Positions 1-64,000 of a DNA stretch of 64,000 nt are shown here, one piece after another; the stretch's first letter is position 1, and each line of letters starts with the position of its first letter. The translations under genes were made by a program, and so were the position numbers. Under the pieces are notes generated by a model, which saw nothing but the letters and a program-made list of their open reading frames with translations, ran no database searches and was not told the origin of the DNA. Location: assembly GCA_009838195.1 (NCBI GenBank), contig VXSC01000047.1, positions 214,219 through 278,218 on the forward strand, in the 5' to 3' direction. This DNA is from Rhodothermaceae bacterium (GTDB lineage Bacteria > Bacteroidota > Rhodothermia > Rhodothermales > Bin80).

Positions 1-1221
1 GCTTAAGCCTGCTGGCGGAGACGGATCCAGAGTGTACGTCATCGGAGGCTGTCCTAAGATTGCTTCTGGAAGCTGGATTGGAGTGAGGGGGACTCCGACA
101 GTCAAGAATTGGGTGGCAACTGCAGACTCGAAGCGAATTAATTTCTCTGGATCAGGCATCAACATGCCACTAGCGACAACCTCCCACTCGAAAAAATCGC
201 GGTTGTCTGCCTTGTGAACGAACACACTGTTGAATGCAGAAATAAGGCTATCGGTAGCATGATTATCGATCATGTACTGATACAGATCGTCGAAGGGGCC
301 ATAGACCGTCTGCTCCCCGCCCAAGAACGATAGAAAACCCTCTCCAAACTTTTTGAACTTCTCGCACGAATAGAGATAATTGGCCTGCTCAACTTTGTTC
401 TCGACCATGTTATTGATAGAGTATTCGTAACGGATCCTTTGTAGGTCAATTCTGTCCTTGAGTGCATCGACAAGGTTTCGGTTGATAGCAAAGAGGGTGT
501 GGTATTGAAGTTCTGGTGTGACTTGGCCCCACTTGTCAGGGGTCCATTCGTCCATCCTATAGCCGCCGTTTAGCAGATCCGACGCGATGTAATATCGCGA
601 ATACTGGCAGAAATTATCCTAGTCGGTAAAGCTTCCCTTGTTACAAGGTCCTCCCATGTCTATGACCCCCAAAGGTTGACCAATTGACTTCGTCCAGTGG
701 TCCAGAAATTCGGCTGCATCGTTACCGTGCATAGACCCCGCGAATAGATTTCCACCGGGTGCTCCATGTCCACTATACATCAAATGGTGGTCCGAGTCTG
801 GATGTTCGCTTGATAACAAAGATGCGATATCCATGAATGCAGACTTCAAGAATTCGCTTCTCTCAGAAGGGTAACCCAATTCCGGCAATCCAGTGTACTG
901 TCTCAGTCGAAATTGCTCACGATAGGCTATTTTCTGTTCGTCGCTAACATCGCCCGCCAATCCGTAAAGAGGATCGTATTCATTTGGAAATGCATACAAA
1001 TGTACCGTAGAGATCTCTTCCCATATGGCTACCTCATAGAACTTAAGAGCATTGCTTTCCTTCCGCTCAGCAGCTGACGTCCAGCCGCCTGTCGAAGCAT
1101 AGGGCATCCAATCCGTCGTGACGCGAACAACTCGCAGTATTACATTATGACTTGTAGCCTGTCCCAAAGTGGATATGGTAGGAAAAACGAGGAGCGGAAG
1201 CAACGAGATCAGTCGTATCAT
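1..1221 (-). pseudogene. Secreted caspase/clostripain-like cysteine peptidase, cut by an in-frame TAG; 3' end outside window
   Basis: The product starts with a Sec signal peptide (hydrophobic residues 2-18, likely cleavage after about 20). It then has a caspase-hemoglobinase-fold signature: His152 in SGHGAPGG and Cys193 in DMGGPCNKGS, the spacing expected for a His/Cys dyad as in clostripain-like (C11) peptidases. The frame stops at TAG 619-621, only eight codons after the Cys. Translation then continues open in the same frame through to base 1, with protein-like sequence (for example DNFCQYSRYYIASDLLNGGY directly after the stop). One substitution would restore the full gene, so I treat it as one disrupted gene and not two. 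Family assignment rests on the dyad and is moderate; the nonsense codon itself is directly visible. Confidence 0.55.
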
Positions 1222-2052
1222 AGTAACTAGAGGTGGTTTATCCCTACAATTTTTCTGTGCTTTGGGCCTACAGCACTCGCCTTCATTTATGCAAATAAAA
1301 GTGGCATCGTTTGAACCATTTCATTTTTTGTAGATCTGCCCTGTGTGTGACGGATTGGAATTCAGTAAGACTGATTGATCTGGTTCTTCACAAGAACCGA
1401 TGGCCACACGGCATTCGCCTTGTGAACATTGTCCAGCCAGAAGGTCGCTATGGACAGGAACTCTGACTAAGATAGTAATATTTCAAGTACTTTTTTCGTA
1501 ATTCTATTTTTTATCTGTTGCATGATGGGAAATACTTGTTATATTACTGTTCATTCATGATCGATTGCATCTTCGAGCCAGAGTATTGAAAAATCACGAT
1601 CACTTTATCGGCCGGCGCATGGCGCGAGATCCGAATGCTTCTTTCAAAACAAATCGAGATGGGGCGAATAACTAAATCCGAGGGATCTACGAAAAGGCAG
1701 GCAATTGAACCTCCCCCTGCATCTTATTAGAGATGTCTTAACCAAGTACTCTGTTGTAGTGAGGCCTCGCACTCTTTCAGTATGCCTCGCAGTTCCTCAT
1801 CAGTCCGCTGTGGGGACCCAATTTTCTGGCTATTGAGGTCCCTGTTTGTACCCTACCAACCTGCTGTTAGCTTGAAAATATCAGCCGCTCATGGCCTCAG
1901 CTCTGGTAGCCGAGGCTTCTTCATATAAACTTGCTCGGTATCTGAGAGAGCAATTTCGATCAGGCCCTACATAGGTCTTTTCAAGGACTGATTATCTGAC
2001 CCAGGATCAACAATCCGAAGGGATGAAGACGCTTTTGAGGATTCACCCCACG
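1222..2052. other. Intergenic stretch without a recognisable gene
   Basis: This 831-base gap lies between the start of the broken peptidase gene and the end of the HAD hydrolase gene. It is comparatively AT-rich around 1480-1560. I found no tRNA, no open frame with protein-like composition and no clear terminator. The promoter of the peptidase gene should lie near 1222-1330 on the minus strand, but I see no motif I would trust. Confidence 0.4.
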
Positions 2053-2931
2053 CTATGCCTTCCGTTCCCAAGGTGGGTGTTCTGGAAGCCTTTCCCTCAG
2101 CTCACTGATCAGTCCTTGTTCGTAAGAGCCTTGATACTCGCAGGCAAAGAACCGGTCGAGTGCTTCATGCTGAAGCCGCTCCCAAGAAGATTCTTCCTCG
2201 CCCGGCAGGACTGGATAAAAGCATGCTTCCACACTCTTCGCAGCCCGATAGTCACTGAATGCATCCCCAATCATAAGCATATGATCAGAAGCGTACTGAC
2301 TGCCTGCTAAGGTAGATAGCTGATGGGATTTGGAGCCCATCTCCTGGCCTGCAATCACCTGTACATACTCTGACAGCCCATGCTCGCCCCATTCCCGGTG
2401 CAGAGCATCTACTGGCGTGCTGGAAGCAACCATCATATCCGCCTGGTTCGTGGCTTTTGAAAGCACGTCATGCACATAAGGGAATGGTGGAACCCCATGC
2501 ACCATCTCCGTCACTGCCTGATTGACTGCTTCACTCCAAGCTAATGCATCCACCAGCGCAGGAATCCGCTCGGCAGCATCGGCGAGTGCGGGGTTCCCCA
2601 ATTTTGGTTTTGTATGTATCCAGTCCCTGAGTTCTTCCAGAACCGGAATAGTCACCCCGCGACGGAGAACTTCTGGACGCGTACGCAACTGGTCAATGAC
2701 CCGCACCAGTGCAGGAAAGCGGTTCATGCCCCGGTCAACAGAATACAGATTCACAAACTCCCACGAATCCCTGACAAATTTGCTGACTGCCTGCAAACCA
2801 TAGTGACGAATCGTAACCGGGCAGAAGCACTCCTTATGTTTCACCTCCATTGTGTCAAAGACACAACCATCCGAGTCAATCGCAATCAAGAAATCCTTGC
2901 TCTTTTCCAATGACGCAAACGGGGCTCCCAT
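2053..2931 (-). CDS. HAD-superfamily hydrolase
   Basis: This 292-residue protein has the four HAD motifs in order. Motif I is DSDGCVFD (nucleophile Asp19, acid/base Asp21), motif II is VASST, motif III is the Lys in GSKSHQL, and motif IV is MIGDAFSD. The helical cap inserted after motif I is longer than in typical phosphoglycolate phosphatases. The likely reaction is hydrolysis of a small phosphorylated metabolite in the cytoplasm; the substrate cannot be told from sequence. The gene starts 26 bases after the stop of the upstream isomerase-like gene on the same strand, which suggests co-transcription and a phosphosugar-type substrate. It ends with TAG. Confidence 0.85.
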   Translation of the reverse strand: MGAPFASLEKSKDFLIAIDSDGCVFDTMEVKHKECFCPVTIRHYGLQAVSKFVRDSWEFVNLYSVDRGMNRFPALVRVIDQLRTRPEVLRRGVTIPVLEELRDWIHTKPKLGNPALADAAERIPALVDALAWSEAVNQAVTEMVHGVPPFPYVHDVLSKATNQADMMVASSTPVDALHREWGEHGLSEYVQVIAGQEMGSKSHQLSTLAGSQYASDHMLMIGDAFSDYRAAKSVEACFYPVLPGEEESSWERLQHEALDRFFACEYQGSYEQGLISELRERLPEHPPWERKA

Positions 2932-2957
2932 CTGGATGACCTCAATCAGGTTGGATC

Positions 2958-3887
2958 CTATAACGATTCTTGAGCAGGGACAAACTGTCGCAAATAGGTC
3001 ACACTTTGTCTCAAAGCGGCGATCCGCGATTCCAGAGATCCCTCATAGGCTCGATCTTCAACTTCAACGCAGACGGCTCCATTGTATCCTGCATCCGTGA
3101 GAAAGGAGAAAAACTTCCCCCAATCTACATCTCCCAACCCAGGCAATTTGGGAGTGTGGAAAGAATTCGGTACGGACAGTATCCCAACTTCGTTGAGACG
3201 ATTCTGGTCAAGCCGAACATCTTTGGCATGAATATGAAAGAGACGATCAGCAAACGTGCGGATCGGCTCGAACGCATCCATCTGCTGCCATATCATGTGA
3301 GACGGATCGTAATTGAGCCCGATGGCGCTGCTGTCCAGATCATTAAAGAGCCGACGCCAGATTGCAGGCGAGTAGGCGATATTTTTGCCTGAGGGCCATT
3401 CATCATTAGTGAAATACATCGGGCAGTTTTCGATCCCAATGCGAATCTGCCGCTCTTCTGCATAGGTGACAAGTGGCTTCCACACTTCCATGACCTGGGG
3501 CCAATTATCCTCAACAGAGCGATGCCAATCACGCCCGATAAATGTATTGACCGTGTCCAGCTTAAGCAGTACGGCCGCATCTATCAAATGTCGGATCTGT
3601 GAGATCGAAACTTTCGCCTCCTCCGGATCAGGAGACAGTGGGTTTGGATAATAGCCCAGAGCGCTGATTGCGACACCAGATTCAGAACTCAAAGTTTGAA
3701 GCGTTTGTGCTTCCTTTCGACCCAGCGACTGAACATCTACGTGCGTAACACCCGCATAGCGCCGCGTCGCCTTCCCTTTTGGCCAACACATTAACTCAAC
3801 GCAATCATAGGACAGCTCTGAGGCAAGAGAAAAAACTTCTTCGACCGATAATTCAGGCACAATCGCACTAACAAATCCGAGATGCAT
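2958..3887 (-). CDS. Sugar phosphate isomerase/epimerase (xylose isomerase-like TIM barrel)
   Basis: This 309-residue soluble protein has the AP-endonuclease-2/xylose-isomerase-like barrel. Candidate metal ligands lie on successive strands: Glu in IGIENCP, Asp and His in NYDPSHM, His in HIHAKD and Glu in VCVEVED. Such proteins isomerise or epimerise sugars or inositols and are cytoplasmic. There is no signal peptide. It lies between an AroE-like gene (71 bases upstream) and the HAD hydrolase (26 bases downstream), all on the minus strand, so the three probably form a small catabolic operon. The exact substrate is not predictable. Confidence 0.85.
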
Positions 3888-3958
3888 AGTCTACGCAGGT
3901 AAATGACTCCCGAAAGGTAAGGAAATAGAGATTATCACCGCGTCTTTCATCGATTCCC

Positions 3959-4891
3959 TCAGTCTCTCTTTGTAACCGCACAAAAATCTTTAAACCGACC
4001 CTGTGTGATCGGAATATTGAATACAAGTCCTATTACACTTGACCAGCCGCGCAAAAAATAATACCAGCCATCCTCCACAATCAATGACTTTGCCTGCGAC
4101 TGCTTCCTCGCCTGGTGAAGAAAGGGACGCTCCCCTCGATAATTGAGCTCCCACACGACTCCATCAACGGGAAAACGAACAGCATCTGTGACGGGAGACC
4201 CCGGCACATCTTTCCCCATTCCCGTCGCATTGATCACCATCGAGCCTGACGGAAGCTTAGAGACAAGCTGATCGCACACCTGCGGCTGGCTTGAGTGAAT
4301 AAATTCTACGGTGATTTTCCCTGAATCAAGCTGCCCGGCAATCCGGGCACAGTGATCAAGATTGTCTGTACGCTTTTCCACCACCTGAACAAAGGAAGGG
4401 GCATTCACTGCCTGTTGCAGCACATGTACCAAAAGAGCCACACATGCCCCTCCTCCTCCAAGTACTAAAATTCCCGCTCTTTCATTGAGGCTCCACCAAT
4501 TTGGGGGCAGGAAATCTGCCATGGCCAACCCACAATTTTCAGGATCCACCGCATCTCCCCACAACTCTCCCTCGCGCTTGTACAGTGCTGAGACCTCCCC
4601 GGTCAGCTCAGAGGCAGGCGTATATCGATCAATCAATTCACCCGCTGCACGTACGACGGATAGTTTATGGGACGTAACCAACGCGCCATAAACCTTAGGA
4701 TCCTGCTTGAGGCGTTGAACCGCTTGACGATGAGGTTCCAGCGTCTGGTCAATGGGCAGATTTACGCCTCGCAGGTTAGCCTCCTGGATCCCAAGTGCCT
4801 GTGCCCAGACAGGAAATAGGCGCAAAGACATGGAGCCCTCTGTGTGGACTCCAAAAAATTCCATGACCCTCCTATTTTCATTTTCTGTCAT
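3959..4891 (-). CDS. Shikimate dehydrogenase-like NAD(P)-binding protein (divergent AroE family)
   Basis: The 310-residue protein follows the AroE layout: an N-terminal substrate domain with the catalytic-type Lys76 in LVTSHK, a Rossmann glycine-rich loop LVLGGGGA near residue 145, and the family signature NATGMG followed by PGSP. The usual AVNT/NTDG segment is replaced by EVSALY and GDAVDPENC, so residues that normally bind shikimate have changed although one Asp is kept. It is therefore more likely a quinate/shikimate-like dehydrogenase of altered specificity than the biosynthetic AroE. It leads the minus-strand run with the isomerase and HAD genes, and its start lies only 34 bases from the divergent sulfatase, so their promoters must overlap. 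Confidence 0.75.
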   Translation of the reverse strand: MTENENRRVMEFFGVHTEGSMSLRLFPVWAQALGIQEANLRGVNLPIDQTLEPHRQAVQRLKQDPKVYGALVTSHKLSVVRAAGELIDRYTPASELTGEVSALYKREGELWGDAVDPENCGLAMADFLPPNWWSLNERAGILVLGGGGACVALLVHVLQQAVNAPSFVQVVEKRTDNLDHCARIAGQLDSGKITVEFIHSSQPQVCDQLVSKLPSGSMVINATGMGKDVPGSPVTDAVRFPVDGVVWELNYRGERPFLHQARKQSQAKSLIVEDGWYYFLRGWSSVIGLVFNIPITQGRFKDFCAVTKRD

Positions 4892-4925
4892 TTCGATATA
4901 TTGAGGTGCCCGATCCTGCTGAATT

Positions 4926-6656
4926 ATGCAGTTCTTACGCCTTTCCCTAATTCTGTTTCTTTTTCTCGCATTTAATTCCCTTCAAAAGGATTCTCCAGAC
5001 TACGACACCCTCCAATTGCCAAACCGGCCGAATATTCTGTGGATCGTGGCCGAAGACATGAGCCCCACGATCCCTGCATATGGGGATTCAACCATTCAAA
5101 CTCCTAATCTTGACCGACTTTTCAATGACGGGGTGCGATATACACGCATGTTTTCTGTATCGGGGGTTTGTGCCCCTAGCCGCTTCTCTATTGCAACCGG
5201 CATTTACACGACGCGCGGAGGTGCACAGCATATGCGCACCTCTTCCCGCCCGGAGTATATGGAACAGATCGGCGTCATCCCCTACGAAGCCACCCCCGAT
5301 CCACCCGTACGCATGATGAGTGAGGTGATGCGTGAAAACGGCTACTATACAACGAACAACAGTAAACAGGATTATCAATTTAAGGCACCCGTGATGGCTT
5401 GGGACGAGAATAGCCGTCAAGCTCACTGGAAGAATCGCCCCGAGAATTTGCCTTTCTTCTCGGTAATCAACATTGGCGTGACGCATGAATCCCAGATCTG
5501 GGTACGGGCAAATGATTCTCTTTTGATTCCATCTGACTTAGAGGTACCTATTCCCCCGTATCTGCCGAACACCGAATTGGTTCGTGCAGATGTGCGGCGG
5601 ATGTACTCGAATATTCTGCTCCTGGATGCTCGTGTCGGAGCGATCCTAGATGAACTGGAAGCTGACGGTTTACTAGAAGAAACCATCGTCATGTTTTATT
5701 CTGATCATGGTGGACCCCTCCCCCGGCAAAAACGTCAGCTTTATGACTCAGGACTGCATGTTCCATTGGCGATCCGGTTTCCAGATCGACAACTCGCGGG
5801 GTTGACAGATGAACAGCTAATCAGCTTTGTTGATCTGGCACCTACCGTCTTTTCTTTGACTGGAGCCCCCATGCCGGATTATCTGGACGGAAAGGCATTC
5901 CTAGGCAATCAGCGTGCGGAGATGCCCAGGCAGTTTATCCATGCTGCTGCCGATCGGTTTGATGCCGAGTATGACACCAAACGGGCAGTCAGAGATCATC
6001 GGTTCAAATACATCCGAAATCTACAGCCTGATCGCGGCTATTATCTGCCCGTTACCTACCGGGAGCAGATGGCAACGATGCAAGAACTGCTCCGCTTGCG
6101 TGATGCCGGAGAGCTTGATGAATTCCAGTCTCAATGGTTTCGGAGTTCCAAACCCGAAGAAGAGCTTTTTGATACCGACGAAGACCCGCATGAGCTCTTT
6201 AACCTTGCAGACGACCCCGCCCATACGGAGCAGTTGGTCATAATGCGTACCGAATTAGACCATTGGATGAGCGATACTTCGGACCCTGGTACAATGGACG
6301 AAATGGATTTTGTCGCTTCGCAGTGGCCCGGCCACATACAACCCCAAAGCTCTGCCGTGTCTATTGAATTGACCTCCGATGGAGCGAATATCACACGTGC
6401 AACCGACGACTCGCTGCACTATAGGATCACCCTTAATACAGATCATACGGACTCTGTACAACTGCGTTTGACGACCGCGACTGAAGGGGCATCTATTGGT
6501 TATCAGACTCTAGAACCTAGTGCAACCATAGCAGATCGCTGGCTATTGTACACATCGCCGGTCACGCTTCCTCCAAATCATACCCTAAAGGCCGTCGCAC
6601 ATCGTATCGGATACGCTCCCAGCGGTATCGTCACGGTGGGGAATAATCTAAAGTAG
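4926..6656 (+). CDS. Secreted sulfatase (heparan N-sulfatase-like) with C-terminal hexosaminidase-type domain
   Basis: This 576-residue protein has a Sec signal peptide (hydrophobic residues 3-17). The formylglycine motif CAPSR has Cys82 as the residue to be oxidised. The metal-binding start is WIVAEDMSP, and a second metal site is FYSDHGGPLPRQKR. Overall layout and the loop around QHMRTS resemble N-sulfoglucosamine sulfohydrolases. From about residue 485 there is an extra beta-rich domain like the C-terminal chitobiase/hexosaminidase domain. A close paralog lies at 45211-46971 with the same architecture. It is expected in the periplasm or outside the cell and needs a formylglycine-generating enzyme, which is not encoded in this window. 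Confidence 0.9.
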   Translation: MQFLRLSLILFLFLAFNSLQKDSPDYDTLQLPNRPNILWIVAEDMSPTIPAYGDSTIQTPNLDRLFNDGVRYTRMFSVSGVCAPSRFSIATGIYTTRGGAQHMRTSSRPEYMEQIGVIPYEATPDPPVRMMSEVMRENGYYTTNNSKQDYQFKAPVMAWDENSRQAHWKNRPENLPFFSVINIGVTHESQIWVRANDSLLIPSDLEVPIPPYLPNTELVRADVRRMYSNILLLDARVGAILDELEADGLLEETIVMFYSDHGGPLPRQKRQLYDSGLHVPLAIRFPDRQLAGLTDEQLISFVDLAPTVFSLTGAPMPDYLDGKAFLGNQRAEMPRQFIHAAADRFDAEYDTKRAVRDHRFKYIRNLQPDRGYYLPVTYREQMATMQELLRLRDAGELDEFQSQWFRSSKPEEELFDTDEDPHELFNLADDPAHTEQLVIMRTELDHWMSDTSDPGTMDEMDFVASQWPGHIQPQSSAVSIELTSDGANITRATDDSLHYRITLNTDHTDSVQLRLTTATEGASIGYQTLEPSATIADRWLLYTSPVTLPPNHTLKAVAHRIGYAPSGIVTVGNNLK

Positions 6657-6943
6657 TTTACAGCGAAACCCAGAATGGTCTGCCCTGCCGGACCGTGATG
6701 CTGCACGCTTCAATGGGCATATCAATCCGCTGCACAACAGGGTTGAACAGTGATCTGCTCCCATGGTCTATGGCTGGTTCGCTGTCATCTTCTTTACACT
6801 ACAACCACACCCCGTAAAATTTATCGCGGTATACCACGCCAATCGTAGTATTGATTTTGCTAATACACCACTGGCAAACAAGAATAAATAATGCAACTTC
6901 CGACCCTTGAACAGTTGCCAGAATTAGAATCCAGCCTACCAAT

Positions 6944-7378
6944 TCAGTTGCTCAGTATGAATCGTCCTCTAAACAGAGTAATGTGGAATAGTGAAATGAA
7001 ATCCATACCAAGCAAGACATCATAATTAGGGGGTTGAAAAGGAAGTTGAAAAACATCCATATCCTTCCCTTGAAGATATGCACTCTGATATTGCCCTCCA
7101 CCTTTAAGTTGAACATTCGTGGCAATTGGGATGTCTATTCTTACATGAAACTTAGGAACATTTATATGCTGTCCACTTGCGGGAACTATAGTTCCTGTTC
7201 CAATCTGCATTAATCCCAGAGTTTGTGGAACTTTGGGAGACAGCGATGTCAGTTGTGCGCCTGTATCTAGGAGGGCTACAAACCCTGCATTATTGTTGGG
7301 CAGATTAGAGTTTGGAATGGAAACTTAGACAGTTAGGAGTGGCTGGTTATTTTGAATTGTTGATTCAAAGGAGGGCAT
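6944..7378 (-). pseudogene. Retropepsin-like aspartic protease interrupted by an in-frame TAA
   Basis: Read from the ATG at 7378, the frame encodes MPSFESTIQNNQPLLTV, a TAA at 7325-7327, then VSIPNSNLPNNNAGFVALLD and the rest. The part after the stop has the retropepsin active-site motif LLDTGAQLTS and ends with the conserved block NYDVLLGMDFI followed by GRFILSN. These are hallmarks of single-domain bacterial retroviral-type aspartyl proteases of about 140 residues. Translation from the internal ATG at 7210 would lack the catalytic Asp and be inactive. The ATG at 7378 lies three bases after the stop of the upstream small gene, so the pair was translationally coupled. One base change would restore the gene. 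Confidence 0.65.
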
Positions 7379-7381
7379 TGG

Positions 7382-7636
7382 CTATTTCTGAGGAAGACAG
7401 AGTGTAAATATGCCGAGATGCATGGGCTTCTGCCCTACCAATTCAGTTGTAAACTCACCAAGTCCAAATTTTTCACACCCCACCGCGTAGGCATCGGAAC
7501 TGGTATCGTAAATTCCAACAATCTCGCCATTGTGCATCAGAACACATTTGCCAAAGTGATCCAATTCCATTTGCGCCTGCACTGCTTGGTACGCATCGCG
7601 GTTTGTTTTAGCTTCTTTGCTGATCTCAATTTCCAT
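7382..7636 (-). CDS. Small protein of the family found beside bacterial retropepsins (DUF5678-like)
   Basis: This 84-residue soluble protein has no signal peptide. Its core, FGKCVLMHNGEIVGIYDTSS followed by AYAVGCEKFGLGEF, resembles the small DUF5678-type proteins (a strand pair around a Gly-Lys-x-Val then an Asp-Thr turn and helix). In many bacteria such genes sit directly upstream of a retropepsin-like aspartyl protease, as here with only three bases between stop and start. The function is unknown; the pairing suggests a substrate or regulator of the protease, but that is inference. Confidence 0.6.
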   Translation of the reverse strand: MEIEISKEAKTNRDAYQAVQAQMELDHFGKCVLMHNGEIVGIYDTSSDAYAVGCEKFGLGEFTTELVGQKPMHLGIFTLCLPQK

Positions 7637-7834
7637 GTCTCAGAAAGTAGTTAGATAGAGTACATATAGATCTACATCCGTGTTTCAACGATCATGCCCT
7701 TGACCAATCAAAAGCCAGACGTTTGGCGATTGACAAAATCCAAAACACAAGCACAAGATCAATGCACCGCCCAGACTTTGGACAATGAAACAAGAATTAT
7801 GTTTCGCTACGGGTATACGGGCGATTGGTTCTGA

Positions 7835-8107
7835 TCAACGACAACGACAATGGAGCCAGATCCTATGCAGGTAGTCAACCAGGTAGGGCGGAAGCGTCAT
7901 CGGTTGCCCCGTCCGGGGGTGCCCAGAGGGGTATATGAGAGTAACCGCCCATTCAACCAGGGCGGTTACTTGATCCGTCACGGATTCCGGGGGCGTGATA
8001 GCCGGCTCACGTTCCTTTGTCTCCCGTTCCCGGCGTTCCCGATCCCGTCTTTGGCGGTATTGATCCCGCTGATAGGCGTTCCGTATAGGGCCGGGTTTCA
8101 GGGGCAT
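7835..8107 (-). CDS. Truncated protein with similarity to the N-terminus of phage terminase large subunits
   Basis: The 90-residue frame begins with a charged, arginine-rich stretch (residues 14-34). It is followed by a segment of the form WAVTLIYPSGHPRTGQPMTL with PPYLVDYL, which is like the start of some phage large terminase ATPases. The Walker motifs that should follow are absent, because the frame ends a few residues later in low-complexity sequence (LHCRCR). I read it as a truncated remnant at the edge of the phage-like block. It lies 89 bases after the preceding gene. Confidence 0.35.
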   Translation of the reverse strand: MPLKPGPIRNAYQRDQYRQRRDRERRERETKEREPAITPPESVTDQVTALVEWAVTLIYPSGHPRTGQPMTLPPYLVDYLHRIWLHCRCR

Positions 8108-8196
8108 CGGTTATATTCATAAACAGGGTTCAAAATTGCGATCTACTACCGCGGGATACGTGACCCCGCTAGTCCCCACCGCTCACAGGATCCTGT

Positions 8197-8547
8197 TTAC
8201 TCATCATCATCGGAGGGAAGGTATGATTCCAGGCTATCAACTTTTGCCATAGTCAGTTCCGCTACATCTAACAGCGCCGAAACATCACGACCGCGAGAAA
8301 GAAAATATTCCGCAGTCTGAGAGTTTATGTCTAATATTGTTGCATACGTTGCTAGTAGTTCCACACGGGTTGCGCTCAGTTGCATTGTACACGCCACGGC
8401 GTTAGCTTGAGCCTCCACCAGCTCCGCTTCTACTTCCAGCAATTCAAGTCGCGCTGGCCCCGGAACTCTATACAACTCAAACGAAAGCAGCACGATCACA
8501 AAAAGGCTGCACACAGCAACAATAAAGCATCCACGTTTCCAATTCAT
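8197..8547 (-). CDS. Small membrane-anchored coiled-coil protein (spanin-like topology)
   Basis: The protein has 116 residues. Residues 7-25 form one hydrophobic N-terminal anchor. The rest is a mostly helical, Glu/Ala/Leu-rich tail with heptad-like spacing (residues 33-85) and an acidic C-terminus (SDDDE). This topology is like phage Rz-type spanins, but also like many small unrelated membrane proteins. The start codon directly abuts the stop of the upstream 36-residue frame (TAA-ATG), which supports both as real and co-translated. The function is unknown. Confidence 0.5.
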   Translation of the reverse strand: MNWKRGCFIVAVCSLFVIVLLSFELYRVPGPARLELLEVEAELVEAQANAVACTMQLSATRVELLATYATILDINSQTAEYFLSRGRDVSALLDVAELTMAKVDSLESYLPSDDDE

Positions 8548-8658
8548 TTATTCAATCGGATTGTCTGTACATATAGGAAGATCCAGAAAACGGCCGTTTT
8601 GGGCGCGGATCAACCGCCGGGGCGAAACATAACCGGTATTACGTTGCATTGGAGGCAT
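8548..8658 (-). CDS. Very small protein, 36 residues, unknown function
   Basis: The ATG at 8658 gives a product beginning MPPMQRNTGYVSPRRLIRAQ and ending NPIE before TAA at 8548-8550. The stop is directly followed by the ATG of the next gene with no spacer, and the previous gene ends 24 bases upstream. A purine-rich GTGAGG precedes the start. It is too short for family assignment; the support is the exact head-to-tail arrangement within the block of small genes. Confidence 0.4.
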   Translation of the reverse strand: MPPMQRNTGYVSPRRLIRAQNGRFLDLPICTDNPIE

Positions 8659-8682
8659 CCTCACATACCCTCGTTATATGAT

Positions 8683-8850
8683 CTAGGGGACAAGAAAAGA
8701 GAGCAATAAAAGCAAGAACCCAGTCACCCCTAACAACCATCCCCAACGCACTGCAGCCTTGTTATCATAATCCCAAAATACGGCATACCCAGAAAAAGCC
8801 ATCCCGCAAACCACAAAAAAAAGCCCCATTAGCACCAGACCCATATACAT
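8683..8850 (-). CDS. Small two-helix membrane protein (holin-like), 55 residues
   Basis: The frame runs from ATG at 8850 to TAG at 8683. It has two hydrophobic segments, about residues 4-25 and 36-54, joined by a short charged loop (WDYDNKAAVRW). The start lies three bases after the stop of the preceding gene, which supports translation. Size and topology fit small phage holins, and the next-but-one gene has spanin-like topology. Without an endolysin nearby, a lysis role is only a suggestion. Confidence 0.45.
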   Translation of the reverse strand: MYMGLVLMGLFFVVCGMAFSGYAVFWDYDNKAAVRWGWLLGVTGFLLLLLSFLVP

Positions 8851-8853
8851 CTA

Positions 8854-9162
8854 TCACCCCCCTTTTCCCGTTTCCAAATAAACCATCATAGCGGCCATTT
8901 CATCAATGAATGACTCGGTATCGGCCTTCAAATTGATCCAGATGAAGGCAGCACAGCACTCGGCCGTCACAATCAGGTGACGGTAGAACCTCGGAAGATC
9001 ATAGGGCGACTCAATGGATTCAGACAACCGCTCTTGTTCGGCACAAAGCCTGTCGTGCGCCGCCCCTACTTCCTCCAGAGTCCATTCCCGGATTTGGTCG
9101 ATCTTGGACTGGACAATCAACTCAATCCAGGGGGGCATTTCCGGTAGATCGTGATCACTCAT
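8854..9162 (-). CDS. Small soluble protein of unknown function in phage-like block
   Basis: I chose the ATG at 9162, giving 102 residues starting MSDHDLPEMP, because it overlaps the stop of the preceding gene as ATGA. The longer version starting at 9228 would run through that gene. The product is acidic and mostly helical, with a Glu-rich region around residues 27-50 and a Cys-Cys-Ala-Ala hydrophobic helix near residue 69. No family is recognised. Confidence 0.5.
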   Translation of the reverse strand: MSDHDLPEMPPWIELIVQSKIDQIREWTLEEVGAAHDRLCAEQERLSESIESPYDLPRFYRHLIVTAECCAAFIWINLKADTESFIDEMAAMMVYLETGKGG

Positions 9163-9383
9163 GGCCGTTTGTAGTATTCCGATTTCCCCAAGATCGTGAC
9201 CCGGTATTTTCCCTCCCCCGGATCGCATTCAGTAAACTCGTTTGGACACTTGCCGCCGACACAGTTCTTAAGAGCATCGGAAGCCTTATTCCAGTTGTTA
9301 CAGCCCACGATCTCCCAGTTGCCCCCCTTGAGTTTCTCAACTAAATACCTTGCATTCGTCATTTTCCCCTTCGGTTCACTCAT
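9159..9383 (-). CDS. Small cysteine-containing protein of unknown function in phage-like block
   Basis: From the ATG at 9383 this encodes 74 residues beginning MSEPKGKMTNARYLVEKLKG, with four Cys residues in the middle and a basic C-terminus (KSEYYKRP). The start is one base after the stop of the preceding 24-residue frame, which is why I prefer it over the ATG at 9416. It ends in a 4-base ATGA overlap with the next gene. No known family; it may be a small DNA- or protein-binding phage accessory protein. Confidence 0.45.
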   Translation of the reverse strand: MSEPKGKMTNARYLVEKLKGGNWEIVGCNNWNKASDALKNCVGGKCPNEFTECDPGEGKYRVTILGKSEYYKRP

Positions 9384-9384
9384 C

Positions 9385-9459
9385 TCACCGGATTTTGACC
9401 CCCGTTCCCTCGCCATACGTTGCGATCACTTCGTTCGTATGCACGTCACGCGGTTTCAT
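9385..9459 (-). CDS. Possible 24-residue peptide gene
   Basis: A short frame from ATG 9459 encodes MKPRDVHTNEVIATYGEGTG followed by VKIR and TGA. It starts five bases after the stop of the preceding frame and ends one base before the next start, so its borders match the packed layout. A longer frame in the same register reaches back to 9570, but it would overlap the better-looking neighbour on a different frame. Coding status is uncertain. Confidence 0.25.
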   Translation of the reverse strand: MKPRDVHTNEVIATYGEGTGVKIR

Positions 9460-9464
9460 GGTGA

Positions 9465-9680
9465 TCAGCTGCGGCAACCCCATCCTTGATTCGGGTAATG
9501 GACGCATTCGTTGTAAATGGCGATCCAATAGATTAGCTTTTGTTTGGTATCGTATTCTGCCTGCGCCCATACGCTACGCCAGATCGAACTCCGGTTGATC
9601 TTTACGGGAGCGTACTCGTACGCAGCCCACAGTATCAGAGGATCTGACTCCATCCCAGTCTGCAAGGGCAGCAGACACAT
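9465..9680 (-). CDS. Small protein of unknown function, first gene of the phage-like block
   Basis: This frame of up to 71 residues may really start at the internal ATG of residue 10 (MESDPLILWA). It is rich in Trp and Tyr (residues 18-52) and has no membrane segment. It is followed after five bases by the 24-residue frame. No family is recognised. A different-frame reading of 9385-9570 overlaps it, and a small frameshift here cannot be excluded. Confidence 0.35.
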   Translation of the reverse strand: MCLLPLQTGMESDPLILWAAYEYAPVKINRSSIWRSVWAQAEYDTKQKLIYWIAIYNECVHYPNQGWGCRS

Positions 9681-9730
9681 TCCAACACCAACACACGCAC
9701 CAGCTTCACATGCTGATGCACTTCCGCCTT

Positions 9731-9746
9731 AAGCCCCTCAGGGCTT
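9731..9746 (-). terminator. Possible terminator hairpin after the blue-copper gene
   Basis: A perfect 6-bp stem AAGCCC/GGGCTT with a 4-base loop lies 22 bases downstream of the stop of the blue-copper lipoprotein gene. It lacks a clear T-run, so it is a weak candidate. Confidence 0.3.
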
Positions 9747-9767
9747 CTTCCTCAATCGTATTAGCTC

Positions 9768-10280
9768 TTAAGTGACCACCAAGACTCCCTGCATAAGTGC
9801 ATAGTGTCCCGGATAGGTGCAAATGAAACGGTGCACTCCTGGCTCGGAGGGTGCGTTGAAAGTGACTTGAACGGTTTCCCCCGGCTGCGCCATTGGAGTA
9901 GCGGCAAGGATGGCATCATCTTCAGGGAGATAACCACCTGCCTCCCCAGCCACAATTGCGGCCATGCCAACACGATTCACATCCTCATCGTTGTTGGTCG
10001 TAAGTATGACAACGTTGTGAACCATTATCGGAAGCGTCGCAGTGTTCTCCAGGATCAATGTGACCTCGGCCCCTGCGGCAACCGTGAGGGTGTCAACTGC
10101 ATATTTCATCTCCTCACCAAACGGCTGGATCGTCAATTCGATGCTTTCAGGCCCAGAAGATGCTTCTGTTGTTTCTTCTGTTTCTGAGGGTGTTGTTTCG
10201 GAGTCTGAACCGCCTCCGCCGCATGCTACAAACGTCACTGCAAAAATTAAAACCAGAAATGAATATAAGGGGGACTTCAT
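9768..10280 (-). CDS. Blue-copper (azurin/plastocyanin-like) lipoprotein
   Basis: The 170-residue product has a lipoprotein signal peptide ending in FVAC (Cys20), then a Gly-Ser-Glu-Thr linker to about residue 43 and one cupredoxin domain. Type I copper ligands are visible as His88 (MVHNVV), Cys154, His159 and Met163 in FICTYPGHYALM. The expected role is single-electron transfer at the cell envelope, anchored by the lipid. No redox partner lies next to it, although the c-type cytochrome operon at 45-61 kb is a possible one. It is transcribed alone. Confidence 0.88.
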   Translation of the reverse strand: MKSPLYSFLVLIFAVTFVACGGGGSDSETTPSETEETTEASSGPESIELTIQPFGEEMKYAVDTLTVAAGAEVTLILENTATLPIMVHNVVILTTNNDEDVNRVGMAAIVAGEAGGYLPEDDAILAATPMAQPGETVQVTFNAPSEPGVHRFICTYPGHYALMQGVLVVT

Positions 10281-10541
10281 AATACCATGTTAAGTGAATG
10301 TAAGAAGATGCGGCAAATGGTTGCGCACGCATCGTGACCGACAAATATACGACCTGGAGGCGAAGATCGGGCAACAGATGGAGACATTTTCTGTGGGTTC
10401 TCCAATTATTCAGAAACCGCTCATAATATCAACCTAACCATATAACTCCCTTCGACAAGCGTGAGTGTATCCGTTGCCGAGTACCGCTGGTTTACGATTT
10501 TTGCCGTACAGTTTAACGGGTTCCAGCTCCACCCTGGTGAA

Positions 10542-11309
10542 TCACACGTTTGCCAATGCCCGTCCAGTAGGAATCACGAGGACATTTCCCATTGCCGTCA
10601 ATTCGGAAAGAAGCTTGTCAAGATGCGAAGCGGAAAGAGGGCCCCAGCCCTCTTCATCCAACCCGTGGGCGTTGAAGATTAGCCATCCGCCGGACGAGGC
10701 CAGAAAACGATTAATCTCCTCGGCAAGAAATGCGTCAATATTCCCGGGACCGTGGCTGCTACAAATCAGCTTCTTCTGCCCGGCGTGTGGCAGCGCGTTA
10801 ATCTGTGCATAGCCCGTCCGAAATGCTTTCACTTGATCGGCAAGCCATTCCTCTATAGCAGGATTTGAAGCATTGTAGGGAAAGTTGAATATAGCTTGCT
10901 CGGGGTCGAATCCATCCAATGCCTCGCTGAAATAATCCAGGCAGCGCATGATCAGGTCCTTTGCAACCTGCAGCGGCACCTCAGTCAGATTCTGGTGCTT
11001 ATACCCATGAGGCATGACTTCATGGCCTCGTGCAACCAATTCGTTCCACAGTCCAAAATCACCCGCTGGAACAAGGTGGTAGTCGTTAGGCGGAACGAAG
11101 TCATCGTGGTGGGACGTGGCAATAACGTTGATACAGGCTGACAACCCATGCTTCTCAAAGATCCTCGCCGTTTCTATACTCGATTTACGGAATCCGTCGT
11201 CGAAGCTGAGCGTGATTACGTGTGTCTTCTGCCGCTTGGTGGTTGCGGCAAGAGCAGAGAGTCCCACACTCTTCAAAAAGCCCCGGCGGGTGATAGGATC
11301 TAAACTCAT
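10542..11309 (-). CDS. Tat-exported polysaccharide deacetylase (NodB domain)
   Basis: The 255-residue protein begins with a twin-arginine signal (TRRGFLKSVGLSALAA). It then has a NodB fold: the SFDDGF motif (residues 35-40) supplies the catalytic and metal Asp, and HGYKHQN gives the metal-binding His-x3-His type motif. These enzymes remove acetyl groups from chitin, peptidoglycan or xylan-like chains. It starts two bases after the sulfatase gene stop, so the two are one transcription unit, fitting combined deacetylation and desulfation of a glycan. The substrate is not known. Confidence 0.85.
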   Translation of the reverse strand: MSLDPITRRGFLKSVGLSALAATTKRQKTHVITLSFDDGFRKSSIETARIFEKHGLSACINVIATSHHDDFVPPNDYHLVPAGDFGLWNELVARGHEVMPHGYKHQNLTEVPLQVAKDLIMRCLDYFSEALDGFDPEQAIFNFPYNASNPAIEEWLADQVKAFRTGYAQINALPHAGQKKLICSSHGPGNIDAFLAEEINRFLASSGGWLIFNAHGLDEEGWGPLSASHLDKLLSELTAMGNVLVIPTGRALANV

Positions 11310-11311
11310 GG

Positions 11312-12751
11312 CTATTTCGCGGTTTGTTTTCGAGCCTCCATTAATTGTTTCAGTCGAGCCAAAGTGTCTGCATAGATGGGATCGCCAACCAGATTGTCTA
11401 TCTCCATCGGGTCCACTTCGTAATCGTAAAGTTCGGCACCTTCATTTCCACCATCCCATTCGGTGTACCGGAATCGTTCCGTACGAATCGAATATCCCAT
11501 CACGTTCCGATTGCCCATTTCAGGATGCATCCACGCGGCCCTGCTCCAGCCAACCGTAAGGGCGGCAGCTCTGCCTGGGCGGTTCGTGTCCTCCAGAATA
11601 GGCCGAAGACTTAACCCATTGAGGTGTTCAGGTGTTGGCAGGCCAGCCAAATCTGCAAGTGTGGGATACAAATCCACGAGCTCTACTAGCGCTTCCGTAC
11701 CACAGCCTTTTCGCAGCCCCTCCGGCGCAACAACAATCAATGGGACACGAACGGATCCCTCGAACAAATCGCCCTTCTGCCAAAGCCCATGATGTCCCAG
11801 ATGATATCCGTGATCAGAGACGAACACAACAATGGTATTGTCGTCCAGATCCAGTCGCTCCAGCGCATCCAGGAGGAGACCTACCTGTGCATCCATAAAC
11901 GATACGGAAGCATAGTAGGCCTGAATAATTTCGCGACGCTTTTCCATGGTCAGATCGCGCTGCTTTGGTCGATCGGCCAAAGCAGCAATTGGGATATCAT
12001 CTCGATCACCTGGCTGCTCAAGAACGGGATCGATCTGATCTATCGGATACAATTCAAAGTAGGGGGATGTAGCTACAAACGGCGTGTGCGGGCGATAGAA
12101 TCCGACTGCAAGGAACAGGGGCGTACCCGTCTGGGATGGGTGTTGCTCTTCCATGATCCGAATAGCTGCAGCCGCACCCAATTCATCCGTATGGAGACCA
12201 TCTTCCGGGTCCATACTCAGCCAGCTTAGCGTCCCGCCAAACTGGTTTGGAACGATAGTATGTATGCGATCGTGAACCTCGCGATCGATTCCACGTGGAT
12301 TTACGATTTCGGACCACGACGCGGGATCATCCATACCGTCCGTACCGATTTGGCCTGGGACACCATAGTGGAAGATTTTTCCTACGCGGGCTGTGTGGTA
12401 CCCGTGCTCCTTAAACCACTGGGGAAGCGTGGGAATATCGGGAATGTATTTGCGTAAACTATCCTGATTAGTCAGTATGCCGGTTTGTTCTGGATAGAGT
12501 CCGGTTAGAAAGCTGGATCGACTGGGGCTACAGACGGGATACTGGCAGTATGCCCGATCGAATCTCACGCCACGAGCAGCCAAGCGGTCAATATGTGGGC
12601 TGCTGACTAGACCGTGGCCATATGTACCGAGATCCGTGTTCAGGTCGTCAACGGCAATGAAGAGGATATTTGGTGGATCCGACTCCTGCGTACAGGACGC
12701 AACGGACAGCCCAAAAACAAGCATGACTATCGGGAAAAACAAACCGGACAT
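11312..12751 (-). CDS. Lipoprotein sulfatase (iduronate-2-sulfatase-like)
   Basis: I chose the ATG at 12751, because the resulting MSGLFFPIVMLVFGLSVASC is a clean lipoprotein signal with lipobox VASC; the frame is open to 12865 but that adds 38 cysteine-rich residues without sense. The mature part has ILFIAVDDLNTDLGTYG (metal site) and the formylglycine motif CSPSR with Cys74, then GKIFHYG and FVSDHGYHLGHHG. This pattern fits iduronate-2-sulfatase/choline-sulfatase-type enzymes. It heads a two-gene unit with the deacetylase. Confidence 0.9.
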   Translation of the reverse strand: MSGLFFPIVMLVFGLSVASCTQESDPPNILFIAVDDLNTDLGTYGHGLVSSPHIDRLAARGVRFDRAYCQYPVCSPSRSSFLTGLYPEQTGILTNQDSLRKYIPDIPTLPQWFKEHGYHTARVGKIFHYGVPGQIGTDGMDDPASWSEIVNPRGIDREVHDRIHTIVPNQFGGTLSWLSMDPEDGLHTDELGAAAAIRIMEEQHPSQTGTPLFLAVGFYRPHTPFVATSPYFELYPIDQIDPVLEQPGDRDDIPIAALADRPKQRDLTMEKRREIIQAYYASVSFMDAQVGLLLDALERLDLDDNTIVVFVSDHGYHLGHHGLWQKGDLFEGSVRVPLIVVAPEGLRKGCGTEALVELVDLYPTLADLAGLPTPEHLNGLSLRPILEDTNRPGRAAALTVGWSRAAWMHPEMGNRNVMGYSIRTERFRYTEWDGGNEGAELYDYEVDPMEIDNLVGDPIYADTLARLKQLMEARKQTAK

Positions 12752-12983
12752 GTAGCAATAGCAATCTCGGGGCTTGCAACTCATATCCGTAATCGAAATT
12801 GGGGCATATTCGGCAATTGGTAGACGGATAGAGGACGAGCATTTGGTATGCAAGCATATCTCCAACCGGGATGAAGTGAAGATAGGAAATTATGGACTTG
12901 ACGGAGGAGTTTATCTGGATGCTTCACCACTCCGCTGAAACCGGAGATTTCCTGCCGGATATGGACGCTTTAGGAATTGCCCG

Positions 12984-14210
12984 TCACTCGCTACAGGGTG
13001 GTCTCTGTAGAAAGAGACTCTGTGTCCGCTCGGACTCTTCGCCTGTCTCATTATCCCGCACAACCAGGGTTAGCATGTATAGCCCCTCTTTCTGGTCACT
13101 AATATCGAGTATCTGGTAGAGCAATTCCTCCGACTGTGAACCGCTTTCCTTGTAGCTCACAGATACGCCCTTCCTGTGCCTGTTCCGCCTGAATATGCCT
13201 TTGACTGCCCGCCGGAGTCCGCGATCAGTGTTCACGGGCTCCAATGTGACTTCTACATCAAAATTGGTTTTTCCCCGACCATCCAGGGCTAACCCATAGA
13301 TTTCGAAATACAGATAGACTGGCCATTCCGTCAAGAATACATTTCGCGGTGCAGGCAGAATAGAGTGATCTTTACGGAGAATCTCATTTGCAGTCGGGGA
13401 GACATCATTTTCCACCTGTTCGACCGAATAAGCAAGCATGATATCGCTTAATGTGACGCCATTCTGATTATAATCCGGCAGCATAACCTCCTGATACTGA
13501 AACTCTACGGTCTTTTCGCCTGTGGTCTGAACAACCACGAGTTCATGCATGCCTGGCGACACCTCCATCTCCTGTGTGTCTACCCACAGATGCTGATCGG
13601 GAAATGCCACCACCTGACTGGCGACTAAATGATTGACATCTCGGGTACGCTCAACGGAAGCCTCTCCTTTATCATCCTTGAGTAACGTCCTGAAATTCGC
13701 GTCTACCTTTATTGTATCACCCGAGAAATCATAGATGGATTCCAGAGGAATCCCATAATTCACAATCAGATCCGTTTCCCGTCCATCTCCCTTGAATGAG
13801 TTGACCAACAATGACAGCTCGGTCTCGCGAGCAGATTTCTCCCTATTCCAACGACGACCCCAAGGCCCTGCGATTAAAGAATCTTGGTATATCCGAATCT
13901 CGTGACTTGCTTTACGCGTGCTGCACGACTCTATGATCCTATCTGACCAAATCTCGTACGTTACATCATTGACAATGACCCGCATCGGGAAAGAACCGTG
14001 CGAGACGCCTACGCTGAAGGCATGCGTTGACAGAAGGGAATCAGCGATCACGTACAAATCTTCGGGGATATTACTGGAATCAATTATAACTCCATTCACA
14101 CTCCATCCTTCTGCATTACCTGCAAAGCGAATTTGCGCTGAAACTTCTGCAGTCCAAAATAACGCGAACAGTACTGTGGCTAAAACACATATGAATGTGA
14201 TGCCCTTCAT
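12984..14210 (-). CDS. Secreted protein of unknown function
   Basis: I place the start at ATG 14210 (MKGITFICVLATVLFALFWT, cleavage after VSAQ), giving 408 residues; the frame is open to 14300 but the extension lacks signal-peptide character. The product is beta-rich and charged, without transmembrane segments after the signal. The C-terminal third (PVYLYFEIYGLALDGRG onward) resembles the beta domain that follows GWxTD domains in Bacteroidota-type secreted proteins, but the GWxTD motif itself is absent. It is a single gene divergent from the sulfatase at 14591. Confidence 0.65.
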   Translation of the reverse strand: MKGITFICVLATVLFALFWTAEVSAQIRFAGNAEGWSVNGVIIDSSNIPEDLYVIADSLLSTHAFSVGVSHGSFPMRVIVNDVTYEIWSDRIIESCSTRKASHEIRIYQDSLIAGPWGRRWNREKSARETELSLLVNSFKGDGRETDLIVNYGIPLESIYDFSGDTIKVDANFRTLLKDDKGEASVERTRDVNHLVASQVVAFPDQHLWVDTQEMEVSPGMHELVVVQTTGEKTVEFQYQEVMLPDYNQNGVTLSDIMLAYSVEQVENDVSPTANEILRKDHSILPAPRNVFLTEWPVYLYFEIYGLALDGRGKTNFDVEVTLEPVNTDRGLRRAVKGIFRRNRHRKGVSVSYKESGSQSEELLYQILDISDQKEGLYMLTLVVRDNETGEESERTQSLFLQRPPCSE

Positions 14211-14590
14211 CGTGGATGAGTAGTCTTGGTTACGGAAGGTATGTAATGATGTTGAGGTTCCAACATGTGAACACGATCTTCTGATCGCAGGCTGTCCCAT
14301 GACTTGGGGTTAGTCCGCTGGTGAACGAAATTGTTATGTGTGCAAAATTTCGATACGGTACCGTATATGGCATTGTTTCACCCACTCTATCTGGATTCGG
14401 CGACTCATCTGGAGTTACAACCAACTCTCGAACCTACCAGCAAGAAACCGTTCGAAATTAACGAGTGACAGTTTGAGGCATGGTTCCTATAAGTAGGCTC
14501 AAGTTTCTAAGAATTCAATGGTCAGCAGATTTCTACCCGCGCCTTCAGGTTAATTCCTTTGCGTTGATTAGAGTGGTATCTTTCGGCTAA
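14211..14590. other. Divergent intergenic region with a palindrome
   Basis: This 380-base region separates the secreted unknown (minus) from a sulfatase (plus) and must hold both promoters. It contains a perfect 14-base palindrome listed separately. No gene or RNA is evident. Confidence 0.4.
14353..14366. promoter_or_regulatory. Perfect 14-base palindrome, possible operator
   Basis: ATACGGTACCGTAT is its own reverse complement. It lies about 140 bases before the minus-strand gene and 225 bases before the plus-strand sulfatase. Dimeric regulators often bind such sites, but no regulator gene is adjacent. Confidence 0.35.
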
Positions 14591-16012
14591 ATGACGCCTA
14601 TTATGCAAAAATACTCTTGTCTGTTCTTGCTCCTTCTGGCCACCTGCACGTACGAGCCGCCAACCCCACCCAATGTAATCATCATGTTCGTTGATGATCT
14701 GGGATATAGTGACATTGGTGTCTATGGGTCACCTGACTATGCGACTCCCAATCTTGACCTAATGGCAGCAGAGGGAGTCCATTTTACAGATTTCTATGTG
14801 AGTCAAGCCGTCTGCTCCGCTTCCCGTGCCTCGCTTCTGACTGGCAGCTATGCAAACCGAATCGGGATCCACGGTGCGCTGGGCCCAGGGAATTCACACG
14901 GGATTCATGAAGATGAAGTGACTTTGGGCGAACTCTTCAAGACACAGGGCTACGCCACGGCAACGTACGGGAAATGGCACCTTGGCCATCATCCCCAATT
15001 CTTGCCAATGGAACATGGATTTGATGACTATTACGGTATCCCCTACTCAAACGATATGTGGCCGTTTCATCCCGAGACCCCAGATAGCTGGGGGGATTTA
15101 CCGACCATTGAAGGAGACTCAATCGTGGGATTCAATACGGACCAATCCCGCTTTACGACAGATTTTACACTGCGCAGCACGGAATTTATCCGAACTCAGG
15201 CATCTGCCGAGCGTCCCTTCTTCCTTTACATCGCTCACCCAATGCCGCATGTCCCCCTCTTTGTTTCCGAAGAGCGTCTAGGTGCTAGCGGTGCAAGCCT
15301 GTATGGGGATGTCATCCATGAGATCGATTGGTCAATGGGGCAGATCATACAAACCTTAAAGGACTTGGAGATTGATGACCATACTCTGGTCCTGTTTGCG
15401 AGTGACAACGGCCCATGGCTTAGCTATGGCAATCACGCCGGCGATGCCAGTCCTCTGCGCGAAGGAAAAGGAACCGCATGGGAAGGCGGCGTAAGAGTGC
15501 CCTTCATTGCCCGCTGGCCAGGGACCTTGCCCGAAGGACTAGCTGTCACCACACCTGCTATGACCATTGATTTGTTTCCGACTCTGGCGCATCTTATTGA
15601 TGCACCATTGCCTGAACATCCGATTGATGGACAAAATATCTGGCCGCTCCTGAACGGTGAAACCACCGTATCTCCTCAAAAAGCCTACTTCTTCTGGTAT
15701 CATCAAAATGAACTGCACGCTGTGCGCAGCGATCGCTGGAAGCTGTATTTTCCTCATCGATATCGAACGATGATTGGACAAGCACCCGGTGCAGATGGGA
15801 TTCCAGGTCGATATACACACCTGAATTCCGGACTGGAACTCTATGACCTTGTTACAGATGTACAAGAGACACAGGATGTATCTGAAAACCATCCAGAGGT
15901 GGTTGAGCAACTCAGTGTGCTGGCAGACAGCATGCGGGAAGTGCTCGGAGATCGGCTGCACAATGTGGAGGGAACTCAGATACGGCAACCAGGGCAAATT
16001 CAGCCGCGCTGA
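14591..16012 (+). CDS. Lipoprotein arylsulfatase with a C-S-A-S-R active-site variant
   Basis: The 473-residue product has a lipoprotein signal (MQKYSCLFLLLLATC, lipobox LATC; M5 may be the true start). It has the arylsulfatase A-type start IMFVDDLGYSDIGVYG, and a formylglycine motif CSASR (Cys75) in which the usual Pro is Ala. Downstream are YGKWHLG and FASDNGPW, both typical of this sulfatase group. The C-x-A-x-R variant is known to be accepted by some maturases, so the enzyme is probably active. It is likely at the cell surface or in the periplasm, acting on a sulfate ester of unknown identity. Confidence 0.9.
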   Translation: MTPIMQKYSCLFLLLLATCTYEPPTPPNVIIMFVDDLGYSDIGVYGSPDYATPNLDLMAAEGVHFTDFYVSQAVCSASRASLLTGSYANRIGIHGALGPGNSHGIHEDEVTLGELFKTQGYATATYGKWHLGHHPQFLPMEHGFDDYYGIPYSNDMWPFHPETPDSWGDLPTIEGDSIVGFNTDQSRFTTDFTLRSTEFIRTQASAERPFFLYIAHPMPHVPLFVSEERLGASGASLYGDVIHEIDWSMGQIIQTLKDLEIDDHTLVLFASDNGPWLSYGNHAGDASPLREGKGTAWEGGVRVPFIARWPGTLPEGLAVTTPAMTIDLFPTLAHLIDAPLPEHPIDGQNIWPLLNGETTVSPQKAYFFWYHQNELHAVRSDRWKLYFPHRYRTMIGQAPGADGIPGRYTHLNSGLELYDLVTDVQETQDVSENHPEVVEQLSVLADSMREVLGDRLHNVEGTQIRQPGQIQPR

Positions 16013-16020
16013 ATCGGTCG

Positions 16021-16077
16021 CCACGATGATCACAGGAGGGCTTCGTGCGTCCAATGCGTTTTATTGGATCTCCGTGG
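16021..16077 (+). terminator. Possible stem-loop after the arylsulfatase gene
   Basis: An inner 6-bp stem TCCAAT/ATTGGA (16050-16068) is enclosed by an outer 5-bp pairing CCACG/CGTGG. It begins nine bases after the stop. It lacks a T-run, so a rho-independent role is uncertain. Confidence 0.28.
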
Positions 16078-16135
16078 TCTACACACAAAATTCATCTTTC
16101 TTATATAATCCGAAACAATAGGACTCCAGGAACTC

Positions 16136-17596
16136 ATGAAGCACGAAACAGGAGCTGATATTGGCGTGATTGGTCTGGCCGTCATGGGGCAGAATCTGGT
16201 CTTAAATATGCATGATCATGGGTTTTCTGTGACGGTGTACAACCGTACGGTATCGACAATGAAAGACTTCATTGCCGGACCTGCCGCTGGCACGTCTATT
16301 CAAGGAGTCGACTCACTTCAGGAACTCGTCGCCACGCTCAAGCGACCGCGGCGGATTCTGCTGATGGTCAAGGCAGGGACCGTCGTTGATCAAACGATTG
16401 CCAGCCTGCTACCGCTCCTGGATGCTGGCGATATTCTGATTGACGGCGGAAATTCAAATTATCACGATACAATTCGACGCACAAATGAAGTCGAGGCACA
16501 GGGTATGTTATTCATTGGAACCGGAGTTTCCGGTGGGGAGGAAGGAGCTCGAACCGGTCCGAGTATCATGCCCGGTGGTAGCACGGAGGCATGGCCGCAT
16601 GTAAAGCCTATTTTTCAGCGCATCGCTGCCGAAGTGGATGGTTCTCCATGTTGTGAATGGATTGGCCCAGATGGAGCTGGACACTTTGTCAAGATGGTCC
16701 ATAATGGGATTGAATATGGTGACATGCAAATTATTGCGGAGTCCTATCATCTCATGAAAGAACTCTTTGGGTTCTCGAACCTTGAGATGCGGGATGTCTA
16801 TGCTGAATGGAATACGGGCAAGCTGAATTCGTATCTCATTCAGATTACCCGCGACATTCTTGGGCATCAGGATGAAGAAGGGAAATTTACACTTGACACT
16901 GTCCTAGACTGCGCCGGACAAAAAGGCACAGGGAAATGGACTGTGGCAAGTGCTCTAGATCAGGGAACCCCGCTCACATTGATCGGCGAAGCCGTCTTTT
17001 CCCGGTTCCTTTCTTCTTTGAATTCTGAGCGTACTCATGCGTCGGGGATCCTCCCAGGACCCTCGCCCGCACTTGATCAAGTGGATATAAAGGGACTGGT
17101 ACGTGACCTACACGATGCAGTCTATGCCGCAAAGATCATGTCCTACGCTCAAGGGTATATGCTTCTTCGTTCGGCAGCCGAAACTTACAACTGGCCTCTG
17201 GACTATGGGAGCATTGCTATGATGTGGCGAGGAGGCTGCATCATCCGTTCGGCATTCCTGGAAAAGATCAAGGAAGCGTTTGACAACCAGGCAGATTTAC
17301 AAAACCTATTGATGGCCCCCTACTTCACCGAGGCACTCTCAGAAGCGCAAGGAGCGTGGCGCCGAGTCGTTGCGACCGCGGTTTCCTGTGGCGTTCCCAC
17401 CCCGGCGCTCAGTAGCGCACTTGCATTTTATGACGGCTACCGACAGGCAAAGGGCCCTGCAAACCTGATTCAAGCTCAGAGGGATTACTTTGGGGCTCAT
17501 ACGTATGAGCGAGTTGGTGAGGTACGCGGGAAGTTTTTCCATACGAATTGGACGGGGTCTGGAGGAGCCATAACCGCAGGAACTTATGATGCCTGA
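16136..17596 (+). CDS. gnd: 6-phosphogluconate dehydrogenase, decarboxylating
   Basis: This 486-residue cytoplasmic enzyme oxidises 6-phosphogluconate to ribulose 5-phosphate with NADP in the pentose phosphate pathway. Visible are the Rossmann motif GLAVMGQNL near residue 13, the substrate loop VSGGEEGARTGPSIMPGG, and the catalytic Lys/His region HFVKMVHNGIEYGDMQ. The C-terminal all-helical domain ends in the usual FHTNW motif, and the length fits the long bacterial form. The stop overlaps the next gene by 11 bases, which couples it to a nucleoside hydrolase that also feeds ribose into the same pathway. Confidence 0.97.
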   Translation: MKHETGADIGVIGLAVMGQNLVLNMHDHGFSVTVYNRTVSTMKDFIAGPAAGTSIQGVDSLQELVATLKRPRRILLMVKAGTVVDQTIASLLPLLDAGDILIDGGNSNYHDTIRRTNEVEAQGMLFIGTGVSGGEEGARTGPSIMPGGSTEAWPHVKPIFQRIAAEVDGSPCCEWIGPDGAGHFVKMVHNGIEYGDMQIIAESYHLMKELFGFSNLEMRDVYAEWNTGKLNSYLIQITRDILGHQDEEGKFTLDTVLDCAGQKGTGKWTVASALDQGTPLTLIGEAVFSRFLSSLNSERTHASGILPGPSPALDQVDIKGLVRDLHDAVYAAKIMSYAQGYMLLRSAAETYNWPLDYGSIAMMWRGGCIIRSAFLEKIKEAFDNQADLQNLLMAPYFTEALSEAQGAWRRVVATAVSCGVPTPALSSALAFYDGYRQAKGPANLIQAQRDYFGAHTYERVGEVRGKFFHTNWTGSGGAITAGTYDA

Positions 17597-18542
17597 CCAC
17601 TTGTCGAATCATATTATTGTGGATACCGATGCTGGCCCCGATGATCTTCTGGCATTAGGGTATTTGCTGGTTCATCCAACCATCCAGGTGGAAGCAATTA
17701 CGATATCCTATGGTCTTGCTCATGCAGATCGTGCCGCAATCAATATTGCCCGCGTCGTCGCGGCGTTTGCCACAGGACATATCCCGGTATACATTGGTGA
17801 TCCTGAACCATCGTCGGGAGATGCTGCCTTCCCCCAACGCTGGCGCAAGCTTTCAGATGATCTTCCCGGCGTACGCCTTCCAAAAGCATTCATTCCTCCC
17901 GAAGAAGAGCATGCTGTTTCATTTTTGCGGCGCAGGCTTTCACGATCTTCCCGGCCTGTCCGTGTACTGGCCCTTGGTGCCCTTACGAACCTGGCTGGTT
18001 TGACCCGAGCCACTGCTCCGGCCATCCAAGAACTCGTGATTATGGGGGGAGCGTTGGCCGTACCAGGGAATGTTAATGACTCGGAAGAATTTATTTCACC
18101 CACCGCAAAAGCGGAGTGGAATTTTTTTGTAGACCCACTGGCTGCATCAAAAGTTTTCTCCTCTGACCTGCCAATTACACTGATCCCTCTGGATGCGACG
18201 AATCAGGTACCCGTCAAAATCCCCTTCATTGATCACTTCGGTAAAATGGCCCGCTGTCCTGTAGGGCGTATGACCACAGAGGTGTTGGAGTCGGTTCGCC
18301 CCTATGCAGAACAGGGCGTCTTTTACGCCTGGGATCCATTGGCTGCCGTTTACCTCGCCCATCCCGATGTCGTGAAATTATTCCGATTCCCCGTCACGGT
18401 AAAATCTTCCGGCTCTGACGCAGGGACCTCTCGCAAATCCGATACCGGTAACCAGTACTCCGTTGCGATGGCCGCATATGGGGAGTTATTTATGCGCTAT
18501 TTCGTCAAACCTTTTGAGATTACTGCTCGGGTATACAGCTAA
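17586..18542 (+). CDS. Inosine/uridine-preferring nucleoside hydrolase
   Basis: The 318-residue protein has the calcium-binding family motif DTDAGPDDLLAL (Asp13, Asp15, Asp19, Asp20), a second motif around VIMGGAL, and a final Asp in AWDPLAAVY. These enzymes split nucleosides into base and ribose. It overlaps the gnd stop by 11 bases (ATGATG; either ATG could serve), so it is translated with it. There is no signal peptide, so it is cytoplasmic salvage. The base preference is not predictable. Confidence 0.92.
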   Translation: MMPDHLSNHIIVDTDAGPDDLLALGYLLVHPTIQVEAITISYGLAHADRAAINIARVVAAFATGHIPVYIGDPEPSSGDAAFPQRWRKLSDDLPGVRLPKAFIPPEEEHAVSFLRRRLSRSSRPVRVLALGALTNLAGLTRATAPAIQELVIMGGALAVPGNVNDSEEFISPTAKAEWNFFVDPLAASKVFSSDLPITLIPLDATNQVPVKIPFIDHFGKMARCPVGRMTTEVLESVRPYAEQGVFYAWDPLAAVYLAHPDVVKLFRFPVTVKSSGSDAGTSRKSDTGNQYSVAMAAYGELFMRYFVKPFEITARVYS

Positions 18543-18612
18543 GAACCTAAATTGAGTGCACGCGACTCGTTGTTCTGGCAAATACAAAAGCAACAATTCA
18601 AGAGACAGGCAA

Positions 18613-19461
18613 ATGAAGCCACAAACCCTGGTCTTGACTTATGCTCGGGGAATTCGATATCCCGATGCTGCCTATCAGGCCAAAGCATTTCGTGCGCGGC
18701 TCGCCTCTCTATCTAAACTACTTTGTCTATGGGGTGTGACGGCGATCCTGCTGACAGGCTGCAGCGCTATCAGGCAAGCATTGCAAAATCAGCCCTGTAT
18801 TCTCCATGCGTCCCAGCCGTACGACACCGTTCGTGTCAACCCCGCACTGCATAACATCACGCTGCATTGGAAAAATCCGGTATCCAACGAACCCTTCAAA
18901 AGTACGCAGAACGTTGTGGACTGGCTTGAGCGTACAGGTCACTCGGTAATTGCTGTCACCAATGCCGGCATTTTTGAACCAGGACTCGTACCTACTGGAC
19001 TCTATGTAGAAAAGAGTCGAGAACTACGTCCCTTAAATCTTGAGGACGGATACGGGAATTTCTATCTCAAACCCAACGGAGTATTCTTTGCTGAGAATAA
19101 CCGGTTCGGCATTCTCGAATCTACACGCTTTGGCGCGACAAAGCCCGAGATAGATTATGCACTTCAATCAGGCCCTCTACTTCTCCAGGATAACAGAATC
19201 CATCCCGCCTTCACTCCAGGCTCTAAAAACTGTCGCCTACGGAGCGGAATCGGAATATCTGAGGACGGTCAGGCAATCATTGCCATCACGAACGGCGCAG
19301 TCAACTTCTTTGACTTTGCGACCTGGTTTCGAGATATTGCAGGAGCAACCGACGCACTGTATCTGGACGGAGCAATCAGCATGCTTCACACAAGGGAGCA
19401 CCCAGAGGTCTCATCGGAAGCTTATGCGGGATTTCTTGCAGTTACCAAAAAAGATCTGTAG
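18613..19461 (+). CDS. Lipoprotein with phosphodiester glycosidase-like (DUF2233) domain
   Basis: I favour ATG 18613 (282 residues) over the open extension back to 18556. The N-terminal 45 residues are unusually long for a signal, with a hydrophobic segment ending in LLTGC as lipobox. The rest matches the family of N-acetylglucosamine-1-phosphodiester alpha-N-acetylglucosaminidase-like proteins: TNAGIF, PTGLYVEKSRELRPLN, GNFYLKPNGVFF and LQSGPLLL. Members cleave or bind phosphodiester-linked sugars in the envelope. It ends directly against the convergent tRNA-Gln gene. Confidence 0.78.
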   Translation: MKPQTLVLTYARGIRYPDAAYQAKAFRARLASLSKLLCLWGVTAILLTGCSAIRQALQNQPCILHASQPYDTVRVNPALHNITLHWKNPVSNEPFKSTQNVVDWLERTGHSVIAVTNAGIFEPGLVPTGLYVEKSRELRPLNLEDGYGNFYLKPNGVFFAENNRFGILESTRFGATKPEIDYALQSGPLLLQDNRIHPAFTPGSKNCRLRSGIGISEDGQAIIAITNGAVNFFDFATWFRDIAGATDALYLDGAISMLHTREHPEVSSEAYAGFLAVTKKDL

Positions 19462-19534
19462 TTGCCCCGCCAGGATTCGAACCTGGAACCTCCTGGTCCA
19501 GAGCCAGGCGCTCTGCCAATTGAGCTACAGGGCA
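19462..19534 (-). tRNA. tRNA-Gln (anticodon CTG)
   Basis: The cloverleaf is complete on the minus strand. The acceptor arm TGCCCTG pairs with CGGGGCA, and the D-arm is GCTC/GAGC. The anticodon stem CCTGG/CCAGG holds loop CTCTGGA with anticodon CTG, and the T-arm contains GGTTCGAATCC. The discriminator is A and CCA is not encoded. It abuts the stop of the convergent DUF2233 gene with no spacer. Confidence 0.95.
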
Positions 19535-19620
19535 ATGGCTCCGTTTATTCTATGTCACTCAAATTGGTTCCGTCATTATTCCTTCCAGGTGACCCGTAGC
19601 CGGAATACGTCCACGGTCCC

Positions 19621-20091
19621 CTACCTGCGCCAAAAGGTCACAGCAAGAAAAGCAACAAGAGTTGTGTACAAGGTACCCCCTATGCACAACACCCAAAAAA
19701 GATATCCCCAACCAACCCCCCGCTGCATTACAACAAAGAGTGCGAGTAGGCTGTTATGCACCAATGAAATGACTAGGGTTGTCTCAACCACTCGACGTGC
19801 TGATCTGACAAAAACCTCGCTGTTAATCATATTCAGAAGACCAACCAGGAAGCCGATCACTGTCTTTACAAACATATGGATTCCCCATAAACCATAGATT
19901 GCATCCAGTGCAAAGCCCACCAGAAAACCCGCTATTGTTCCGATAGTCTGGCCATAGCGCACGGCAACCCAGAGTACAAAAAGCAATACCACATCTGGAG
20001 TAGCCCCCCACAAATCCAACCTCCCAAAGAAAAGCCACTGAAGGGCGACGGCGGCGGTTCCAATAAAGAAGAGACGTAATAAGTCACCCAT
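19621..20091 (-). CDS. mreD: Rod shape-determining protein MreD
   Basis: This 156-residue integral membrane protein has about five hydrophobic segments. The family pattern of TPDVVLLFVLWVAVRYGQ early and GFLVGFALDAIYGLWG in the middle is clear. MreD works with MreB, MreC and RodA/PBP2 in lateral wall growth. mreB and mreC are not beside it here, which is unusual because the three normally form an operon; nothing upstream on the same strand continues the operon within 300 bases. Confidence 0.85.
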   Translation of the reverse strand: MGDLLRLFFIGTAAVALQWLFFGRLDLWGATPDVVLLFVLWVAVRYGQTIGTIAGFLVGFALDAIYGLWGIHMFVKTVIGFLVGLLNMINSEVFVRSARRVVETTLVISLVHNSLLALFVVMQRGVGWGYLFWVLCIGGTLYTTLVAFLAVTFWRR

Positions 20092-20150
20092 CAGGCCCTG
20101 AAACTTAAATGGCGGCTACCGGTGCAACCGGAGGTGATCCACTTTTGTAC

Positions 20151-20429
20151 ATGCCTCGCTCCAAGAAATCTGCCAAATCCCATCCGAGAAGGCGTCGTGT
20201 AAAAAAGCGCTCCATGATCCTGTCGACCCACAACTACGTGCTGGTCGCCTTGGGCGTGTTGGCAATTGTCCTCGGATATGCCATCATGCGTCTGGAGAAT
20301 GAGGTAGACGGCTTTCTCTCGCTCTATGTCGCTCCACTGCTGATCCTGGGGGGATACCTTGAGATCATTTATGCGATTCTCTGGCGAAACTCTACTCATA
20401 CAGGTAATAGTGCTCGCTCCGCTGAATAA
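20151..20429 (+). CDS. Small two-helix membrane protein (DUF3098-like)
   Basis: I chose ATG 20151 (92 residues, MPRSKKSAKS), since the upstream extension to 20109 is Gly/Thr-rich and overlaps the mreD promoter. A strongly basic N-terminal tail (residues 2-22) is followed by membrane helices at about 28-47 and 58-78. This matches DUF3098 proteins of Bacteroidota-type bacteria, whose function is unknown. Its 3' end overlaps the convergent DUF1343 gene by 38 bases. Confidence 0.65.
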   Translation: MPRSKKSAKSHPRRRRVKKRSMILSTHNYVLVALGVLAIVLGYAIMRLENEVDGFLSLYVAPLLILGGYLEIIYAILWRNSTHTGNSARSAE

Positions 20430-21627
20430 AATTGGTGAGTTCTTCCTGCCATGATGCTATAATCTCTTCCGGTGTCATGGACTCCAGCATGCCGGCAAGT
20501 TTTGTGGTGCCGGAGAGCCTGGCCAACCACTCGCGCCTAGTTAAAAACTCATCTGCAGCTGGTACCGCGTGGTAGTATGCATGAAAGATATGTATGCCCA
20601 CCTCAACCGGCTGATAAGTCCTTCGGTCCGTGACTTTAATTCCCAAACCCTGAATGAACTGCCCATTCAACTTGGGTGCGGAGTCCATGCTGGTTAGGGG
20701 TTCCGGCGTGAATTCAACACCTTCAAAGACTACACCCGGCAGGGATTTACGGTTAAGTACTGCGGCGATCTCACTCCCATTAACTCCAACGGCTCCGACC
20801 TGAAGGAAGGGGTTTCGAGTTCCTCTACCCTCGCTCCCGGAAGTCGATTCGAAAAAGCATGTGCCCGGGTAGACCAAAGCTGTCTCAAACTGGGGAATAT
20901 TCGGACTAGTGGGGACCCAGGGTCGCCCCGTATCAGGCCACTGCATATTCCGTGTCCAGCTTTGCATCGGAATGACTTCCAGTTCAAGAGAATCCAGACT
21001 AGGCAGTAAGGCCTCCCCCTTGATCATGGTGGCCAATTCACCTACGGTCAAACCATGAGCAATCGGGATAGAGAACTGACCTACAAATGATTGCACTTCC
21101 GGCTCCAGAACAAACCCCGATGCATAGGCACCAGAAAGGGGATTTGGCCGGTCCAGAATTACAAACGGGATACCAGCTTCTGCTGCAGACTGCATTGCCA
21201 ACCCCATCGTAGAAATGAACGTATAGAACCGGGCTCCCACATCCTGAATATCGAAGACCAGCAAATCCAGATCGGATAACATTTCCGGCGTTGGCCTGCG
21301 AGTCTTTCCATAGAGGCTGTAAACCGGTGCACCGGTGAGCTGGTCAACTCCGTCCTGCACCGCTTCCCCATCCTCGGCCGTGCCGCGCAATCCGTGCTCA
21401 GGCCCGAAGATGGCCCCCAGCGTGACCCCTGGTGAGGCATGCACCAAATTTATGAGATGCTCGTCTCCAACCAGTGCAGTATGGTTCACAATCAATCCAA
21501 CGGTATGTCCGGCGATGCGGTCAAACCCGGATTCTACCAGAATGTCTGCTCCTGTGCGCACGACGGTTTCCTGGGCAAGCACAGACCCAGCACTAAGAAA
21601 AATTGTTAGAAATACGAAACACCTCAT
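20392..21627 (-). CDS. namZ: Exo-beta-N-acetylmuramidase NamZ-like protein (DUF1343)
   Basis: The 411-residue secreted protein has a Sec signal peptide (cleavage after VLAQ, residue 19). It contains the DUF1343 signatures [19 protein letters not shown] (Glu77, His78), [16 protein letters not shown] and DRPNPLSG. Family members remove terminal MurNAc from peptidoglycan fragments in cell-wall recycling. The start overlaps the stop of ndk as ATGA, so the two are co-translated. Confidence 0.9.
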
Positions 21628-22055
21628 CCAGCATCAGCAGGAATGCCCGACTCATCGAAAAAATATGCAATTTCCTTTTCTGCATTTTCCGGTGAATCCG
21701 AGCCATGGACGATATTTTCCGCCTTGCTGTCTGCAAAAAGCCTGCGGATGGTTCCCTTGTCTGCCTGCTCTGGATCCGTGGCTCCAATAAAAGCTCGAAA
21801 GCGTTCTACGGCATCTTTCTTCTCAAGCACAATCGGAACACATGGCCCGCTGGTCATGAAGTCGATCAGGTCGTTGAAAAATGGACGTTCCCGATGTACC
21901 TCATAAAATCCTTCTGCCCGGTTACGTGTCAGTTGTTGCATCTGCAGCGCACAGATCTTGAATCCTGCGATTTCGATCCGACGCAGTACTTCTCCTGTCA
22001 GACACCTACGAACACAATCGGGCTTCAGGATCGCAAGTGTGCGGTTATTTGTCAT
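21624..22055 (-). CDS. ndk: Nucleoside diphosphate kinase
   Basis: The 143-residue cytoplasmic enzyme balances NTP pools by phosphate transfer through His117, seen in [13 protein letters not shown]. The start [10 protein letters not shown] is canonical and the length is standard. It overlaps the DUF1343 gene by four bases and is divergent from a sulfatase 122 bases away. Confidence 0.97.
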
Positions 22056-22177
22056 TTGATGAAATGAGTTCAGTTAAGCTAGCCAAAGGTAATCATGATG
22101 GATATTTCCATCAGACCGACTGAATACTGCTGGGAAATGCTTAGGTTTGGGGAATATGGCCATAACCCATCAAATAC

Positions 22178-23704
22178 ATGAAACTTCTAAAATTTATCCC
22201 CCTCCTTCTTTTGGTGTTGGCGGGGTGTGCGCAGGAGCAGCCGCCACCGAACATTGTGTTCATCTTCACGGATGACCACACTGCGCGAGCACTGAGCGCG
22301 TACGGCTCAGTCGTAAATGAAACGCCAAACTTGGACCGGATTGCTGAAGAAGGCATGCGCTTTACACAGTGTCTGGTTACAAATTCGATTTGTGCGCCTA
22401 GCCGCGCAGTCATTCTGACGGGGAAACACAGCCATCTCAATGGACAACTCACCAATGGAAACCGATTTGATGGCACACAGCAAACATTCCCCAAACTGCT
22501 GCAAGCTGCGGGCTACCAAACCAGCATGATCGGGAAATGGCACCTGCAAAGTGCCCCAACCGGGTTTGATCACTGGCAAGTCCTTATCGGCCAAGGTCCC
22601 TATTACAATCCACGTTTCCTCGTTCCCGGAGATACTATTCAGATTGAAGGCTATACGACAGATATTATCACAGACTTGGCCCTAGACTGGCTGGATACAC
22701 AGCGGGACCCTTCAAAACCCTTCATGCTTATGTATCAGCACAAGGCCCCTCACCGGGAATGGCATCCGGGCCCGGACCACTTCGAGTTGTATGCAGACGA
22801 AGACATCCCGGAGCCTGCAAATCTGTTTGATGACTACTCGAATCGTGCATCTCCTGCGGCCGAACAAGGCATGACTATCGCGAGGCATATGAATGTGGAG
22901 GATCTCAAGCTGACACCTCCCCGGAGTATGAATACAGAGCAGGCAGTCGGATGGGAAGAAATCTACGGTCCTCGGAATGAAGAATTCCTGGCTGCTAATC
23001 TCGAAGGCGACGACCTGACCCGATGGAAGTATCAACGCTACGCAAAAGAATACCTGCGTACAGTAGCCGGTGTAGATGACAATGTTGGACGCTTGCTGGA
23101 TTATCTCGAAGATCAAAATCTCGAAGAGAATACGGTCGTAATCTACTCCTCGGACCAGGGATGGTATTTAGGCGAGCATGGATGGTATGATAAGCGCTGG
23201 ATGTACGAAGAATCACTGGTGACTCCACTGCTTGTCCGCTGGCCAGGAAAAATCCAACCTAGCAGCGTGAACAATGCGATGGTGTCGAACCTGGACTTTG
23301 CAGCGACCTTCCTCGACTTGGCCGGCGTGAACGTTCCCAGCGACATGCAAGGAGAAAGCCTTAAACCACTGTTCCTGAGTGAAACCCCGGAAAGCTGGCG
23401 TACCAGTCACTATTACCACTACTACGAATATCCCGGCTACCACTGCGTGGAGCGACACTACGGGGTTCGAACTGATCGCTATAAACTCATCCATTTCTAT
23501 AACCGTGATGAATGGGAGCTCTTTGATCTTGAGAACGATCCAATGGAAATGAACAGCGTGTATGATGATACCGCGTATTCCGAGATCCAGGCGGAACTAA
23601 AAGTGGAATTGAGCCGCCTACGTGAGCTCTATGCCGTCCCTGAAGATGAGCGCCCGACCGGTCCTTGCATCCCGAATGAGCGCGGTGCACCTATCCGACA
23701 ATAG
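22178..23704 (+). CDS. Lipoprotein sulfatase
   Basis: The 508-residue product has a lipoprotein signal with lipobox LAGC (Cys17). The metal site is [17 protein letters not shown], the formylglycine motif is CAPSR with Cys72, and the second site is [14 protein letters not shown]. This set resembles the choline-sulfatase/N-acetylglucosamine-6-sulfatase-like group common in marine polysaccharide degraders. It is followed after eight bases by a large M14 peptidase, suggesting joint work on sulfated glycoproteins or proteoglycans. The substrate is unknown. Confidence 0.92.
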
Positions 23705-23712
23705 TAAATCTC

Positions 23713-26331
23713 ATGAAGTTCTTACGCACACTCACACTTCTGGTCGTAGGACTTGTCCTGTCCTGCACCAACTCCCTGAGCCAAGTCCCACATCCACAGG
23801 ATGTGTTTGGCTTTATGCCTGGAGATGACTACAAGCTTGCTCGATATGACCAGATGGTCTCCTACTACGAGGCACTGGCAGAAGCCAGTGATCGTGTAAT
23901 CCTCCGTGAGATTGGCACGTCCGTGCTCGGACGCCCCTTACTGCTTCTGATGATTTCGAGTGAGGAAAATCTGGCATCTCTGGATCGCTGGCAACAGATC
24001 AGTGCATCGCTTGCCCGGGGAAGAGTATCCGAGGCTGAAGCGGAAGTGCTTTCGAACGAGGGACGGGCAGTTATCTGGATTGATGCAGGCCTGCATGCAA
24101 CCGAAGTTGCCGGCGCGCAGATGGCCCCATTGCTCGCGTGGCGGGTAGCGACGGAAGAATCTCACGAAATGCAGCACATTCGGGATAATGTCATTCTCCT
24201 ACTGATGCCTGTCATGAATCCCGATGGACTGGATATTATCGCTTCCTGGTATGACCGAACGGTTGGCACCCCATTTGAGGCAACACGCCCGCCCTGGCTC
24301 TATCACTACTATGTCGGGCATGATAATAACCGGGATTGGTTTATGAACAATATGCCTGAATCCAAAGCGGTAACGGAGGTGCTTTATAATCAATGGTACC
24401 CTCAAATCGTCTATAATCATCATCAAACCAGCCCGAGTTGGACCAGAATATTTCTTCCTCCCTTTGCGGATCCAGTGAATCCCCGGATTCACCCGGGGAT
24501 TACGACTGCCGTAAATCTCGTTGGATCGGCAATGGCAAATCGGTTTGCAATGAAAGAGATGCCGGGTGTGATATCGGGGGTCATCTTCAGCATGTGGTGG
24601 AACGGGGGGATGCGCACCGTTCCCTACTTTCACAATATGGTGGGAATTCTGACGGAGGTAGGACATGCGACCCCGAGTTCCCGGTTCTTTGACCCGGACT
24701 CAATCCCTAATTTTGTGAGTGGAGGCAATCCTACAACGGGAACGAACATCTCTTACCCGAATCCATGGAAGGGGGGCTGGTCTCACTTTGCAGACCCCGT
24801 CCGGTACATGATTACCGGCTCCATGGGCGTCCTGCGCTTGGCAGCAGATCGTCGTGAACACTGGCTCTACAATATCTGGAAAATGGGGCGAGACGCGATT
24901 GAAACCGCTGATTCCGTTGCCGCCTACGTGATTCCCAGTGACCAATGGAATTCCGGAGAAGAATTAAACCTGGTCAACTTATTACGGATTGGCGGCATTG
25001 AGATTGAGAAGGCTACCCAATCATTTACTGTCGGGCATACCACGTACGCAGCTGGCTCCTTCATCATCCCCAAGACACAGGCATTCCGGCCCTATCTGGA
25101 AGATCTGTTAGAAATCCAGGATTATCCTGATCGCCGAACGGAGGGAGGCACCCCCATCGTACCCTACGACCTAGCTGGATGGACCCTACCACTTCAGATG
25201 GGACTTCGGGTTGACCGGTTGCCAACAATCCCCACTGTAGAAACCGTATCCATTACGGAGGACCTGTCACAGACTCCCGGGACGATTGCCGATGGGGACC
25301 ACAAGAAGTATATCATTGACCCAAGAACAAATCGTAGCCGATACGCCATCAACAAAGCCGTTCGAAACGGTTTGACCGTAGGGGTCGTGACCGACTCAGT
25401 CGTGGTCGGAGAAGACACCTGGCCTGCCGGGGCCTTTCTGATCGAATCAGATCGTGCTCTTCAAGATATTGCCGAACGGACAGGAACAAGTTTCCACCCA
25501 GTTCCCGAAAACCTCCCCCCACTACATGAACTCAAAGCTCCACGCATTGGATTGTATAAAACCTGGATTGCCAACATGGATGAAGGTTGGACGCGGTGGA
25601 TCCTAGAATCTTTCGCATTTGAAGTTGACACACTGCACGACGCGGATATCCGGTCCGCTGATTTGTCCGTCTACACTGCGATCTTGCTTTCCAGCCAGGG
25701 AGCAGAGGGTCTTTTGCATGGACATCGTGTGGGGATGATGCCGGAAGAATATACCGGGGGACTTGGACTCGAGGGGACTCTTGCACTGACGAATTACGTG
25801 GCGGATGGTGGTACGCTCGTAGCATTAGATGCAGCAAGCGACTTTGTCATTGATCAATTTGGGCTTCCCGTAGAAAATGTTGTGAGCGGAATCCCCCAAT
25901 CCAGATTTTTCATCCCGGGATCCCTTGTGCACCTAAATGTAGACTCCTCGCATCCGATTGGGTATGGAATGCCTTCCGAAGTCGCGGCATCATTCGTGCG
26001 CAGTCGTGCATTCTCAGCAGTGCGCCGCTCTACCCTCCAGGAAGGGGGACGGATTGAATTGGTTCCGGGCCCCGCCCCACCTGTTGAAGTGATTGCCCGA
26101 TATGCTGAAGAAAATATTCTGATGAGTGGTTGGGCCCTGGGGGAAGAGAGTGCTATCGGTGGTGAGGCAGCTGCGGTCAGGGTTGCTCATGGTGATGGAC
26201 ATGTGGTCCTTTTCGGCTTCCGGCCACAGTTCAGGGGACAGACTCGCGCAACTTACAAACTCCTCTTTAATGCGCTGATGATTGGTCACCTACAAGGTCC
26301 CGAGAATGACACTTCCGCTTCAATGGACTGA
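23713..26331 (+). CDS. Secreted M14-family zinc carboxypeptidase
   Basis: The 872-residue protein has an N-terminal signal that may be lipoprotein-type (VLSC at residue 18). An M14 carboxypeptidase domain covers about residues 40-400, with zinc ligands His128 and Glu131 in GLHATEVAG and a later His in YNHHQ. The second half (about 500-860) is a beta-rich region followed by a glutamine-amidotransferase-like fold (ILLSSQGAE, HVVLFGFRPQFRGQ), an arrangement seen in long M14 proteins of Bacteroidota relatives. It probably trims peptides outside the cytoplasm. It is in one operon with the upstream sulfatase. Confidence 0.88.
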   Translation: MKFLRTLTLLVVGLVLSCTNSLSQVPHPQDVFGFMPGDDYKLARYDQMVSYYEALAEASDRVILREIGTSVLGRPLLLLMISSEENLASLDRWQQISASLARGRVSEAEAEVLSNEGRAVIWIDAGLHATEVAGAQMAPLLAWRVATEESHEMQHIRDNVILLLMPVMNPDGLDIIASWYDRTVGTPFEATRPPWLYHYYVGHDNNRDWFMNNMPESKAVTEVLYNQWYPQIVYNHHQTSPSWTRIFLPPFADPVNPRIHPGITTAVNLVGSAMANRFAMKEMPGVISGVIFSMWWNGGMRTVPYFHNMVGILTEVGHATPSSRFFDPDSIPNFVSGGNPTTGTNISYPNPWKGGWSHFADPVRYMITGSMGVLRLAADRREHWLYNIWKMGRDAIETADSVAAYVIPSDQWNSGEELNLVNLLRIGGIEIEKATQSFTVGHTTYAAGSFIIPKTQAFRPYLEDLLEIQDYPDRRTEGGTPIVPYDLAGWTLPLQMGLRVDRLPTIPTVETVSITEDLSQTPGTIADGDHKKYIIDPRTNRSRYAINKAVRNGLTVGVVTDSVVVGEDTWPAGAFLIESDRALQDIAERTGTSFHPVPENLPPLHELKAPRIGLYKTWIANMDEGWTRWILESFAFEVDTLHDADIRSADLSVYTAILLSSQGAEGLLHGHRVGMMPEEYTGGLGLEGTLALTNYVADGGTLVALDAASDFVIDQFGLPVENVVSGIPQSRFFIPGSLVHLNVDSSHPIGYGMPSEVAASFVRSRAFSAVRRSTLQEGGRIELVPGPAPPVEVIARYAEENILMSGWALGEESAIGGEAAAVRVAHGDGHVVLFGFRPQFRGQTRATYKLLFNALMIGHLQGPENDTSASMD

Positions 26332-26379
26332 TTGTATCCTACAGAATATCTCTACGGTAGCACTGATGAGAGGAATTCG

Positions 26380-26409
26380 GGAACATAGGCCTTCAAAGGT
26401 CTATGTTCC
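26380..26409. terminator. Bidirectional terminator hairpin between convergent genes
   Basis: GGAACATAG (26380-26388) pairs perfectly with CTATGTTCC (26401-26409). A G-T pair and three further pairs extend the stem to 13 bp around loop TCAA. It sits between the M14 peptidase gene and lipA, which converge. There is no T-run on either strand. Confidence 0.6.
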
Positions 26410-26427
26410 TCGCACGGTTCCGTCTGA

Positions 26428-27447
26428 CTATACGTGGCGCTCCGCGTGATAGGAACTCCGCACCAATGGACCGCTCTCGACATGTTCGATCCCTTTGGCC
26501 TCCCCGACTTCCTTGTACCACCTAAACTGATCCGGGTGAATAAATTCCTCTACATCTAGGTGCATCCGTGTCGGCTGCAGGTACTGGCCGATGGTCATCA
26601 CGTCCACTCCTACCCGTACGAAATCGTCCATCAGCTCTAGCACTTCCTCGCTCGTTTCACCGAGCCCGACCATAATACCGCTCTTGGTGCGCAGCCCCTG
26701 CTCTTTGGAAATCCTGAGCACCTCCAGTGAGCGTTCATAGTCTGCCTGTGGACGAACCCTGCGATAGAGTCTCGGGACACTTTCCACATTGTGATTCAGG
26801 ATATCTGGACGCTCATCCAAAACAATTTGCAATGCGTCCCATACACCTCGAAAGTCGGGAATCAATACCTCCACCGTACAGCCTGGAATTTCTTCACGGA
26901 TCCGACGAATGGTTTCAGCAAAAATGGGTGCTCCTCCATCTTTTCTCTCATCACGATTGACGGAGGTTACAACCACATGTTTGAGCTCCATGATCCGTGC
27001 AGCATCTGCCACGCGGCGCGGTTCATCGTAATCCAATCCGGGTTCTGGTCGTCCTGTCTGAACTGCGCAGAATCCACAGGAGCGTGTACATACATTCCCA
27101 AGGATCATAAACGTTGCCGTGCCTGCGGTCCAACATTCACCCATATTCGGACAGCGAGCACTTTGGCATACCGTATGCAAATCGTGGTCCTCTATCAGAT
27201 CTACCAGTTTCCGATATACTGGGCCATACGGAAGCTTCACACGCAGCCAATCAGGGCGCCGTGCCCGTGGTGCGGCTTCAATCACGGGTAATCCAACAAA
27301 GCTGTCTACCCCATCCCCTGTTAAACCCGAACGTTTTTTTAGCGTAATTTCTCCGGGAAGAGAGGGGCGTTTTTTGATTTTGGAACTCAATGACCAGGAA
27401 GTTTTATTATATTTCGTGCGTACCTTCAAATGCATGCAATGATCCAT
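26428..27447 (-). CDS. lipA: Lipoyl synthase
   Basis: This radical SAM enzyme inserts two sulfurs into octanoyl groups on lipoate-dependent proteins. Both iron-sulfur cluster motifs are present: the auxiliary cluster Cys94, Cys99, Cys105 in [12 protein letters not shown] and the SAM cluster Cys120, Cys124, Cys127 in CTRSCGFC. The usual [10 protein letters not shown] segment begins only at residue 64, about 25 residues later than in E. coli, so the true start may lie inside the listed frame. The distance to the divergent lysine transaminase would then be longer than the 29 bases seen now. Confidence 0.95.
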
Positions 27448-27476
27448 TGGCCTGACGAGAAATCACCTTACAATCG

Positions 27477-28808
27477 ATGCATATAGATCCTGAACAAGTA
27501 CGGGATATCTTCGGCAGGCATATGAATGCTACGGGGATGATGCCCCTCGTATTAGATATGCGGCGCAGCCAGGGAGTCAGGCTCATTGACGAGGTCACTG
27601 GAAAATCATATCTGGATTTTTTTGGCTTCTTTGCCAGCAGCATGTTGGGGATGAATCACCCGAAACTGGAATCTGACAAAGAGGCACTTGAGCGAATCAA
27701 GGATGCGGCACTCAACAAGATTGCGAACTCGGATATCCAGACCACCCATATGGCCCGATTCCTGAATACCTTCGGGCGCATTGCACAGCCTGCATCTCTA
27801 CCTTATGCCTTTTTTATTTCCGGCGGGGCACTTGCTGTCGAAAATGCACTGAAAGCAGCATTTGACTGGAAGGTTCGAAAAAACCTCGCCAAAGGAATTT
27901 CATCCGAGCGTGGTCAACAGGTGATGCACCTCCGTGAGGCGTTCCATGGCCGTAGCGGTTATACCTTGTCCCTGACCAACACCTCCGATCCCTGGAAGAC
28001 CAGATACTTCCCAAAGTTTGACTGGCCTCGTATTCTCAATCCAAAAATTACTTTCCCTCTGTCTGACCACCTAGAACAGGTCGAGCGCCTTGAGAGCCAG
28101 GCCTTGGAAGAAGCAAAAACCTACTTCCTTAAACGCAGAGATGAAATTGCCTGTATCCTACTGGAGCCGATTCAGGGTGAGGGGGGTGACAATCATTTTC
28201 GTTCCGAGTTTTTGCAAGGGCTCCAAGAGTTATGCCTGGAAAATGATGCCCTGCTCATTTTCGACGAAGTGCAGTGCGGTGCGGGAATTACGGGTACATT
28301 TTGGGCATGGGAACAGCTGGGAGTAACGCCAGACCTAATTGCATTCGGGAAGAAGACGCAGGTATGTGGTGTTCTGGCAGGCCGGCGCCTTGACGAAGTT
28401 GACGATCATGTGTTTGTCAAACCTGGACGCATCAATTCTACCTGGGGTGGAAATCTCGTGGATATGGTACGAGTTGACCGCATCCTGGAGATCATGGAGG
28501 AGGACGCTCTCCTGGAAAATGCTACTACCGTTGGCAACCATCTACTAAGCCGACTGCAAGCACTAGCGGATCAAACGCAGTGTCTCACGAATGCTCGTGG
28601 CCGTGGACTGATGTGTGCGGTGGATGTCTCATCACGGCCGCTACGTGACAAGATTCTCAAGCTGTGTTTCAGGAACGGGCTGATCGTGATCGGGTGTGGA
28701 GAGTCCTCGATTCGTTTTCGACCGGCACTGACCATCACGAAAGCAGAAATTGACGAGGGGATGGATCTACTTGAGCAGATGATCCCGACCGAGGCGGTTA
28801 CGGCTTAG
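27477..28808 (+). CDS. lat: L-lysine 6-transaminase
   Basis: The 443-residue PLP enzyme transfers the epsilon-amino group of lysine to 2-oxoglutarate, giving an aminoadipate semialdehyde that cyclises. Characteristic are FFGFFASSMLGMNHP near residue 48, the PLP aspartate in IFDEVQCG (Asp263) and the lysine pair in FGKKTQVCG (residues 292-293), the signature that separates LAT from other class III aminotransferases. It starts 29 bases from divergent lipA. The lysine-making genes dapA, dapB and thrA lie 3-8 kb away, so synthesis and breakdown of lysine are encoded in the same neighbourhood. Confidence 0.93.
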   Translation: MHIDPEQVRDIFGRHMNATGMMPLVLDMRRSQGVRLIDEVTGKSYLDFFGFFASSMLGMNHPKLESDKEALERIKDAALNKIANSDIQTTHMARFLNTFGRIAQPASLPYAFFISGGALAVENALKAAFDWKVRKNLAKGISSERGQQVMHLREAFHGRSGYTLSLTNTSDPWKTRYFPKFDWPRILNPKITFPLSDHLEQVERLESQALEEAKTYFLKRRDEIACILLEPIQGEGGDNHFRSEFLQGLQELCLENDALLIFDEVQCGAGITGTFWAWEQLGVTPDLIAFGKKTQVCGVLAGRRLDEVDDHVFVKPGRINSTWGGNLVDMVRVDRILEIMEEDALLENATTVGNHLLSRLQALADQTQCLTNARGRGLMCAVDVSSRPLRDKILKLCFRNGLIVIGCGESSIRFRPALTITKAEIDEGMDLLEQMIPTEAVTA

Positions 28809-28840
28809 CCCTTTGGCGCTTTCGTATCTAACTCCCTTCT

Positions 28841-28856
28841 TTGTGCATAAGCACAA
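28841..28856. terminator. Weak hairpin between convergent lat and gyrA
   Basis: TTGTGC and GCACAA pair over a 4-base loop ATAA in the 51-base gap between the stops of lat and gyrA. The stem is only 6 bp with no T-run. Confidence 0.3.
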
Positions 28857-28859
28857 GCC

Positions 28860-31463
28860 CTAATCCTCGTTCGGTAGAGCATCCTGATCCGCTTCATCGT
28901 CTTCTAAAATAACGCGGGTGACATCAGCGATCGCATCATCTTCTCTGAGTCGAATGAGTCGAACACCTTGCGTAGCCCGTCCGAGCACTGAGATCTTGTT
29001 TACAACTTGCCGAATCAGATTTCCATTCTGGGTAATAATCATCAAATCATCGGAGTCCAGCACTCCGCGAATGGCTACAAGCGAACCGGTTTTCTCGTTG
29101 ATTTTTTGTGCGATGACTCCCTTTCCAGCACCGATCCTTTCTGGATAATCGCTGATTGCCGAACGTTTGCCATAGCCATTTGCACTGACGGTTAGAAGTG
29201 TCCGCTCCGTTTCTTCGGATACAACCACCATCCCGACAACCCGCTGATCTTCCGACATCCTGATTCCGATCACTCCTTGCGAGACTCTCCCCACGGCTCG
29301 TATGCGTTTTTCAGAACGCCGATTGGCAAATCCTCCTGAAGAAGCCATAACAATCTGAGCATTCCCGTCTGTCAGGCGAGCCTCCAGTACCGCATCTCCC
29401 TCCCGGATCCTGATCGCTATGAGTCCATTTTTCCGAGGCCTACGATACGCCCACAGCGCCGTTTTTTTGAGAAGTCCTCTGCGCGTTGCCATCAGGATAT
29501 AGTGGGACTTCAGAAATTCTTCGTCGAGGAAGTCTTCCCGGCTTACCGGCAACACGGCTCGAATACGATCATCCGATGAGATCGGGATCAGGTTCCTAAT
29601 ACTTCGCCCGCGCGCAGTACGGCCGCCAGCCGGAATATTATACACCCTCAAATAATAGCATTGACCGTGATCCGTGAAAATCAATAGATAGTCAAGGTTA
29701 TACGAGACGAACAAATGCTCCAGATAATCCTCATCGCGAAGTGTACTCCCTCGTGCCCCCATTCCACCACGGCCTTGCGCCTGAAAATCGTCCAGGGGAG
29801 TTCTTTTCGTGATCCCCTGATGTGATATCGTCACGACCACCCTATGATTATCGATTAGATCCTCAATGAGGATGTCATCCCCAGCCAAAGGATCAATCTC
29901 TGTGCGACGATCATCACCATATTTATCTGCGAGCTCCTGGAGTTCGTCCTTAATGATATCCATCCGCAGCTCCTCACTATCCAGGATCTCAGTCAGGCGA
30001 GCGATTTCTTCTTTTTTGGATTGGAAATCTTCTAGAATCTTGTCCCGCTCCAATCCTGTCAATCGACTTAACCGAAGCGCAAGGATGGCGTTTGCCTGCG
30101 CCTCAGTCAGCCAGGTTTCTCTGCCGTGATCCGTAGATCCCGGAGCAGTTACCGAAAGGCCCAGCCGCTCAAGTTGCGCTGGGGTTAGTTTGGACGGCCA
30201 GATGCCTTCGATCAGGCAGGTCCGGGCCTCATCCACATCGACAGACTCGCGAATCATCGTAATGACCGCATCAAGATGGTCCAGCGAGATTACAAGGCCT
30301 TCCAGGATGTGCGCCTGCTTCTGAACTTCGCTGAGTTGATGCTGCGTACGCCGCGTCACGACTTCATGCCGATGGTCGACAAAATGAACGACCGCATCTT
30401 TCAGTGTCAGTGTCTGCGGTCGTCCATGGACAAGAGCCACCAAGTTTGCCCCAAACGACTGCTGGCATCTGGAGTATTTGTAGAGCTTGTTTTCAACAAC
30501 CTGGGCCTGGGCATCTTTCTTCAATTCAACGACGATCCGCATGCCATCCCGGTCACTCTCATCACGTAGATCGCTGATATCCTGGATCCGCTTATCTCGC
30601 ACCAGTTCGGCAATCTTTTCCACTAGGACAGCCTTATTGACCTGATATGGGATCTCTGTAATCACAAGAGCAATCCTTCCGCTGCTTAGCTCCTCCTCAT
30701 GCATACGAGCCCGCACAAGAATCCGTCCTCGCCCAGTATGATAAGCGGAGTGAATCCCACTCGTCCCACAGATAATTCCCCCCGTTGGGAAATCCGGACC
30801 GGGAATATACTCCATCAGCCCCAGCGTATCTATCTCGGGATTATCGATGTATGCAATGATCGCCGAAGCGACTTCTCTGAGATTATGAGGAGGGATTTTA
30901 GTTGCCATCCCAACAGCGATCCCATCACCGCCATTCACCAACAGGTTAGGAAGCGCCGCAGGCAAAACAACGGGCTCTTCTAGAGAACCGTCAAAATTTT
31001 CCTGATAATCCACAGTTTCCTGTCGGATGTCGCGAAGCAGCTCAGACGCAAGACGCGTCAGGCGCGCCTCTGTATACCGCATTGCGGCGGCGGAATCACC
31101 GTCGACAGATCCAAAATTGCCCTGACCGTCTACGAGCGGATAGCGCAATGAAAAATCCTGAGCCATCCGCACCATGGTGTCATAGACGGACGAATCTCCG
31201 TGCGGATGGTACTTCCCCAACACCTCCCCAACAATACGAGCACTCTTTTTATAGGTGGACCCGGGCGTTAATCCCAGTTCATTCATACCATACAGGACAC
31301 GCCGATGAGCGGGTTTCAATCCATCCCGAACATCCGGGAGGGCCCGCCCTACAATCACCGACATTGAATAATCAATGTAGGAAGATTCCATTTCCTCGGT
31401 GATACTCAGAGGGACTATTCGTCCCTCCTCATCCTCTCCGATTCCAGAAATAATATCCGTCAT
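28860..31463 (-). CDS. gyrA: DNA gyrase subunit A
   Basis: The 867-residue protein cuts and rejoins DNA with GyrB to add negative supercoils. The catalytic Tyr130 lies in [11 protein letters not shown]. The quinolone-resistance region [11 protein letters not shown] has the sensitive-type Ser91 and Asp95. The C-terminal domain has six-bladed beta-pinwheel repeats and the GyrA box [10 protein letters not shown], which favours gyrase over topoisomerase IV. A Glu/Asp-rich tail closes the protein. It is a single gene. Confidence 0.97.
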
Positions 31464-31625
31464 TTAGTTGGTAGACAATCTCCTGATTGGTATTCATACG
31501 AGATTCTGCTCCCGTCGCGATTCGGCGTAACCAAAACAATGGTTCACCTCTAATCTTTGAAAACCCCTCAAGAATGTCTTCATTTTGTTGTTAGACTTCC
31601 CCTTCTATATTGGGGCTCTGATAAT

Positions 31626-32516
31626 TTAGGCCTCCTCCGCTTCCAGTGCGGTCAGAAATTCAGACATAATGACCTCTTCCTGCTCCGCCGATATTGCAAC
31701 CAGAGGCAGACGTAGGGTAGACTCCGCGTATCCGAGCTTGGCCAGGACTGCCTTCGCCGGTATCGGGTTGGTATCCAGAAAACAGGCGCGCATGGCCCTT
31801 AATAGAGTGTAATGGACCTGTGATGCTTCCTTGAGTTCACCCTCTAGACCCAATCGAACCAGTCGACTCATCAGACGCGGAAGAACGTTGCTGACCACTG
31901 AGATCACCCCATCTGCGCCAAGAGCCAAAAAGAATAAAGTCCATTCATCATCTCCAGAATAGACGGCAAACCCTTCCGGCCGTCCCTGGACAAGGTCTGC
32001 AACCTTCGCCAAGTCACCCGATGCCTCTTTCACACCTGCCACTGAGGGAATCTCGTGTGCCATCTCAAGAATCGATTCGGTGCTTGCATCAAAGCCTGTA
32101 CGCCCTGGAACATTATAGAGAATGATCGGACACGACGTAGCGTCTGCAATCGCCGCTACATGTGCCTTGAACCCCCTTTGTGGTGGCTTATTGTAGTAGG
32201 GGCCCACAACAAGCAATCCGTCTGCTCCCAGACGATCTGCTTCGACCGAGAACGCAATACTTTCACTGGTCGAGTTATTTCCAGTCCCAATAATCAGAGG
32301 AACCCGGCCAGCAACCTGCTCCACTGCAATGGCCGAAAGCCTGCTTCGCTCCTTCGGAGTAATGGTTGCATTTTCTCCGGTCGTGCCCAATACGACCACT
32401 GCGGAAGAGCCTGATTGGATTTGACGATCAATCAGGTTACAAAAAGCAGCTTCGTCAATCAATCCGTCTCCAGAAAAGGGAGTGACCAGCGCCGTTGCTG
32501 AACCTGTAAAAATCAT
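31626..32516 (-). CDS. dapA: 4-hydroxy-tetrahydrodipicolinate synthase
   Basis: The 296-residue TIM-barrel enzyme condenses pyruvate with aspartate semialdehyde, the first committed step to lysine and diaminopimelate. Visible are GTTGENAT (Thr45-Thr46), Tyr134 and Arg139 in LYNVPGRTG, and Schiff-base Lys163 in AGVKEASGD. It is last in the minus-strand run thrA-dapB-dapA, 23 bases after dapB. No lysine riboswitch is recognisable upstream of the run. Confidence 0.97.
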   Translation of the reverse strand: MIFTGSATALVTPFSGDGLIDEAAFCNLIDRQIQSGSSAVVVLGTTGENATITPKERSRLSAIAVEQVAGRVPLIIGTGNNSTSESIAFSVEADRLGADGLLVVGPYYNKPPQRGFKAHVAAIADATSCPIILYNVPGRTGFDASTESILEMAHEIPSVAGVKEASGDLAKVADLVQGRPEGFAVYSGDDEWTLFFLALGADGVISVVSNVLPRLMSRLVRLGLEGELKEASQVHYTLLRAMRACFLDTNPIPAKAVLAKLGYAESTLRLPLVAISAEQEEVIMSEFLTALEAEEA

Positions 32517-32539
32517 GGATTTACGTTAATTATTGACAA

Positions 32540-33292
32540 CTATTTGATTGTGGAGCCTGCAAGCCATTCGGCGAGCATATCTTGAAGTGTGAAAAATCCT
32601 GTTCGTCCCTGTATCCACTCTGCCGCCCGCACTGCCCCGAGAGCAAATCCTCCCCGATTCTTGGCGGTGTGCTCCAGTATAATGCGATCCGCAGGACCAT
32701 CAATCATGACCCGATGCTGCCCGAATACATGACCAAGCCGAGTGGACACAACCTCAAGTTGGGAGGGATCATATGGCGTAGACGGGGTGCCCCACCTTTC
32801 CTTTCTCTGAAGAGTTTCAACCAACTGCGCCGCCAAATTGATTGCGGTGCCGCTTGGTGAATCCAGCTTTGCTGTATGATGCAACTCATGCACAGCCACA
32901 TCAAACTCAGGCAACTCGTCCAGAAGCGGCCCAAGAGCGTGTAACGCCTGAAGAAGGATCTGTATCCCCAGTGAATAATTGGAACTGTAGAGCACACTTG
33001 CCTCATAGGAACTGACAAGATTTTGAACCTCTTCAATTTCGTCATCCCATCCTGTGGTCCCAATTACGGCAGCTGTGTTCGTCTTGCAGTACTTGGTGAT
33101 GTGTGAGAGCACAACCTCGGGTTGTGTGAAGTCAATCACGACATCAGGATTGCATCCTAGAGCCGATTCCGTTACGGGGTTTTTGCGGTTGAACCGCTCG
33201 ATGATAGCGTGTCCACGCGAGCGTACACACGCTTCTATGGCCTCGCCCATGCGACCCGTACCAGCTATAGCAATTCGTAAAGAAACAGACAT
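32540..33292 (-). CDS. dapB: 4-hydroxy-tetrahydrodipicolinate reductase
   Basis: From ATG 33292 (MSVSLRIAIAGTGRMG) the enzyme has 250 residues; the frame is open to 33313 but the nucleotide-binding motif GTGRMG should be near the start. The catalytic signature ELHHTAKLDSPSGTA holds the His-His pair and Lys. It reduces the DapA product with NAD(P)H. It lies between thrA and dapA and is probably co-transcribed with both. Confidence 0.96.
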   Translation of the reverse strand: MSVSLRIAIAGTGRMGEAIEACVRSRGHAIIERFNRKNPVTESALGCNPDVVIDFTQPEVVLSHITKYCKTNTAAVIGTTGWDDEIEEVQNLVSSYEASVLYSSNYSLGIQILLQALHALGPLLDELPEFDVAVHELHHTAKLDSPSGTAINLAAQLVETLQRKERWGTPSTPYDPSQLEVVSTRLGHVFGQHRVMIDGPADRIILEHTAKNRGGFALGAVRAAEWIQGRTGFFTLQDMLAEWLAGSTIK

Positions 33293-33324
33293 TACACTCC
33301 TGACAAGTAGCAAAAACCGTACGA

Positions 33325-35844
33325 CTAGGGCATCAACTCTGCCGAGTGGATGAGATCCATTAAGAGCCCTCCTGCAGTTACCCCAAGCCCTGCACCCGGA
33401 CCTTGTACAACCAGCGGCTCATCATTGTAGCGATCCGTGGTAAATACAATAATATTCCCCCGCCCAGATGCCGTGGCAAACGGGGAGTCATCTGGTACCG
33501 CCTGGACACTTACATCCAGTTGGTTCCCTTCAAGCCTGGCGATGTAGCGTAGCCGCTCACCACGGCTCTTCGCCTCGTCTACTCTTTCTTTCCACTCCTG
33601 GTCAACAGCTGTAAGTTCTTTGAACAGCGCTTGAGGACTTTCCGCCTTGAGTCCTGCCGGCAGCAAAGATTCGACTCGGATATCATTTCGCTCGACTTCC
33701 AGGCCGATCTCCCGAGCCAGAATCAACAATTTCCTAGCAACATCTTCCCCACTCAAATCATCAGCCGGATCGGGCTCTGTCCACCCCTCCTTATGAGCAC
33801 TCTCTACAATTGACGAGAACGATTCTCCAGCATCCAAGCTGTTGAATACATAGGCCAACGTACCGGAGAAAACCCCTTCAATCTTATGAACCCGATCCCC
33901 TGATCGTACCAAATCCTTTATCGTGGAAATAACCGGAATTGCAGCACCTACTGTCGTTTCATATCGGAAAGCCACACCGCGTCGCTTAGCTGCCTTCTGG
34001 AGTCGCTGATAAAATGGTAAATCCAGAGTATTGGCCAACTTATTTGCGGTAACGACCCCGAATCCAAGCTCAAGAAAATCGGGATAGTAGGAAGCAACCT
34101 CCTCACTCGCAGTTGCATCAACGACAATGATTCGTTCCAGCCGACTAGCACCCAACTGTTCCAAAAGCCAGTTCAAATTGGCTGGCGATCCATGGGCGAG
34201 ATCCGAAACCGCTGTATCAAACGCAAGCCCATCCGGGTTCCAGAGCATTTTTTGAGAATTCGCAAGACCAACAAGTCGCACATTCAACTTAACCCGCTCC
34301 AGTAGATTCTCTTTCTGATCCGCAAGAAGTTGCAATAAATGGGCTCCAACCCGTCCCGGTCCCAATAGACATATATGCGCCCGCAGGCGCCCCAAAGGGA
34401 ATGCCTCATGGAGAGCTCGTACGGCGCGTCGCACCTCGTCATCGCGGACCACCGCTGAAATATTTGTTTCCGCAGCCCCTTGTGCGATGGACAACACATT
34501 CACCCGACTGCGTCCCAATGTGGCGAACATTCGCCCTGCTAGCCCCGGATGGTGCCGCATGCGGTCACCTACTGCAGAAACAATCGCACATCTGGGGATC
34601 GCGTAAATACCACTGATGTCTCGTTTTGCCAATTCTCCTGCAAAGACATTTCGAAGCGTTTTTACGGCTGCGTCTGCGGCCACTTCGCGCACAACCATAC
34701 AGATACTGTGTTCGCTGGAGGCCTGCGCGATCATAAGCACATTAATCTTTTGATCCGCCAGGGATACAAAGGCGCGTGCAGCGATTCCTGGCACACCTAA
34801 CATGCCATTGCCCTCCAGCATGATCACTGCGACATCCCGAATCGTAGAGATTGCTTTTACTCTGAGCTCAACCGATTGAGACTCATTCGAAATCAGCGTA
34901 CCTGGTGCTTTGGGATTTAGTGAGTTTTTGATGAGCAGTGGAATTCCCAGTGTTTGCACCGGCCGCATGGTCCTCGGATGCAAGACACGAGCACCGAAGT
35001 AGGCCATTTCTGCCGCTTCAGTATAACTCAGGCGAGCCAATGGAAACGCCTCGGGGACATCACGGGGATCCGCAGATAAGACTCCATCCACATCGGTCCA
35101 GATCACGACCCGTCTTGCACGTAATACAGAACCGAGAATTGTTGCTGTAAAATCACTCCCTGAGCGCCCAAGTGTTGTCGTTGATCCATCGGACGCGGAT
35201 GCGATATATCCCGTCACTACGGTAATCTGACTTGATGAAAAACCCTGAAAATACGTTTGGATCGTGCGCGTAGACTCTTCAAAGTCTACATATGCATCCC
35301 CATAGTTATCGTCCGTTCGGATCAAATCTCGAGCATCCACCGCAATGGATTGTTCTCCCATAGAGCGGAACGCCGCAGAGAGCAGTGGAGCAAATGCCCG
35401 TTCACCAATACTTAAAATCGCATCCCTAGTACGAGCGGAGCATTCTCCGATGAGAGCAATCCCCCGCAATAGCCTTTCCAGTTCATCCCAGAGTGCATCC
35501 AACTGCTGTCTTACGCCCTGTTTTTCCTCTTCGGTCACCAACTCGTTCAGGACTCGCTCATGCTGCTCACGTAACTCCTGAATGGAGCTCTGTACAGGCT
35601 CCTCTGCCCCAAAAGAAATCTCTATGGCTCCCAATAACCGATCCGTGACTCCTGCCATCGCAGAAACCACGACAACGCGCTGGATCCCCCCGGGAATATC
35701 CTGAACTAGGCGAATCGCTTGCTGGATGGCCCGCGTACTGCCTACCGAAGTTCCTCCAAACTTGACAACCTGTAATAGCTTATTTGGGGTCTGCTCCGTG
35801 GCCCTGCGCGCGACCGGACTTTTCTGGTCACCGTTCGGCATCAA
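33325..35844 (-). CDS. thrA: Bifunctional aspartokinase/homoserine dehydrogenase
   Basis: The 839-residue fusion starts with an aspartokinase domain (VVKFGGTSVGS, residues 27-37). Two ACT-type regulatory regions follow at about 310-480, then a homoserine dehydrogenase domain with CLLGPGRVG (near 495) and the catalytic region EGVFSGTLAYVFN. It makes aspartyl phosphate and reduces aspartate semialdehyde to homoserine, feeding threonine and methionine as well as DapA. The ACT regions imply feedback inhibition. It opens the thrA-dapB-dapA unit. Confidence 0.96.
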   Translation of the reverse strand: MMPNGDQKSPVARRATEQTPNKLLQVVKFGGTSVGSTRAIQQAIRLVQDIPGGIQRVVVVSAMAGVTDRLLGAIEISFGAEEPVQSSIQELREQHERVLNELVTEEEKQGVRQQLDALWDELERLLRGIALIGECSARTRDAILSIGERAFAPLLSAAFRSMGEQSIAVDARDLIRTDDNYGDAYVDFEESTRTIQTYFQGFSSSQITVVTGYIASASDGSTTTLGRSGSDFTATILGSVLRARRVVIWTDVDGVLSADPRDVPEAFPLARLSYTEAAEMAYFGARVLHPRTMRPVQTLGIPLLIKNSLNPKAPGTLISNESQSVELRVKAISTIRDVAVIMLEGNGMLGVPGIAARAFVSLADQKINVLMIAQASSEHSICMVVREVAADAAVKTLRNVFAGELAKRDISGIYAIPRCAIVSAVGDRMRHHPGLAGRMFATLGRSRVNVLSIAQGAAETNISAVVRDDEVRRAVRALHEAFPLGRLRAHICLLGPGRVGAHLLQLLADQKENLLERVKLNVRLVGLANSQKMLWNPDGLAFDTAVSDLAHGSPANLNWLLEQLGASRLERIIVVDATASEEVASYYPDFLELGFGVVTANKLANTLDLPFYQRLQKAAKRRGVAFRYETTVGAAIPVISTIKDLVRSGDRVHKIEGVFSGTLAYVFNSLDAGESFSSIVESAHKEGWTEPDPADDLSGEDVARKLLILAREIGLEVERNDIRVESLLPAGLKAESPQALFKELTAVDQEWKERVDEAKSRGERLRYIARLEGNQLDVSVQAVPDDSPFATASGRGNIIVFTTDRYNDEPLVVQGPGAGLGVTAGGLLMDLIHSAELMP

Positions 35845-35936
35845 TCATTCTGTTGATCTTTGATAGTCTGATTCTTTGTATGAATGAGGGATCACTGGAA
35901 CTACAAAAAGAAATCCTTGTGTAACTTCTGTCTATC

Positions 35937-36009
<73 letters not shown>

Positions 36010-36580
36010 CTTCTCCCCCGGAACGGGATCATTGCAGTTGCAGAAATATTAAGCACGCGAGATCCCCCGACCCACCTCAAGCAGGCCCCCGCCAGAATAT
36101 CTAACGGTGGCAGAGCCTACCTCCTTAAAGGGATTTGAATTCATCGTGGGCGTTATCATGCTTGAATCACTCAGCATTGGGGACCAAACTGGTTTTTTCT
36201 GACTTCTGCACATGGTTTTCTATCTAGAGGCACATGAGGGGACGTAAACGATCAGGACGCAAATTAGTGTCATTAAATTGTCTCTGCAAACACCTCACAT
36301 GTATTATCTCATGTTGGTATGACGAAGAAGATAGGGCCGCGCCTGATTAGCCAAAATTTTACTGATCCCGTTGGTGCATTGCAATCCCGAAATGAAAGAA
36401 GGCGTGGTTTTTGACGGATTCAGTATCTTCAGAAGCAGCTGTGCCCCTTCGTCCTGTTAGAATGATCCTTGATTGCTTGTGGTCAGCCTCCCGGCTGGTG
36501 GTGCAGACCAGTCCCGAAGGGGGCAGAACAGGCCCACCGTGGTCCTAATTGCCGGTGAACGTGCAGAATCGTAGCGCCAG
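36010..36580. other. Intergenic region without a recognisable gene
   Basis: This 571-base gap follows tRNA-Ala and precedes the first arylsulfotransferase. I see no coding frame with plausible composition, no further tRNA and no repeat. The promoter for the two arylsulfotransferase genes should be in its right part. Confidence 0.4.
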
Positions 36581-38134
36581 ATGACATCTGCCCTGAAATA
36601 TTCTCTCCTCGCTTTTGCCTTCTCTTTCCTGCTTGGCTGTGATAGTGGCCCCATGGATCCGGGAACGACCGAGAAAGGACTTGGGCATCTGATCACGAGT
36701 GAAAGCCTAGTCCTAAATCCAACTGGCTATACCCCCCTTTCGGCAGAGCTCAAGCTGCAAACCACGCAACCCGTCCAAGTAGAACTGGAAATCGCAAGCC
36801 GCAACGATGATGAAGAAAATCTCATCCACCGCTTTGAAGAAACCGGCACGTCATTTACACTCCCGGTACTCGGTCTCTACGCTTCGCACAGCAACACCTT
36901 GCATATTCGATTCTATGACAATGCGAATCAATTACTGGGAGAGGAAACCCGTCCTATTGATACCCCACATCGCTTACAGGAACTCCCAACCATCAATGTT
37001 CGCGTCAATACAGGGCGAAAAAAGCCGGGTATGAACCTAGTGAGTTACTTCGGACACACCAATCGTGAGTTGCCACAAATCCCGTTCATTTTTGATCAAT
37101 ATGGGCATATTCGATGGTATGCCAATATGGATGCACATCCTGTGCTGGGAAATCTGTTTTATGACGTCGGAGTTGAGCGCCTCGAAAACGGTAATCTCTA
37201 CTTCGGCGACGGTAGTAGCGGGCGTCTGGTTGAGATGGACATGTTGGGCAGAGTCGTCAATGAGTGGCCTCTGCCGGGGTACACCTTTCACCATCACGTT
37301 CTTGAACTCCCGAACGGAAATTTATTGGCAACGGTCAACAAACATGGACTCCCCACCATAGAGGATCATATCCTGGAAATTGACCGCGAGAGTGGAGTCA
37401 TTGTGCAAGTATGGGATCTTAGACAGTCGCTGGATTCACGGCGGCGCATATGGAGTAGTAATTCTAGAGACTGGTTCCACGCAAATGGCCTGGCCTATGA
37501 CGAAGAGAAAGATGCGATCATCGTGTCTGGACGTGTCCAAGGGACCGTAAAGCTGACTCGTGACAATGAATTGATTTGGCTTTTGGCTCCGCATAGAGGT
37601 TGGAACCGATCCGGGAATGGGACGGACCTTAACACCAAACTCTTGCAACCCCTGGATGCAAATGGGATGCCCATCACAGATACCCGGGTACTTGCAGGGT
37701 TTAGTGACCATTCGGAATTCTCGTGGGCGTGGTATCAGCATGCACCCAAGTTAACGCCACAGGGGACCCTGTTTTTATTCGACAATGGGGACAACCGACA
37801 TTACCAAGGACAGCCTGTATTCAGCCGGGCGGTCGAATATCGAATTGATGACGAGGCGATGACGATTCAGCAGGTTTGGGAATATGGCCGTGAACGCGGC
37901 CATACAACCTATTCAGGCATCGTATCGGATGTTGATTATCACCAGGACGAGAATACCGTCGTCTTCATGCCCGGTGCCAATTTTGAAAACGGGCCCAACG
38001 GGAAAACGGTTGAAGTTGATTACGCCACAAAGGATGTGGTCTATGAAGCTGTCATACGAAATGACGGAGAAGCAATGTACGGAATTACGTTTCACCGCAT
38101 TGAACGCCTTCCCATTTATCCACACAATCAATAG
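36581..38134 (+). CDS. Arylsulfotransferase-family lipoprotein
   Basis: The 517-residue protein has a lipoprotein signal (lipobox LLGC, Cys20). A beta-rich N-terminal domain to about residue 140 is followed by an arylsulfotransferase (ASST) beta-propeller. Family traits are FHHHVLELPNGNLLAT with the active-site-type His, DWFHANGLAYD, and repeated blades with LENGN or LPNGN turns. ASST enzymes move sulfate between phenolic esters without PAPS, in the periplasm or at the surface. The next gene, three bases away, is a second ASST. The substrate is unknown. Confidence 0.85.
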   Translation: MTSALKYSLLAFAFSFLLGCDSGPMDPGTTEKGLGHLITSESLVLNPTGYTPLSAELKLQTTQPVQVELEIASRNDDEENLIHRFEETGTSFTLPVLGLYASHSNTLHIRFYDNANQLLGEETRPIDTPHRLQELPTINVRVNTGRKKPGMNLVSYFGHTNRELPQIPFIFDQYGHIRWYANMDAHPVLGNLFYDVGVERLENGNLYFGDGSSGRLVEMDMLGRVVNEWPLPGYTFHHHVLELPNGNLLATVNKHGLPTIEDHILEIDRESGVIVQVWDLRQSLDSRRRIWSSNSRDWFHANGLAYDEEKDAIIVSGRVQGTVKLTRDNELIWLLAPHRGWNRSGNGTDLNTKLLQPLDANGMPITDTRVLAGFSDHSEFSWAWYQHAPKLTPQGTLFLFDNGDNRHYQGQPVFSRAVEYRIDDEAMTIQQVWEYGRERGHTTYSGIVSDVDYHQDENTVVFMPGANFENGPNGKTVEVDYATKDVVYEAVIRNDGEAMYGITFHRIERLPIYPHNQ

Positions 38135-38137
38135 AAC

Positions 38138-39874
38138 ATGCGTCATCCCATGAAACAAAATGTGACCGAGACCTTGCCGCTATCCTGCAAGGCTTGCCTT
38201 TTCGCCTCTGTTCTGCTGTTTGCATTTCCAGTACAGGCACAGGATCAAACCGTGGGACTTATGCGCAACGATCCCGGTGCATATGAAGGGTACACCTTGA
38301 TTACGCCGATACTCCACCCTAGCGTCTATTTGATCAATCTGGAAGGACAAAACGTGCATAAATGGGATGCCAGTGCCGCATTTGGAAGCACCAACCGACT
38401 ATTGCCTGACGGGGCTCTTCTCAGAGTTTCTGCCGCTCCTAATTCATGGAGGGATGTTCAAGGTCTCTCAGGACGGCTCGAAATTATCGAATGGGATGGC
38501 TCAGTACGGTGGCAGTACGACTTTGTAGCCGATACATATATGCTCCACCATGACGTGGTCCCGCTGCCAAATGGCAACCTGCTTGGAATCGTCTGGGATC
38601 GGCGGGATATGGATGCGATTACCTCTGTAGGCTATGACCCTGCCAATCTCGCTGACGATCAGAATCAGATATTGAGCGAGCGAATTGTCGAATTCAAACC
38701 GATATTGCCCGATACGATAGAAATCGTATGGCAGTGGGATTCCTGGGACCATCTTGTTCAAGATCATAACCCGCTACTATCGGATACCTATGCTGAACGT
38801 ATTTCTGACCATCCCGGGCGCATTGATGTCAATACCTCTGTCGGTGGTGACTGGCTCCACTTCAATGCACTGGATTACAACGAGGAACTGGATGTGATCG
38901 CAGTCAGTGCATCGTTTATTGATGAATTTTGGATCATTGACCATAGCCCCTCAACAGAAGAAGCACGCGGAAATGCGGGAGGAAATTTTGGATTAGGAGG
39001 CCAACTATTGTACCGCTGGGGCAATCCCCGGATATATGGTGCAGGAGGTGAGGAAGATCAGACACTGCACTTCCTTCATTCTGTCCTGTGGATTTCTGAC
39101 GGTTTGCCTGGGGCAGGGAATTTGCTCGTATTCGAGAATGGAGTCGGGCAGCCGGAAGGGAATTTCTCAACGGTCCATGAACTCGTACTCCCGTACATGG
39201 AAGATTCCTATGGAGATGCAGTCTGGTACGCCCAGGACCTGGATGGATCCTTTCAGGATCCTGAGACTGCCTGGGATTACTCAGCGCCAGGCGAATTCTA
39301 TAGCGACTTCATCTCCGGTCAACAACGCCTTCCTAATGGAAATACGTTGATTGCGGAGGGAATGACGGGGCGTATTTTTGAACTTGCAGCAGGGTCGGAT
39401 CAACTCATCTGGGAATACGTCAACCCCGTAGTACAAACCGGCCCTTTATCGCAGGGAGACCCGATTCCTCCATTTGGCCCTCCGGGCTCGGTCCGCCTGC
39501 AGAATGGAGTCTTTCGTGCGCTGCGCTATGGGGTTGACTTCGAAGGATTTTCTGACAAAGACCTTTCCCCAGTTGGACCTATCGAACTCAGGACCACTGC
39601 TGAAATCCCCGATCGACGTTTCGAGCTATCGCCTAGCTATCCAAATCCATTTCGGGATCAGGTATCCCTATCCATACAGGTTGATGAGCCGATGCACATC
39701 GAGCTGGACGTCTTTAACGTACTTGGTCAAAAGGTGACGACGCTGACCAATGAGTTTCATGCTGTGGGGACCTACAATTATGTTTTCAATGCTGAAGCAC
39801 TGCCGCCGGGGATTTATTTATGCAGAGCCACCTCCGAATATCATTCAAGTACGATCTCGTTGATTCATCGTTAG
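38138..39874 (+). CDS. Arylsulfotransferase-family protein with type IX secretion C-terminal domain
   Basis: The 578-residue protein has a Sec signal (cleavage after VQAQ, about residue 32; M5 may be the true start). An ASST propeller covers about 40-490, with LHHDVVPLPNGN and DWLHFNALDYN mirroring the upstream paralog. Residues 495-578 form a T9SS-type sorting domain: SPSYPNPFRDQVSLSI, then VFNVLGQKVTTL, then LPPGIYLCRATS. This implies export across the outer membrane and surface attachment or release. It is paired with the lipoprotein paralog three bases upstream. Confidence 0.87.
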   Translation: MRHPMKQNVTETLPLSCKACLFASVLLFAFPVQAQDQTVGLMRNDPGAYEGYTLITPILHPSVYLINLEGQNVHKWDASAAFGSTNRLLPDGALLRVSAAPNSWRDVQGLSGRLEIIEWDGSVRWQYDFVADTYMLHHDVVPLPNGNLLGIVWDRRDMDAITSVGYDPANLADDQNQILSERIVEFKPILPDTIEIVWQWDSWDHLVQDHNPLLSDTYAERISDHPGRIDVNTSVGGDWLHFNALDYNEELDVIAVSASFIDEFWIIDHSPSTEEARGNAGGNFGLGGQLLYRWGNPRIYGAGGEEDQTLHFLHSVLWISDGLPGAGNLLVFENGVGQPEGNFSTVHELVLPYMEDSYGDAVWYAQDLDGSFQDPETAWDYSAPGEFYSDFISGQQRLPNGNTLIAEGMTGRIFELAAGSDQLIWEYVNPVVQTGPLSQGDPIPPFGPPGSVRLQNGVFRALRYGVDFEGFSDKDLSPVGPIELRTTAEIPDRRFELSPSYPNPFRDQVSLSIQVDEPMHIELDVFNVLGQKVTTLTNEFHAVGTYNYVFNAEALPPGIYLCRATSEYHSSTISLIHR

Positions 39875-40251
39875 TCTGCTTCGCCAATCCTACGGACGCA
39901 TCCCCGTGAACATTTGAGCTGTCGCAGGCGAAAATAAGTGACGCTAGACCGAGCATTGCAGGGGGACTTCCCGTATGGGTAGATGTCCATTATGGTGCCC
40001 GTCACGCACTGATGCACAAAATCGTATTACACCGTACTGTCAGCATCCTCATTTTGCGTACCCGGTAAAGAAAAACTCGATGGAGGTTAAAGCCGAACTC
40101 CTCGAATTTCTGGAAGCGCTTCCGCGGATGCGCGAATGTTTTCGGTGAAATTTCTTCATAGAATTTAATCGGGATCTATGAAAACGTTTGCAACGTACAA
40201 TCGTGGGTAAGCTGTTTCTCCCTGAACACAACCATTGATGGGGGTATATCT
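39875..40251. other. Intergenic region holding one copy of a 21-base direct repeat
   Basis: No gene is evident in these 377 bases. The repeat copy at 39935-39955 is listed separately; its partner is beyond the next gene. Confidence 0.4.
39935..39955 (+). repeat. Direct repeat copy 1 flanking the ferrochelatase-like gene
   Basis: TAAGTGACGCTAGACCGAGC plus A matches 41370-41390 at 19 of 21 positions; both differences are transitions. It begins 61 bases after the stop of the second arylsulfotransferase. Confidence 0.5.
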
Positions 40252-41325
40252 GTGCAACAACCTGTCCTAAGAACACCGTCTGGATGTCCGAGGCAAATCC
40301 AAAGGCGTGACAGAATTGGGGTGGTACTATTCCACTGGGGTGGTCCAAGTCGAGTAAAGGAGGTTCATTCGTTTCTACGCCGCGTCTATGACGATAAGTA
40401 CGTACGCAGACAATCGCGGGTATTCCGCAATTTTCAGGCGTTATTTTCGTGGTTGGCGGCAGCTTCCATGCGGGAGAAAGTGCAGCACGAGTTGAGTGCA
40501 GTCGGGGGAAATTGTCCGGCGATAAAATTGGTCAACGAACAGGTGCGGGGGCTTGAAAGTAAGCTGGTGCGACGCTGGGGTAACAGGATTGGTGTAAACT
40601 TTCGTGTGTATGCTGCGATGCAGTACGCCCACCCATTTGCACGCGAAACGGCACATCAAATGAGACAGGATGGCATCAAACACGTGATCCTGATTCCTGC
40701 ATATTTACAGGAGTCAAATGCCGGACGGCAAAAATCGGTCGGCAACTGGCACGAACTGGTGGATAATCAAAAAATCCCCCAATGGCCAACCCATGAGATT
40801 CCACCGTTTGGCCGTGCTCCCAAGGTCCTTACGGCACTTAGTGAACGCATAGATCAAACACTTCAGCGATTTCCGAAACCGCTTCGATCCAGTGTGGCAG
40901 TGATCTTCTGTGCGCCGGGGATACCAGGCCAAGATAAAGCCAAATTCCAGGCCGAGGTCTTGCAAGTGAGCCAAGAGGTTATGCAGCAACGGAAGGAAAA
41001 GCGATCTGCTTATACGGCATTTTATGCGTACTACGGACATATAGGTGATCACCTGCGTGAGTTGAAGAAGAAAATCGTCAAAGCAGCAGATGTGGGAAAC
41101 CGTTGTGTAATGCTCCTACCGCTTTGTGGAACTACGGAAAATCTACAAACGACCTACAGCATGGATATCGCCTGTCGGGACTATGCCAGCCGGGCAGGGA
41201 TACATCATTTTGAAGTTGCAGAGATGCTGAATAGCAATACACTATTTCTGGAAACCTTATCTGACTTGATTGGAGAAACAGTGCAGTCCAGTATGAAGGC
41301 CGATGTCACGACATCGGACATGTGA
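40252..41325 (+). CDS. Ferrochelatase-like protein lacking both catalytic residues
   Basis: The 357-residue protein (GTG start) aligns by pattern with ferrochelatase along its length: IGVVLFHWGGPSRVKEVHSF at the N-terminus, YAHPFARETAHQM in the middle, and a C-terminal half ending in MLNSNTLFLETLSDLI. The catalytic His of the SAH(S/G)xP motif is Pro222 here (FCAPGIP, residues 219-225). The Glu of the DHxE motif is Gln299 (TENLQTTYSMD). Iron insertion into porphyrin therefore looks unlikely. It could be a binding protein, a regulator or an enzyme of new activity. A 21-base direct repeat flanks it. The assignment to the fold is fairly secure; the function is not. Confidence 0.7.
   Translation: MQQPVLRTPSGCPRQIQRRDRIGVVLFHWGGPSRVKEVHSFLRRVYDDKYVRRQSRVFRNFQALFSWLAAASMREKVQHELSAVGGNCPAIKLVNEQVRGLESKLVRRWGNRIGVNFRVYAAMQYAHPFARETAHQMRQDGIKHVILIPAYLQESNAGRQKSVGNWHELVDNQKIPQWPTHEIPPFGRAPKVLTALSERIDQTLQRFPKPLRSSVAVIFCAPGIPGQDKAKFQAEVLQVSQEVMQQRKEKRSAYTAFYAYYGHIGDHLRELKKKIVKAADVGNRCVMLLPLCGTTENLQTTYSMDIACRDYASRAGIHHFEVAEMLNSNTLFLETLSDLIGETVQSSMKADVTTSDM
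41300..41317. repeat. Palindrome at the 3' end of the ferrochelatase-like gene
   Basis: CCGATGTC and GACATCGG are perfect inverted arms with two bases between them. They lie inside the last codons, ending eight bases before the end of the stop codon, so they could fold into a hairpin in the mRNA tail. Confidence 0.4.
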
Positions 41326-41369
41326 ATCCAACAGATCGCATTCAGAACCCAAGGATATAATTTCAAAAG

Positions 41370-41390
41370 TAAGTGACGTTGGACCGAGCA
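41370..41390 (+). repeat. Direct repeat copy 2 flanking the ferrochelatase-like gene
   Basis: TAAGTGACGTTGGACCGAGC plus A is the second copy, 1,435 bases after the first. It lies in the 131-base gap between the stops of the ferrochelatase-like and DUF4249 genes. The similarity extends about six bases leftward, with transitions only. Confidence 0.5.
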
Positions 41391-41456
41391 CACCTGAGGG
41401 AGTAGCATCCGATAAAGACGCAGTCATACAGCATTGCATCGAACGTACGACTCGAA

Positions 41457-42512
41457 TTATTCATCCCCAAACTTGGGGATACCCAAGATATGATACGCTC
41501 CAGAATAGCCAGCAAAAATGCCCCGCCCACCTTCAATGTTAGTGTAAAGATTGACGGGCTGCCCAAACCCATCAAAATCCCACTGTTCTTCAATTGAGGC
41601 CTGATATTCGACAAATTCTGGGCTCAATGCCAATACCACCAGAAGCAAACCTTGATCCAAAGACTCTCCCAATTCTTCGCTGAGATCAAATTTGATTTCG
41701 AAATCAAGAGTTGGTTCATCAACATTTCTGTCGGACAGAGCCCCAATCGCACATCCATAATCGTCACCAACAGCAACTTCAACCGGGTTCAGGACATCCG
41801 TGAAATTACAATACCACCGGCGGCTGTCATGGGACATATATGCATAATTAGGCCCATACGGTGAGTCCGAAGGACCCACTTCGGGATATTCAATAAGTAT
41901 GAAGAAACTGTAATAGTTCAATCCCGGACGATTCGGCAAACGAAAATCGACCTGATATTCGGTCTCTCCAAAAACATTGGGGATATCACTCAATCGCCCT
42001 ATCTCTACATCCGCAATATCTGGAGGAAGAGGCGCCGTGGACATCGCAGAAGCCGAACGAAACCCGGGAGCATCCACAACCATACGGTACGGGATATTCG
42101 CTCGAGGCCTCAGTCCCTGGGCAGAGACATATTCGCCACGATCCAGATCATAAATCAATCGGTCGATCAGCGATTCGCCCTGATAGACCCTGACCGTAGC
42201 ATTTGATACAAGCGGATCTGGAGTATCACGCAAGCTACCGACGGGAACCGTTTGGGTAATGATCGCTGACCAGATTGAATCTGGTGTGAAATTGCTGGAA
42301 ATTGAAAGCTCCGGATCATACTCTGGCGGATCAATCTCTATCACGGTCTCACAAGCTGGCAACAAGAGCAATATGAGGAGACCGATGAATCGCGGGCAAC
42401 ACACCAGAAAAGAAATCTGCCCCCAACCATACCCGTCTGAAAATCGGTCACACTCACTCCTTCGGTTCGGGGATGGGGTAGGAAATGCCATCAATTTGTT
42501 CTCGTCTCGCAT
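41457..42512 (-). CDS. DUF4249 lipoprotein, partner of the TonB receptor
   Basis: The frame has 351 residues. A hydrophobic segment LLILLLLPAC at about 44-53 is the lipobox, so the first 40 residues are probably not all translated and the true start is uncertain. The mature part shows the DUF4249 pattern: CETVIEIDPPEYDPELSI at the start, an Ig-like strand region with VRVYQGESL, and the C-terminal motif NIEGGRGIFAGYSG. DUF4249 proteins occur beside SusC-like receptors in Bacteroidota relatives and are likely surface-exposed helpers in uptake. The gene starts five bases after the stop of the disrupted receptor gene. Confidence 0.82.
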   Translation of the reverse strand: MRDENKLMAFPTPSPNRRSECDRFSDGYGWGQISFLVCCPRFIGLLILLLLPACETVIEIDPPEYDPELSISSNFTPDSIWSAIITQTVPVGSLRDTPDPLVSNATVRVYQGESLIDRLIYDLDRGEYVSAQGLRPRANIPYRMVVDAPGFRSASAMSTAPLPPDIADVEIGRLSDIPNVFGETEYQVDFRLPNRPGLNYYSFFILIEYPEVGPSDSPYGPNYAYMSHDSRRWYCNFTDVLNPVEVAVGDDYGCAIGALSDRNVDEPTLDFEIKFDLSEELGESLDQGLLLVVLALSPEFVEYQASIEEQWDFDGFGQPVNLYTNIEGGRGIFAGYSGAYHILGIPKFGDE

Positions 42513-42517
42513 CGGTA

Positions 42518-43378
42518 TTAAAATGATAGTTGATAGCTGATGGAAGGAAGAATTGGGAGTATCGAAAACTTCTTGAAGATTAGATCCCCATCCCCATCTC
42601 TTTCTGTAATGATACTGATGGCATTTCTGCGACTGTACGTATTGTAGGCGCCTATGGATAGCGTGCGTTTTACCCGTCCCAGCATTCGATGCCTACGCAA
42701 TCCAATATCCAGCCGATGATATGCCGGTAAACGTGCACCGTTGCGGGAACTTTGAATATCAAATTCAGAAAGCCCAAACCTCGATGAATATATGGAGTCC
42801 CACAAATGGGACGCGGAAACCATATATCCAACCGGCAATGTCACGGCTTGCCCAGTGCCATAAACCCATGTTGCACTGATATCAAACCGGGGATTTATTT
42901 CGTGGCTGATCACCACAGATGCATCATGGCGACGATCATATCGGTACGGGAACCAGCGGCCATTGTTGATTTTATCAAATTTCCGGCGACTCCACGACAG
43001 AGTATAGCCAACCCAGCCGGTTGTGCGCCCGGATTTCTTTTGAAAAAAGATCTCTCCGCCGTAGGCAAGGCCACGTCCGGCTTCAACACGGTCTTCCCAT
43101 GTACCACCAAAAACCGTATCAAAATAATCAGCACCCTCCTCATACTCAATCAGATTGCTCATTTTCTTAAAATACCCCTCAACGGACAGCTCGAACATTC
43201 CATCGAAAAGGGTACGAACGACCCCGCCTGCAACCTGCCACGATCTTTGAGGCTTGACTTTTGCGGTTGCAGGAACCCACAGATCTGTGGGTAGAGATAG
43301 TCCGCTGGTCGTTGCCAGTAGATGGATATACTGCTGCATGTAAGCGAACGATGCTTTCACACTGGTTCGTGAATTCAA
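42518..43378 (-). pseudogene. C-terminal fragment of TonB-dependent receptor (after in-frame TAG)
   Basis: This is the continuation, in the same frame, of the receptor that begins at 44899. It holds the last beta-strands of the barrel, from TSVKASFAYMQQYIHLL and LPTDLWVPATAKVKPQ to the aromatic end SYQLSF. The first possible start here is TTG at 43378, right after the stop, so it would not make a functional membrane protein alone. The sequence itself remains conserved in type, which suggests the stop is recent or is sometimes read through. Confidence 0.75.
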
Positions 43379-43381
43379 ATT

Positions 43382-44899
43382 CTACAACGCAGAAACTCGC
43401 GGCTCAACCGAAACATAGGTCCTTTCCTCAATCAAAAAACTTGATGCATGTACACCGAGGTTCAACCGAATTCTTGAGCTGAGGCGCCAGTCATCCTCAA
43501 AGTAGGCCTGGAACTCGCTCCCATTGGTGCGCCGATTCGGTGAAGCTGTCGAGTCGGTGATGGTGTTCCCAACCCGATAAATCTCTTCATAAGCGCCCGT
43601 CAAAAAGGAATGCTGCTGTGCTCCCACGCCGAAACGGAGACTATGGCTGGCATTCGGAATAAATTCCAAATCCACACGGGCATGTAGATCCTGAATTCCC
43701 GATTCATAGCGATCTTCCCATATATTGGCGACATTGTTTGAGGTGTATCTATATTTACCTTGCACAAGCAACGCGTAATTCGTATAGCCAACCAGGATAT
43801 TTGAAAACAGCCGCGCCCCAAAAATATGGTTCCATCGGGCTGTGGCGGTCAGGTTGCTCCAGTTCAGCGATTCTCTGTCTTCGTCTCCAAGAGAGTATTC
43901 GTACTGCGAATGGAGACGGTCAGCCCCCCAGTAACCGCTCAGATAGATTCGGTTTTTAGGATTGATAACCACATTGGTCTTCACATTTAGATCCGAGAAG
44001 TAATACCCAAAATCCTCATCGTCCGGAAGAAAAGGGCGAATCAACAAATCAGCATATGATCGGCGTGCAGAGACCAGAAAAGATGCACGATCGCGCTTGA
44101 TCGGACCCTCCAATGTGACGCGGGATGCAAGAAAGCCAATGGATCCCGTTCCTGCAAATCGCTTCATGTTTCCCTCCTTCATCGTCAAGTCAATCACCGA
44201 TGAAAGTCGCCCACCATAACGTGCAGGGAATCCTCCCTTTAGCAAACGCACATCCTTGATGGCATCGGAATTGAACGTACCCAAAAAGCCAAATAAGTGA
44301 CTCGGATTATAGACTTGGGTGCCGTCTAAGAGATAAAGATTCTGGTCTGGCCCACCTCCACGGACATAAAGCCCGGTAGATCCCTCAACACCTGACTGAA
44401 CTCCAGGCAAAAGTTGGATAATTCGTAATACATCGGTCTCTCCTAGAATTGATGGGAGGTTCTCAACATCCTTGACTGGAATAGAAATCGCACTCATCTG
44501 TGTTGTCTGGAGTGAGGATTCAGCAGTTGCAGTCACCTCCAGTTCTTCCAGAGCAAGCGTACTCGGTACCAACGAGATATCAAGTACAAGATCCTCCTGA
44601 GATGAGTATGTAAGTATTTGGGGAGTGTATGCAACGTGGCTGACAACCATACGCACGCTATCTCCAAGCAAGGTTAGACTGTAATAACCGTACTGGTTGG
44701 TGGTCCCTCCTACATTTTGAGCAGCCACATACAATGCAGCTCCAACGACCAACTCTCCAGTTTCGGAATCCGTTACGGTTCCACTAACCGTGATGGTCCC
44801 CTCCTGAGCAAATGCAACCGGTAAACATAGACCATAGCCAATGATCACCAGTACGATTGGAATCTTACTCATATTAATCCATTTTAGAACTTGGCCCAT
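43382..44899 (-). pseudogene. N-terminal part of TonB-dependent receptor, truncated by TAG at 43382-43384
   Basis: The N-terminus has a signal peptide (to about residue 32, VAFAQ), a carboxypeptidase-regulatory-like domain (about 35-115), a plug domain (VLRIIQLLPGVQSGVEGSTG, then YVRGGGPDQNLYLLDGTQVY) and the first half of the barrel. The frame ends at TAG after EPRVSAL, but continues open with NLNSRTSVKASF. The start at 44899 is supported by a strong Shine-Dalgarno site ten bases upstream. With the downstream part the product would have about 793 residues, typical for a SusC-like/DUF4249-linked receptor. Confidence 0.8.
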
Positions 44900-44909
44900 A
44901 TGTGATCAA

Positions 44910-44915
44910 CCTCCT
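44910..44915 (-). promoter_or_regulatory. Strong Shine-Dalgarno site fixing the receptor start
   Basis: AGGAGG on the minus strand, continuing as AGGAGGTTGATCA, nearly matches the complement of the 16S rRNA 3' end. It lies ten bases before ATG 44899. Confidence 0.65.
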
Positions 44916-45163
44916 ATACCGCCCCCCTTTCTTACCCCTATCGACAATGTCACGAGCTTTTCCCCAACGCATGATTCCAGAAATCACGAGTCGGGGTATG
45001 CCCCGTGCCTATTCAAAACGAGGATAGTTCCAGATTAATATCAGTCTCCATAAAAATCTTCGTGAACTGGTGAATTTCAAAAATCAGGTAGAAACACGGG
45101 GCATGTCTCCCGATACCTGATGCAGCAAAAATCGGTCCACTGGGGATTAAACCCGAGAAATCA

Positions 45164-45179
45164 TTTGTCTCGCGACAAA
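45164..45179 (-). terminator. Possible terminator of the nine-gene operon
   Basis: TTTGTC and GACAAA form a 6-bp stem with a TCGC loop, 31 bases after the sulfatase stop at the operon's end. It is short and lacks a strong T-run, so it is only a candidate. Confidence 0.35.
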
Positions 45180-45210
45180 CAAAGTCGAATCGAGGACCGG
45201 CCTATATACC

Positions 45211-46971
45211 CTACTGACTCGGTGAGATAATGAATTCAGCCTCGCTGACCTCACTTTCCCTGTATCCGTATCGGATTGCTTTTGCGCGGAGCACGACGCT
45301 CTCCTGCAACCGGAGAGGAGAAGAGAACAATAGCCAGTCTCCCTCATTGCCCGAATCGTCAAGAACGGTATAGGTAATTGAAGCACCTTGCGTTCCACTG
45401 TACATCGTCACATCTACAGGATTGTCGAAGACGCCGCCACTCTGGGTATAATCCAATTCGCCAGACATGCTGATTGCGGTACGCGCAGTTGCTTGGGGCA
45501 GGATGACGGGAGCACTCGTGACAGGCTGCTCTCCACCGGGCCACATGGATTCAACCATATCCAGCTCAGACTTGAATCCCATGTCTCCGACCTCCACAAT
45601 CCAGTCATCCAAAGCAGTCTGCAGACGGGACAACTCATCGCTGTATGCAGGATCGTAAGCAAGATTGTTCACCTCGTGTGGATCTACACTCGTGTCGTAA
45701 AACTCATGTACAGGACGGCGTGGCTGCATCCACAATGATTGTGCTTCCGTCAATTCGCCGTTTGAATGTAGTCTGAAAAGCTCCTGCATCGTGGGCATCA
45801 CATTCGCATACGCCATCCACAATGCGTATGGCTTCTCCGGCCGATAATTGCGTATATACTTATACCGGGTATCCCGAACTGCCCGGACCAGATCATACTG
45901 CTCATCAAAGCGATCCCTCGCAGCATAAACATATTCATGTGGGGGGTTATTGTCTGCAAACCTGCCAAGAAGCGCCCTTCCCTGAATGTGGGCTGGGGGC
46001 TCAACCCCTGCGAGCGAAAGGACCGTAGGGGCAAGATCCAGAAAGCTCACCAACTCCTCATTAACTCCGGGAAGCTGACCCGGAATATGAATAATGAGCG
46101 GAACATGCAACCCCGAGTCGTACAGCCACCGCTTTTGCCGTGGCATCCCATCCCCATGGTCACTCCAGAAGAATACGATTGTATTCTCCGTCAACCCGTC
46201 CTCCGCCAACTGCTCTAGAACCATTCCAGCCTGCGCATCCATTTCTGCAATATTGTCGTAATGCTGTGCAATATCCCGTCGTACTACGGGTGTATCCGGG
46301 TAGTAGGGGGGAACCGCAACCGCTGCAGGATCGGTCGATAAGGGAGGTGGTGGAGGACCTGCCATTAAAGCCGGCAATCCCATGGTCTCAAAAGCCGCTG
46401 CCGGGTCCGGCCAGATCTGGCTCTCATGCGTCGTCGTGAAATTGAATACGGAAAAGAACGGTTGATCCGTATCCCGACGATTTCGCCAGTGTGCCTCCGA
46501 ACTGGACTCGTCCCATGCCGTGACCGGAGTTTCGAACTGATAGTCCTCCTTCACATTATTGGTCGTGTAGTAGCCTGCTGCGCGCAAGTACTCTGTGAAG
46601 GTTTTCACGTAATGGGGCGGAACCACGCTGTATGGCGCCGGCCCCGGCGCAAAAGGAGCTCCCGACAACGTTCGCATATGATGGGCACCAAAACTGACCT
46701 GATGCATTCCGGTGATGATCGCAGCACGACTCGGAGAGCACACGCCAGCTGTCGTGAATACACGCGTATAACGTGTGCCCAGGCTAGCAAGTGAGTCCAG
46801 GCGGGGTGTCCTGGTAATTTGATCCCCATAAGACCCAAGGCGTGGTCCCATATCCTCTGCAGAGATCCAGACGATATTGGGACGTTCTACAGGTTCCTCA
46901 GGTGTAATAGTAACTTCAGGTTCTGTGCACGCGCACAAAAGCAGCAGGATCAAAAAGGGTCGGATGTTCAT
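45211..46971 (-). CDS. Lipoprotein sulfatase (heparan N-sulfatase-like), last gene of the cytochrome operon
   Basis: The 586-residue product has a lipoprotein signal with lipobox LCAC (Cys15). The metal site is VWISAEDMGPRLGSYG, the formylglycine motif is CSPSR with Cys78, and FWSDHGDGMPRQKRWLYDSG is the second metal region. The HHMRTLSG loop and the C-terminal extra domain (about 490-580) match the paralog at 4926-6656. It overlaps the upstream DUF2231-cytochrome gene by four bases, which ties a classical sulfatase to the DUF1501/DUF1549 system. Confidence 0.92.
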   Translation of the reverse strand: MNIRPFLILLLLCACTEPEVTITPEEPVERPNIVWISAEDMGPRLGSYGDQITRTPRLDSLASLGTRYTRVFTTAGVCSPSRAAIITGMHQVSFGAHHMRTLSGAPFAPGPAPYSVVPPHYVKTFTEYLRAAGYYTTNNVKEDYQFETPVTAWDESSSEAHWRNRRDTDQPFFSVFNFTTTHESQIWPDPAAAFETMGLPALMAGPPPPPLSTDPAAVAVPPYYPDTPVVRRDIAQHYDNIAEMDAQAGMVLEQLAEDGLTENTIVFFWSDHGDGMPRQKRWLYDSGLHVPLIIHIPGQLPGVNEELVSFLDLAPTVLSLAGVEPPAHIQGRALLGRFADNNPPHEYVYAARDRFDEQYDLVRAVRDTRYKYIRNYRPEKPYALWMAYANVMPTMQELFRLHSNGELTEAQSLWMQPRRPVHEFYDTSVDPHEVNNLAYDPAYSDELSRLQTALDDWIVEVGDMGFKSELDMVESMWPGGEQPVTSAPVILPQATARTAISMSGELDYTQSGGVFDNPVDVTMYSGTQGASITYTVLDDSGNEGDWLLFSSPLRLQESVVLRAKAIRYGYRESEVSEAEFIISPSQ

Positions 46972-48488
46972 GAGCCGGTGGTATCGGGTTCAACGGGGGC
47001 AAGGCTTAAGCCGGTATTAATATAGAGATCGGGTAGAGCCGACTGCAACCGGGTTACCCCCGCGTCCGTGACCTCGGTCTGCCAAAGATAGATTGAGTTG
47101 AGTGCAGGCAGGTTTTCAAGATGAACCAGGCCGGAGTCCGTGACTGCCGTTCCATAGAGATTCAGGTATTCCAGGAATTCCAGATCGCTCAGATGAGCCA
47201 AGCCGGCGTCGGTCACGGACGTTTGTTGAAGGTGCAGGCGCGTCAGATGTGGTAGACCCGCAATGACCTCCACTAGGTCATCGCCAACCGGAGAACGTCC
47301 GAGATCAAGCCAGGCAATATTTGTAGACAATGGACGCAATGCTTCCTGCAGCCCACTCGCGTCTGTACATGTTTGTGGATCCACACAGCGTACCTGCAGA
47401 TAGGGCTCATTCTCGGCCAAAGGGGTAACGGACACACCCAAACTGGCAAGTTGGGCGACATCCATGGAATCAGGCGGAGTCGTATCCAAAGCAAAAATGC
47501 CTGTGCGGATTTCATCCAGACCCATATGATCCACGATCGTTTGCGTCACCGGAGACCATTCTACATCCGGTAATAACTCTTCAAAGGAAGCCCCGGCATC
47601 AATCCACCAGCGCAGCAGTTCGGCTTCTGCAATAGAGAGTTGTGGGCTTTCGGCGGGAGGCATCCGGTCATCCGAGCTTGCGGGTAGCCAAATACGGTGG
47701 ATCAGTTCGCTCTCATGTGCACGACCTGCAACAATCGGAGAACCATTGTCTCCACCCTCAGTGATAAACTCGGGCTCATCAAGGCGTAAGCCGCCCCGCT
47801 GCGCATCAGAGCCGTGACAGGCAGTACATCTGGCTTCCAGGATTGGAGCAATCAAAGCTGCATAGACCGTAGTCTCGGCAGGGTTCTCAAGTTGCAGACG
47901 CCCGATATCAGCTTTCTTGGGTAACCCTGCCACCTGACGTATACCGTCAGGCAGATAACGGGATAAGTGATCCGGGCCATGCGTAAGTACTCCTCCAAAA
48001 TGCCCGGTTAAGGCAACGGTCAGAAGCATGAACCCCACCGCGATCCCGTAAGCCCGGCGCTCCCAGTTCTTGAGCCAGCGCTCTGAAAGACCAGGCCAGG
48101 CTTTGTACAGGTATGCCAGCGCAGCGAATAGTACAACCAGGACTCCCATGCGCTTATGCCAAGCCAACTGGTCTGCAGCATACCCACCCCCTTGGGCTAG
48201 ATAGAGCCCTGCGGCTACAGCAAGGATGGAACTCCATACACCGATATACAGGAGAGCCAGAATGCCTGTGTCATAGCGCCCCCGGAGAGAAGGCCTGCGT
48301 GAAAGCCCCTCAAGCAGGGCAGCCACTACAAGAATCCCAATCGGCAGATGGACAACCATGGGATGGAACCGCCCCAAAAACAGAGTGAAATCACTCGGCT
48401 GACCACTACCGGGGACCATTATCAGCATGAACACCACAAAGGCGAGGCCCATGCATAACCAAATCAAAGATTGCTTCATAAAAATCAA
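46968..48488 (-). CDS. Membrane DUF2231 - cytochrome c - leucine-rich repeat fusion protein
   Basis: The 506-residue protein has an N-terminal helix and then a DUF2231-type membrane region (RFHPMVVHLPIGILVVAALL, with further helices to about residue 168; several His residues could bind heme b). A planctomycete-type cytochrome c domain follows, with CTACH (Cys221, Cys224, His225). The C-terminal third (about 385-495) has leucine-rich repeats of the type TDAGLAHLSDLEFLEYLNLY. It probably anchors electron transfer in the inner membrane, with the LRR part binding a partner. It starts six bases after a DUF1501 gene and overlaps the sulfatase by four bases. Confidence 0.85.
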   Translation of the reverse strand: MIFMKQSLIWLCMGLAFVVFMLIMVPGSGQPSDFTLFLGRFHPMVVHLPIGILVVAALLEGLSRRPSLRGRYDTGILALLYIGVWSSILAVAAGLYLAQGGGYAADQLAWHKRMGVLVVLFAALAYLYKAWPGLSERWLKNWERRAYGIAVGFMLLTVALTGHFGGVLTHGPDHLSRYLPDGIRQVAGLPKKADIGRLQLENPAETTVYAALIAPILEARCTACHGSDAQRGGLRLDEPEFITEGGDNGSPIVAGRAHESELIHRIWLPASSDDRMPPAESPQLSIAEAELLRWWIDAGASFEELLPDVEWSPVTQTIVDHMGLDEIRTGIFALDTTPPDSMDVAQLASLGVSVTPLAENEPYLQVRCVDPQTCTDASGLQEALRPLSTNIAWLDLGRSPVGDDLVEVIAGLPHLTRLHLQQTSVTDAGLAHLSDLEFLEYLNLYGTAVTDSGLVHLENLPALNSIYLWQTEVTDAGVTRLQSALPDLYINTGLSLAPVEPDTTGS

Positions 48489-48494
48489 CAGAAA

Positions 48495-49961
48495 TTAGGC
48501 CAGTACTTCATGTACTACATGGCCGTGCACATCGGTCAAGCGAAAGTCTCGACCCTGGAAGGGATAGGTTAACCGGAGATGATCAAACCCAAGCAAATGC
48601 AAGATCGTCGCCTGAAGATCATGAACATGCACCCGGCCGCTTACTGCGCTGTAGCCAATCTCGTCGGTCTCGCCGTGTGTCATACCTCCCTTAACTCCAC
48701 CACCGGCCATCCACATGGTGTACACATCGCTATGATGATCCCTCCCGACGAAGGGGTTATCCGAGCCGGTACGGTTTTCCAGCATCGGAGTCCGACCGAA
48801 TTCTCCACCCCAGATGACCAGAGTTTCGTCAAGGAGTCCCCGCTGCTCCAGGTCGTTCAAGAGCGCTGCAACGGGACGGTCTGTCTCTTGGCAGCGTTCT
48901 ATGAAACCCCCAGTCAGGGACTCACTCTCTCCGGCTCCGTGTGAGTCCCATCCCCAGTGGAATAGCTGAACAAAACGGACACCCCGCTCGACGAGTCTTC
49001 GCGCCAGGAGACAGTTGTTGCTAAACGCGGTCTCTCCAGGCTCTGTGCCGTACATCTCATGGATATATGCAGGCTCACGACTGATGTCCATCGCGTCCGG
49101 GACGGACGTTTGCATCCGGAATGCCATCTCGTATTGCGCGATCCGGGTGAGGATCTCCGGGTCCCCAACCTCCCCGTGCTGCTGCCGATTGATCGTATTG
49201 ATGGCATCAATTGATTTGCGCCGTAAACTGCGCGGTACCCCGTCCGGGTCTCCGAGAAAAAGCACAGGATCTCCACTGGTCCTGCACTGGACTCCTTGAT
49301 AGACAGTAGGCAGAAATCCACTCCCGTAAACGCTGGCGCCCGCATCCGGGGCTGCTCCTCCCGAAAGCAGGACAACAAACCCAGGTAGATTGTCATTTTC
49401 AGTCCCCAGCCCGTACGTGACCCAAGAGCCCATGCTGGGACGACCCAACCGGGGACTTCCCGAATGAACCAGTAGTTGTGCCGGAGCATGATTGAACTCG
49501 TCAGTGTGCATGGCCTTCAAAAACGCGACCTTATCGGCAACCTGCCCCAGGTATGGCATATGATTCGAGATCCATGCCCCTGATTCTCCGTGCTGCTGAA
49601 ATGTTGCCTGAGGCCCCAACATCTTTGGGATCCCCCGGATAAAGGCAAACCGCTTCCCCTCCAGAAGAGACTCTGGGCAGTCCTGGCCATGCAGGCGTGC
49701 AAGTTCAGGCTTGTAGTCAAACAACTCAAGTGGGGAAGGCCCGCCCGCCATATGGAGAAAGATGACCCGTTTGGCACGTGGTGTAAAATGCGGACCTCGG
49801 GAGGTAAGTGGATCCCGGGGACCGGTAGAGGTCGCTCCGAGCGACGCAAACGCGAGGGCCCCAAACCCTGCACCCGCCGACTTCAGAAAATGGCGCCGTG
49901 TGACATGACCCAAATAGATATCACGAGCTTCTTTAGCAAGATTCATTTGTGCTCTCTTCAC
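48495..49961 (-). CDS. DUF1501 protein, Tat-exported (pair 1)
   Basis: The 488-residue protein has a twin-arginine signal (TRRHFLKSAGAGFGALAFAS). Alkaline-phosphatase-superfamily landmarks of DUF1501 follow: FLHMAGGPSPLELFDYKP, GWDSHG, GGEFGRTP, GRDHH and VHDLQATILHLLG; Asp and His residues in these are likely metal ligands. It differs more from the other two copies in the operon than they do from each other. It is separated from its cytochrome partner by a 39-base gap, the only wide junction in the operon. The activity of DUF1501 is not established. Confidence 0.9.
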   Translation of the reverse strand: MKRAQMNLAKEARDIYLGHVTRRHFLKSAGAGFGALAFASLGATSTGPRDPLTSRGPHFTPRAKRVIFLHMAGGPSPLELFDYKPELARLHGQDCPESLLEGKRFAFIRGIPKMLGPQATFQQHGESGAWISNHMPYLGQVADKVAFLKAMHTDEFNHAPAQLLVHSGSPRLGRPSMGSWVTYGLGTENDNLPGFVVLLSGGAAPDAGASVYGSGFLPTVYQGVQCRTSGDPVLFLGDPDGVPRSLRRKSIDAINTINRQQHGEVGDPEILTRIAQYEMAFRMQTSVPDAMDISREPAYIHEMYGTEPGETAFSNNCLLARRLVERGVRFVQLFHWGWDSHGAGESESLTGGFIERCQETDRPVAALLNDLEQRGLLDETLVIWGGEFGRTPMLENRTGSDNPFVGRDHHSDVYTMWMAGGGVKGGMTHGETDEIGYSAVSGRVHVHDLQATILHLLGFDHLRLTYPFQGRDFRLTDVHGHVVHEVLA

Positions 49962-50000
49962 TGAGATGGATGCTATCTAATGTGTTCTTCAGAATTGAAG

Positions 50001-52469
50001 TTACTCTTTCATGAGAAACTGATCAAGATTCAGGATCGCATTAGCGACAATGGTGAGTGCTGCCAATTCCGCAGACTCGTGATCCCCGATCAACCGGGCA
50101 GCGTCTTCGGCGCCTTCTATATAATGCGTGAGCGCATCCGTGTACAAGGCGGTCAATACATCCAGGGCTTCACGGTCCGGAGAGGTTCCCATAGCATAGA
50201 TATATCCTGCCTTAACTGGATCCTCGGCCGCTTGCATCCCCTCTGCCAGTGCCTGTGCCGCTTCAATAAATACGGGATCATTCAGAGAAACCAGCGCCTG
50301 CAGGGGCGTGTTGGTTCGGATCCTTCGGGATACACAAAATTCGCGACTAGGGCTATCAAAGGTCGCCATGGATGGGTATGGGACGGTGCGTCTCCAGTAG
50401 GTATATATCGCGCGTCGGTAGCGGTCATCCCCTTCACTGGTTCGCCACTGGCGGCTGTCATACGGATTTCTCCAGAGTCCTTCCGGCTGGGGCGGCATCA
50501 CGCTCGGCCCGTACATCTTCGAACTCAATAGACCACTCACATGCAGTGTCTGGTCCCGAATCTGCTCCGCACTCAGGCGAAAACGAGGCCCGCGTGCTAG
50601 ATACCGGTTACGAGGATCTGTCTGCAGTAACTCATCCGTCACGTGCGATGACTGGCGGTAGGTTGCCGAAAGGACGATCATGCGCAGAAGAGATTTAACA
50701 CTCCAGTCATGGTCCTCCACGAAACTGATCGCTAAATAGTCCAGAAGTTCTGGATGTGATCGCTCCAGCCCCTGGGTTCCAAAATCTTCCAACGACTCCA
50801 CCAGACCAATGCCAAACAGCTGCTCCCAGAATCGGTTGACCGTCACACGAGCTGTCAGGGGATTTTCACCGCTAACCAGCCACTCTGCCATCCCCAGACG
50901 ATTCCGAGGAGCATTCTCCGACATGGCAGGCAATACATCCGGGGTATCTGGATGCACGACTTCTCCTTTCAAAAGAAAGCTTCCTCGCTCAAGTACATGC
51001 GTCCGGCGCTGGAATGGAAGTTCCTGCATGACCGGGGTATGGATGGGGTTTAATGCTCGCAGTTCGCGCTCTTTTTCCGCTCTCTCTTCCCGTAAACGCA
51101 CAATCACTGGATCATCACTCAGACCGGCATAGACATAATCAAGAGTCCATCGCTGCGCATCCCCTCGCTCGGTCTCCAGCGTTGCCACGACCCGTTTAAC
51201 CTCGTTCTGCAGCATAAGCCGGACCTGTCCGATCACTTCAGGCTGATCCAGGGTCGTTTCCCATGTACGGCGCTGACGGGCCAGTGAATCCGAGCGAACC
51301 CGGGCAATCATCGCCTCTTCCAAGCGGGCAATCTCTTGGAGGAGTGCCTCACCCTCTGCAGCCATCTCCTCTTCAAATAAGGGAAGGGTCGGAAATTCAC
51401 TGTCCAGATCACGGTCTGCCGTGCTGTTGAAAAAGGCAAAAAATTCGTAATACTCCTCGTGCACAAATGGATCATAAGGATGCCCGTGACACTGAACACA
51501 CGCAAAAGACGTCCCCTGCCATACCTCCCAGGTCGTATTCACCCGGTCAATGACAGCAGCTGTCCGGAACTCCTCGTCATCGGTTCCCCCTTCCGTGTTA
51601 GTCATTGTATTTCGATGAAACGCGGTCGCAATCAACTGGCTTTCAGTCGCCTCTGGCAGCAGATCTCCCGCCAACTGCTCAATCGTGAATTGGTCAAAAG
51701 GCATGTCTTCATTGAATGCCCGAATGACCCAGTCCCGGTAACGCCATATCGTTCGACCGACATCTTTTTCATATCCCTTGGAGTCTGCGTACCGCGCAAG
51801 GTCCAACCACATCGCTGCCCACCGCTCGCCATACGCAGGCGAAGATAGAAGTGAATCCACATACGTTTCGTACGATGCTTCGTCTGTACACACCTGTTTC
51901 ACATTATCCGGCTTTGGCGGCAGCCCCGTCAGATCCAGTGTAACTCTTCGTACCAGAACCGGACAAGCTGCCTCGGGCTGCGGAAGTAGATCCCTCTGAT
52001 CCAATTGGGCAAGAACAAAGTGGTCAATGGGCTCACGAACCCACTCCGGCTCCGATACATCCGGCAATGGGGGACGCTCTGGAGCAACATACGCCCAATG
52101 ATCCTCCCAATGTGCACCCTGCTCAATCCAGGTTTGTAGCGTTTGGATTTCATCAGGCGTGAGCGGCTGCTCATCCTTGGGCATTCGATGGGCTGGATCG
52201 GTGTGTGCGACGCGCCGCAAAAGCTCACTTTCTGAAGGCTCAAAGGGAACGATGGCACGCTCTCCAGACTCCGCTGTGGAGAGGGCCTCATGCCGGAAGA
52301 GCAAACTCAACTCTCCCTGCCGCCGAATTCCCCCATGACAATTTACGCACCGCTCATTCAGAATGGGGCGAACCTGTTCGTTAAAACTAACTTGTGGAGC
52401 ACGCTGACAGCCCCCAAGCAGAAACGCTGCCGCAGGTAACACCACAAGGATTACCCAAAGGTTTTTCAT
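50001..52469 (-). CDS. Cytochrome c lipoprotein, PSCyt1-DUF1549-DUF1553 (pair 1)
   Basis: The 822-residue protein has a lipobox LGGC (Cys21) and a planctomycete-type cytochrome domain with CVNCH (Cys41, Cys44, His45). DUF1549 covers about 130-340 and includes a second heme motif CVQCH near its end. DUF1553 covers about 540-790 ([44 protein letters not shown]). Unlike its two homologs in the operon it lacks a LamG-type insert between these domains. It is exported and lipid-anchored. It overlaps the upstream DUF1501 gene by four bases. Confidence 0.92.
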
Positions 52470-53881
52470 GCAAATAATGGTGTCATCACAGTCCCATGAA
52501 CATCCGTGAGGCGAAAACGACGCCCCTGATACCTAAATGTAAGACGTTCATGGTCAATCCCCAACAGGTGCATAAGGGTTGCCTGCAGATCGTGTACATG
52601 CACCGGATCCCGGACAATATTATATCCGAGATCGTCCGTCTCACCGTAGCTCAACCCACTCCGGATCCCGCCACCTGCCATCCATAGCGAGAAGCATCTC
52701 GGATGATGATCCCGACCATAATCTATGTCTGTCAACCGTCCTTGACAGTAGTTCGTACGCCCAAATTCTCCTCCCCAGATGACCAGTGTGTCATCCAGCA
52801 TCCCGCGCTGCTTCAGGTCCTGCACCAGCGCAGCCGAAGGCTGATCCGTTTCCTTTGCCTGGACTTGAATTCCGGCTGGTAGCCCCCCATGATGATCCCA
52901 CCCTTGGTGAAAGAGCTGAATGAAGCGTACCCCGCGTTCCGCCAGACGCCTGGCCAACAAACAGTTGGCGGCAAACGTGCCGGGTTCCCGGGCATCCTCG
53001 CCATAAAGATCAAAGATGTATTCCGGCTCATTCGAGAGATCCATCACCTCAGGCACGGAGGTCTGCATCCGGTAAGCCATTTCATACTGGGCGATCCGGG
53101 ACTCAATACGCTCCCAGCCAGGGCTCCCTTCTTTGAGGGTATGCAGCTGGCGCAACCGGTCCAATTGCATTTTCCGCTGTGCCGACGACACGCCATCTGG
53201 ATTACTTAAGTACAGCACGGGATCTTGTCCGCTTCGAAATTGCACGCCTTGGTGCTGCGAAGGCAGGAACCCATTCCCCCAAAGCCGTGCATACAATGGC
53301 TGTCCTCCCTTGTCCTTGGTGATCAGCACACAGAATGCCGGTAGGTTTTCGTTTTCTGTTCCGAGCCCGTAGCTAAGCCATGACCCAAAGGATGGTCGAC
53401 CGGCAATCTGTGAGCCCGTAAGGAAAAATGTAATGGCTGGATCATGGTTGATCGCTTCGGTATGCATGGACTTGACAAAGCAAAGTTCATCCGCAACCTT
53501 CGCTGTATAGGGCATCAACTCACTGACCCATGCACCGCTTTCTCCGTGCTGGGCAAAGGAAAAATGGGAGCGAGCCAACGGGAGCGTGTTCTGAAACCCC
53601 GTCATCCCGGTCAACCGCTGTCCCTTTCGAACCGACTCCGGCAGCTCCTGCCCGTGCATCGCATTGACCTTGGGCTTATAATCAAACAGCTCGAACTGTG
53701 AGGGGCCACCACTCTGAAAGAGGTAGATAATTCGCTTGGCACGCGGGACCACATCCGGATCAGCTGCCATCACCGGATTGACCAGGGAAGACAACGCAAG
53801 CCCACCCAGCCCCATACCGAGCCGCTCCAGAAACTCCCTGCGTGTGCTGAGAGGATTATAATTGCAACACTCGTGCATCAA
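52466..53881 (-). CDS. DUF1501 protein, Tat-exported (pair 2)
   Basis: The 471-residue protein has a twin-arginine signal (STRREFLERLGMGLGGLALS). It has the DUF1501 landmarks YLFQSGGPSQFELFDYKP, GWDHHG, GGEFGRTNY, GRDHHPRC and VHDLQATLMHLLG. It is very similar to the copy at 56999-58459 over the whole length, which points to duplication of the pair. It overlaps genes on both sides by four bases, so expression is tightly coupled to the cytochromes. Confidence 0.92.
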   Translation of the reverse strand: MMHECCNYNPLSTRREFLERLGMGLGGLALSSLVNPVMAADPDVVPRAKRIIYLFQSGGPSQFELFDYKPKVNAMHGQELPESVRKGQRLTGMTGFQNTLPLARSHFSFAQHGESGAWVSELMPYTAKVADELCFVKSMHTEAINHDPAITFFLTGSQIAGRPSFGSWLSYGLGTENENLPAFCVLITKDKGGQPLYARLWGNGFLPSQHQGVQFRSGQDPVLYLSNPDGVSSAQRKMQLDRLRQLHTLKEGSPGWERIESRIAQYEMAYRMQTSVPEVMDLSNEPEYIFDLYGEDAREPGTFAANCLLARRLAERGVRFIQLFHQGWDHHGGLPAGIQVQAKETDQPSAALVQDLKQRGMLDDTLVIWGGEFGRTNYCQGRLTDIDYGRDHHPRCFSLWMAGGGIRSGLSYGETDDLGYNIVRDPVHVHDLQATLMHLLGIDHERLTFRYQGRRFRLTDVHGTVMTPLFA

Positions 53882-56800
53882 TATTTCTCAATCGACTCAT
53901 CAAAAGATAACAGTGTGCTCGCAATCATAGTATGCGCGGCCCACTGTGCAAGGTTCGATCCCTGTTCCAGGGGAGATTCTCCAATTTCCAGTAATTGTCT
54001 CGCGGACTCCGGGTTCCGAGAAAAGAGTTCAAACTGTTCCCGATACAATGCTTTGAGGGTCTGCGTTTCGGGGGGCGTTGGACTTCGCCCCGTCAGCGCC
54101 CGAAATCCCAACTCAATCTGCCCCTCGAGCGTACCCTCTTTCAGCATACGAGCGGACAGATGACGCGCAGCCTCCACATATTGGGGATCATTCAACAGAA
54201 CCAAGGCCTGCATGGGAGTCGCCGTCCGCTGACGGCGCAGTACACACTGTGCCCGTGTCGGCATATCGAACGTGATCAACGAAGGGGGCGGCGAGGTGCG
54301 CTTAAAGAATGTGTACAGCGTGCGCCGATAGAGGTCCCTGCCCGAGCTCTGATCATACTGGATCCCGGACTTCTCTTCCCAAAGACCCTCTGGCTGGTAC
54401 GGCTTCACGGGAGGTCCTCCCAAGGTTTGGTCAAGTAATCCACTGACTGCGAGCGCCTGATCACGAATCATTTCGGCACTCAGGCGAAGCCGGGGTCCCC
54501 GGGCTAATTGCTCATTTCCTGGATCAAATGCCAAAAGTTCAGCTGTGGGCTCGGATCGCTGCCGATACGTGGCGCTGGTCACAATCAGTCGCTGCATGGC
54601 TTTGATATCCCATCCAGACTCTATGAAGGTCGTCGCCAGATAATCAAGGAGTTCCGGAAATGATGGCAATGCACCCTGTCGTCCAAAATCTTCGGGTGTT
54701 GACACAATCCCCGTCCCAAAATATTTTTGCCAGTGCCGGTTCACCGCGACACGCGCGGTAAGAGGATGCACAGGACTAAAGAGCCACTCTGCCAATCCGA
54801 GTCGATTTCGCGGCAGGTCGTCGGGCAGCGGCAGAATAGCCTCCGGCGTGTGTGCTTCAACTTGTGCGCCTAGGGCATCGTACTGACCACGCTCCAGGAC
54901 GTGTGCCACACGCGGGGCGTGCATCTCCTGCATGACCATGATTTCCGGGATGCCCTTCAGGAGTGTATTTTCCTCTTCACGTAGATCCTGGAGGATCACA
55001 TGTGAGCGTTGCCACGGGACCACTTCATGGGCAAGATACCACCGGAACATGTCCTCTGAATCCAGTGGTGCATCCAGGTTCCCGGCCAGTCGGGCAACCT
55101 CAAAACCATACAGCACGCGATCATACAGCTCAAGCTCATCCACTGCCCCATCTCGCAATCCGCTATCTCTGAATCGATACCCAATCTGAAGTGGTACCTC
55201 CATTGTATCATACGTAATGTGACGCGTCAGGCCATCACGAATGACCTCCACCTCGGCGGGGAGGCCATCTATGTAGAGACGCAGACCGGAAGCACGACTG
55301 GATCCGTCATACGTCATTGCGACATGTGTCCAATCCTCGAGCGGGACGGTAGCGGTTGTTTGAATGCGTACGGAGTTTTCCGGCCACATATGGGCCAGTT
55401 GCGCAACTAGGTGACCACGATCAAGTGCCAGCTCCCAGCCCCGGCTGCCTGCGTCAAGGGCAGCCTGTGTCCGATGGATGATCAGCCCCGTCTCCTCCCC
55501 AGGGTTGATCCAGATACTGACCGAAAACGGCGTGGTCCGCTCGAATTCCTGCACATCCGTAAACAGGAAACCGCTTTCGCCGTCAAAAGCCATTGCATTG
55601 CCGGTATGGCCGGGCACTACGGTCGGACTAAAGACAGCCTCTCCCCTCTTGTTTCCATTGCACTGGAGGATCTCTCCATTCAGAGATTCAAATTCACACT
55701 GAAGGATCGGAGAGGATTGAAAGCCAGGGGGCACGGATGGGCTCCAGGATTCAAAGCGTGCTCTTGAGGCTTCAGTCAGATCTAAAACAGCGCGCTCTGC
55801 TGCTTTGATTTCCCGAGCTAAACGATCTAGTTCATCCTCTTGATCTGGATTTGGCAGATCCATTGCTGGGACCGGTACTGCGTCAGTAAAATGGGAAGTC
55901 TGCCCCGACTCGTCTACACTATTGAAAAAGGCAAAGAGCCCATAGTAATTGCCCTGCGTGATCGGGTCGTACTTATGATCATGACACCGCGCGCACTCAA
56001 GCGTCAGGCCCATGAATGCAGTTCCAAGTGTATTGACGCGGTCAGCCACGTACTCGGTCCGGAACTCTTCCTCTATGCTGCCTCCCTCATTGGTCTGCCG
56101 GTGATTCCGATTGAAGGTCGTGGCAAGCCGTTGCTCCAGGGTTGCGCCCGGCAACAGATCGCCTGCGAGTTGCCACGTTCCAAATTCATTGAATGGCAGG
56201 TTTTGGTTGTATGCGCTCACCACCCAGTCACGCCATGGCCATACGTAGCGATCCCGGTCATTCTGGTAGCCATGCGTATCTGCATATCTGGCAATATCAA
56301 GCCACGCCGAGGCCATATGCTCTCCGTAGGCCGGTGAATCCAATAGCCGATCCACCACCTTTTCGTAGGCATTCGACGAGGTATCTGACAAGAAAGCATC
56401 CAGCTGTTCCAGCGTCGGAGGGAGCCCCGTCAGATCAAGGGTAACCCGCCGAAGGATGGTACTTCGTGTTGCCTCTGGAGAAGGAGTAAATCCCTGTTGT
56501 TCAAGATTCGACAGAATGAAATAATCAATCGCATTGTTTGGCCAGTCAGATTGTTCTACTGTAGGTAGGTCGGAATACGTTGGCACAAGAAAGCTCCAGT
56601 GGGGTTTCCACTCAGCCCCCTGATCAATCCAGCGGGCAATCATCGCAATCTCGTGATCCGAAAGGGACAGGTTTGACTCCGGCGGAGGCATCTGGAACTC
56701 TGCATCCTCGGAATGAATCCGCGAATACAGCCGACTTTTTTTGAGATTTCCCGGGACGATTGCATATCCACCCGAGATCAATTTTGTCTGTTTTGCTGTG

Positions 56801-57030
56801 GATTCCTCATCCAGACGCAAATCGGCCTGTCGGGCATTGGCATCAGGTCCATGGCAGGCATAACAGCGATCAGACAGGATGGGGCGGATATGGAAATTGT
56901 AATCAACAACCTCTGGCAGCGCCGCATGGTCGGTGTGGGATGCGCGACCGCATCCCATACTCACAAGCAACAGAAGACAACCTGCAAGACGCAAGTTGTC
57001 AGGCCAAAAGATCCTTAACGACATGACCAT
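53878..57030 (-). CDS. Cytochrome c lipoprotein with LamG insert, PSCyt1-DUF1549-LamG-DUF1553 (pair 2)
   Basis: The 1,050-residue protein has lipobox SMGC (Cys27; the start may be the ATG at 57024) and cytochrome motif CYACH (Cys56, Cys59, His60). DUF1549 lies at about 145-350 and contains a second heme motif CARCH in the segment CARCHDHKYDPI. A concanavalin-like LamG domain lies at about 455-630 (GNAMAFDGESGFLF, FSVSIWINPGE), and DUF1553 at about 740-1000. LamG domains bind carbohydrate, so the protein may bring heme chemistry to a glycan. It overlaps the DUF1501 gene before it by 32 bases. Confidence 0.92.
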   Translation of the reverse strand: MVMSLRIFWPDNLRLAGCLLLLVSMGCGRASHTDHAALPEVVDYNFHIRPILSDRCYACHGPDANARQADLRLDEESTAKQTKLISGGYAIVPGNLKKSRLYSRIHSEDAEFQMPPPESNLSLSDHEIAMIARWIDQGAEWKPHWSFLVPTYSDLPTVEQSDWPNNAIDYFILSNLEQQGFTPSPEATRSTILRRVTLDLTGLPPTLEQLDAFLSDTSSNAYEKVVDRLLDSPAYGEHMASAWLDIARYADTHGYQNDRDRYVWPWRDWVVSAYNQNLPFNEFGTWQLAGDLLPGATLEQRLATTFNRNHRQTNEGGSIEEEFRTEYVADRVNTLGTAFMGLTLECARCHDHKYDPITQGNYYGLFAFFNSVDESGQTSHFTDAVPVPAMDLPNPDQEDELDRLAREIKAAERAVLDLTEASRARFESWSPSVPPGFQSSPILQCEFESLNGEILQCNGNKRGEAVFSPTVVPGHTGNAMAFDGESGFLFTDVQEFERTTPFSVSIWINPGEETGLIIHRTQAALDAGSRGWELALDRGHLVAQLAHMWPENSVRIQTTATVPLEDWTHVAMTYDGSSRASGLRLYIDGLPAEVEVIRDGLTRHITYDTMEVPLQIGYRFRDSGLRDGAVDELELYDRVLYGFEVARLAGNLDAPLDSEDMFRWYLAHEVVPWQRSHVILQDLREEENTLLKGIPEIMVMQEMHAPRVAHVLERGQYDALGAQVEAHTPEAILPLPDDLPRNRLGLAEWLFSPVHPLTARVAVNRHWQKYFGTGIVSTPEDFGRQGALPSFPELLDYLATTFIESGWDIKAMQRLIVTSATYRQRSEPTAELLAFDPGNEQLARGPRLRLSAEMIRDQALAVSGLLDQTLGGPPVKPYQPEGLWEEKSGIQYDQSSGRDLYRRTLYTFFKRTSPPPSLITFDMPTRAQCVLRRQRTATPMQALVLLNDPQYVEAARHLSARMLKEGTLEGQIELGFRALTGRSPTPPETQTLKALYREQFELFSRNPESARQLLEIGESPLEQGSNLAQWAAHTMIASTLLSFDESIEKY

Positions 57031-58459
57031 GTACGTCTGTCAATCGATATCGGCGTCCCTGGTGTCGGAAGGTGAGCCGTTCATGTTCAATCCCAAGGAG
57101 ATGGAGTACGGTTGCTTGAAAATCGTGCACGTGAACCGGATTCTCAGTGATATTGTACCCCAGTTCGTCCGTGGCCCCGTACGTGAGTCCCGGCTTGACT
57201 CCCCCTCCCGCCATCCAGATCGTAAAGCATCTTGGATGGTGATCCCGGCCGTAATTGGTTTCCGTGAGTGTGCCTTGCGAATAATTGGTACGACCGAATT
57301 CTCCACCCCAGATCACCAGGGTATCCTCCAGCAGGCCCCGCTGTTTCAGGTCTGTGACCAGCGCTGCAGATGGTTGGTCCGTATCCTTGCATTGCAGTGC
57401 AATATCTTTGGGGAGATTTCCGTGCTGATCCCATCCCATGTGATACAGCTGAATGAAGCGTACGTCGCGCTCGGCCAGGCGCCGAGCTAGAAGGCAATTG
57501 GCCGCGTACGTTCCCGGGGTGCGGGCCGCTTCTCCGTAAAGCTCAAAGGTAGACTCAGGTTCATCCGACAGATCCGTGACATCCGGCACCGATGTTTGCA
57601 TGCGGTACGCCATTTCATACTGGGCAATCCGTGACTGGACTGCAGGATCCCCACTCGTCTGGTAATGCATTTCGTTCAGGCGGGCTAGGTGCCGGAGCAT
57701 ACTGCGCCGGTCCCCGGCATCAAGACCAGGCGGATTATTGAGGTACAGAACCGGATCTGCACCCGAACGAAACTGGACACCCTGGTGCAGGGCCGCTAGA
57801 AACCCGTTCCCCCATAAGCGGGAATAGATTGGCTGCGGACGTTGGAGTCCACGAGACAAGAGAACGCAAAAGGTGGGTAAATCTTCATTGGCACTACCCA
57901 GACCATAACTCAGCCAGGCACCCATACTTGGGCGACCCGGTTGCTGCGAACCCGTCTGAAAAAATGTGATGGCCGGATCGTGGTTGATCGCCTCTGTATA
58001 CATAGACCGTACGATACAGAGTTCGTCGGCAATCTCGGAGGTATACGGAAGTAAATCACTGATCCATGCGCCGCTGTTTCCATGCTGGGCAAATGGATAG
58101 ATCGTAGGTGCCAGAGGAAGAGAGTTCTGATAGGCGGTCATACCGGTCAGACGCTGTCCCATTCGGATCGACTCTGGCAGGTCCTGTCCTCGTCGCAGGT
58201 GCAGGTCAGGCTTATAATCAAAGAGCTCCAGTTGCGAGGGACCTCCACTTTGAAAAAGATAAATTATCCTGCGTGCTTTGGGAGCAAGATGCGGTGAATT
58301 CAGAACTCCCTGGAAGCCTGAACTCGCAGCCAGTTGGTCCGAGGTATGTCCACATCCCATTAGAGATGCGAGAGCTGCGCCACCGATTCCAAGACTGAGT
58401 TTCGAAAAGAAATGCCGGCGGTTCATCTGGCATCCGACATCGCAGATCAGGTCATTCAT
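56999..58459 (-). CDS. DUF1501 protein, Tat-exported (pair 3)
   Basis: The 486-residue frame starts as an ATGA overlap with the gene before it. The twin-arginine signal begins at residue 12 (MNRRHFFSKLSLGIGGAALA), so ATG 58426 is also possible. The landmarks are YLFQSGGPSQLELFDYKP, GWDQHG, GGEFGRTNY, GRDHHPRC and VHDFQATVLHLLG. It is the nearest relative of the pair 2 copy. Folded export by Tat fits a protein that gains a metal cofactor in the cytoplasm. Confidence 0.92.
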   Translation of the reverse strand: MNDLICDVGCQMNRRHFFSKLSLGIGGAALASLMGCGHTSDQLAASSGFQGVLNSPHLAPKARRIIYLFQSGGPSQLELFDYKPDLHLRRGQDLPESIRMGQRLTGMTAYQNSLPLAPTIYPFAQHGNSGAWISDLLPYTSEIADELCIVRSMYTEAINHDPAITFFQTGSQQPGRPSMGAWLSYGLGSANEDLPTFCVLLSRGLQRPQPIYSRLWGNGFLAALHQGVQFRSGADPVLYLNNPPGLDAGDRRSMLRHLARLNEMHYQTSGDPAVQSRIAQYEMAYRMQTSVPDVTDLSDEPESTFELYGEAARTPGTYAANCLLARRLAERDVRFIQLYHMGWDQHGNLPKDIALQCKDTDQPSAALVTDLKQRGLLEDTLVIWGGEFGRTNYSQGTLTETNYGRDHHPRCFTIWMAGGGVKPGLTYGATDELGYNITENPVHVHDFQATVLHLLGIEHERLTFRHQGRRYRLTDVHGHVVKDLLA

Positions 58460-61400
58460 CGATATTGGGCTTCGTCAAGATTCATGATTGTACTAGTTAC
58501 AACGGTCATCGCCGCCAGTTGCACAACCTTTGTATTCTGCCGGCGCGGACTGACCCCAACGGAGACCAGATCCTGCGCACCGGACGGATCCTGTTCAAAC
58601 TCAACGACCTGCTCCCGAAACAGGTCCAACAAAGCGTCCAGTTCTACCTCTTCCGGCATCCTGGAGGTCAGCCAGCGAAATGCCGTTGCGATCTGCTGCC
58701 GCTCGTCTAATGATTCGCGGGTACGGACACGAGAAGCCAACGCACGGGCTGCTTCCACGTATTGCGGATCATTCAGGAGCACCAGAGACTGTAATGGAGT
58801 GGCCGTCGTCTGCCGCTCTACGGTACAAACGGAGCGCTCAGGAGCGTCAAAGGTAAGCATTGCCGGTGGTGGGATCGTGCGCTTCCAGTATGTATAGAGG
58901 CTGCGCCGGTGCATATCTGGACCGGGTCGGTAACGATTTTCGCCGATCTGATTGGCAAGTGCTCTCCAGAGACCTACTGGTTGATAGGGGCGTAAAGGTT
59001 CGCCGCCCAGTGCCGAATTCAGCAGACCACTCACCGACAGTGCATTGTCCCGTATCATTTCGGCAGATAGCCGCTTCCGAGGCGCGCGGGCCAATAGAAG
59101 GTTGTCTGGATCCCGCTGCTGAAGAGTTCGCGTAACCTGGTTGCTTTGCCTATATGTAGAGGACATGACGATCTCCTTGATGAGTGCCTTGATGTCATAT
59201 CCTGATTCGATAAATGTTATTGCCAGATAATCAAGTAATTCTGGGTGAGAAGGAAGAGCACCCTGATTCCCAAAGTCTTCCGGTGTACTTACCAGGCCTG
59301 CTCCAAAGAGGAGTTGCCACAATCGATTTACCGCAACGCGTGCAGTCAGAGGATTCTCTTGATGGGTCAACCATTGTGCCAGCCCTAACCGATTACGTGG
59401 GAAGTCCTCAGGAAAAGGGAGGATCGCGGTTGGGGTTGCTGGACCGACCGAATCCAATGGTGCATCATAGGCGCCACGATCCAGAACATGCGTCGTGCGT
59501 GGAGTGGGCATCTCTTCCATGATCATCACGTTCGGGATGCGCCTGACGCTGCGCCGCAGGCTATCTAACACCACGTTCACGGCTTGGAATGCATGGTCAT
59601 AATGTGCCTGGTAGTGATGAGCAGCCTGGGGAAAGGATGTCTGTCCTGCCAGGTGGGCAACTTCAATGTCCGTGAGTACCCTGGCATGTGTATAGAGCTC
59701 ATCTAAAGCCCCACCGCTCATCCCCTCAATCTCATCAATGGTACGATTCCGGGGAGTCCAATGACCCGCCAGGAGTCCATTACCATTCAGAATACTTTCA
59801 CGATCAAGTGTGTCCTCAAGAACATGGACTCCACTTCGAATGCCGTTCAGATATAAATGTACGCCCTCTGCCCGCCCACTTCCATCGTACGTAGCGGAAA
59901 CATGAACCCATGTATCCGGCGGAAATGTGCGGGCTGATTCAACAGAAATTTGGTGCTCCCCATCATGAATTAACCGGAACCGAAGCCGGCCCTCTTTTGT
60001 CCGCGCGAGATCATAGCCACTGCGTTTTTGCTCGCCATTTCGCTTGGAAAGTAGGGCGACATCTTTAGTTTGATCTTTTGCAAGTACCCATGTACTTAAA
60101 GAGAACCGGTTGAACCACTCAAAATCAGCCTCCAGCCCGATGTTCAAAAAATTCTGCCCATTAAATTCAAACGCCCCGCCTTGCATTCCACCGACAACTA
60201 CTGGCGGGTCAAGTACTTTTTCGAGCCCCGTATTGACCATCGCATCAGTATGTGCAAGAGAGGTAAGGTTTTCCAAAGGCAGAAAAGTCAAGAGCGCAGA
60301 CTCTATCGTGGTAGCGGGATCCGGCATCCACTCGGACGGCGGAGAAGGTTGAGGCCAGGAGGCAAGCACCTGTTCGAGTGAGTCGATGCTTGCCTCTGTC
60401 TGCAGGATGGATGCTTCCAGTTCCGGATCTTCTAGCCGTATGGAAGGCCTTGGTGAGAGATCGAAATAACTGATCTGCGCCTGCTCATCTATGCCGTTGA
60501 AGAATGCAAACATGCTGTAATACTCTTCCTGCAAAATTGGGTCGTACTTGTGGTCATGGCACCTGGCACACTCCATAGTAAGCCCCAGAAATGCCGTCGC
60601 AGTGGTATTGGTGCGATCTGCAACATACTCAGTCAGATACTCTTCCGCGACTACGCCTCCTTCCTGGGTGATCGCATGATTGCGATTGAACCCGGTTGCA
60701 AGCCGCTGATCAAATGTCGCATCTGGAAGCAGATCACCCGCGATCTGCCATATCACAAAATCATCGTACGGAAGATTTTCGTTGAATGCACGCATCACCC
60801 AGTCGCGCCACGGCCACATGGTTCTTGGCCGATCGTCTTGATATCCATGTGTATCTGCATAACGAGCGACGTCCAGCCACATGGAGGTCATACGTTCTCC
60901 GTATGCAGGACGCGCCAGGAGCTGATCTACAACACGTTCATAGGCATCGGGGCGACGATCTTCCTGAAAAGCATCCAGTTCTGCCGGAGTTGGTGGCAAG
61001 CCTGTTAAATCGAACGTTACACGACGAAGCAGCTTGGCGCGACTTGCCTCTGTTGATGGAGACAGACGCGCGGATTCGATCTTTTGCAATATAAAGTAGT
61101 CAATTGGGCCACGAGCCCAATCATCGTGATCCACTTCGGGAAGTGTTGACTCTGCAGGAGGGATGAAGGCCCAATGTCGCTTCCAGTCGGCACCCTGATC
61201 AATCCATTGCCGAATAAGTCCAATCTCCCGCTGGGAGAGGGATAAATTGCTCTCCGGCGGAGGCATGCGTCGTTTAGGATCCTCACTGGTGATGTGCTCT
61301 ATCAAGAGACTGGAAGCAGCATTGCCCGGGGTAATGATCCGAAGGGTTGAGTCTTCCCTACTAGTTCCATAGGCCCCCTCACGGGTGTCAAGCCGCAACT

Positions 61401-61578
61401 CCGCCTTCCGAACCTGGTCATCCGGGCCATGACACTTGTAGCAGCGGTCCGACAGGATTGGCTTGATATGCCAATTATAGTCTACGGTAGCCGGCAGGGC
61501 AGATGGATCAGAAGATGATTGACTGCACGCTGCCAAAAGGAGGAGGACTAAGGGCCAAGTGAACCGGAAAATGGACAC
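58456..61578 (-). CDS. Cytochrome c lipoprotein with LamG insert, first gene of the operon (pair 3)
   Basis: The 1,040-residue protein has lipobox LAAC (Cys18), a PSCyt1 domain with CYKCH (Cys46, Cys49, His50), and DUF1549 (about 150-350) holding the second heme motif CARCH (Cys337, Cys340, His341). A LamG domain follows (about 455-620; FSLSTWVLAKDQ, HVSATYDGSGRAEG), then DUF1553 (about 735-1000). Domain order and length match the pair 2 cytochrome. As the first gene it defines the operon promoter, which should lie in 61579-61794. The role may be redox at an outer-membrane glycan-binding complex; this is inference. Confidence 0.92.
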   Translation of the reverse strand: MSIFRFTWPLVLLLLAACSQSSSDPSALPATVDYNWHIKPILSDRCYKCHGPDDQVRKAELRLDTREGAYGTSREDSTLRIITPGNAASSLLIEHITSEDPKRRMPPPESNLSLSQREIGLIRQWIDQGADWKRHWAFIPPAESTLPEVDHDDWARGPIDYFILQKIESARLSPSTEASRAKLLRRVTFDLTGLPPTPAELDAFQEDRRPDAYERVVDQLLARPAYGERMTSMWLDVARYADTHGYQDDRPRTMWPWRDWVMRAFNENLPYDDFVIWQIAGDLLPDATFDQRLATGFNRNHAITQEGGVVAEEYLTEYVADRTNTTATAFLGLTMECARCHDHKYDPILQEEYYSMFAFFNGIDEQAQISYFDLSPRPSIRLEDPELEASILQTEASIDSLEQVLASWPQPSPPSEWMPDPATTIESALLTFLPLENLTSLAHTDAMVNTGLEKVLDPPVVVGGMQGGAFEFNGQNFLNIGLEADFEWFNRFSLSTWVLAKDQTKDVALLSKRNGEQKRSGYDLARTKEGRLRFRLIHDGEHQISVESARTFPPDTWVHVSATYDGSGRAEGVHLYLNGIRSGVHVLEDTLDRESILNGNGLLAGHWTPRNRTIDEIEGMSGGALDELYTHARVLTDIEVAHLAGQTSFPQAAHHYQAHYDHAFQAVNVVLDSLRRSVRRIPNVMIMEEMPTPRTTHVLDRGAYDAPLDSVGPATPTAILPFPEDFPRNRLGLAQWLTHQENPLTARVAVNRLWQLLFGAGLVSTPEDFGNQGALPSHPELLDYLAITFIESGYDIKALIKEIVMSSTYRQSNQVTRTLQQRDPDNLLLARAPRKRLSAEMIRDNALSVSGLLNSALGGEPLRPYQPVGLWRALANQIGENRYRPGPDMHRRSLYTYWKRTIPPPAMLTFDAPERSVCTVERQTTATPLQSLVLLNDPQYVEAARALASRVRTRESLDERQQIATAFRWLTSRMPEEVELDALLDLFREQVVEFEQDPSGAQDLVSVGVSPRRQNTKVVQLAAMTVVTSTIMNLDEAQYR

Positions 61579-61794
61579 GAGTTGAATTAGGTTTCGTGGG
61601 CACTAAACCTATAAGGTACAACGCAATACTGAATGGTTTGGCCTCATTCGACTTGTGGATCAAATACCCTACGGCATCGCATCGGCAATAATTCAGTTCG
61701 GTATCAATACCTGAATTACGAACCGGGTAGCTACTGCGAGTGTCAGCCCAATCGTTGGATGAGCGAATGATCTGCTTTCAGCGGGGTTATCCTT
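61579..61794. other. Divergent region upstream of the nine-gene operon
   Basis: These 216 bases should hold the operon promoter on the minus strand and any promoter for the HNH gene on the plus strand. The only structure seen is the inverted repeat at 61690-61717. Confidence 0.35.
61690..61717. promoter_or_regulatory. Imperfect inverted repeat, possible operator
   Basis: AATTCA and TGAATT form the outer arms; GGTAT and ATACC form the inner arms around two bases, with a 4-base bulge on the left. It lies 112 bases before the first operon gene. Confidence 0.3.
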
Positions 61795-62001
61795 TTGTCA
61801 CTAATTCACGCTGGATTTGAACGTGACTTTTGGCAGCAGAATACCATCTGGGACTTATATCGAATAGCGAACAAGTTTCGTACCGTTTTTGTAAGTTGGG
61901 GGTGCACAGACATGGAGGGATGTAAGGGAGACCCACACTGGAAGAACCAAGACGAATACATGTCCGACCCCTGTGACTTTATCGACCAGAGGAACCAATG
62001 A
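61795..62001 (+). CDS. Possible small protein coupled to the HNH endonuclease gene
   Basis: A 68-residue frame, rich in Trp, Cys and Asp (FVSWGCTDMEGCKGD, then DPCDFID), ends as an ATGA overlap with the HNH gene start. That coupling is the main support. The composition is plausible for a real protein, but no family is recognised. It could be the remnant of a longer gene. Confidence 0.35.
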   Translation: MSLIHAGFERDFWQQNTIWDLYRIANKFRTVFVSWGCTDMEGCKGDPHWKNQDEYMSDPCDFIDQRNQ

Positions 62002-62930
62002 ATGGCTACGTGGCAGTCACCGAACAGGCTTGGTTCGAACATCTCAGGATGCTTTCGCGCCGCAGAGGTGTGGACGAAGTCAACTTCTGGCGCCCGAATA
62101 TTGGGGGTGGCCGGTTCGGCGTACTCCAACGAGGCGAGCCCTTGTTGTTCAAACTCAAGAGTCCGGCCAACGCAATCGCCGGTGGGGGATTCTTCGAGCA
62201 CTACTCGGAACTTTCGATAAGCCTCGCGTGGCAGGCGTTCGGCGAGAAGAACGGGGCCTCCAATCTGGAGGCGTTTCAACAACGGACGAGTCGATTTCGA
62301 CAGGACCGTCCGAAATTATGGGAGGACTACACGATTGGATGCATCCTCTTGGCCGCGCCTTTCTTCTGGCCAAAGAAGGACTGGATTCCCCAGCCCGAGA
62401 ACTGGAAGGGGCCGATACAACAAGGGAGGAGATATGACCTCAAATCTGGTATCGGAAAAAAGCTGTGGACACAGGTATATGACCGCCTGTTGGCATCCAA
62501 CGCCTTGGATCCCCCGCCGGATGTTTGGGGCGGCTACGGCAATCAAGTGTCTGTAAGGCCCCGAGTCGGACAGGGAATCTTCCGAACTAGAGTGGCTGAT
62601 GCGTACGAACGGCAGTGTGCTGTAACGCGAGAGAAGACATTCCCGGCGCTTGAGGCAGCCCACATCCGGCCATTCAAGGAGGATCCACGGCACTATGTCA
62701 GAAATGGACTATTGCTGCGCTCCGATATTCACAGACTGTTTGATGCTGGCTACGTGACCGTCAGCCCGGACTACCGGTTTAAAGTAAGCGGGTACATCCA
62801 CAAGGATTTTAACAACGGTAAGCAGTACTATAAACTCCATGGGGAAAAGCTGTGGATACCTGGGCGCCCGGAAAAGCAGCCAAACCGAGAACACCTGGAG
62901 TGGCACAATGAAAATCGGTACCGGGGGTAA
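61998..62930 (+). CDS. HNH endonuclease with N-terminal reader-like domain (McrA-type)
   Basis: The 310-residue protein has a C-terminal HNH nuclease with Cys207, His222 (LEAAHIRPF), Asn236 (RNGLLLRSDIH) and His245. The N-terminal 90 residues (FWRPNIGGGRFGVLQRGEPL, then FKLKSPANAI and AGGGFFEHYS, then AWQAFGEKNGA) resemble PUA/EVE-like domains that read modified bases. Such proteins cut DNA carrying modified cytosines and act against phage. No methyltransferase is next to it, as expected for a modification-dependent enzyme. Nuclease call is firm; the reader domain is inference. Confidence 0.8.
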   Translation: MNGYVAVTEQAWFEHLRMLSRRRGVDEVNFWRPNIGGGRFGVLQRGEPLLFKLKSPANAIAGGGFFEHYSELSISLAWQAFGEKNGASNLEAFQQRTSRFRQDRPKLWEDYTIGCILLAAPFFWPKKDWIPQPENWKGPIQQGRRYDLKSGIGKKLWTQVYDRLLASNALDPPPDVWGGYGNQVSVRPRVGQGIFRTRVADAYERQCAVTREKTFPALEAAHIRPFKEDPRHYVRNGLLLRSDIHRLFDAGYVTVSPDYRFKVSGYIHKDFNNGKQYYKLHGEKLWIPGRPEKQPNREHLEWHNENRYRG

Positions 62931-62933
62931 ATT

Positions 62934-62952
62934 GAGGTGATCAACTCACCTC
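62934..62952. terminator. Terminator hairpin between convergent HNH and TonB receptor genes
   Basis: GAGGTGA pairs perfectly with TCACCTC around a 5-base loop, starting four bases after the HNH stop. It can serve both strands. There is no T-run. Confidence 0.45.
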
Positions 62953-63087
62953 CAGTTGGCAGAGATCGTATCAACTAGTTGTGATTGGAAGGAAGACGAG
63001 AGTTTTCGAAGTCTTGCAACTGCCGTGCGAGTGGATTTGGCGGAAGGGCTGCAAACGGCCAGTATTCCGTTTGATGCACCAAACTCA

Positions 63088-64000
63088 TCAATAGAGATGC
63101 GATGTAATTCGCAAATACAGGCCCGTTCCGTTCGGATCAATTGGGGAACTGCGGGGGGCAAGATTTCCCTGTCGGAGACTTTCCTGAATATGTGCTTTGC
63201 GAACGACGTCAAACACGTTACTGATACCAAAAGTAATCGTCCAGGAATCATGAGGAGCATATCCGATTTCGGCATCAAGAATCCAGGAGCTCGGAAATTC
63301 ATCCAGAACCTCCACCCCGTCTATGCGACAAGTAGAACTGCCGAAGCGGCAATGCTGCCAACTGTCAAACCAGTTTACACGTAGCAATCCAGACCACTGG
63401 TTCGCTACCTGCCGGTAAGTCACCACGATGCGGTGTCTTGGATTCAGGCGTTCAAGCTCAATCCGTCGCTGGCGAGTAAGCAAGCCAAGCGTCAGGGGAT
63501 TCTCGAGGGTTTCACCCAGAAAACTGGTGATCTGCCTAGGAGATGTAAAATGAGTAAGTTCTGTAGCTGTCCAGTTCCATGCAATGCTCCCAAAAGAAGC
63601 ATGCGTACGGCTCCACTCATGCTCCCCCGCCAATAAAAGATCCAATCCATTGGTGCGGGTGCTGAAATCGTTCGAATAAAATCGGACTTCACGGATGTTG
63701 GTAACTCCTCCCAATAGATCCTTCGAATCTATAATCTGCACGATCTCGTCCGTGATTGGAATATTGCCCGTAAGCGAAAGCCGATCCTCAAATTTGATAT
63801 TGAAAAAGTCAGCCGTCAGCGTGAGTCCTTCTCGAAGCTCGACAACCAACCCTGACGATATACTGCGTGCGAGCTCGGGTGTCAGAAGTTCGCCTCCCAA
63901 TGCTTCTGCAATTGGATGCGTTGACGGTAAGAGGCCCACCTCAATGAGTCCTTTTTCTTTTGAAAATCCGGTCGTTCGGAAGACATTCAGATTCGCTTGT
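63088..64000 (-). CDS. TonB-dependent receptor, C-terminal part (5' end outside window)
   Basis: The frame is open to the window edge, so no start is visible; residues upstream of the GTG at 63939 (QANLNVFRTTGFSKEKGLIE) continue the same barrel. It shows alternating outer-membrane beta-strands, TLTADFFNIKFEDRLSL, NGLDLLLAGEHEW, the late motif RHRIVVTYRQVANQW and ISNVFDVVRKAHIQ, and a C-terminal aromatic end. These are typical of the last part of a TonB-dependent receptor that imports siderophores or glycans. The substrate is unknown. It converges on the HNH gene. Confidence 0.85.
   Translation of the reverse strand, partial: QANLNVFRTTGFSKEKGLIEVGLLPSTHPIAEALGGELLTPELARSISSGLVVELREGLTLTADFFNIKFEDRLSLTGNIPITDEIVQIIDSKDLLGGVTNIREVRFYSNDFSTRTNGLDLLLAGEHEWSRTHASFGSIAWNWTATELTHFTSPRQITSFLGETLENPLTLGLLTRQRRIELERLNPRHRIVVTYRQVANQWSGLLRVNWFDSWQHCRFGSSTCRIDGVEVLDEFPSSWILDAEIGYAPHDSWTITFGISNVFDVVRKAHIQESLRQGNLAPRSSPIDPNGTGLYLRITSHLY

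Follow-up and report, generated by a model that had tools for sequence, protein, structure and literature searches.

Why would a bacterium keep a ferrochelatase-like protein whose catalytic histidine and glutamate have been replaced? The question is posed by a coding sequence at 40252..41325 (+) of the window, our term for the whole 64,000-nucleotide stretch of Rhodothermaceae bacterium DNA analysed here. An earlier note on this DNA had proposed a pseudoenzyme kept for another task, such as porphyrin binding. We address this through the fold and active site of the protein, its descent and the selection upon it, and its counterparts elsewhere in the order Rhodothermales.

Fold and active-site residues

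The product is 357 aa long, read from a GTG at 40252 to a stop at 41323–41325. Which codon starts it is uncertain: the frame extends without a stop for 30 codons further 5′ (from 40162), and the orthologues L034 and L035 have GTC there. The Pfam Ferrochelatase profile, PF00762, covers residues 22–342 (159 bits, E 1.5e-46, profile positions 2–315 of 317), a full-domain match that places the protein in the superfamily. An AlphaFold model built from 20 aligned locus proteins (pLDDT 85.7, pTM 0.86) adopts the ferrochelatase fold; Foldseek ranks human and yeast ferrochelatase top against this model (TM 0.77–0.82, with 0.79 for the human enzyme). The best solved-structure match of the window protein is human FECH at 96 bits, CpfC structures scoring around 36 bits. 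The ferrochelatase pattern that the earlier note had read at both ends of the protein thus belongs to a full-length homologue, and the fold-defining parts do remain, as it had supposed. With 127.1 bits, the window protein also clears the cut-off of the hemH model TIGR00109 (124.6) and would be labelled hemH by automatic pipelines.

The window residues can be aligned without a shift to human FECH and more than 40 relatives (residue numbers such as H263 and E343 follow the human protein). The motif FSAHGTP has become FCAPGIP (CAPGIP at 40909..40926, +), with Pro222 (codon 40915–40917) in place of the catalytic His263, and TDHIET has become TENLQT (ENLQ at 41137..41148, +), with the changes D340→E296, H341→N297 and E343→Q299. 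The exchange of the catalytic His for Pro and of the catalytic Glu for Gln, proposed from the motifs, is borne out by this unshifted alignment, in which neither residue has moved into the vacated positions. A rescue of the active site by a shifted His or Glu was accordingly dropped; H267, next to D266, is not conserved, the orthologues having Tyr or Pro instead. Further exchanges are Gln124 (40621..40623, +) at the human R164 position, where L033 still has Arg; Asp266 (41047..41049, +) at the W310 position, occupied by Gly in L033; Y276→F232; and F337→G293. At the H263 position, the window protein, L034 and L035 all have Pro, and L033 has Thr. Sequencing error was rejected, since identical changes are found in two relatives at 65% identity.

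The features of a functional ferrochelatase missing here are the catalytic His263, the Glu343 network (H341 and D340) and W310, a residue reported to be identical in all known ferrochelatases (PMC3596385). Every H263 variant studied is inactive (PMC9133952), and, given this mutagenesis and the loss of His263, metal insertion by the window protein appears very unlikely. The same work confirms a top network of N75, M76, R164 and Y191 and a bottom network of H263, H341 and E343, with H263 facing opposite N75/M76, the side on which iron is thought to enter (PMC9133952). At the N75/M76 positions the window protein carries His28-Trp29 (40333..40338, +), a pair invariant in the four orthologues, in place of the Asn-Leu of intact Rhodothermales PpfC. 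Among the histidines, only H28 is both new and invariant; it lies across the pocket from H263, on the metal-entry face.

Heme route, descent and selection

A second, intact ferrochelatase, the presence of which the earlier note had proposed to check, is indeed encoded in the window genome (G000:C27:5106-6017; motifs SAHSLP and SDHVE). It lies in an operon of hemB, a chdC-family gene, hemE, hemH (cpfC) and a PPO-type oxidase gene, and is nearer Bacillus CpfC (226 bits) than human FECH (145 bits). The ChdC assignment is based on PF06778 over the C-terminal half, on NCBIfam matches of which the best are HemQ models scoring well below their cut-offs, and on operon position. HemF (PF01218) was not found in the window genome nor in any family f1 genome. 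With its intact ferrochelatase encoded alongside ChdC-family and HemE genes, and HemF absent, the window genome very probably makes heme by the coproporphyrin-dependent route.

In a tree of 68 ferrochelatases, drawn from the window genome and 59 relatives, CpfC-type and PpfC-type proteins fall apart. The window protein forms one clade with L034 (genome G005), L035 (G003) and L033 (G012) with support of 100/100, a long branch within the PpfC-type part of the tree and apart from CpfC; it is neither closest to CpfC nor sited with chdC/hemE. Human FECH is the top match of the intact PpfC-type genes in Rhodothermales (223 vs 131 bits for L003). Many intact PpfC-type genes share a locus with a pseudouridine synthase (psiU), hemF and a methyltransferase gene, and L033, L034 and L035 sit directly behind the pseudouridine-synthase gene that heads the psiU–hemF–hemH locus of protoporphyrin-route genomes. 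Tree placement and the psiU-linked locus of these three orthologues together show that the window gene descends from a Rhodothermales protoporphyrin ferrochelatase (PpfC). The window copy is itself not psiU-linked; the pseudouridine synthase of its genome is on a separate contig, so the window gene has moved.

The gene is present in 4 of the 16 genomes of the window genome's family and is dispensable, being absent from the other 12. In G001 and G015, the psiU locus is present and the gene is cleanly missing between psiU and an HhH gene. A candidate deletion remnant in G001 (a 53-residue match, E 4.7e-6) was discarded, because it falls antisense to the HhH gene, in the stretch that the C-terminus of L034 overlaps as well. 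Orthologue-bearing records, from an alignment scan, are the Rhodothermales bacterium MAGs JAJECE010000005 and JAJECV010000018 and the Bacteroidota MAG JAPPNA010000026; a single-protein scan of GTDB contigs gave no match.

A near-palindromic, operator-like box, TGAAAACGTTTGCA (40179..40192, +), is conserved 5′ of all four orthologues. It is the same in the window, L034 and L035, forms a perfect palindrome (TGAAAGCGCTTTCA) in L033, and was retained when the window copy relocated. We take it to resemble LacI-family operators. A genome-wide regulon with TGAAAACGTTTGCA as its operator was rejected, and no regulon was identified: the genome has the box at 5 loci, which is no clear excess over the reversed control, and these loci make up no coherent set of genes.

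The earlier note had read a region rich in heme proteins as a clue, a suggestion that did not hold: the genes with c-type-cytochrome domains (46968–52469) are 6–11 kb away, and the gene order is not common to the orthologues, which sit behind the pseudouridine-synthase gene. Two neighbouring arylsulfotransferase (ASST) genes occupy 36581–39874 (+); a type IX secretion sorting domain is encoded by the second. A TonB-dependent receptor at 42518–44899 (−) is split into two ORFs by an in-frame TAG (43382–43384), which reflects either a broken gene or an assembly error. A Planctomycete-style cluster at 45211–52469 (−) comprises a sulfatase, a PSCyt1 protein, DUF1501 and a PSCyt1-PSCyt2-PSD1 protein.

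The ferrochelatase-like protein is preserved by purifying selection about as strong as that on working CpfC. For L034–L035, the one unsaturated pair from which selection was estimated, dN/dS is 0.158, versus 0.136 for the CpfC of the same two genomes; the window–L034 comparison gives 0.11, with saturated dS. The value of 0.158 disfavours recent debris. For the pocket, we used the sites that we take to compose it from human FECH structures, a list partly checked against PMC9133952. Intact PpfC has 161 conserved sites; at these, the window clade has kept the ancestral residue at 4/34 in the pocket versus 42/127 elsewhere (p 0.018). Identity between the window protein and L034 runs the other way, with 34/37 pocket residues identical versus 187/286 elsewhere (p 0.001), and window residues that differ from PpfC are common to L034 at 24/27 pocket versus 105/189 other sites (p 7e-4). 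The intact pair L003–L009 has similar pocket conservation, and comparison of the window protein with the more distant L033 reveals no excess pocket conservation.

A pseudoenzyme kept for another task is thus well supported: the catalytic residues are lost, and the losses fixed in the clade, an intact, active paralogue is present, and purifying selection is similar to that on the working enzyme. This is probably a second job for a dead enzyme, described by nobody so far.

Possible ligands of the retooled pocket

We propose that the old PpfC was freed of its reaction when the lineage took up the coproporphyrin-dependent route, using a CpfC that belongs to another ferrochelatase clade. PpfC would then have lost its proton abstractor His263, the His341/Glu343 network and, with them, porphyrin metallation, while keeping the ferrochelatase fold and gaining clade-specific pocket residues, among them the invariant His-Trp on the metal-entry side. 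The resulting protein would most likely bind a tetrapyrrole, for which heme, coproheme or a porphyrin are the probable candidates, but insert no metal into it, and could serve as a heme-handling protein, for example a buffer, carrier or sensor. We would give an even chance to the whole of this reading, a former PpfC that is now a pseudoferrochelatase with a retooled, non-metallating and probably tetrapyrrole-binding pocket, for which we infer both ligand and cellular role.

Porphyrin binding, the task suggested by the earlier note, is plausible; it is in the porphyrin pocket that the protein has diverged most from its ancestor. Loss of the Glu343 network need not abolish such binding, because the inactive human variant E343K co-purifies with protoporphyrin (PMC9133952). 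A non-metallating tetrapyrrole binder would be in keeping with the fold retained here, with the conserved and retooled pocket and with the new His-Trp on the iron side.

The main rival, which we consider unlikely, treats the fold as a scaffold only, its pocket re-used for a ligand or reaction other than heme or porphyrin. Most residues by which human FECH holds its porphyrin are replaced, and the ligand may therefore be something other than a tetrapyrrole; moreover, the pocket is the most altered part relative to ancestral PpfC (4/34 sites kept) yet the most conserved within the clade, with derived residues common to the window protein and L034. Against this, the fold relatives of known function (CpfC, PpfC and SirB) all act on tetrapyrroles, and no new partner genes point to a different pathway, the conserved locus being the old heme locus.

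It is rather improbable that the gene is a slowly decaying, functionless relic with its deletion still to come. Such a relic would suit the patchy presence in 4/16 family genomes, the clean absence from G001 and G015 and the long branch, but the ORF is intact in four genomes, the dN/dS of L034–L035 is similar to that of CpfC, the pocket is conserved and the upstream box is kept even in the window copy, despite its move. In the f4 heme auxotrophs, a gene of this kind has a dN/dS of 0.092 (one pair of degenerate copies).

Pseudoenzymes often act as regulatory partners, and human ferrochelatase is a homodimer. With an active paralogue co-occurring in G000, G003, G005 and G012, the dead protein might pair with CpfC or another heme protein and modulate it, binding no free ligand, an arrangement made decidedly improbable by similar dead copies that persist in auxotrophs without an active ferrochelatase. 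A still-active ferrochelatase with a re-arranged active site, in which His28 for example takes over, could draw on His28, new and invariant on the side where metal enters, and on the carboxylate kept at position 340, but is highly improbable, with H263, E343, H341, W310 and F337 all lost, the H263 variants studied inactive (PMC9133952) and an intact CpfC in the genome.

Recurrence in Rhodothermales and known systems

Intactness was scored at R164/H263/W310/E343 in the PpfC-type genes of Rhodothermales. At least one intact PpfC-type copy is present in 38/38 protoporphyrin-route genomes, 2/15 coproporphyrin-route genomes (G037 and G072) and 0/14 inferred auxotrophs; these counts are not independent, their denominators are the genomes carrying a PpfC-type gene, and auxotroph denotes a genome with no HemB. 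An independent-pairs test of intactness against heme route gave 3 contrasts for and 0 against, which is not significant. The protoporphyrin route was assigned by exclusion in G033 and G077–G079 (HemB present, no CpfC-type gene, no HemF; among these, ChdC was tested in G033 only), and the coproporphyrin route of G061, G072 and G073 follows the score class of the second ferrochelatase. The auxotroph families f4, f5 (in part), f2 and f11 have a degenerate copy only. In f14, many genomes pair an intact copy with another that bears changes such as E343N. We offer, tentatively and at slightly under an even chance, a broader reading: that Rhodothermales lineages no longer needing PpfC, through a route switch or heme auxotrophy, lost its catalysis, and that many of them kept the protein as a pseudoferrochelatase whose pocket is re-shaped yet conserved and whose new function, most likely heme handling, is not catalytic. 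The window gene would be one such neofunctionalised member.

Several further ferrochelatases were encountered in the order. One degenerate copy each is found as L036, L039 and L043 (f4), L042 and L052 (f2), L037 and L049 (f5) and L038 (f11), in genomes without HemB, full-score HemE, HemF or ChdC, that is, inferred heme auxotrophs. The E343N second PpfC-type copies of f14 are L055, L060, L123, L129 and L130, each with an intact copy also present; in L055 and L060, the E343N copy occupies the ancestral psiU–hemF–hemH–methyltransferase locus. L025 (G024, 1339–2679, +) is a canonical PpfC save for H263→Gln, in a genome with HemF present and HemB and HemE missing, which looks like a pathway broken recently. 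A third ferrochelatase type, with SAHGTP and HEQSE motifs and intact H263/E343 positions, is represented by L041, L044 and L046 in ChdC-positive genomes; L044 and L046 are clustered with hemE, PPO and an aminotransferase gene, and hemD adjoins in L044.

A dead ferrochelatase is here tied to a likely cause, the change of heme route, is under selection and has parallel cases, inferred auxotrophs included, so that a separable second ferrochelatase role, in post-synthesis heme handling, becomes testable. The protein is a trap for annotation, too: it is accepted as hemH by TIGR00109, and a genome holding only dead copies would be mis-scored as able to complete heme synthesis.

Compared with PpfC/HemH of the human FECH type, the window protein has the same fold, aligns over its full length and descends directly from the Rhodothermales PpfC clade, but is without His263, Glu343, His341, W310 and F337 and without the C-terminal Cys-rich tail (a probable [2Fe-2S] site). 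With CpfC of the Bacillus/Listeria type, to which the genome's working enzyme belongs, it shares a superfamily; it differs in falling in the other clade, in its weak structure match (36 vs 96 bits for human FECH) and in lying outside the heme operon. Pseudoferrochelatases are already known, both from C. elegans and as 14 excluded sequences in PMC8529089. In the available text of that paper, Weerth et al. 2021 describe 14 sequences that lack H263, 11 being duplicates that accompany a functional copy, and discarded them as non-functional, with no link drawn there to route switching, selection or pocket conservation (PMC8529089). Our literature search returned no account linking pseudoferrochelatases to a heme-route change with selection on a re-shaped pocket. 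Like the window protein, the C. elegans pseudoferrochelatase is a ferrochelatase homologue that lacks the catalytic His and persists where there is no need for the ancestral reaction (PMC9133952). It differs in being eukaryotic; the window genome still makes heme, by another route.

Follow-up and report, generated by a model that had tools for sequence, protein, structure and literature searches.

An eight-gene operon of heme lipoproteins, DUF1501 proteins and a sulfatase in a Rhodothermaceae bacterium, and its probable link to the use of sulfated sugars

Genes that combine the PSCyt1, PSCyt2 and PSD1 domains have been described from Planctomycetes and Verrucomicrobia, with LamG or other carbohydrate-binding inserts, an adjoining partner gene and sulfatase genes as frequent neighbours (PMC5615132; PMC2754498). 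In Verrucomicrobia, He et al. (2017) reported that PSCyt genes lie near sulfatases and carry carbohydrate-binding domains, and suggested that their functions mirror those of glycoside hydrolase (GH) genes via a different reaction (PMC5615132); a Rhodopirellula PSD1/DUF1549 gene has been discussed among common stress responses (PMC2754498). Our literature searches found no biochemistry for DUF1501 or PSD1, nor any reaction assigned to either. A DUF1501 protein exported by the Tat pathway together with a large partner protein of unknown function is also known from the DUF1501-DUF1800 pairs (PMC5122149), but the partner there is DUF1800 while at the locus described here it is a heme lipoprotein. 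A distant DUF1501 paired with DUF1800 is encoded on contig 44 of genome G000 (L034:6313-9571).

The locus lies in a 64,000-nucleotide stretch of the genome of a Rhodothermaceae bacterium (the window). It shares the PSCyt1, PSCyt2 and PSD1 domains with the genes of Planctomycetes and Verrucomicrobia but belongs to Bacteroidota, comprises three tandem pairs, a DUF2231-PSCyt1-LRR gene and a sulfatase, all in one direction, and occurs in a genome with few copies (6 PSD1 and 7 DUF1501 matches), in contrast to the dozens of PSD1 and DUF1501 genes present there. The operon occupies exactly positions 45211-61578 on the minus strand, and its eight co-directed genes are, from 61578 down to 45211:

58456..61578, minus strand: PSDa, lipoprotein of 1040 aa with PSCyt1, DUF1549 (PSCyt2), LamG and DUF1553 (PSD1); CYKCH at 46, CARCH at 337
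56999..58459, minus strand: DUF1501 type c (DUF1501c), 486 aa; Tat signal MNRRHFF
53878..57030, minus strand: PSDb, lipoprotein of 1050 aa with PSCyt1, DUF1549, LamG and DUF1553; CYACH at 56, CARCH at 346; overlaps DUF1501c by 32 bases
52466..53881, minus strand: DUF1501 type b (DUF1501b), 471 aa; Tat signal STRREFL
50001..52469, minus strand: PSDc, lipoprotein of 822 aa with PSCyt1, DUF1549 and DUF1553 and without LamG; CVNCH at 41, CVQCH at 324; first gene of the triad
48495..49961, minus strand: DUF1501 type a (DUF1501a), 488 aa; Tat signal TRRHFL; second gene of the triad
46968..48488, minus strand: CYTL, 506 aa; DUF2231 membrane domain (conserved His 42, 47 and 111), then PSCyt1 (CTACH at 221) and an LRR region; third gene of the triad
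45211..46971, minus strand: sulfatase lipoprotein of 586 aa; formylglycine (fGly) motif CSPSRAAIITG (Cys78), SGSH_C, chitobiase-like C-terminal domain; nearest solved structure S1_8A

The junctions measure, in gene order, -4, -32, -4, -4, +39, +6 and -4 bases. An earlier sequence-only reading had given every one of these overlaps and gaps correctly but spoke of nine genes; since its own seven junctions are all exact, the number is eight. Its domain assignments were borne out by Pfam. All three PSD proteins contain PF07635, PF07583 and PF07587 in this order and above cut-off, with two CxxCH motifs each (CYTL has one), and LamG (PF13385) is found in two of them; PF07394 covers the full length of the three DUF1501 proteins (E<1e-150); CYTL matches PF09990 and PF07635, with LRR matches under the curated cut-off; the sulfatase matches PF00884 and PF16347. 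A lipobox is predicted by eye on all PSD proteins and the sulfatase, twin-arginine signals were read in the same way on each DUF1501 protein, and the genome encodes TatC. Scans for promoters and terminators gave results at or near shuffle level.

Searched for across genomes, as had been proposed, the gene order recurs in the genus and the family. It is identical over the eight genes in G003 and G002, and in other genomes of genus and family (L047-L061) it varies by additional tandem PSD/DUF1501 copies, by gaps or losses, or is cut by contig ends. Because of this recurrence, and because the dN/dS values of all eight genes relative to G003 lie between 0.03 and 0.09 (strong purifying selection, lowest for DUF1501), the operon is not a chance arrangement. 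One PSDb copy within the tandem array of G008 appears split into two frames (L050:13158-16256), and in G001 the operon is broken between DUF1501a and CYTL by an insertion of 4.6 kb with permease-like and ATPase-like frames (L051:3467-8075).

The core of the operon is the triad PSDc, DUF1501a and CYTL, which spans the order and much of Bacteroidota. Other families of the order have it (L062, L064, L067, L074-L081), and so do many other Bacteroidota families, there with a DUF1501 identity of 63-68%. At the 22 loci L093-L114, all outside the window's family, a PSDc relative directly adjoins DUF1501a in 21, and a CYTL relative is found on the side of DUF1501a opposite PSDc in 14 (1.5 kb flank). 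DUF1501a usually has an adjoining PSD gene in PVC genomes too. The CYTL homologue of L040 has no DUF2231 part and that of L038 is cut by a contig end. The two pairs with LamG, b and c, are order-level paralogues and are amplified in G004, G007, G009 and G011. At five loci of the same order (L076, L077, L078, L080 and L081) the neighbour of the triad, in head-to-head orientation, is a Tat-type NHL/six-bladed propeller gene (L078:12442-13503).

The sequence-only reading had also suggested that the operon was acquired by transfer. In a DUF1501 tree of 82 sequences (a quick tree with SH-aLRT support, no bootstrap and some long branches), the operon DUF1501a groups in a clade made up of Bacteroidota alone (SH-aLRT 100), in which family nests within order and order within class, and types b and c fall in an order-level clade. 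Since DUF1501a belongs to one Bacteroidota clade, recent transfer is without support, and the tree rejects a recent transfer from PVC bacteria. A recent import of the whole operon from Planctomycetes or some other PVC group is thus highly improbable: the seven non-Bacteroidota genomes that were searched do have very high DUF1501 copy numbers (13-81 matches against 7 here), but both clades and the occurrence of the triad in many Bacteroidota families speak against it. An ancient exchange with PVC bacteria predating the Bacteroidota radiation would be compatible with the same data, the contradiction applying to recent transfer. The core of the gene set is old and common across the phylum.

What DUF1501 does is less easily read. 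Its proposed place in the alkaline phosphatase/sulfatase superfamily holds with respect to the fold. Sulfatase and DUF1501 profiles align, in the C-terminal part only, with an E value of 4.5e-5 (hhalign), and a Foldseek search with the DUF1501 model returned S1 sulfatases (best E 2.9e-6), a match that is credible mainly because hhalign agrees, as the model itself is weak (pLDDT 61). The idea that it attacks sulfate in the manner of a sulfatase is not supported. The CxPSR fGly motif is absent from DUF1501 by motif check and profile alignment, and the calcium-binding SDHG of sulfatases aligns with GEFG, so that the metal site is altered; an ordinary S1 sulfatase, with C/S-x-P-S-R and SD(H/N)G, is ruled out. 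By eye, an NHxPA stretch (N157 conserved in 96% and H158 in 100% of sequences) looks like the equivalent of the fGly motif position. D143, D339, H341, D361, E387, R390, H409, D433 and D448 are fully conserved, and DUF1501 looks like an active protein with a different chemistry rather than a conventional sulfatase. Sequence searches found no solved-structure homologue of either DUF1501 or PSD.

In the PSD proteins, C41, C44, H45, C324, C327 and H328 are invariant in the alignment, as H42, H47 and H111 are conserved in the DUF2231 part of CYTL. The model of PSDc (822 aa; pLDDT 74.6, pTM 0.77) is mostly helical, and a Foldseek comparison with the PDB gave nothing below an E value of 1 and no functional hint. 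The PSD fold might be new, a provisional statement since the alignment contained 12 sequences.

The terminal gene encodes a true sulfatase, as had been recognized. With an intact CxPSR motif, PF00884 and two FGE-family genes in the genome it qualifies as an S1 formylglycine sulfatase. By sequence similarity among solved sulfatases, its best PDB match is S1_8A (E 7e-83, residues 28-478), and the five best matches (9bb9, 9bes, 9bbd, 9bba and 9bef) are all S1_8. These solved relatives take part in the breakdown of lambda-carrageenan; they have been described as 2-O-sulfohydrolases, and the substrate of S1_8A is the monosaccharide galactose-2-sulfate (PMC12549532). The likeness to the Pseudoalteromonas enzyme (9bb9/9bes), by sequence alone, extends to the fGly motif and the SGSH_C region, but the operon sulfatase has an additional chitobiase-like C-terminal domain, is a predicted lipoprotein and is not accompanied by carrageenan GH genes. 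Where a genome of the family has both CYTL and the sulfatase, the latter in most cases comes after CYTL, and the two often overlap by 4 bases; in G010 and G012 the sulfatase still accompanies DUF1501a-CYTL even though these have no adjoining PSD gene, and it is absent from G014. In other Bacteroidota families none of 21 loci with relatives of the sulfatase has a PSD, DUF1501 or CYTL gene within 1.5 kb and, since these relatives never adjoin the triad genes, the sulfatase is a family-level recruit added to the conserved core.

Downstream of the sulfatase, after a gap of 311 bases, lie:

43382..44899, minus strand: TonB-dependent receptor, N-terminal part, ending at an in-frame stop
42518..43378, minus strand: TonB-dependent receptor, C-terminal part, in frame with the N-terminal part
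41457..42512, minus strand: DUF4249 protein, following the receptor

The stop, at codon 506 of 793, interrupts the receptor (42518-44899), which is either a pseudogene or the product of an assembly error. In G007 the gene is intact and homology to it begins 12 bases past the sulfatase stop; receptor homologues are also found downstream in G001, G002, G004, G008 and G009, and the TonB receptor/DUF4249 pair downstream of the operon is a genus-level feature. The arrangement is not a SusC/SusD-type polysaccharide utilisation locus: the window proteins scanned include the TonB receptor and DUF4249 but lack SusD, and among them no classical GH or lyase for polysaccharides adjoins the operon.

A wider association emerged from 68 Bacteroidota genomes, of which 29, outside the window's family, carry DUF1501 and 39 do not. 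The non-carriers were sampled from genomes named in the order and class, with others taken at regular steps. Carriers have a median of 17 sulfatase matches against 1 in non-carriers (AUC 0.94; a sulfatase count of 28 means at least 28), of 11 against 0 for PF06439 (AUC 0.97) and of 4 against 0 for the GH2 N-terminal domain (AUC 0.70). In a size-matched set the AUC values were 0.90, 0.93 and 0.47, respectively. Exact permutation within the four families containing both kinds of genome gave p = 1.6e-4 for sulfatases and 1.7e-5 for PF06439, and no association for GH2 (p = 0.66). These results show association and not mechanism, and GH2 as the single GH family makes a thin control. PF06439 is the 3-keto-disaccharide hydrolase that acts on 3-keto sugars in periplasmic oxidation pathways, alongside the LacABC dehydrogenase (PMC9007349). 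The window's genome has 10 PF06439 matches, about 24 sulfatase matches and the 2 FGE genes. The PF06439 matches all lie elsewhere in the genome and the operon itself contains no dehydrogenase or PF06439 gene; the resemblance to the LacABC pathway, a predicted periplasmic sugar oxidation whose hydrolase counts track DUF1501, concerns other proteins and is an analogy of mechanism only.

The sequence-only reading had proposed a redox-assisted attack on sulfated glycans. Its link to sulfated glycans is upheld by the sulfatase kept at the operon end through the family and by the sulfatase-rich carriers, and its redox flavour is supported because the association with PF06439 is even stronger than that with sulfatases and absent for GH2; DUF1501 as a sulfatase-like attacker of sulfate and the transfer are the parts that found no support. 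As the core is old, phylum-wide and travels with genes for the oxidative dismantling of sugars, the gene set probably helps to break down sulfated sugars. We tentatively favour, as a reading with a little less than an even chance of being right, an envelope-anchored periplasmic electron-transfer module for the oxidative (3-keto type) breakdown of sulfated glycans. The LamG lipoproteins would hold the glycan at the envelope, and DUF1501, Tat-exported, with its alkaline-phosphatase/sulfatase fold and its own invariant D/E/H/R set, would be the catalytic subunit that handles the substrate in each pair. The S1_8-like sulfatase would remove a 2-O-type sulfate and so clear the sugar for oxidation, most likely by the 3-keto route with dehydrogenases and PF06439 hydrolases encoded elsewhere. 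Electrons could then pass through the two hemes of the PSD protein to the c-heme and membrane histidines of the DUF2231 protein and on to the respiratory chain, and fragments might be taken up by the TonB receptor/DUF4249 pair. Several observations count against such a module: the sulfatase is outside the phylum-wide core and missing in G014, other families of the order flank the triad with other genes such as the NHL propeller, the operon of G001 contains the 4.6 kb insertion, and the dehydrogenase/PF06439 link is genome-wide and correlational.

It is also conceivable, though rather unlikely, that DUF1501 is itself a hydrolase of the alkaline phosphatase superfamily whose nucleophile is not fGly or whose metal site differs, and that the PSD heme lipoproteins dock it to its substrate or sense the redox state while no electrons are drawn from the glycan. 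The sulfatase-like fold, the lowest dN/dS of the operon and the many invariant polar residues (D143, H158, D339, H341, E387, R390 and H409 among them) would all suit such an enzyme; the missing CxPSR and the changed metal-site residues would not, two invariant heme motifs per PSD protein seem costly if merely structural, and the association is with 3-keto hydrolases rather than with GH2. We consider it somewhat less probable again that the genes form a general respiratory, envelope electron-transfer or stress system, in which case the sulfatase would have become fixed beside them by chance in one family and the co-occurrence would be a matter of lifestyle. Elsewhere in the order and phylum the triad does lack the sulfatase, the co-occurrence is correlational and the Rhodopirellula PSD1/DUF1549 gene figures among common stress responses (PMC2754498), but the sulfatase is kept beside DUF1501a-CYTL in G012 and G010, two PSD proteins contain LamG domains, and the contrasts within families hold for sulfatases and PF06439 and not for GH2. 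Beyond the electron-transfer module that we favour, it is a doubtful idea that the PSD1-DUF1501 pairs represent a new class of heme-linked glycan oxidoreductase, in which DUF1501, a sulfatase-fold enzyme without formylglycine chemistry, would carry out another reaction on sulfated sugars and PSD1, for which no solved fold was matched, would remove the electrons.

The general idea is not new, given the precedents published for Verrucomicrobia in 2017 (PMC5615132) and for the PF06439 pathways (PMC9007349); what is new here is that the triad is conserved and spread across the phylum, and that the co-occurrence follows a specific pattern. With three core genes and a plausible route for electrons out through the membrane, the compact version in Bacteroidota makes the problem smaller, and it points to a specific partner pathway, 3-keto sugar chemistry with sulfatases and not GH2-type hydrolysis. 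If true, it would help to account for the ability of abundant bacteria to open up sulfated polysaccharides on which ordinary hydrolases fail.

The remainder of the window contains further sulfatase genes as well as arylsulfotransferase genes. A second sulfatase at 4926-6656 on the plus strand has the same architecture (SGSH_C and a chitobiase-like C-terminus) and is 45-48% identical to that of the operon, and more sulfatases are found at 11312, 14591 and 22178. Two tandem arylsulfotransferase (ASST, PF05935) genes lie in the same sulfatase-rich region at 36581-39874 on the plus strand, the second with a Por secretion tail.
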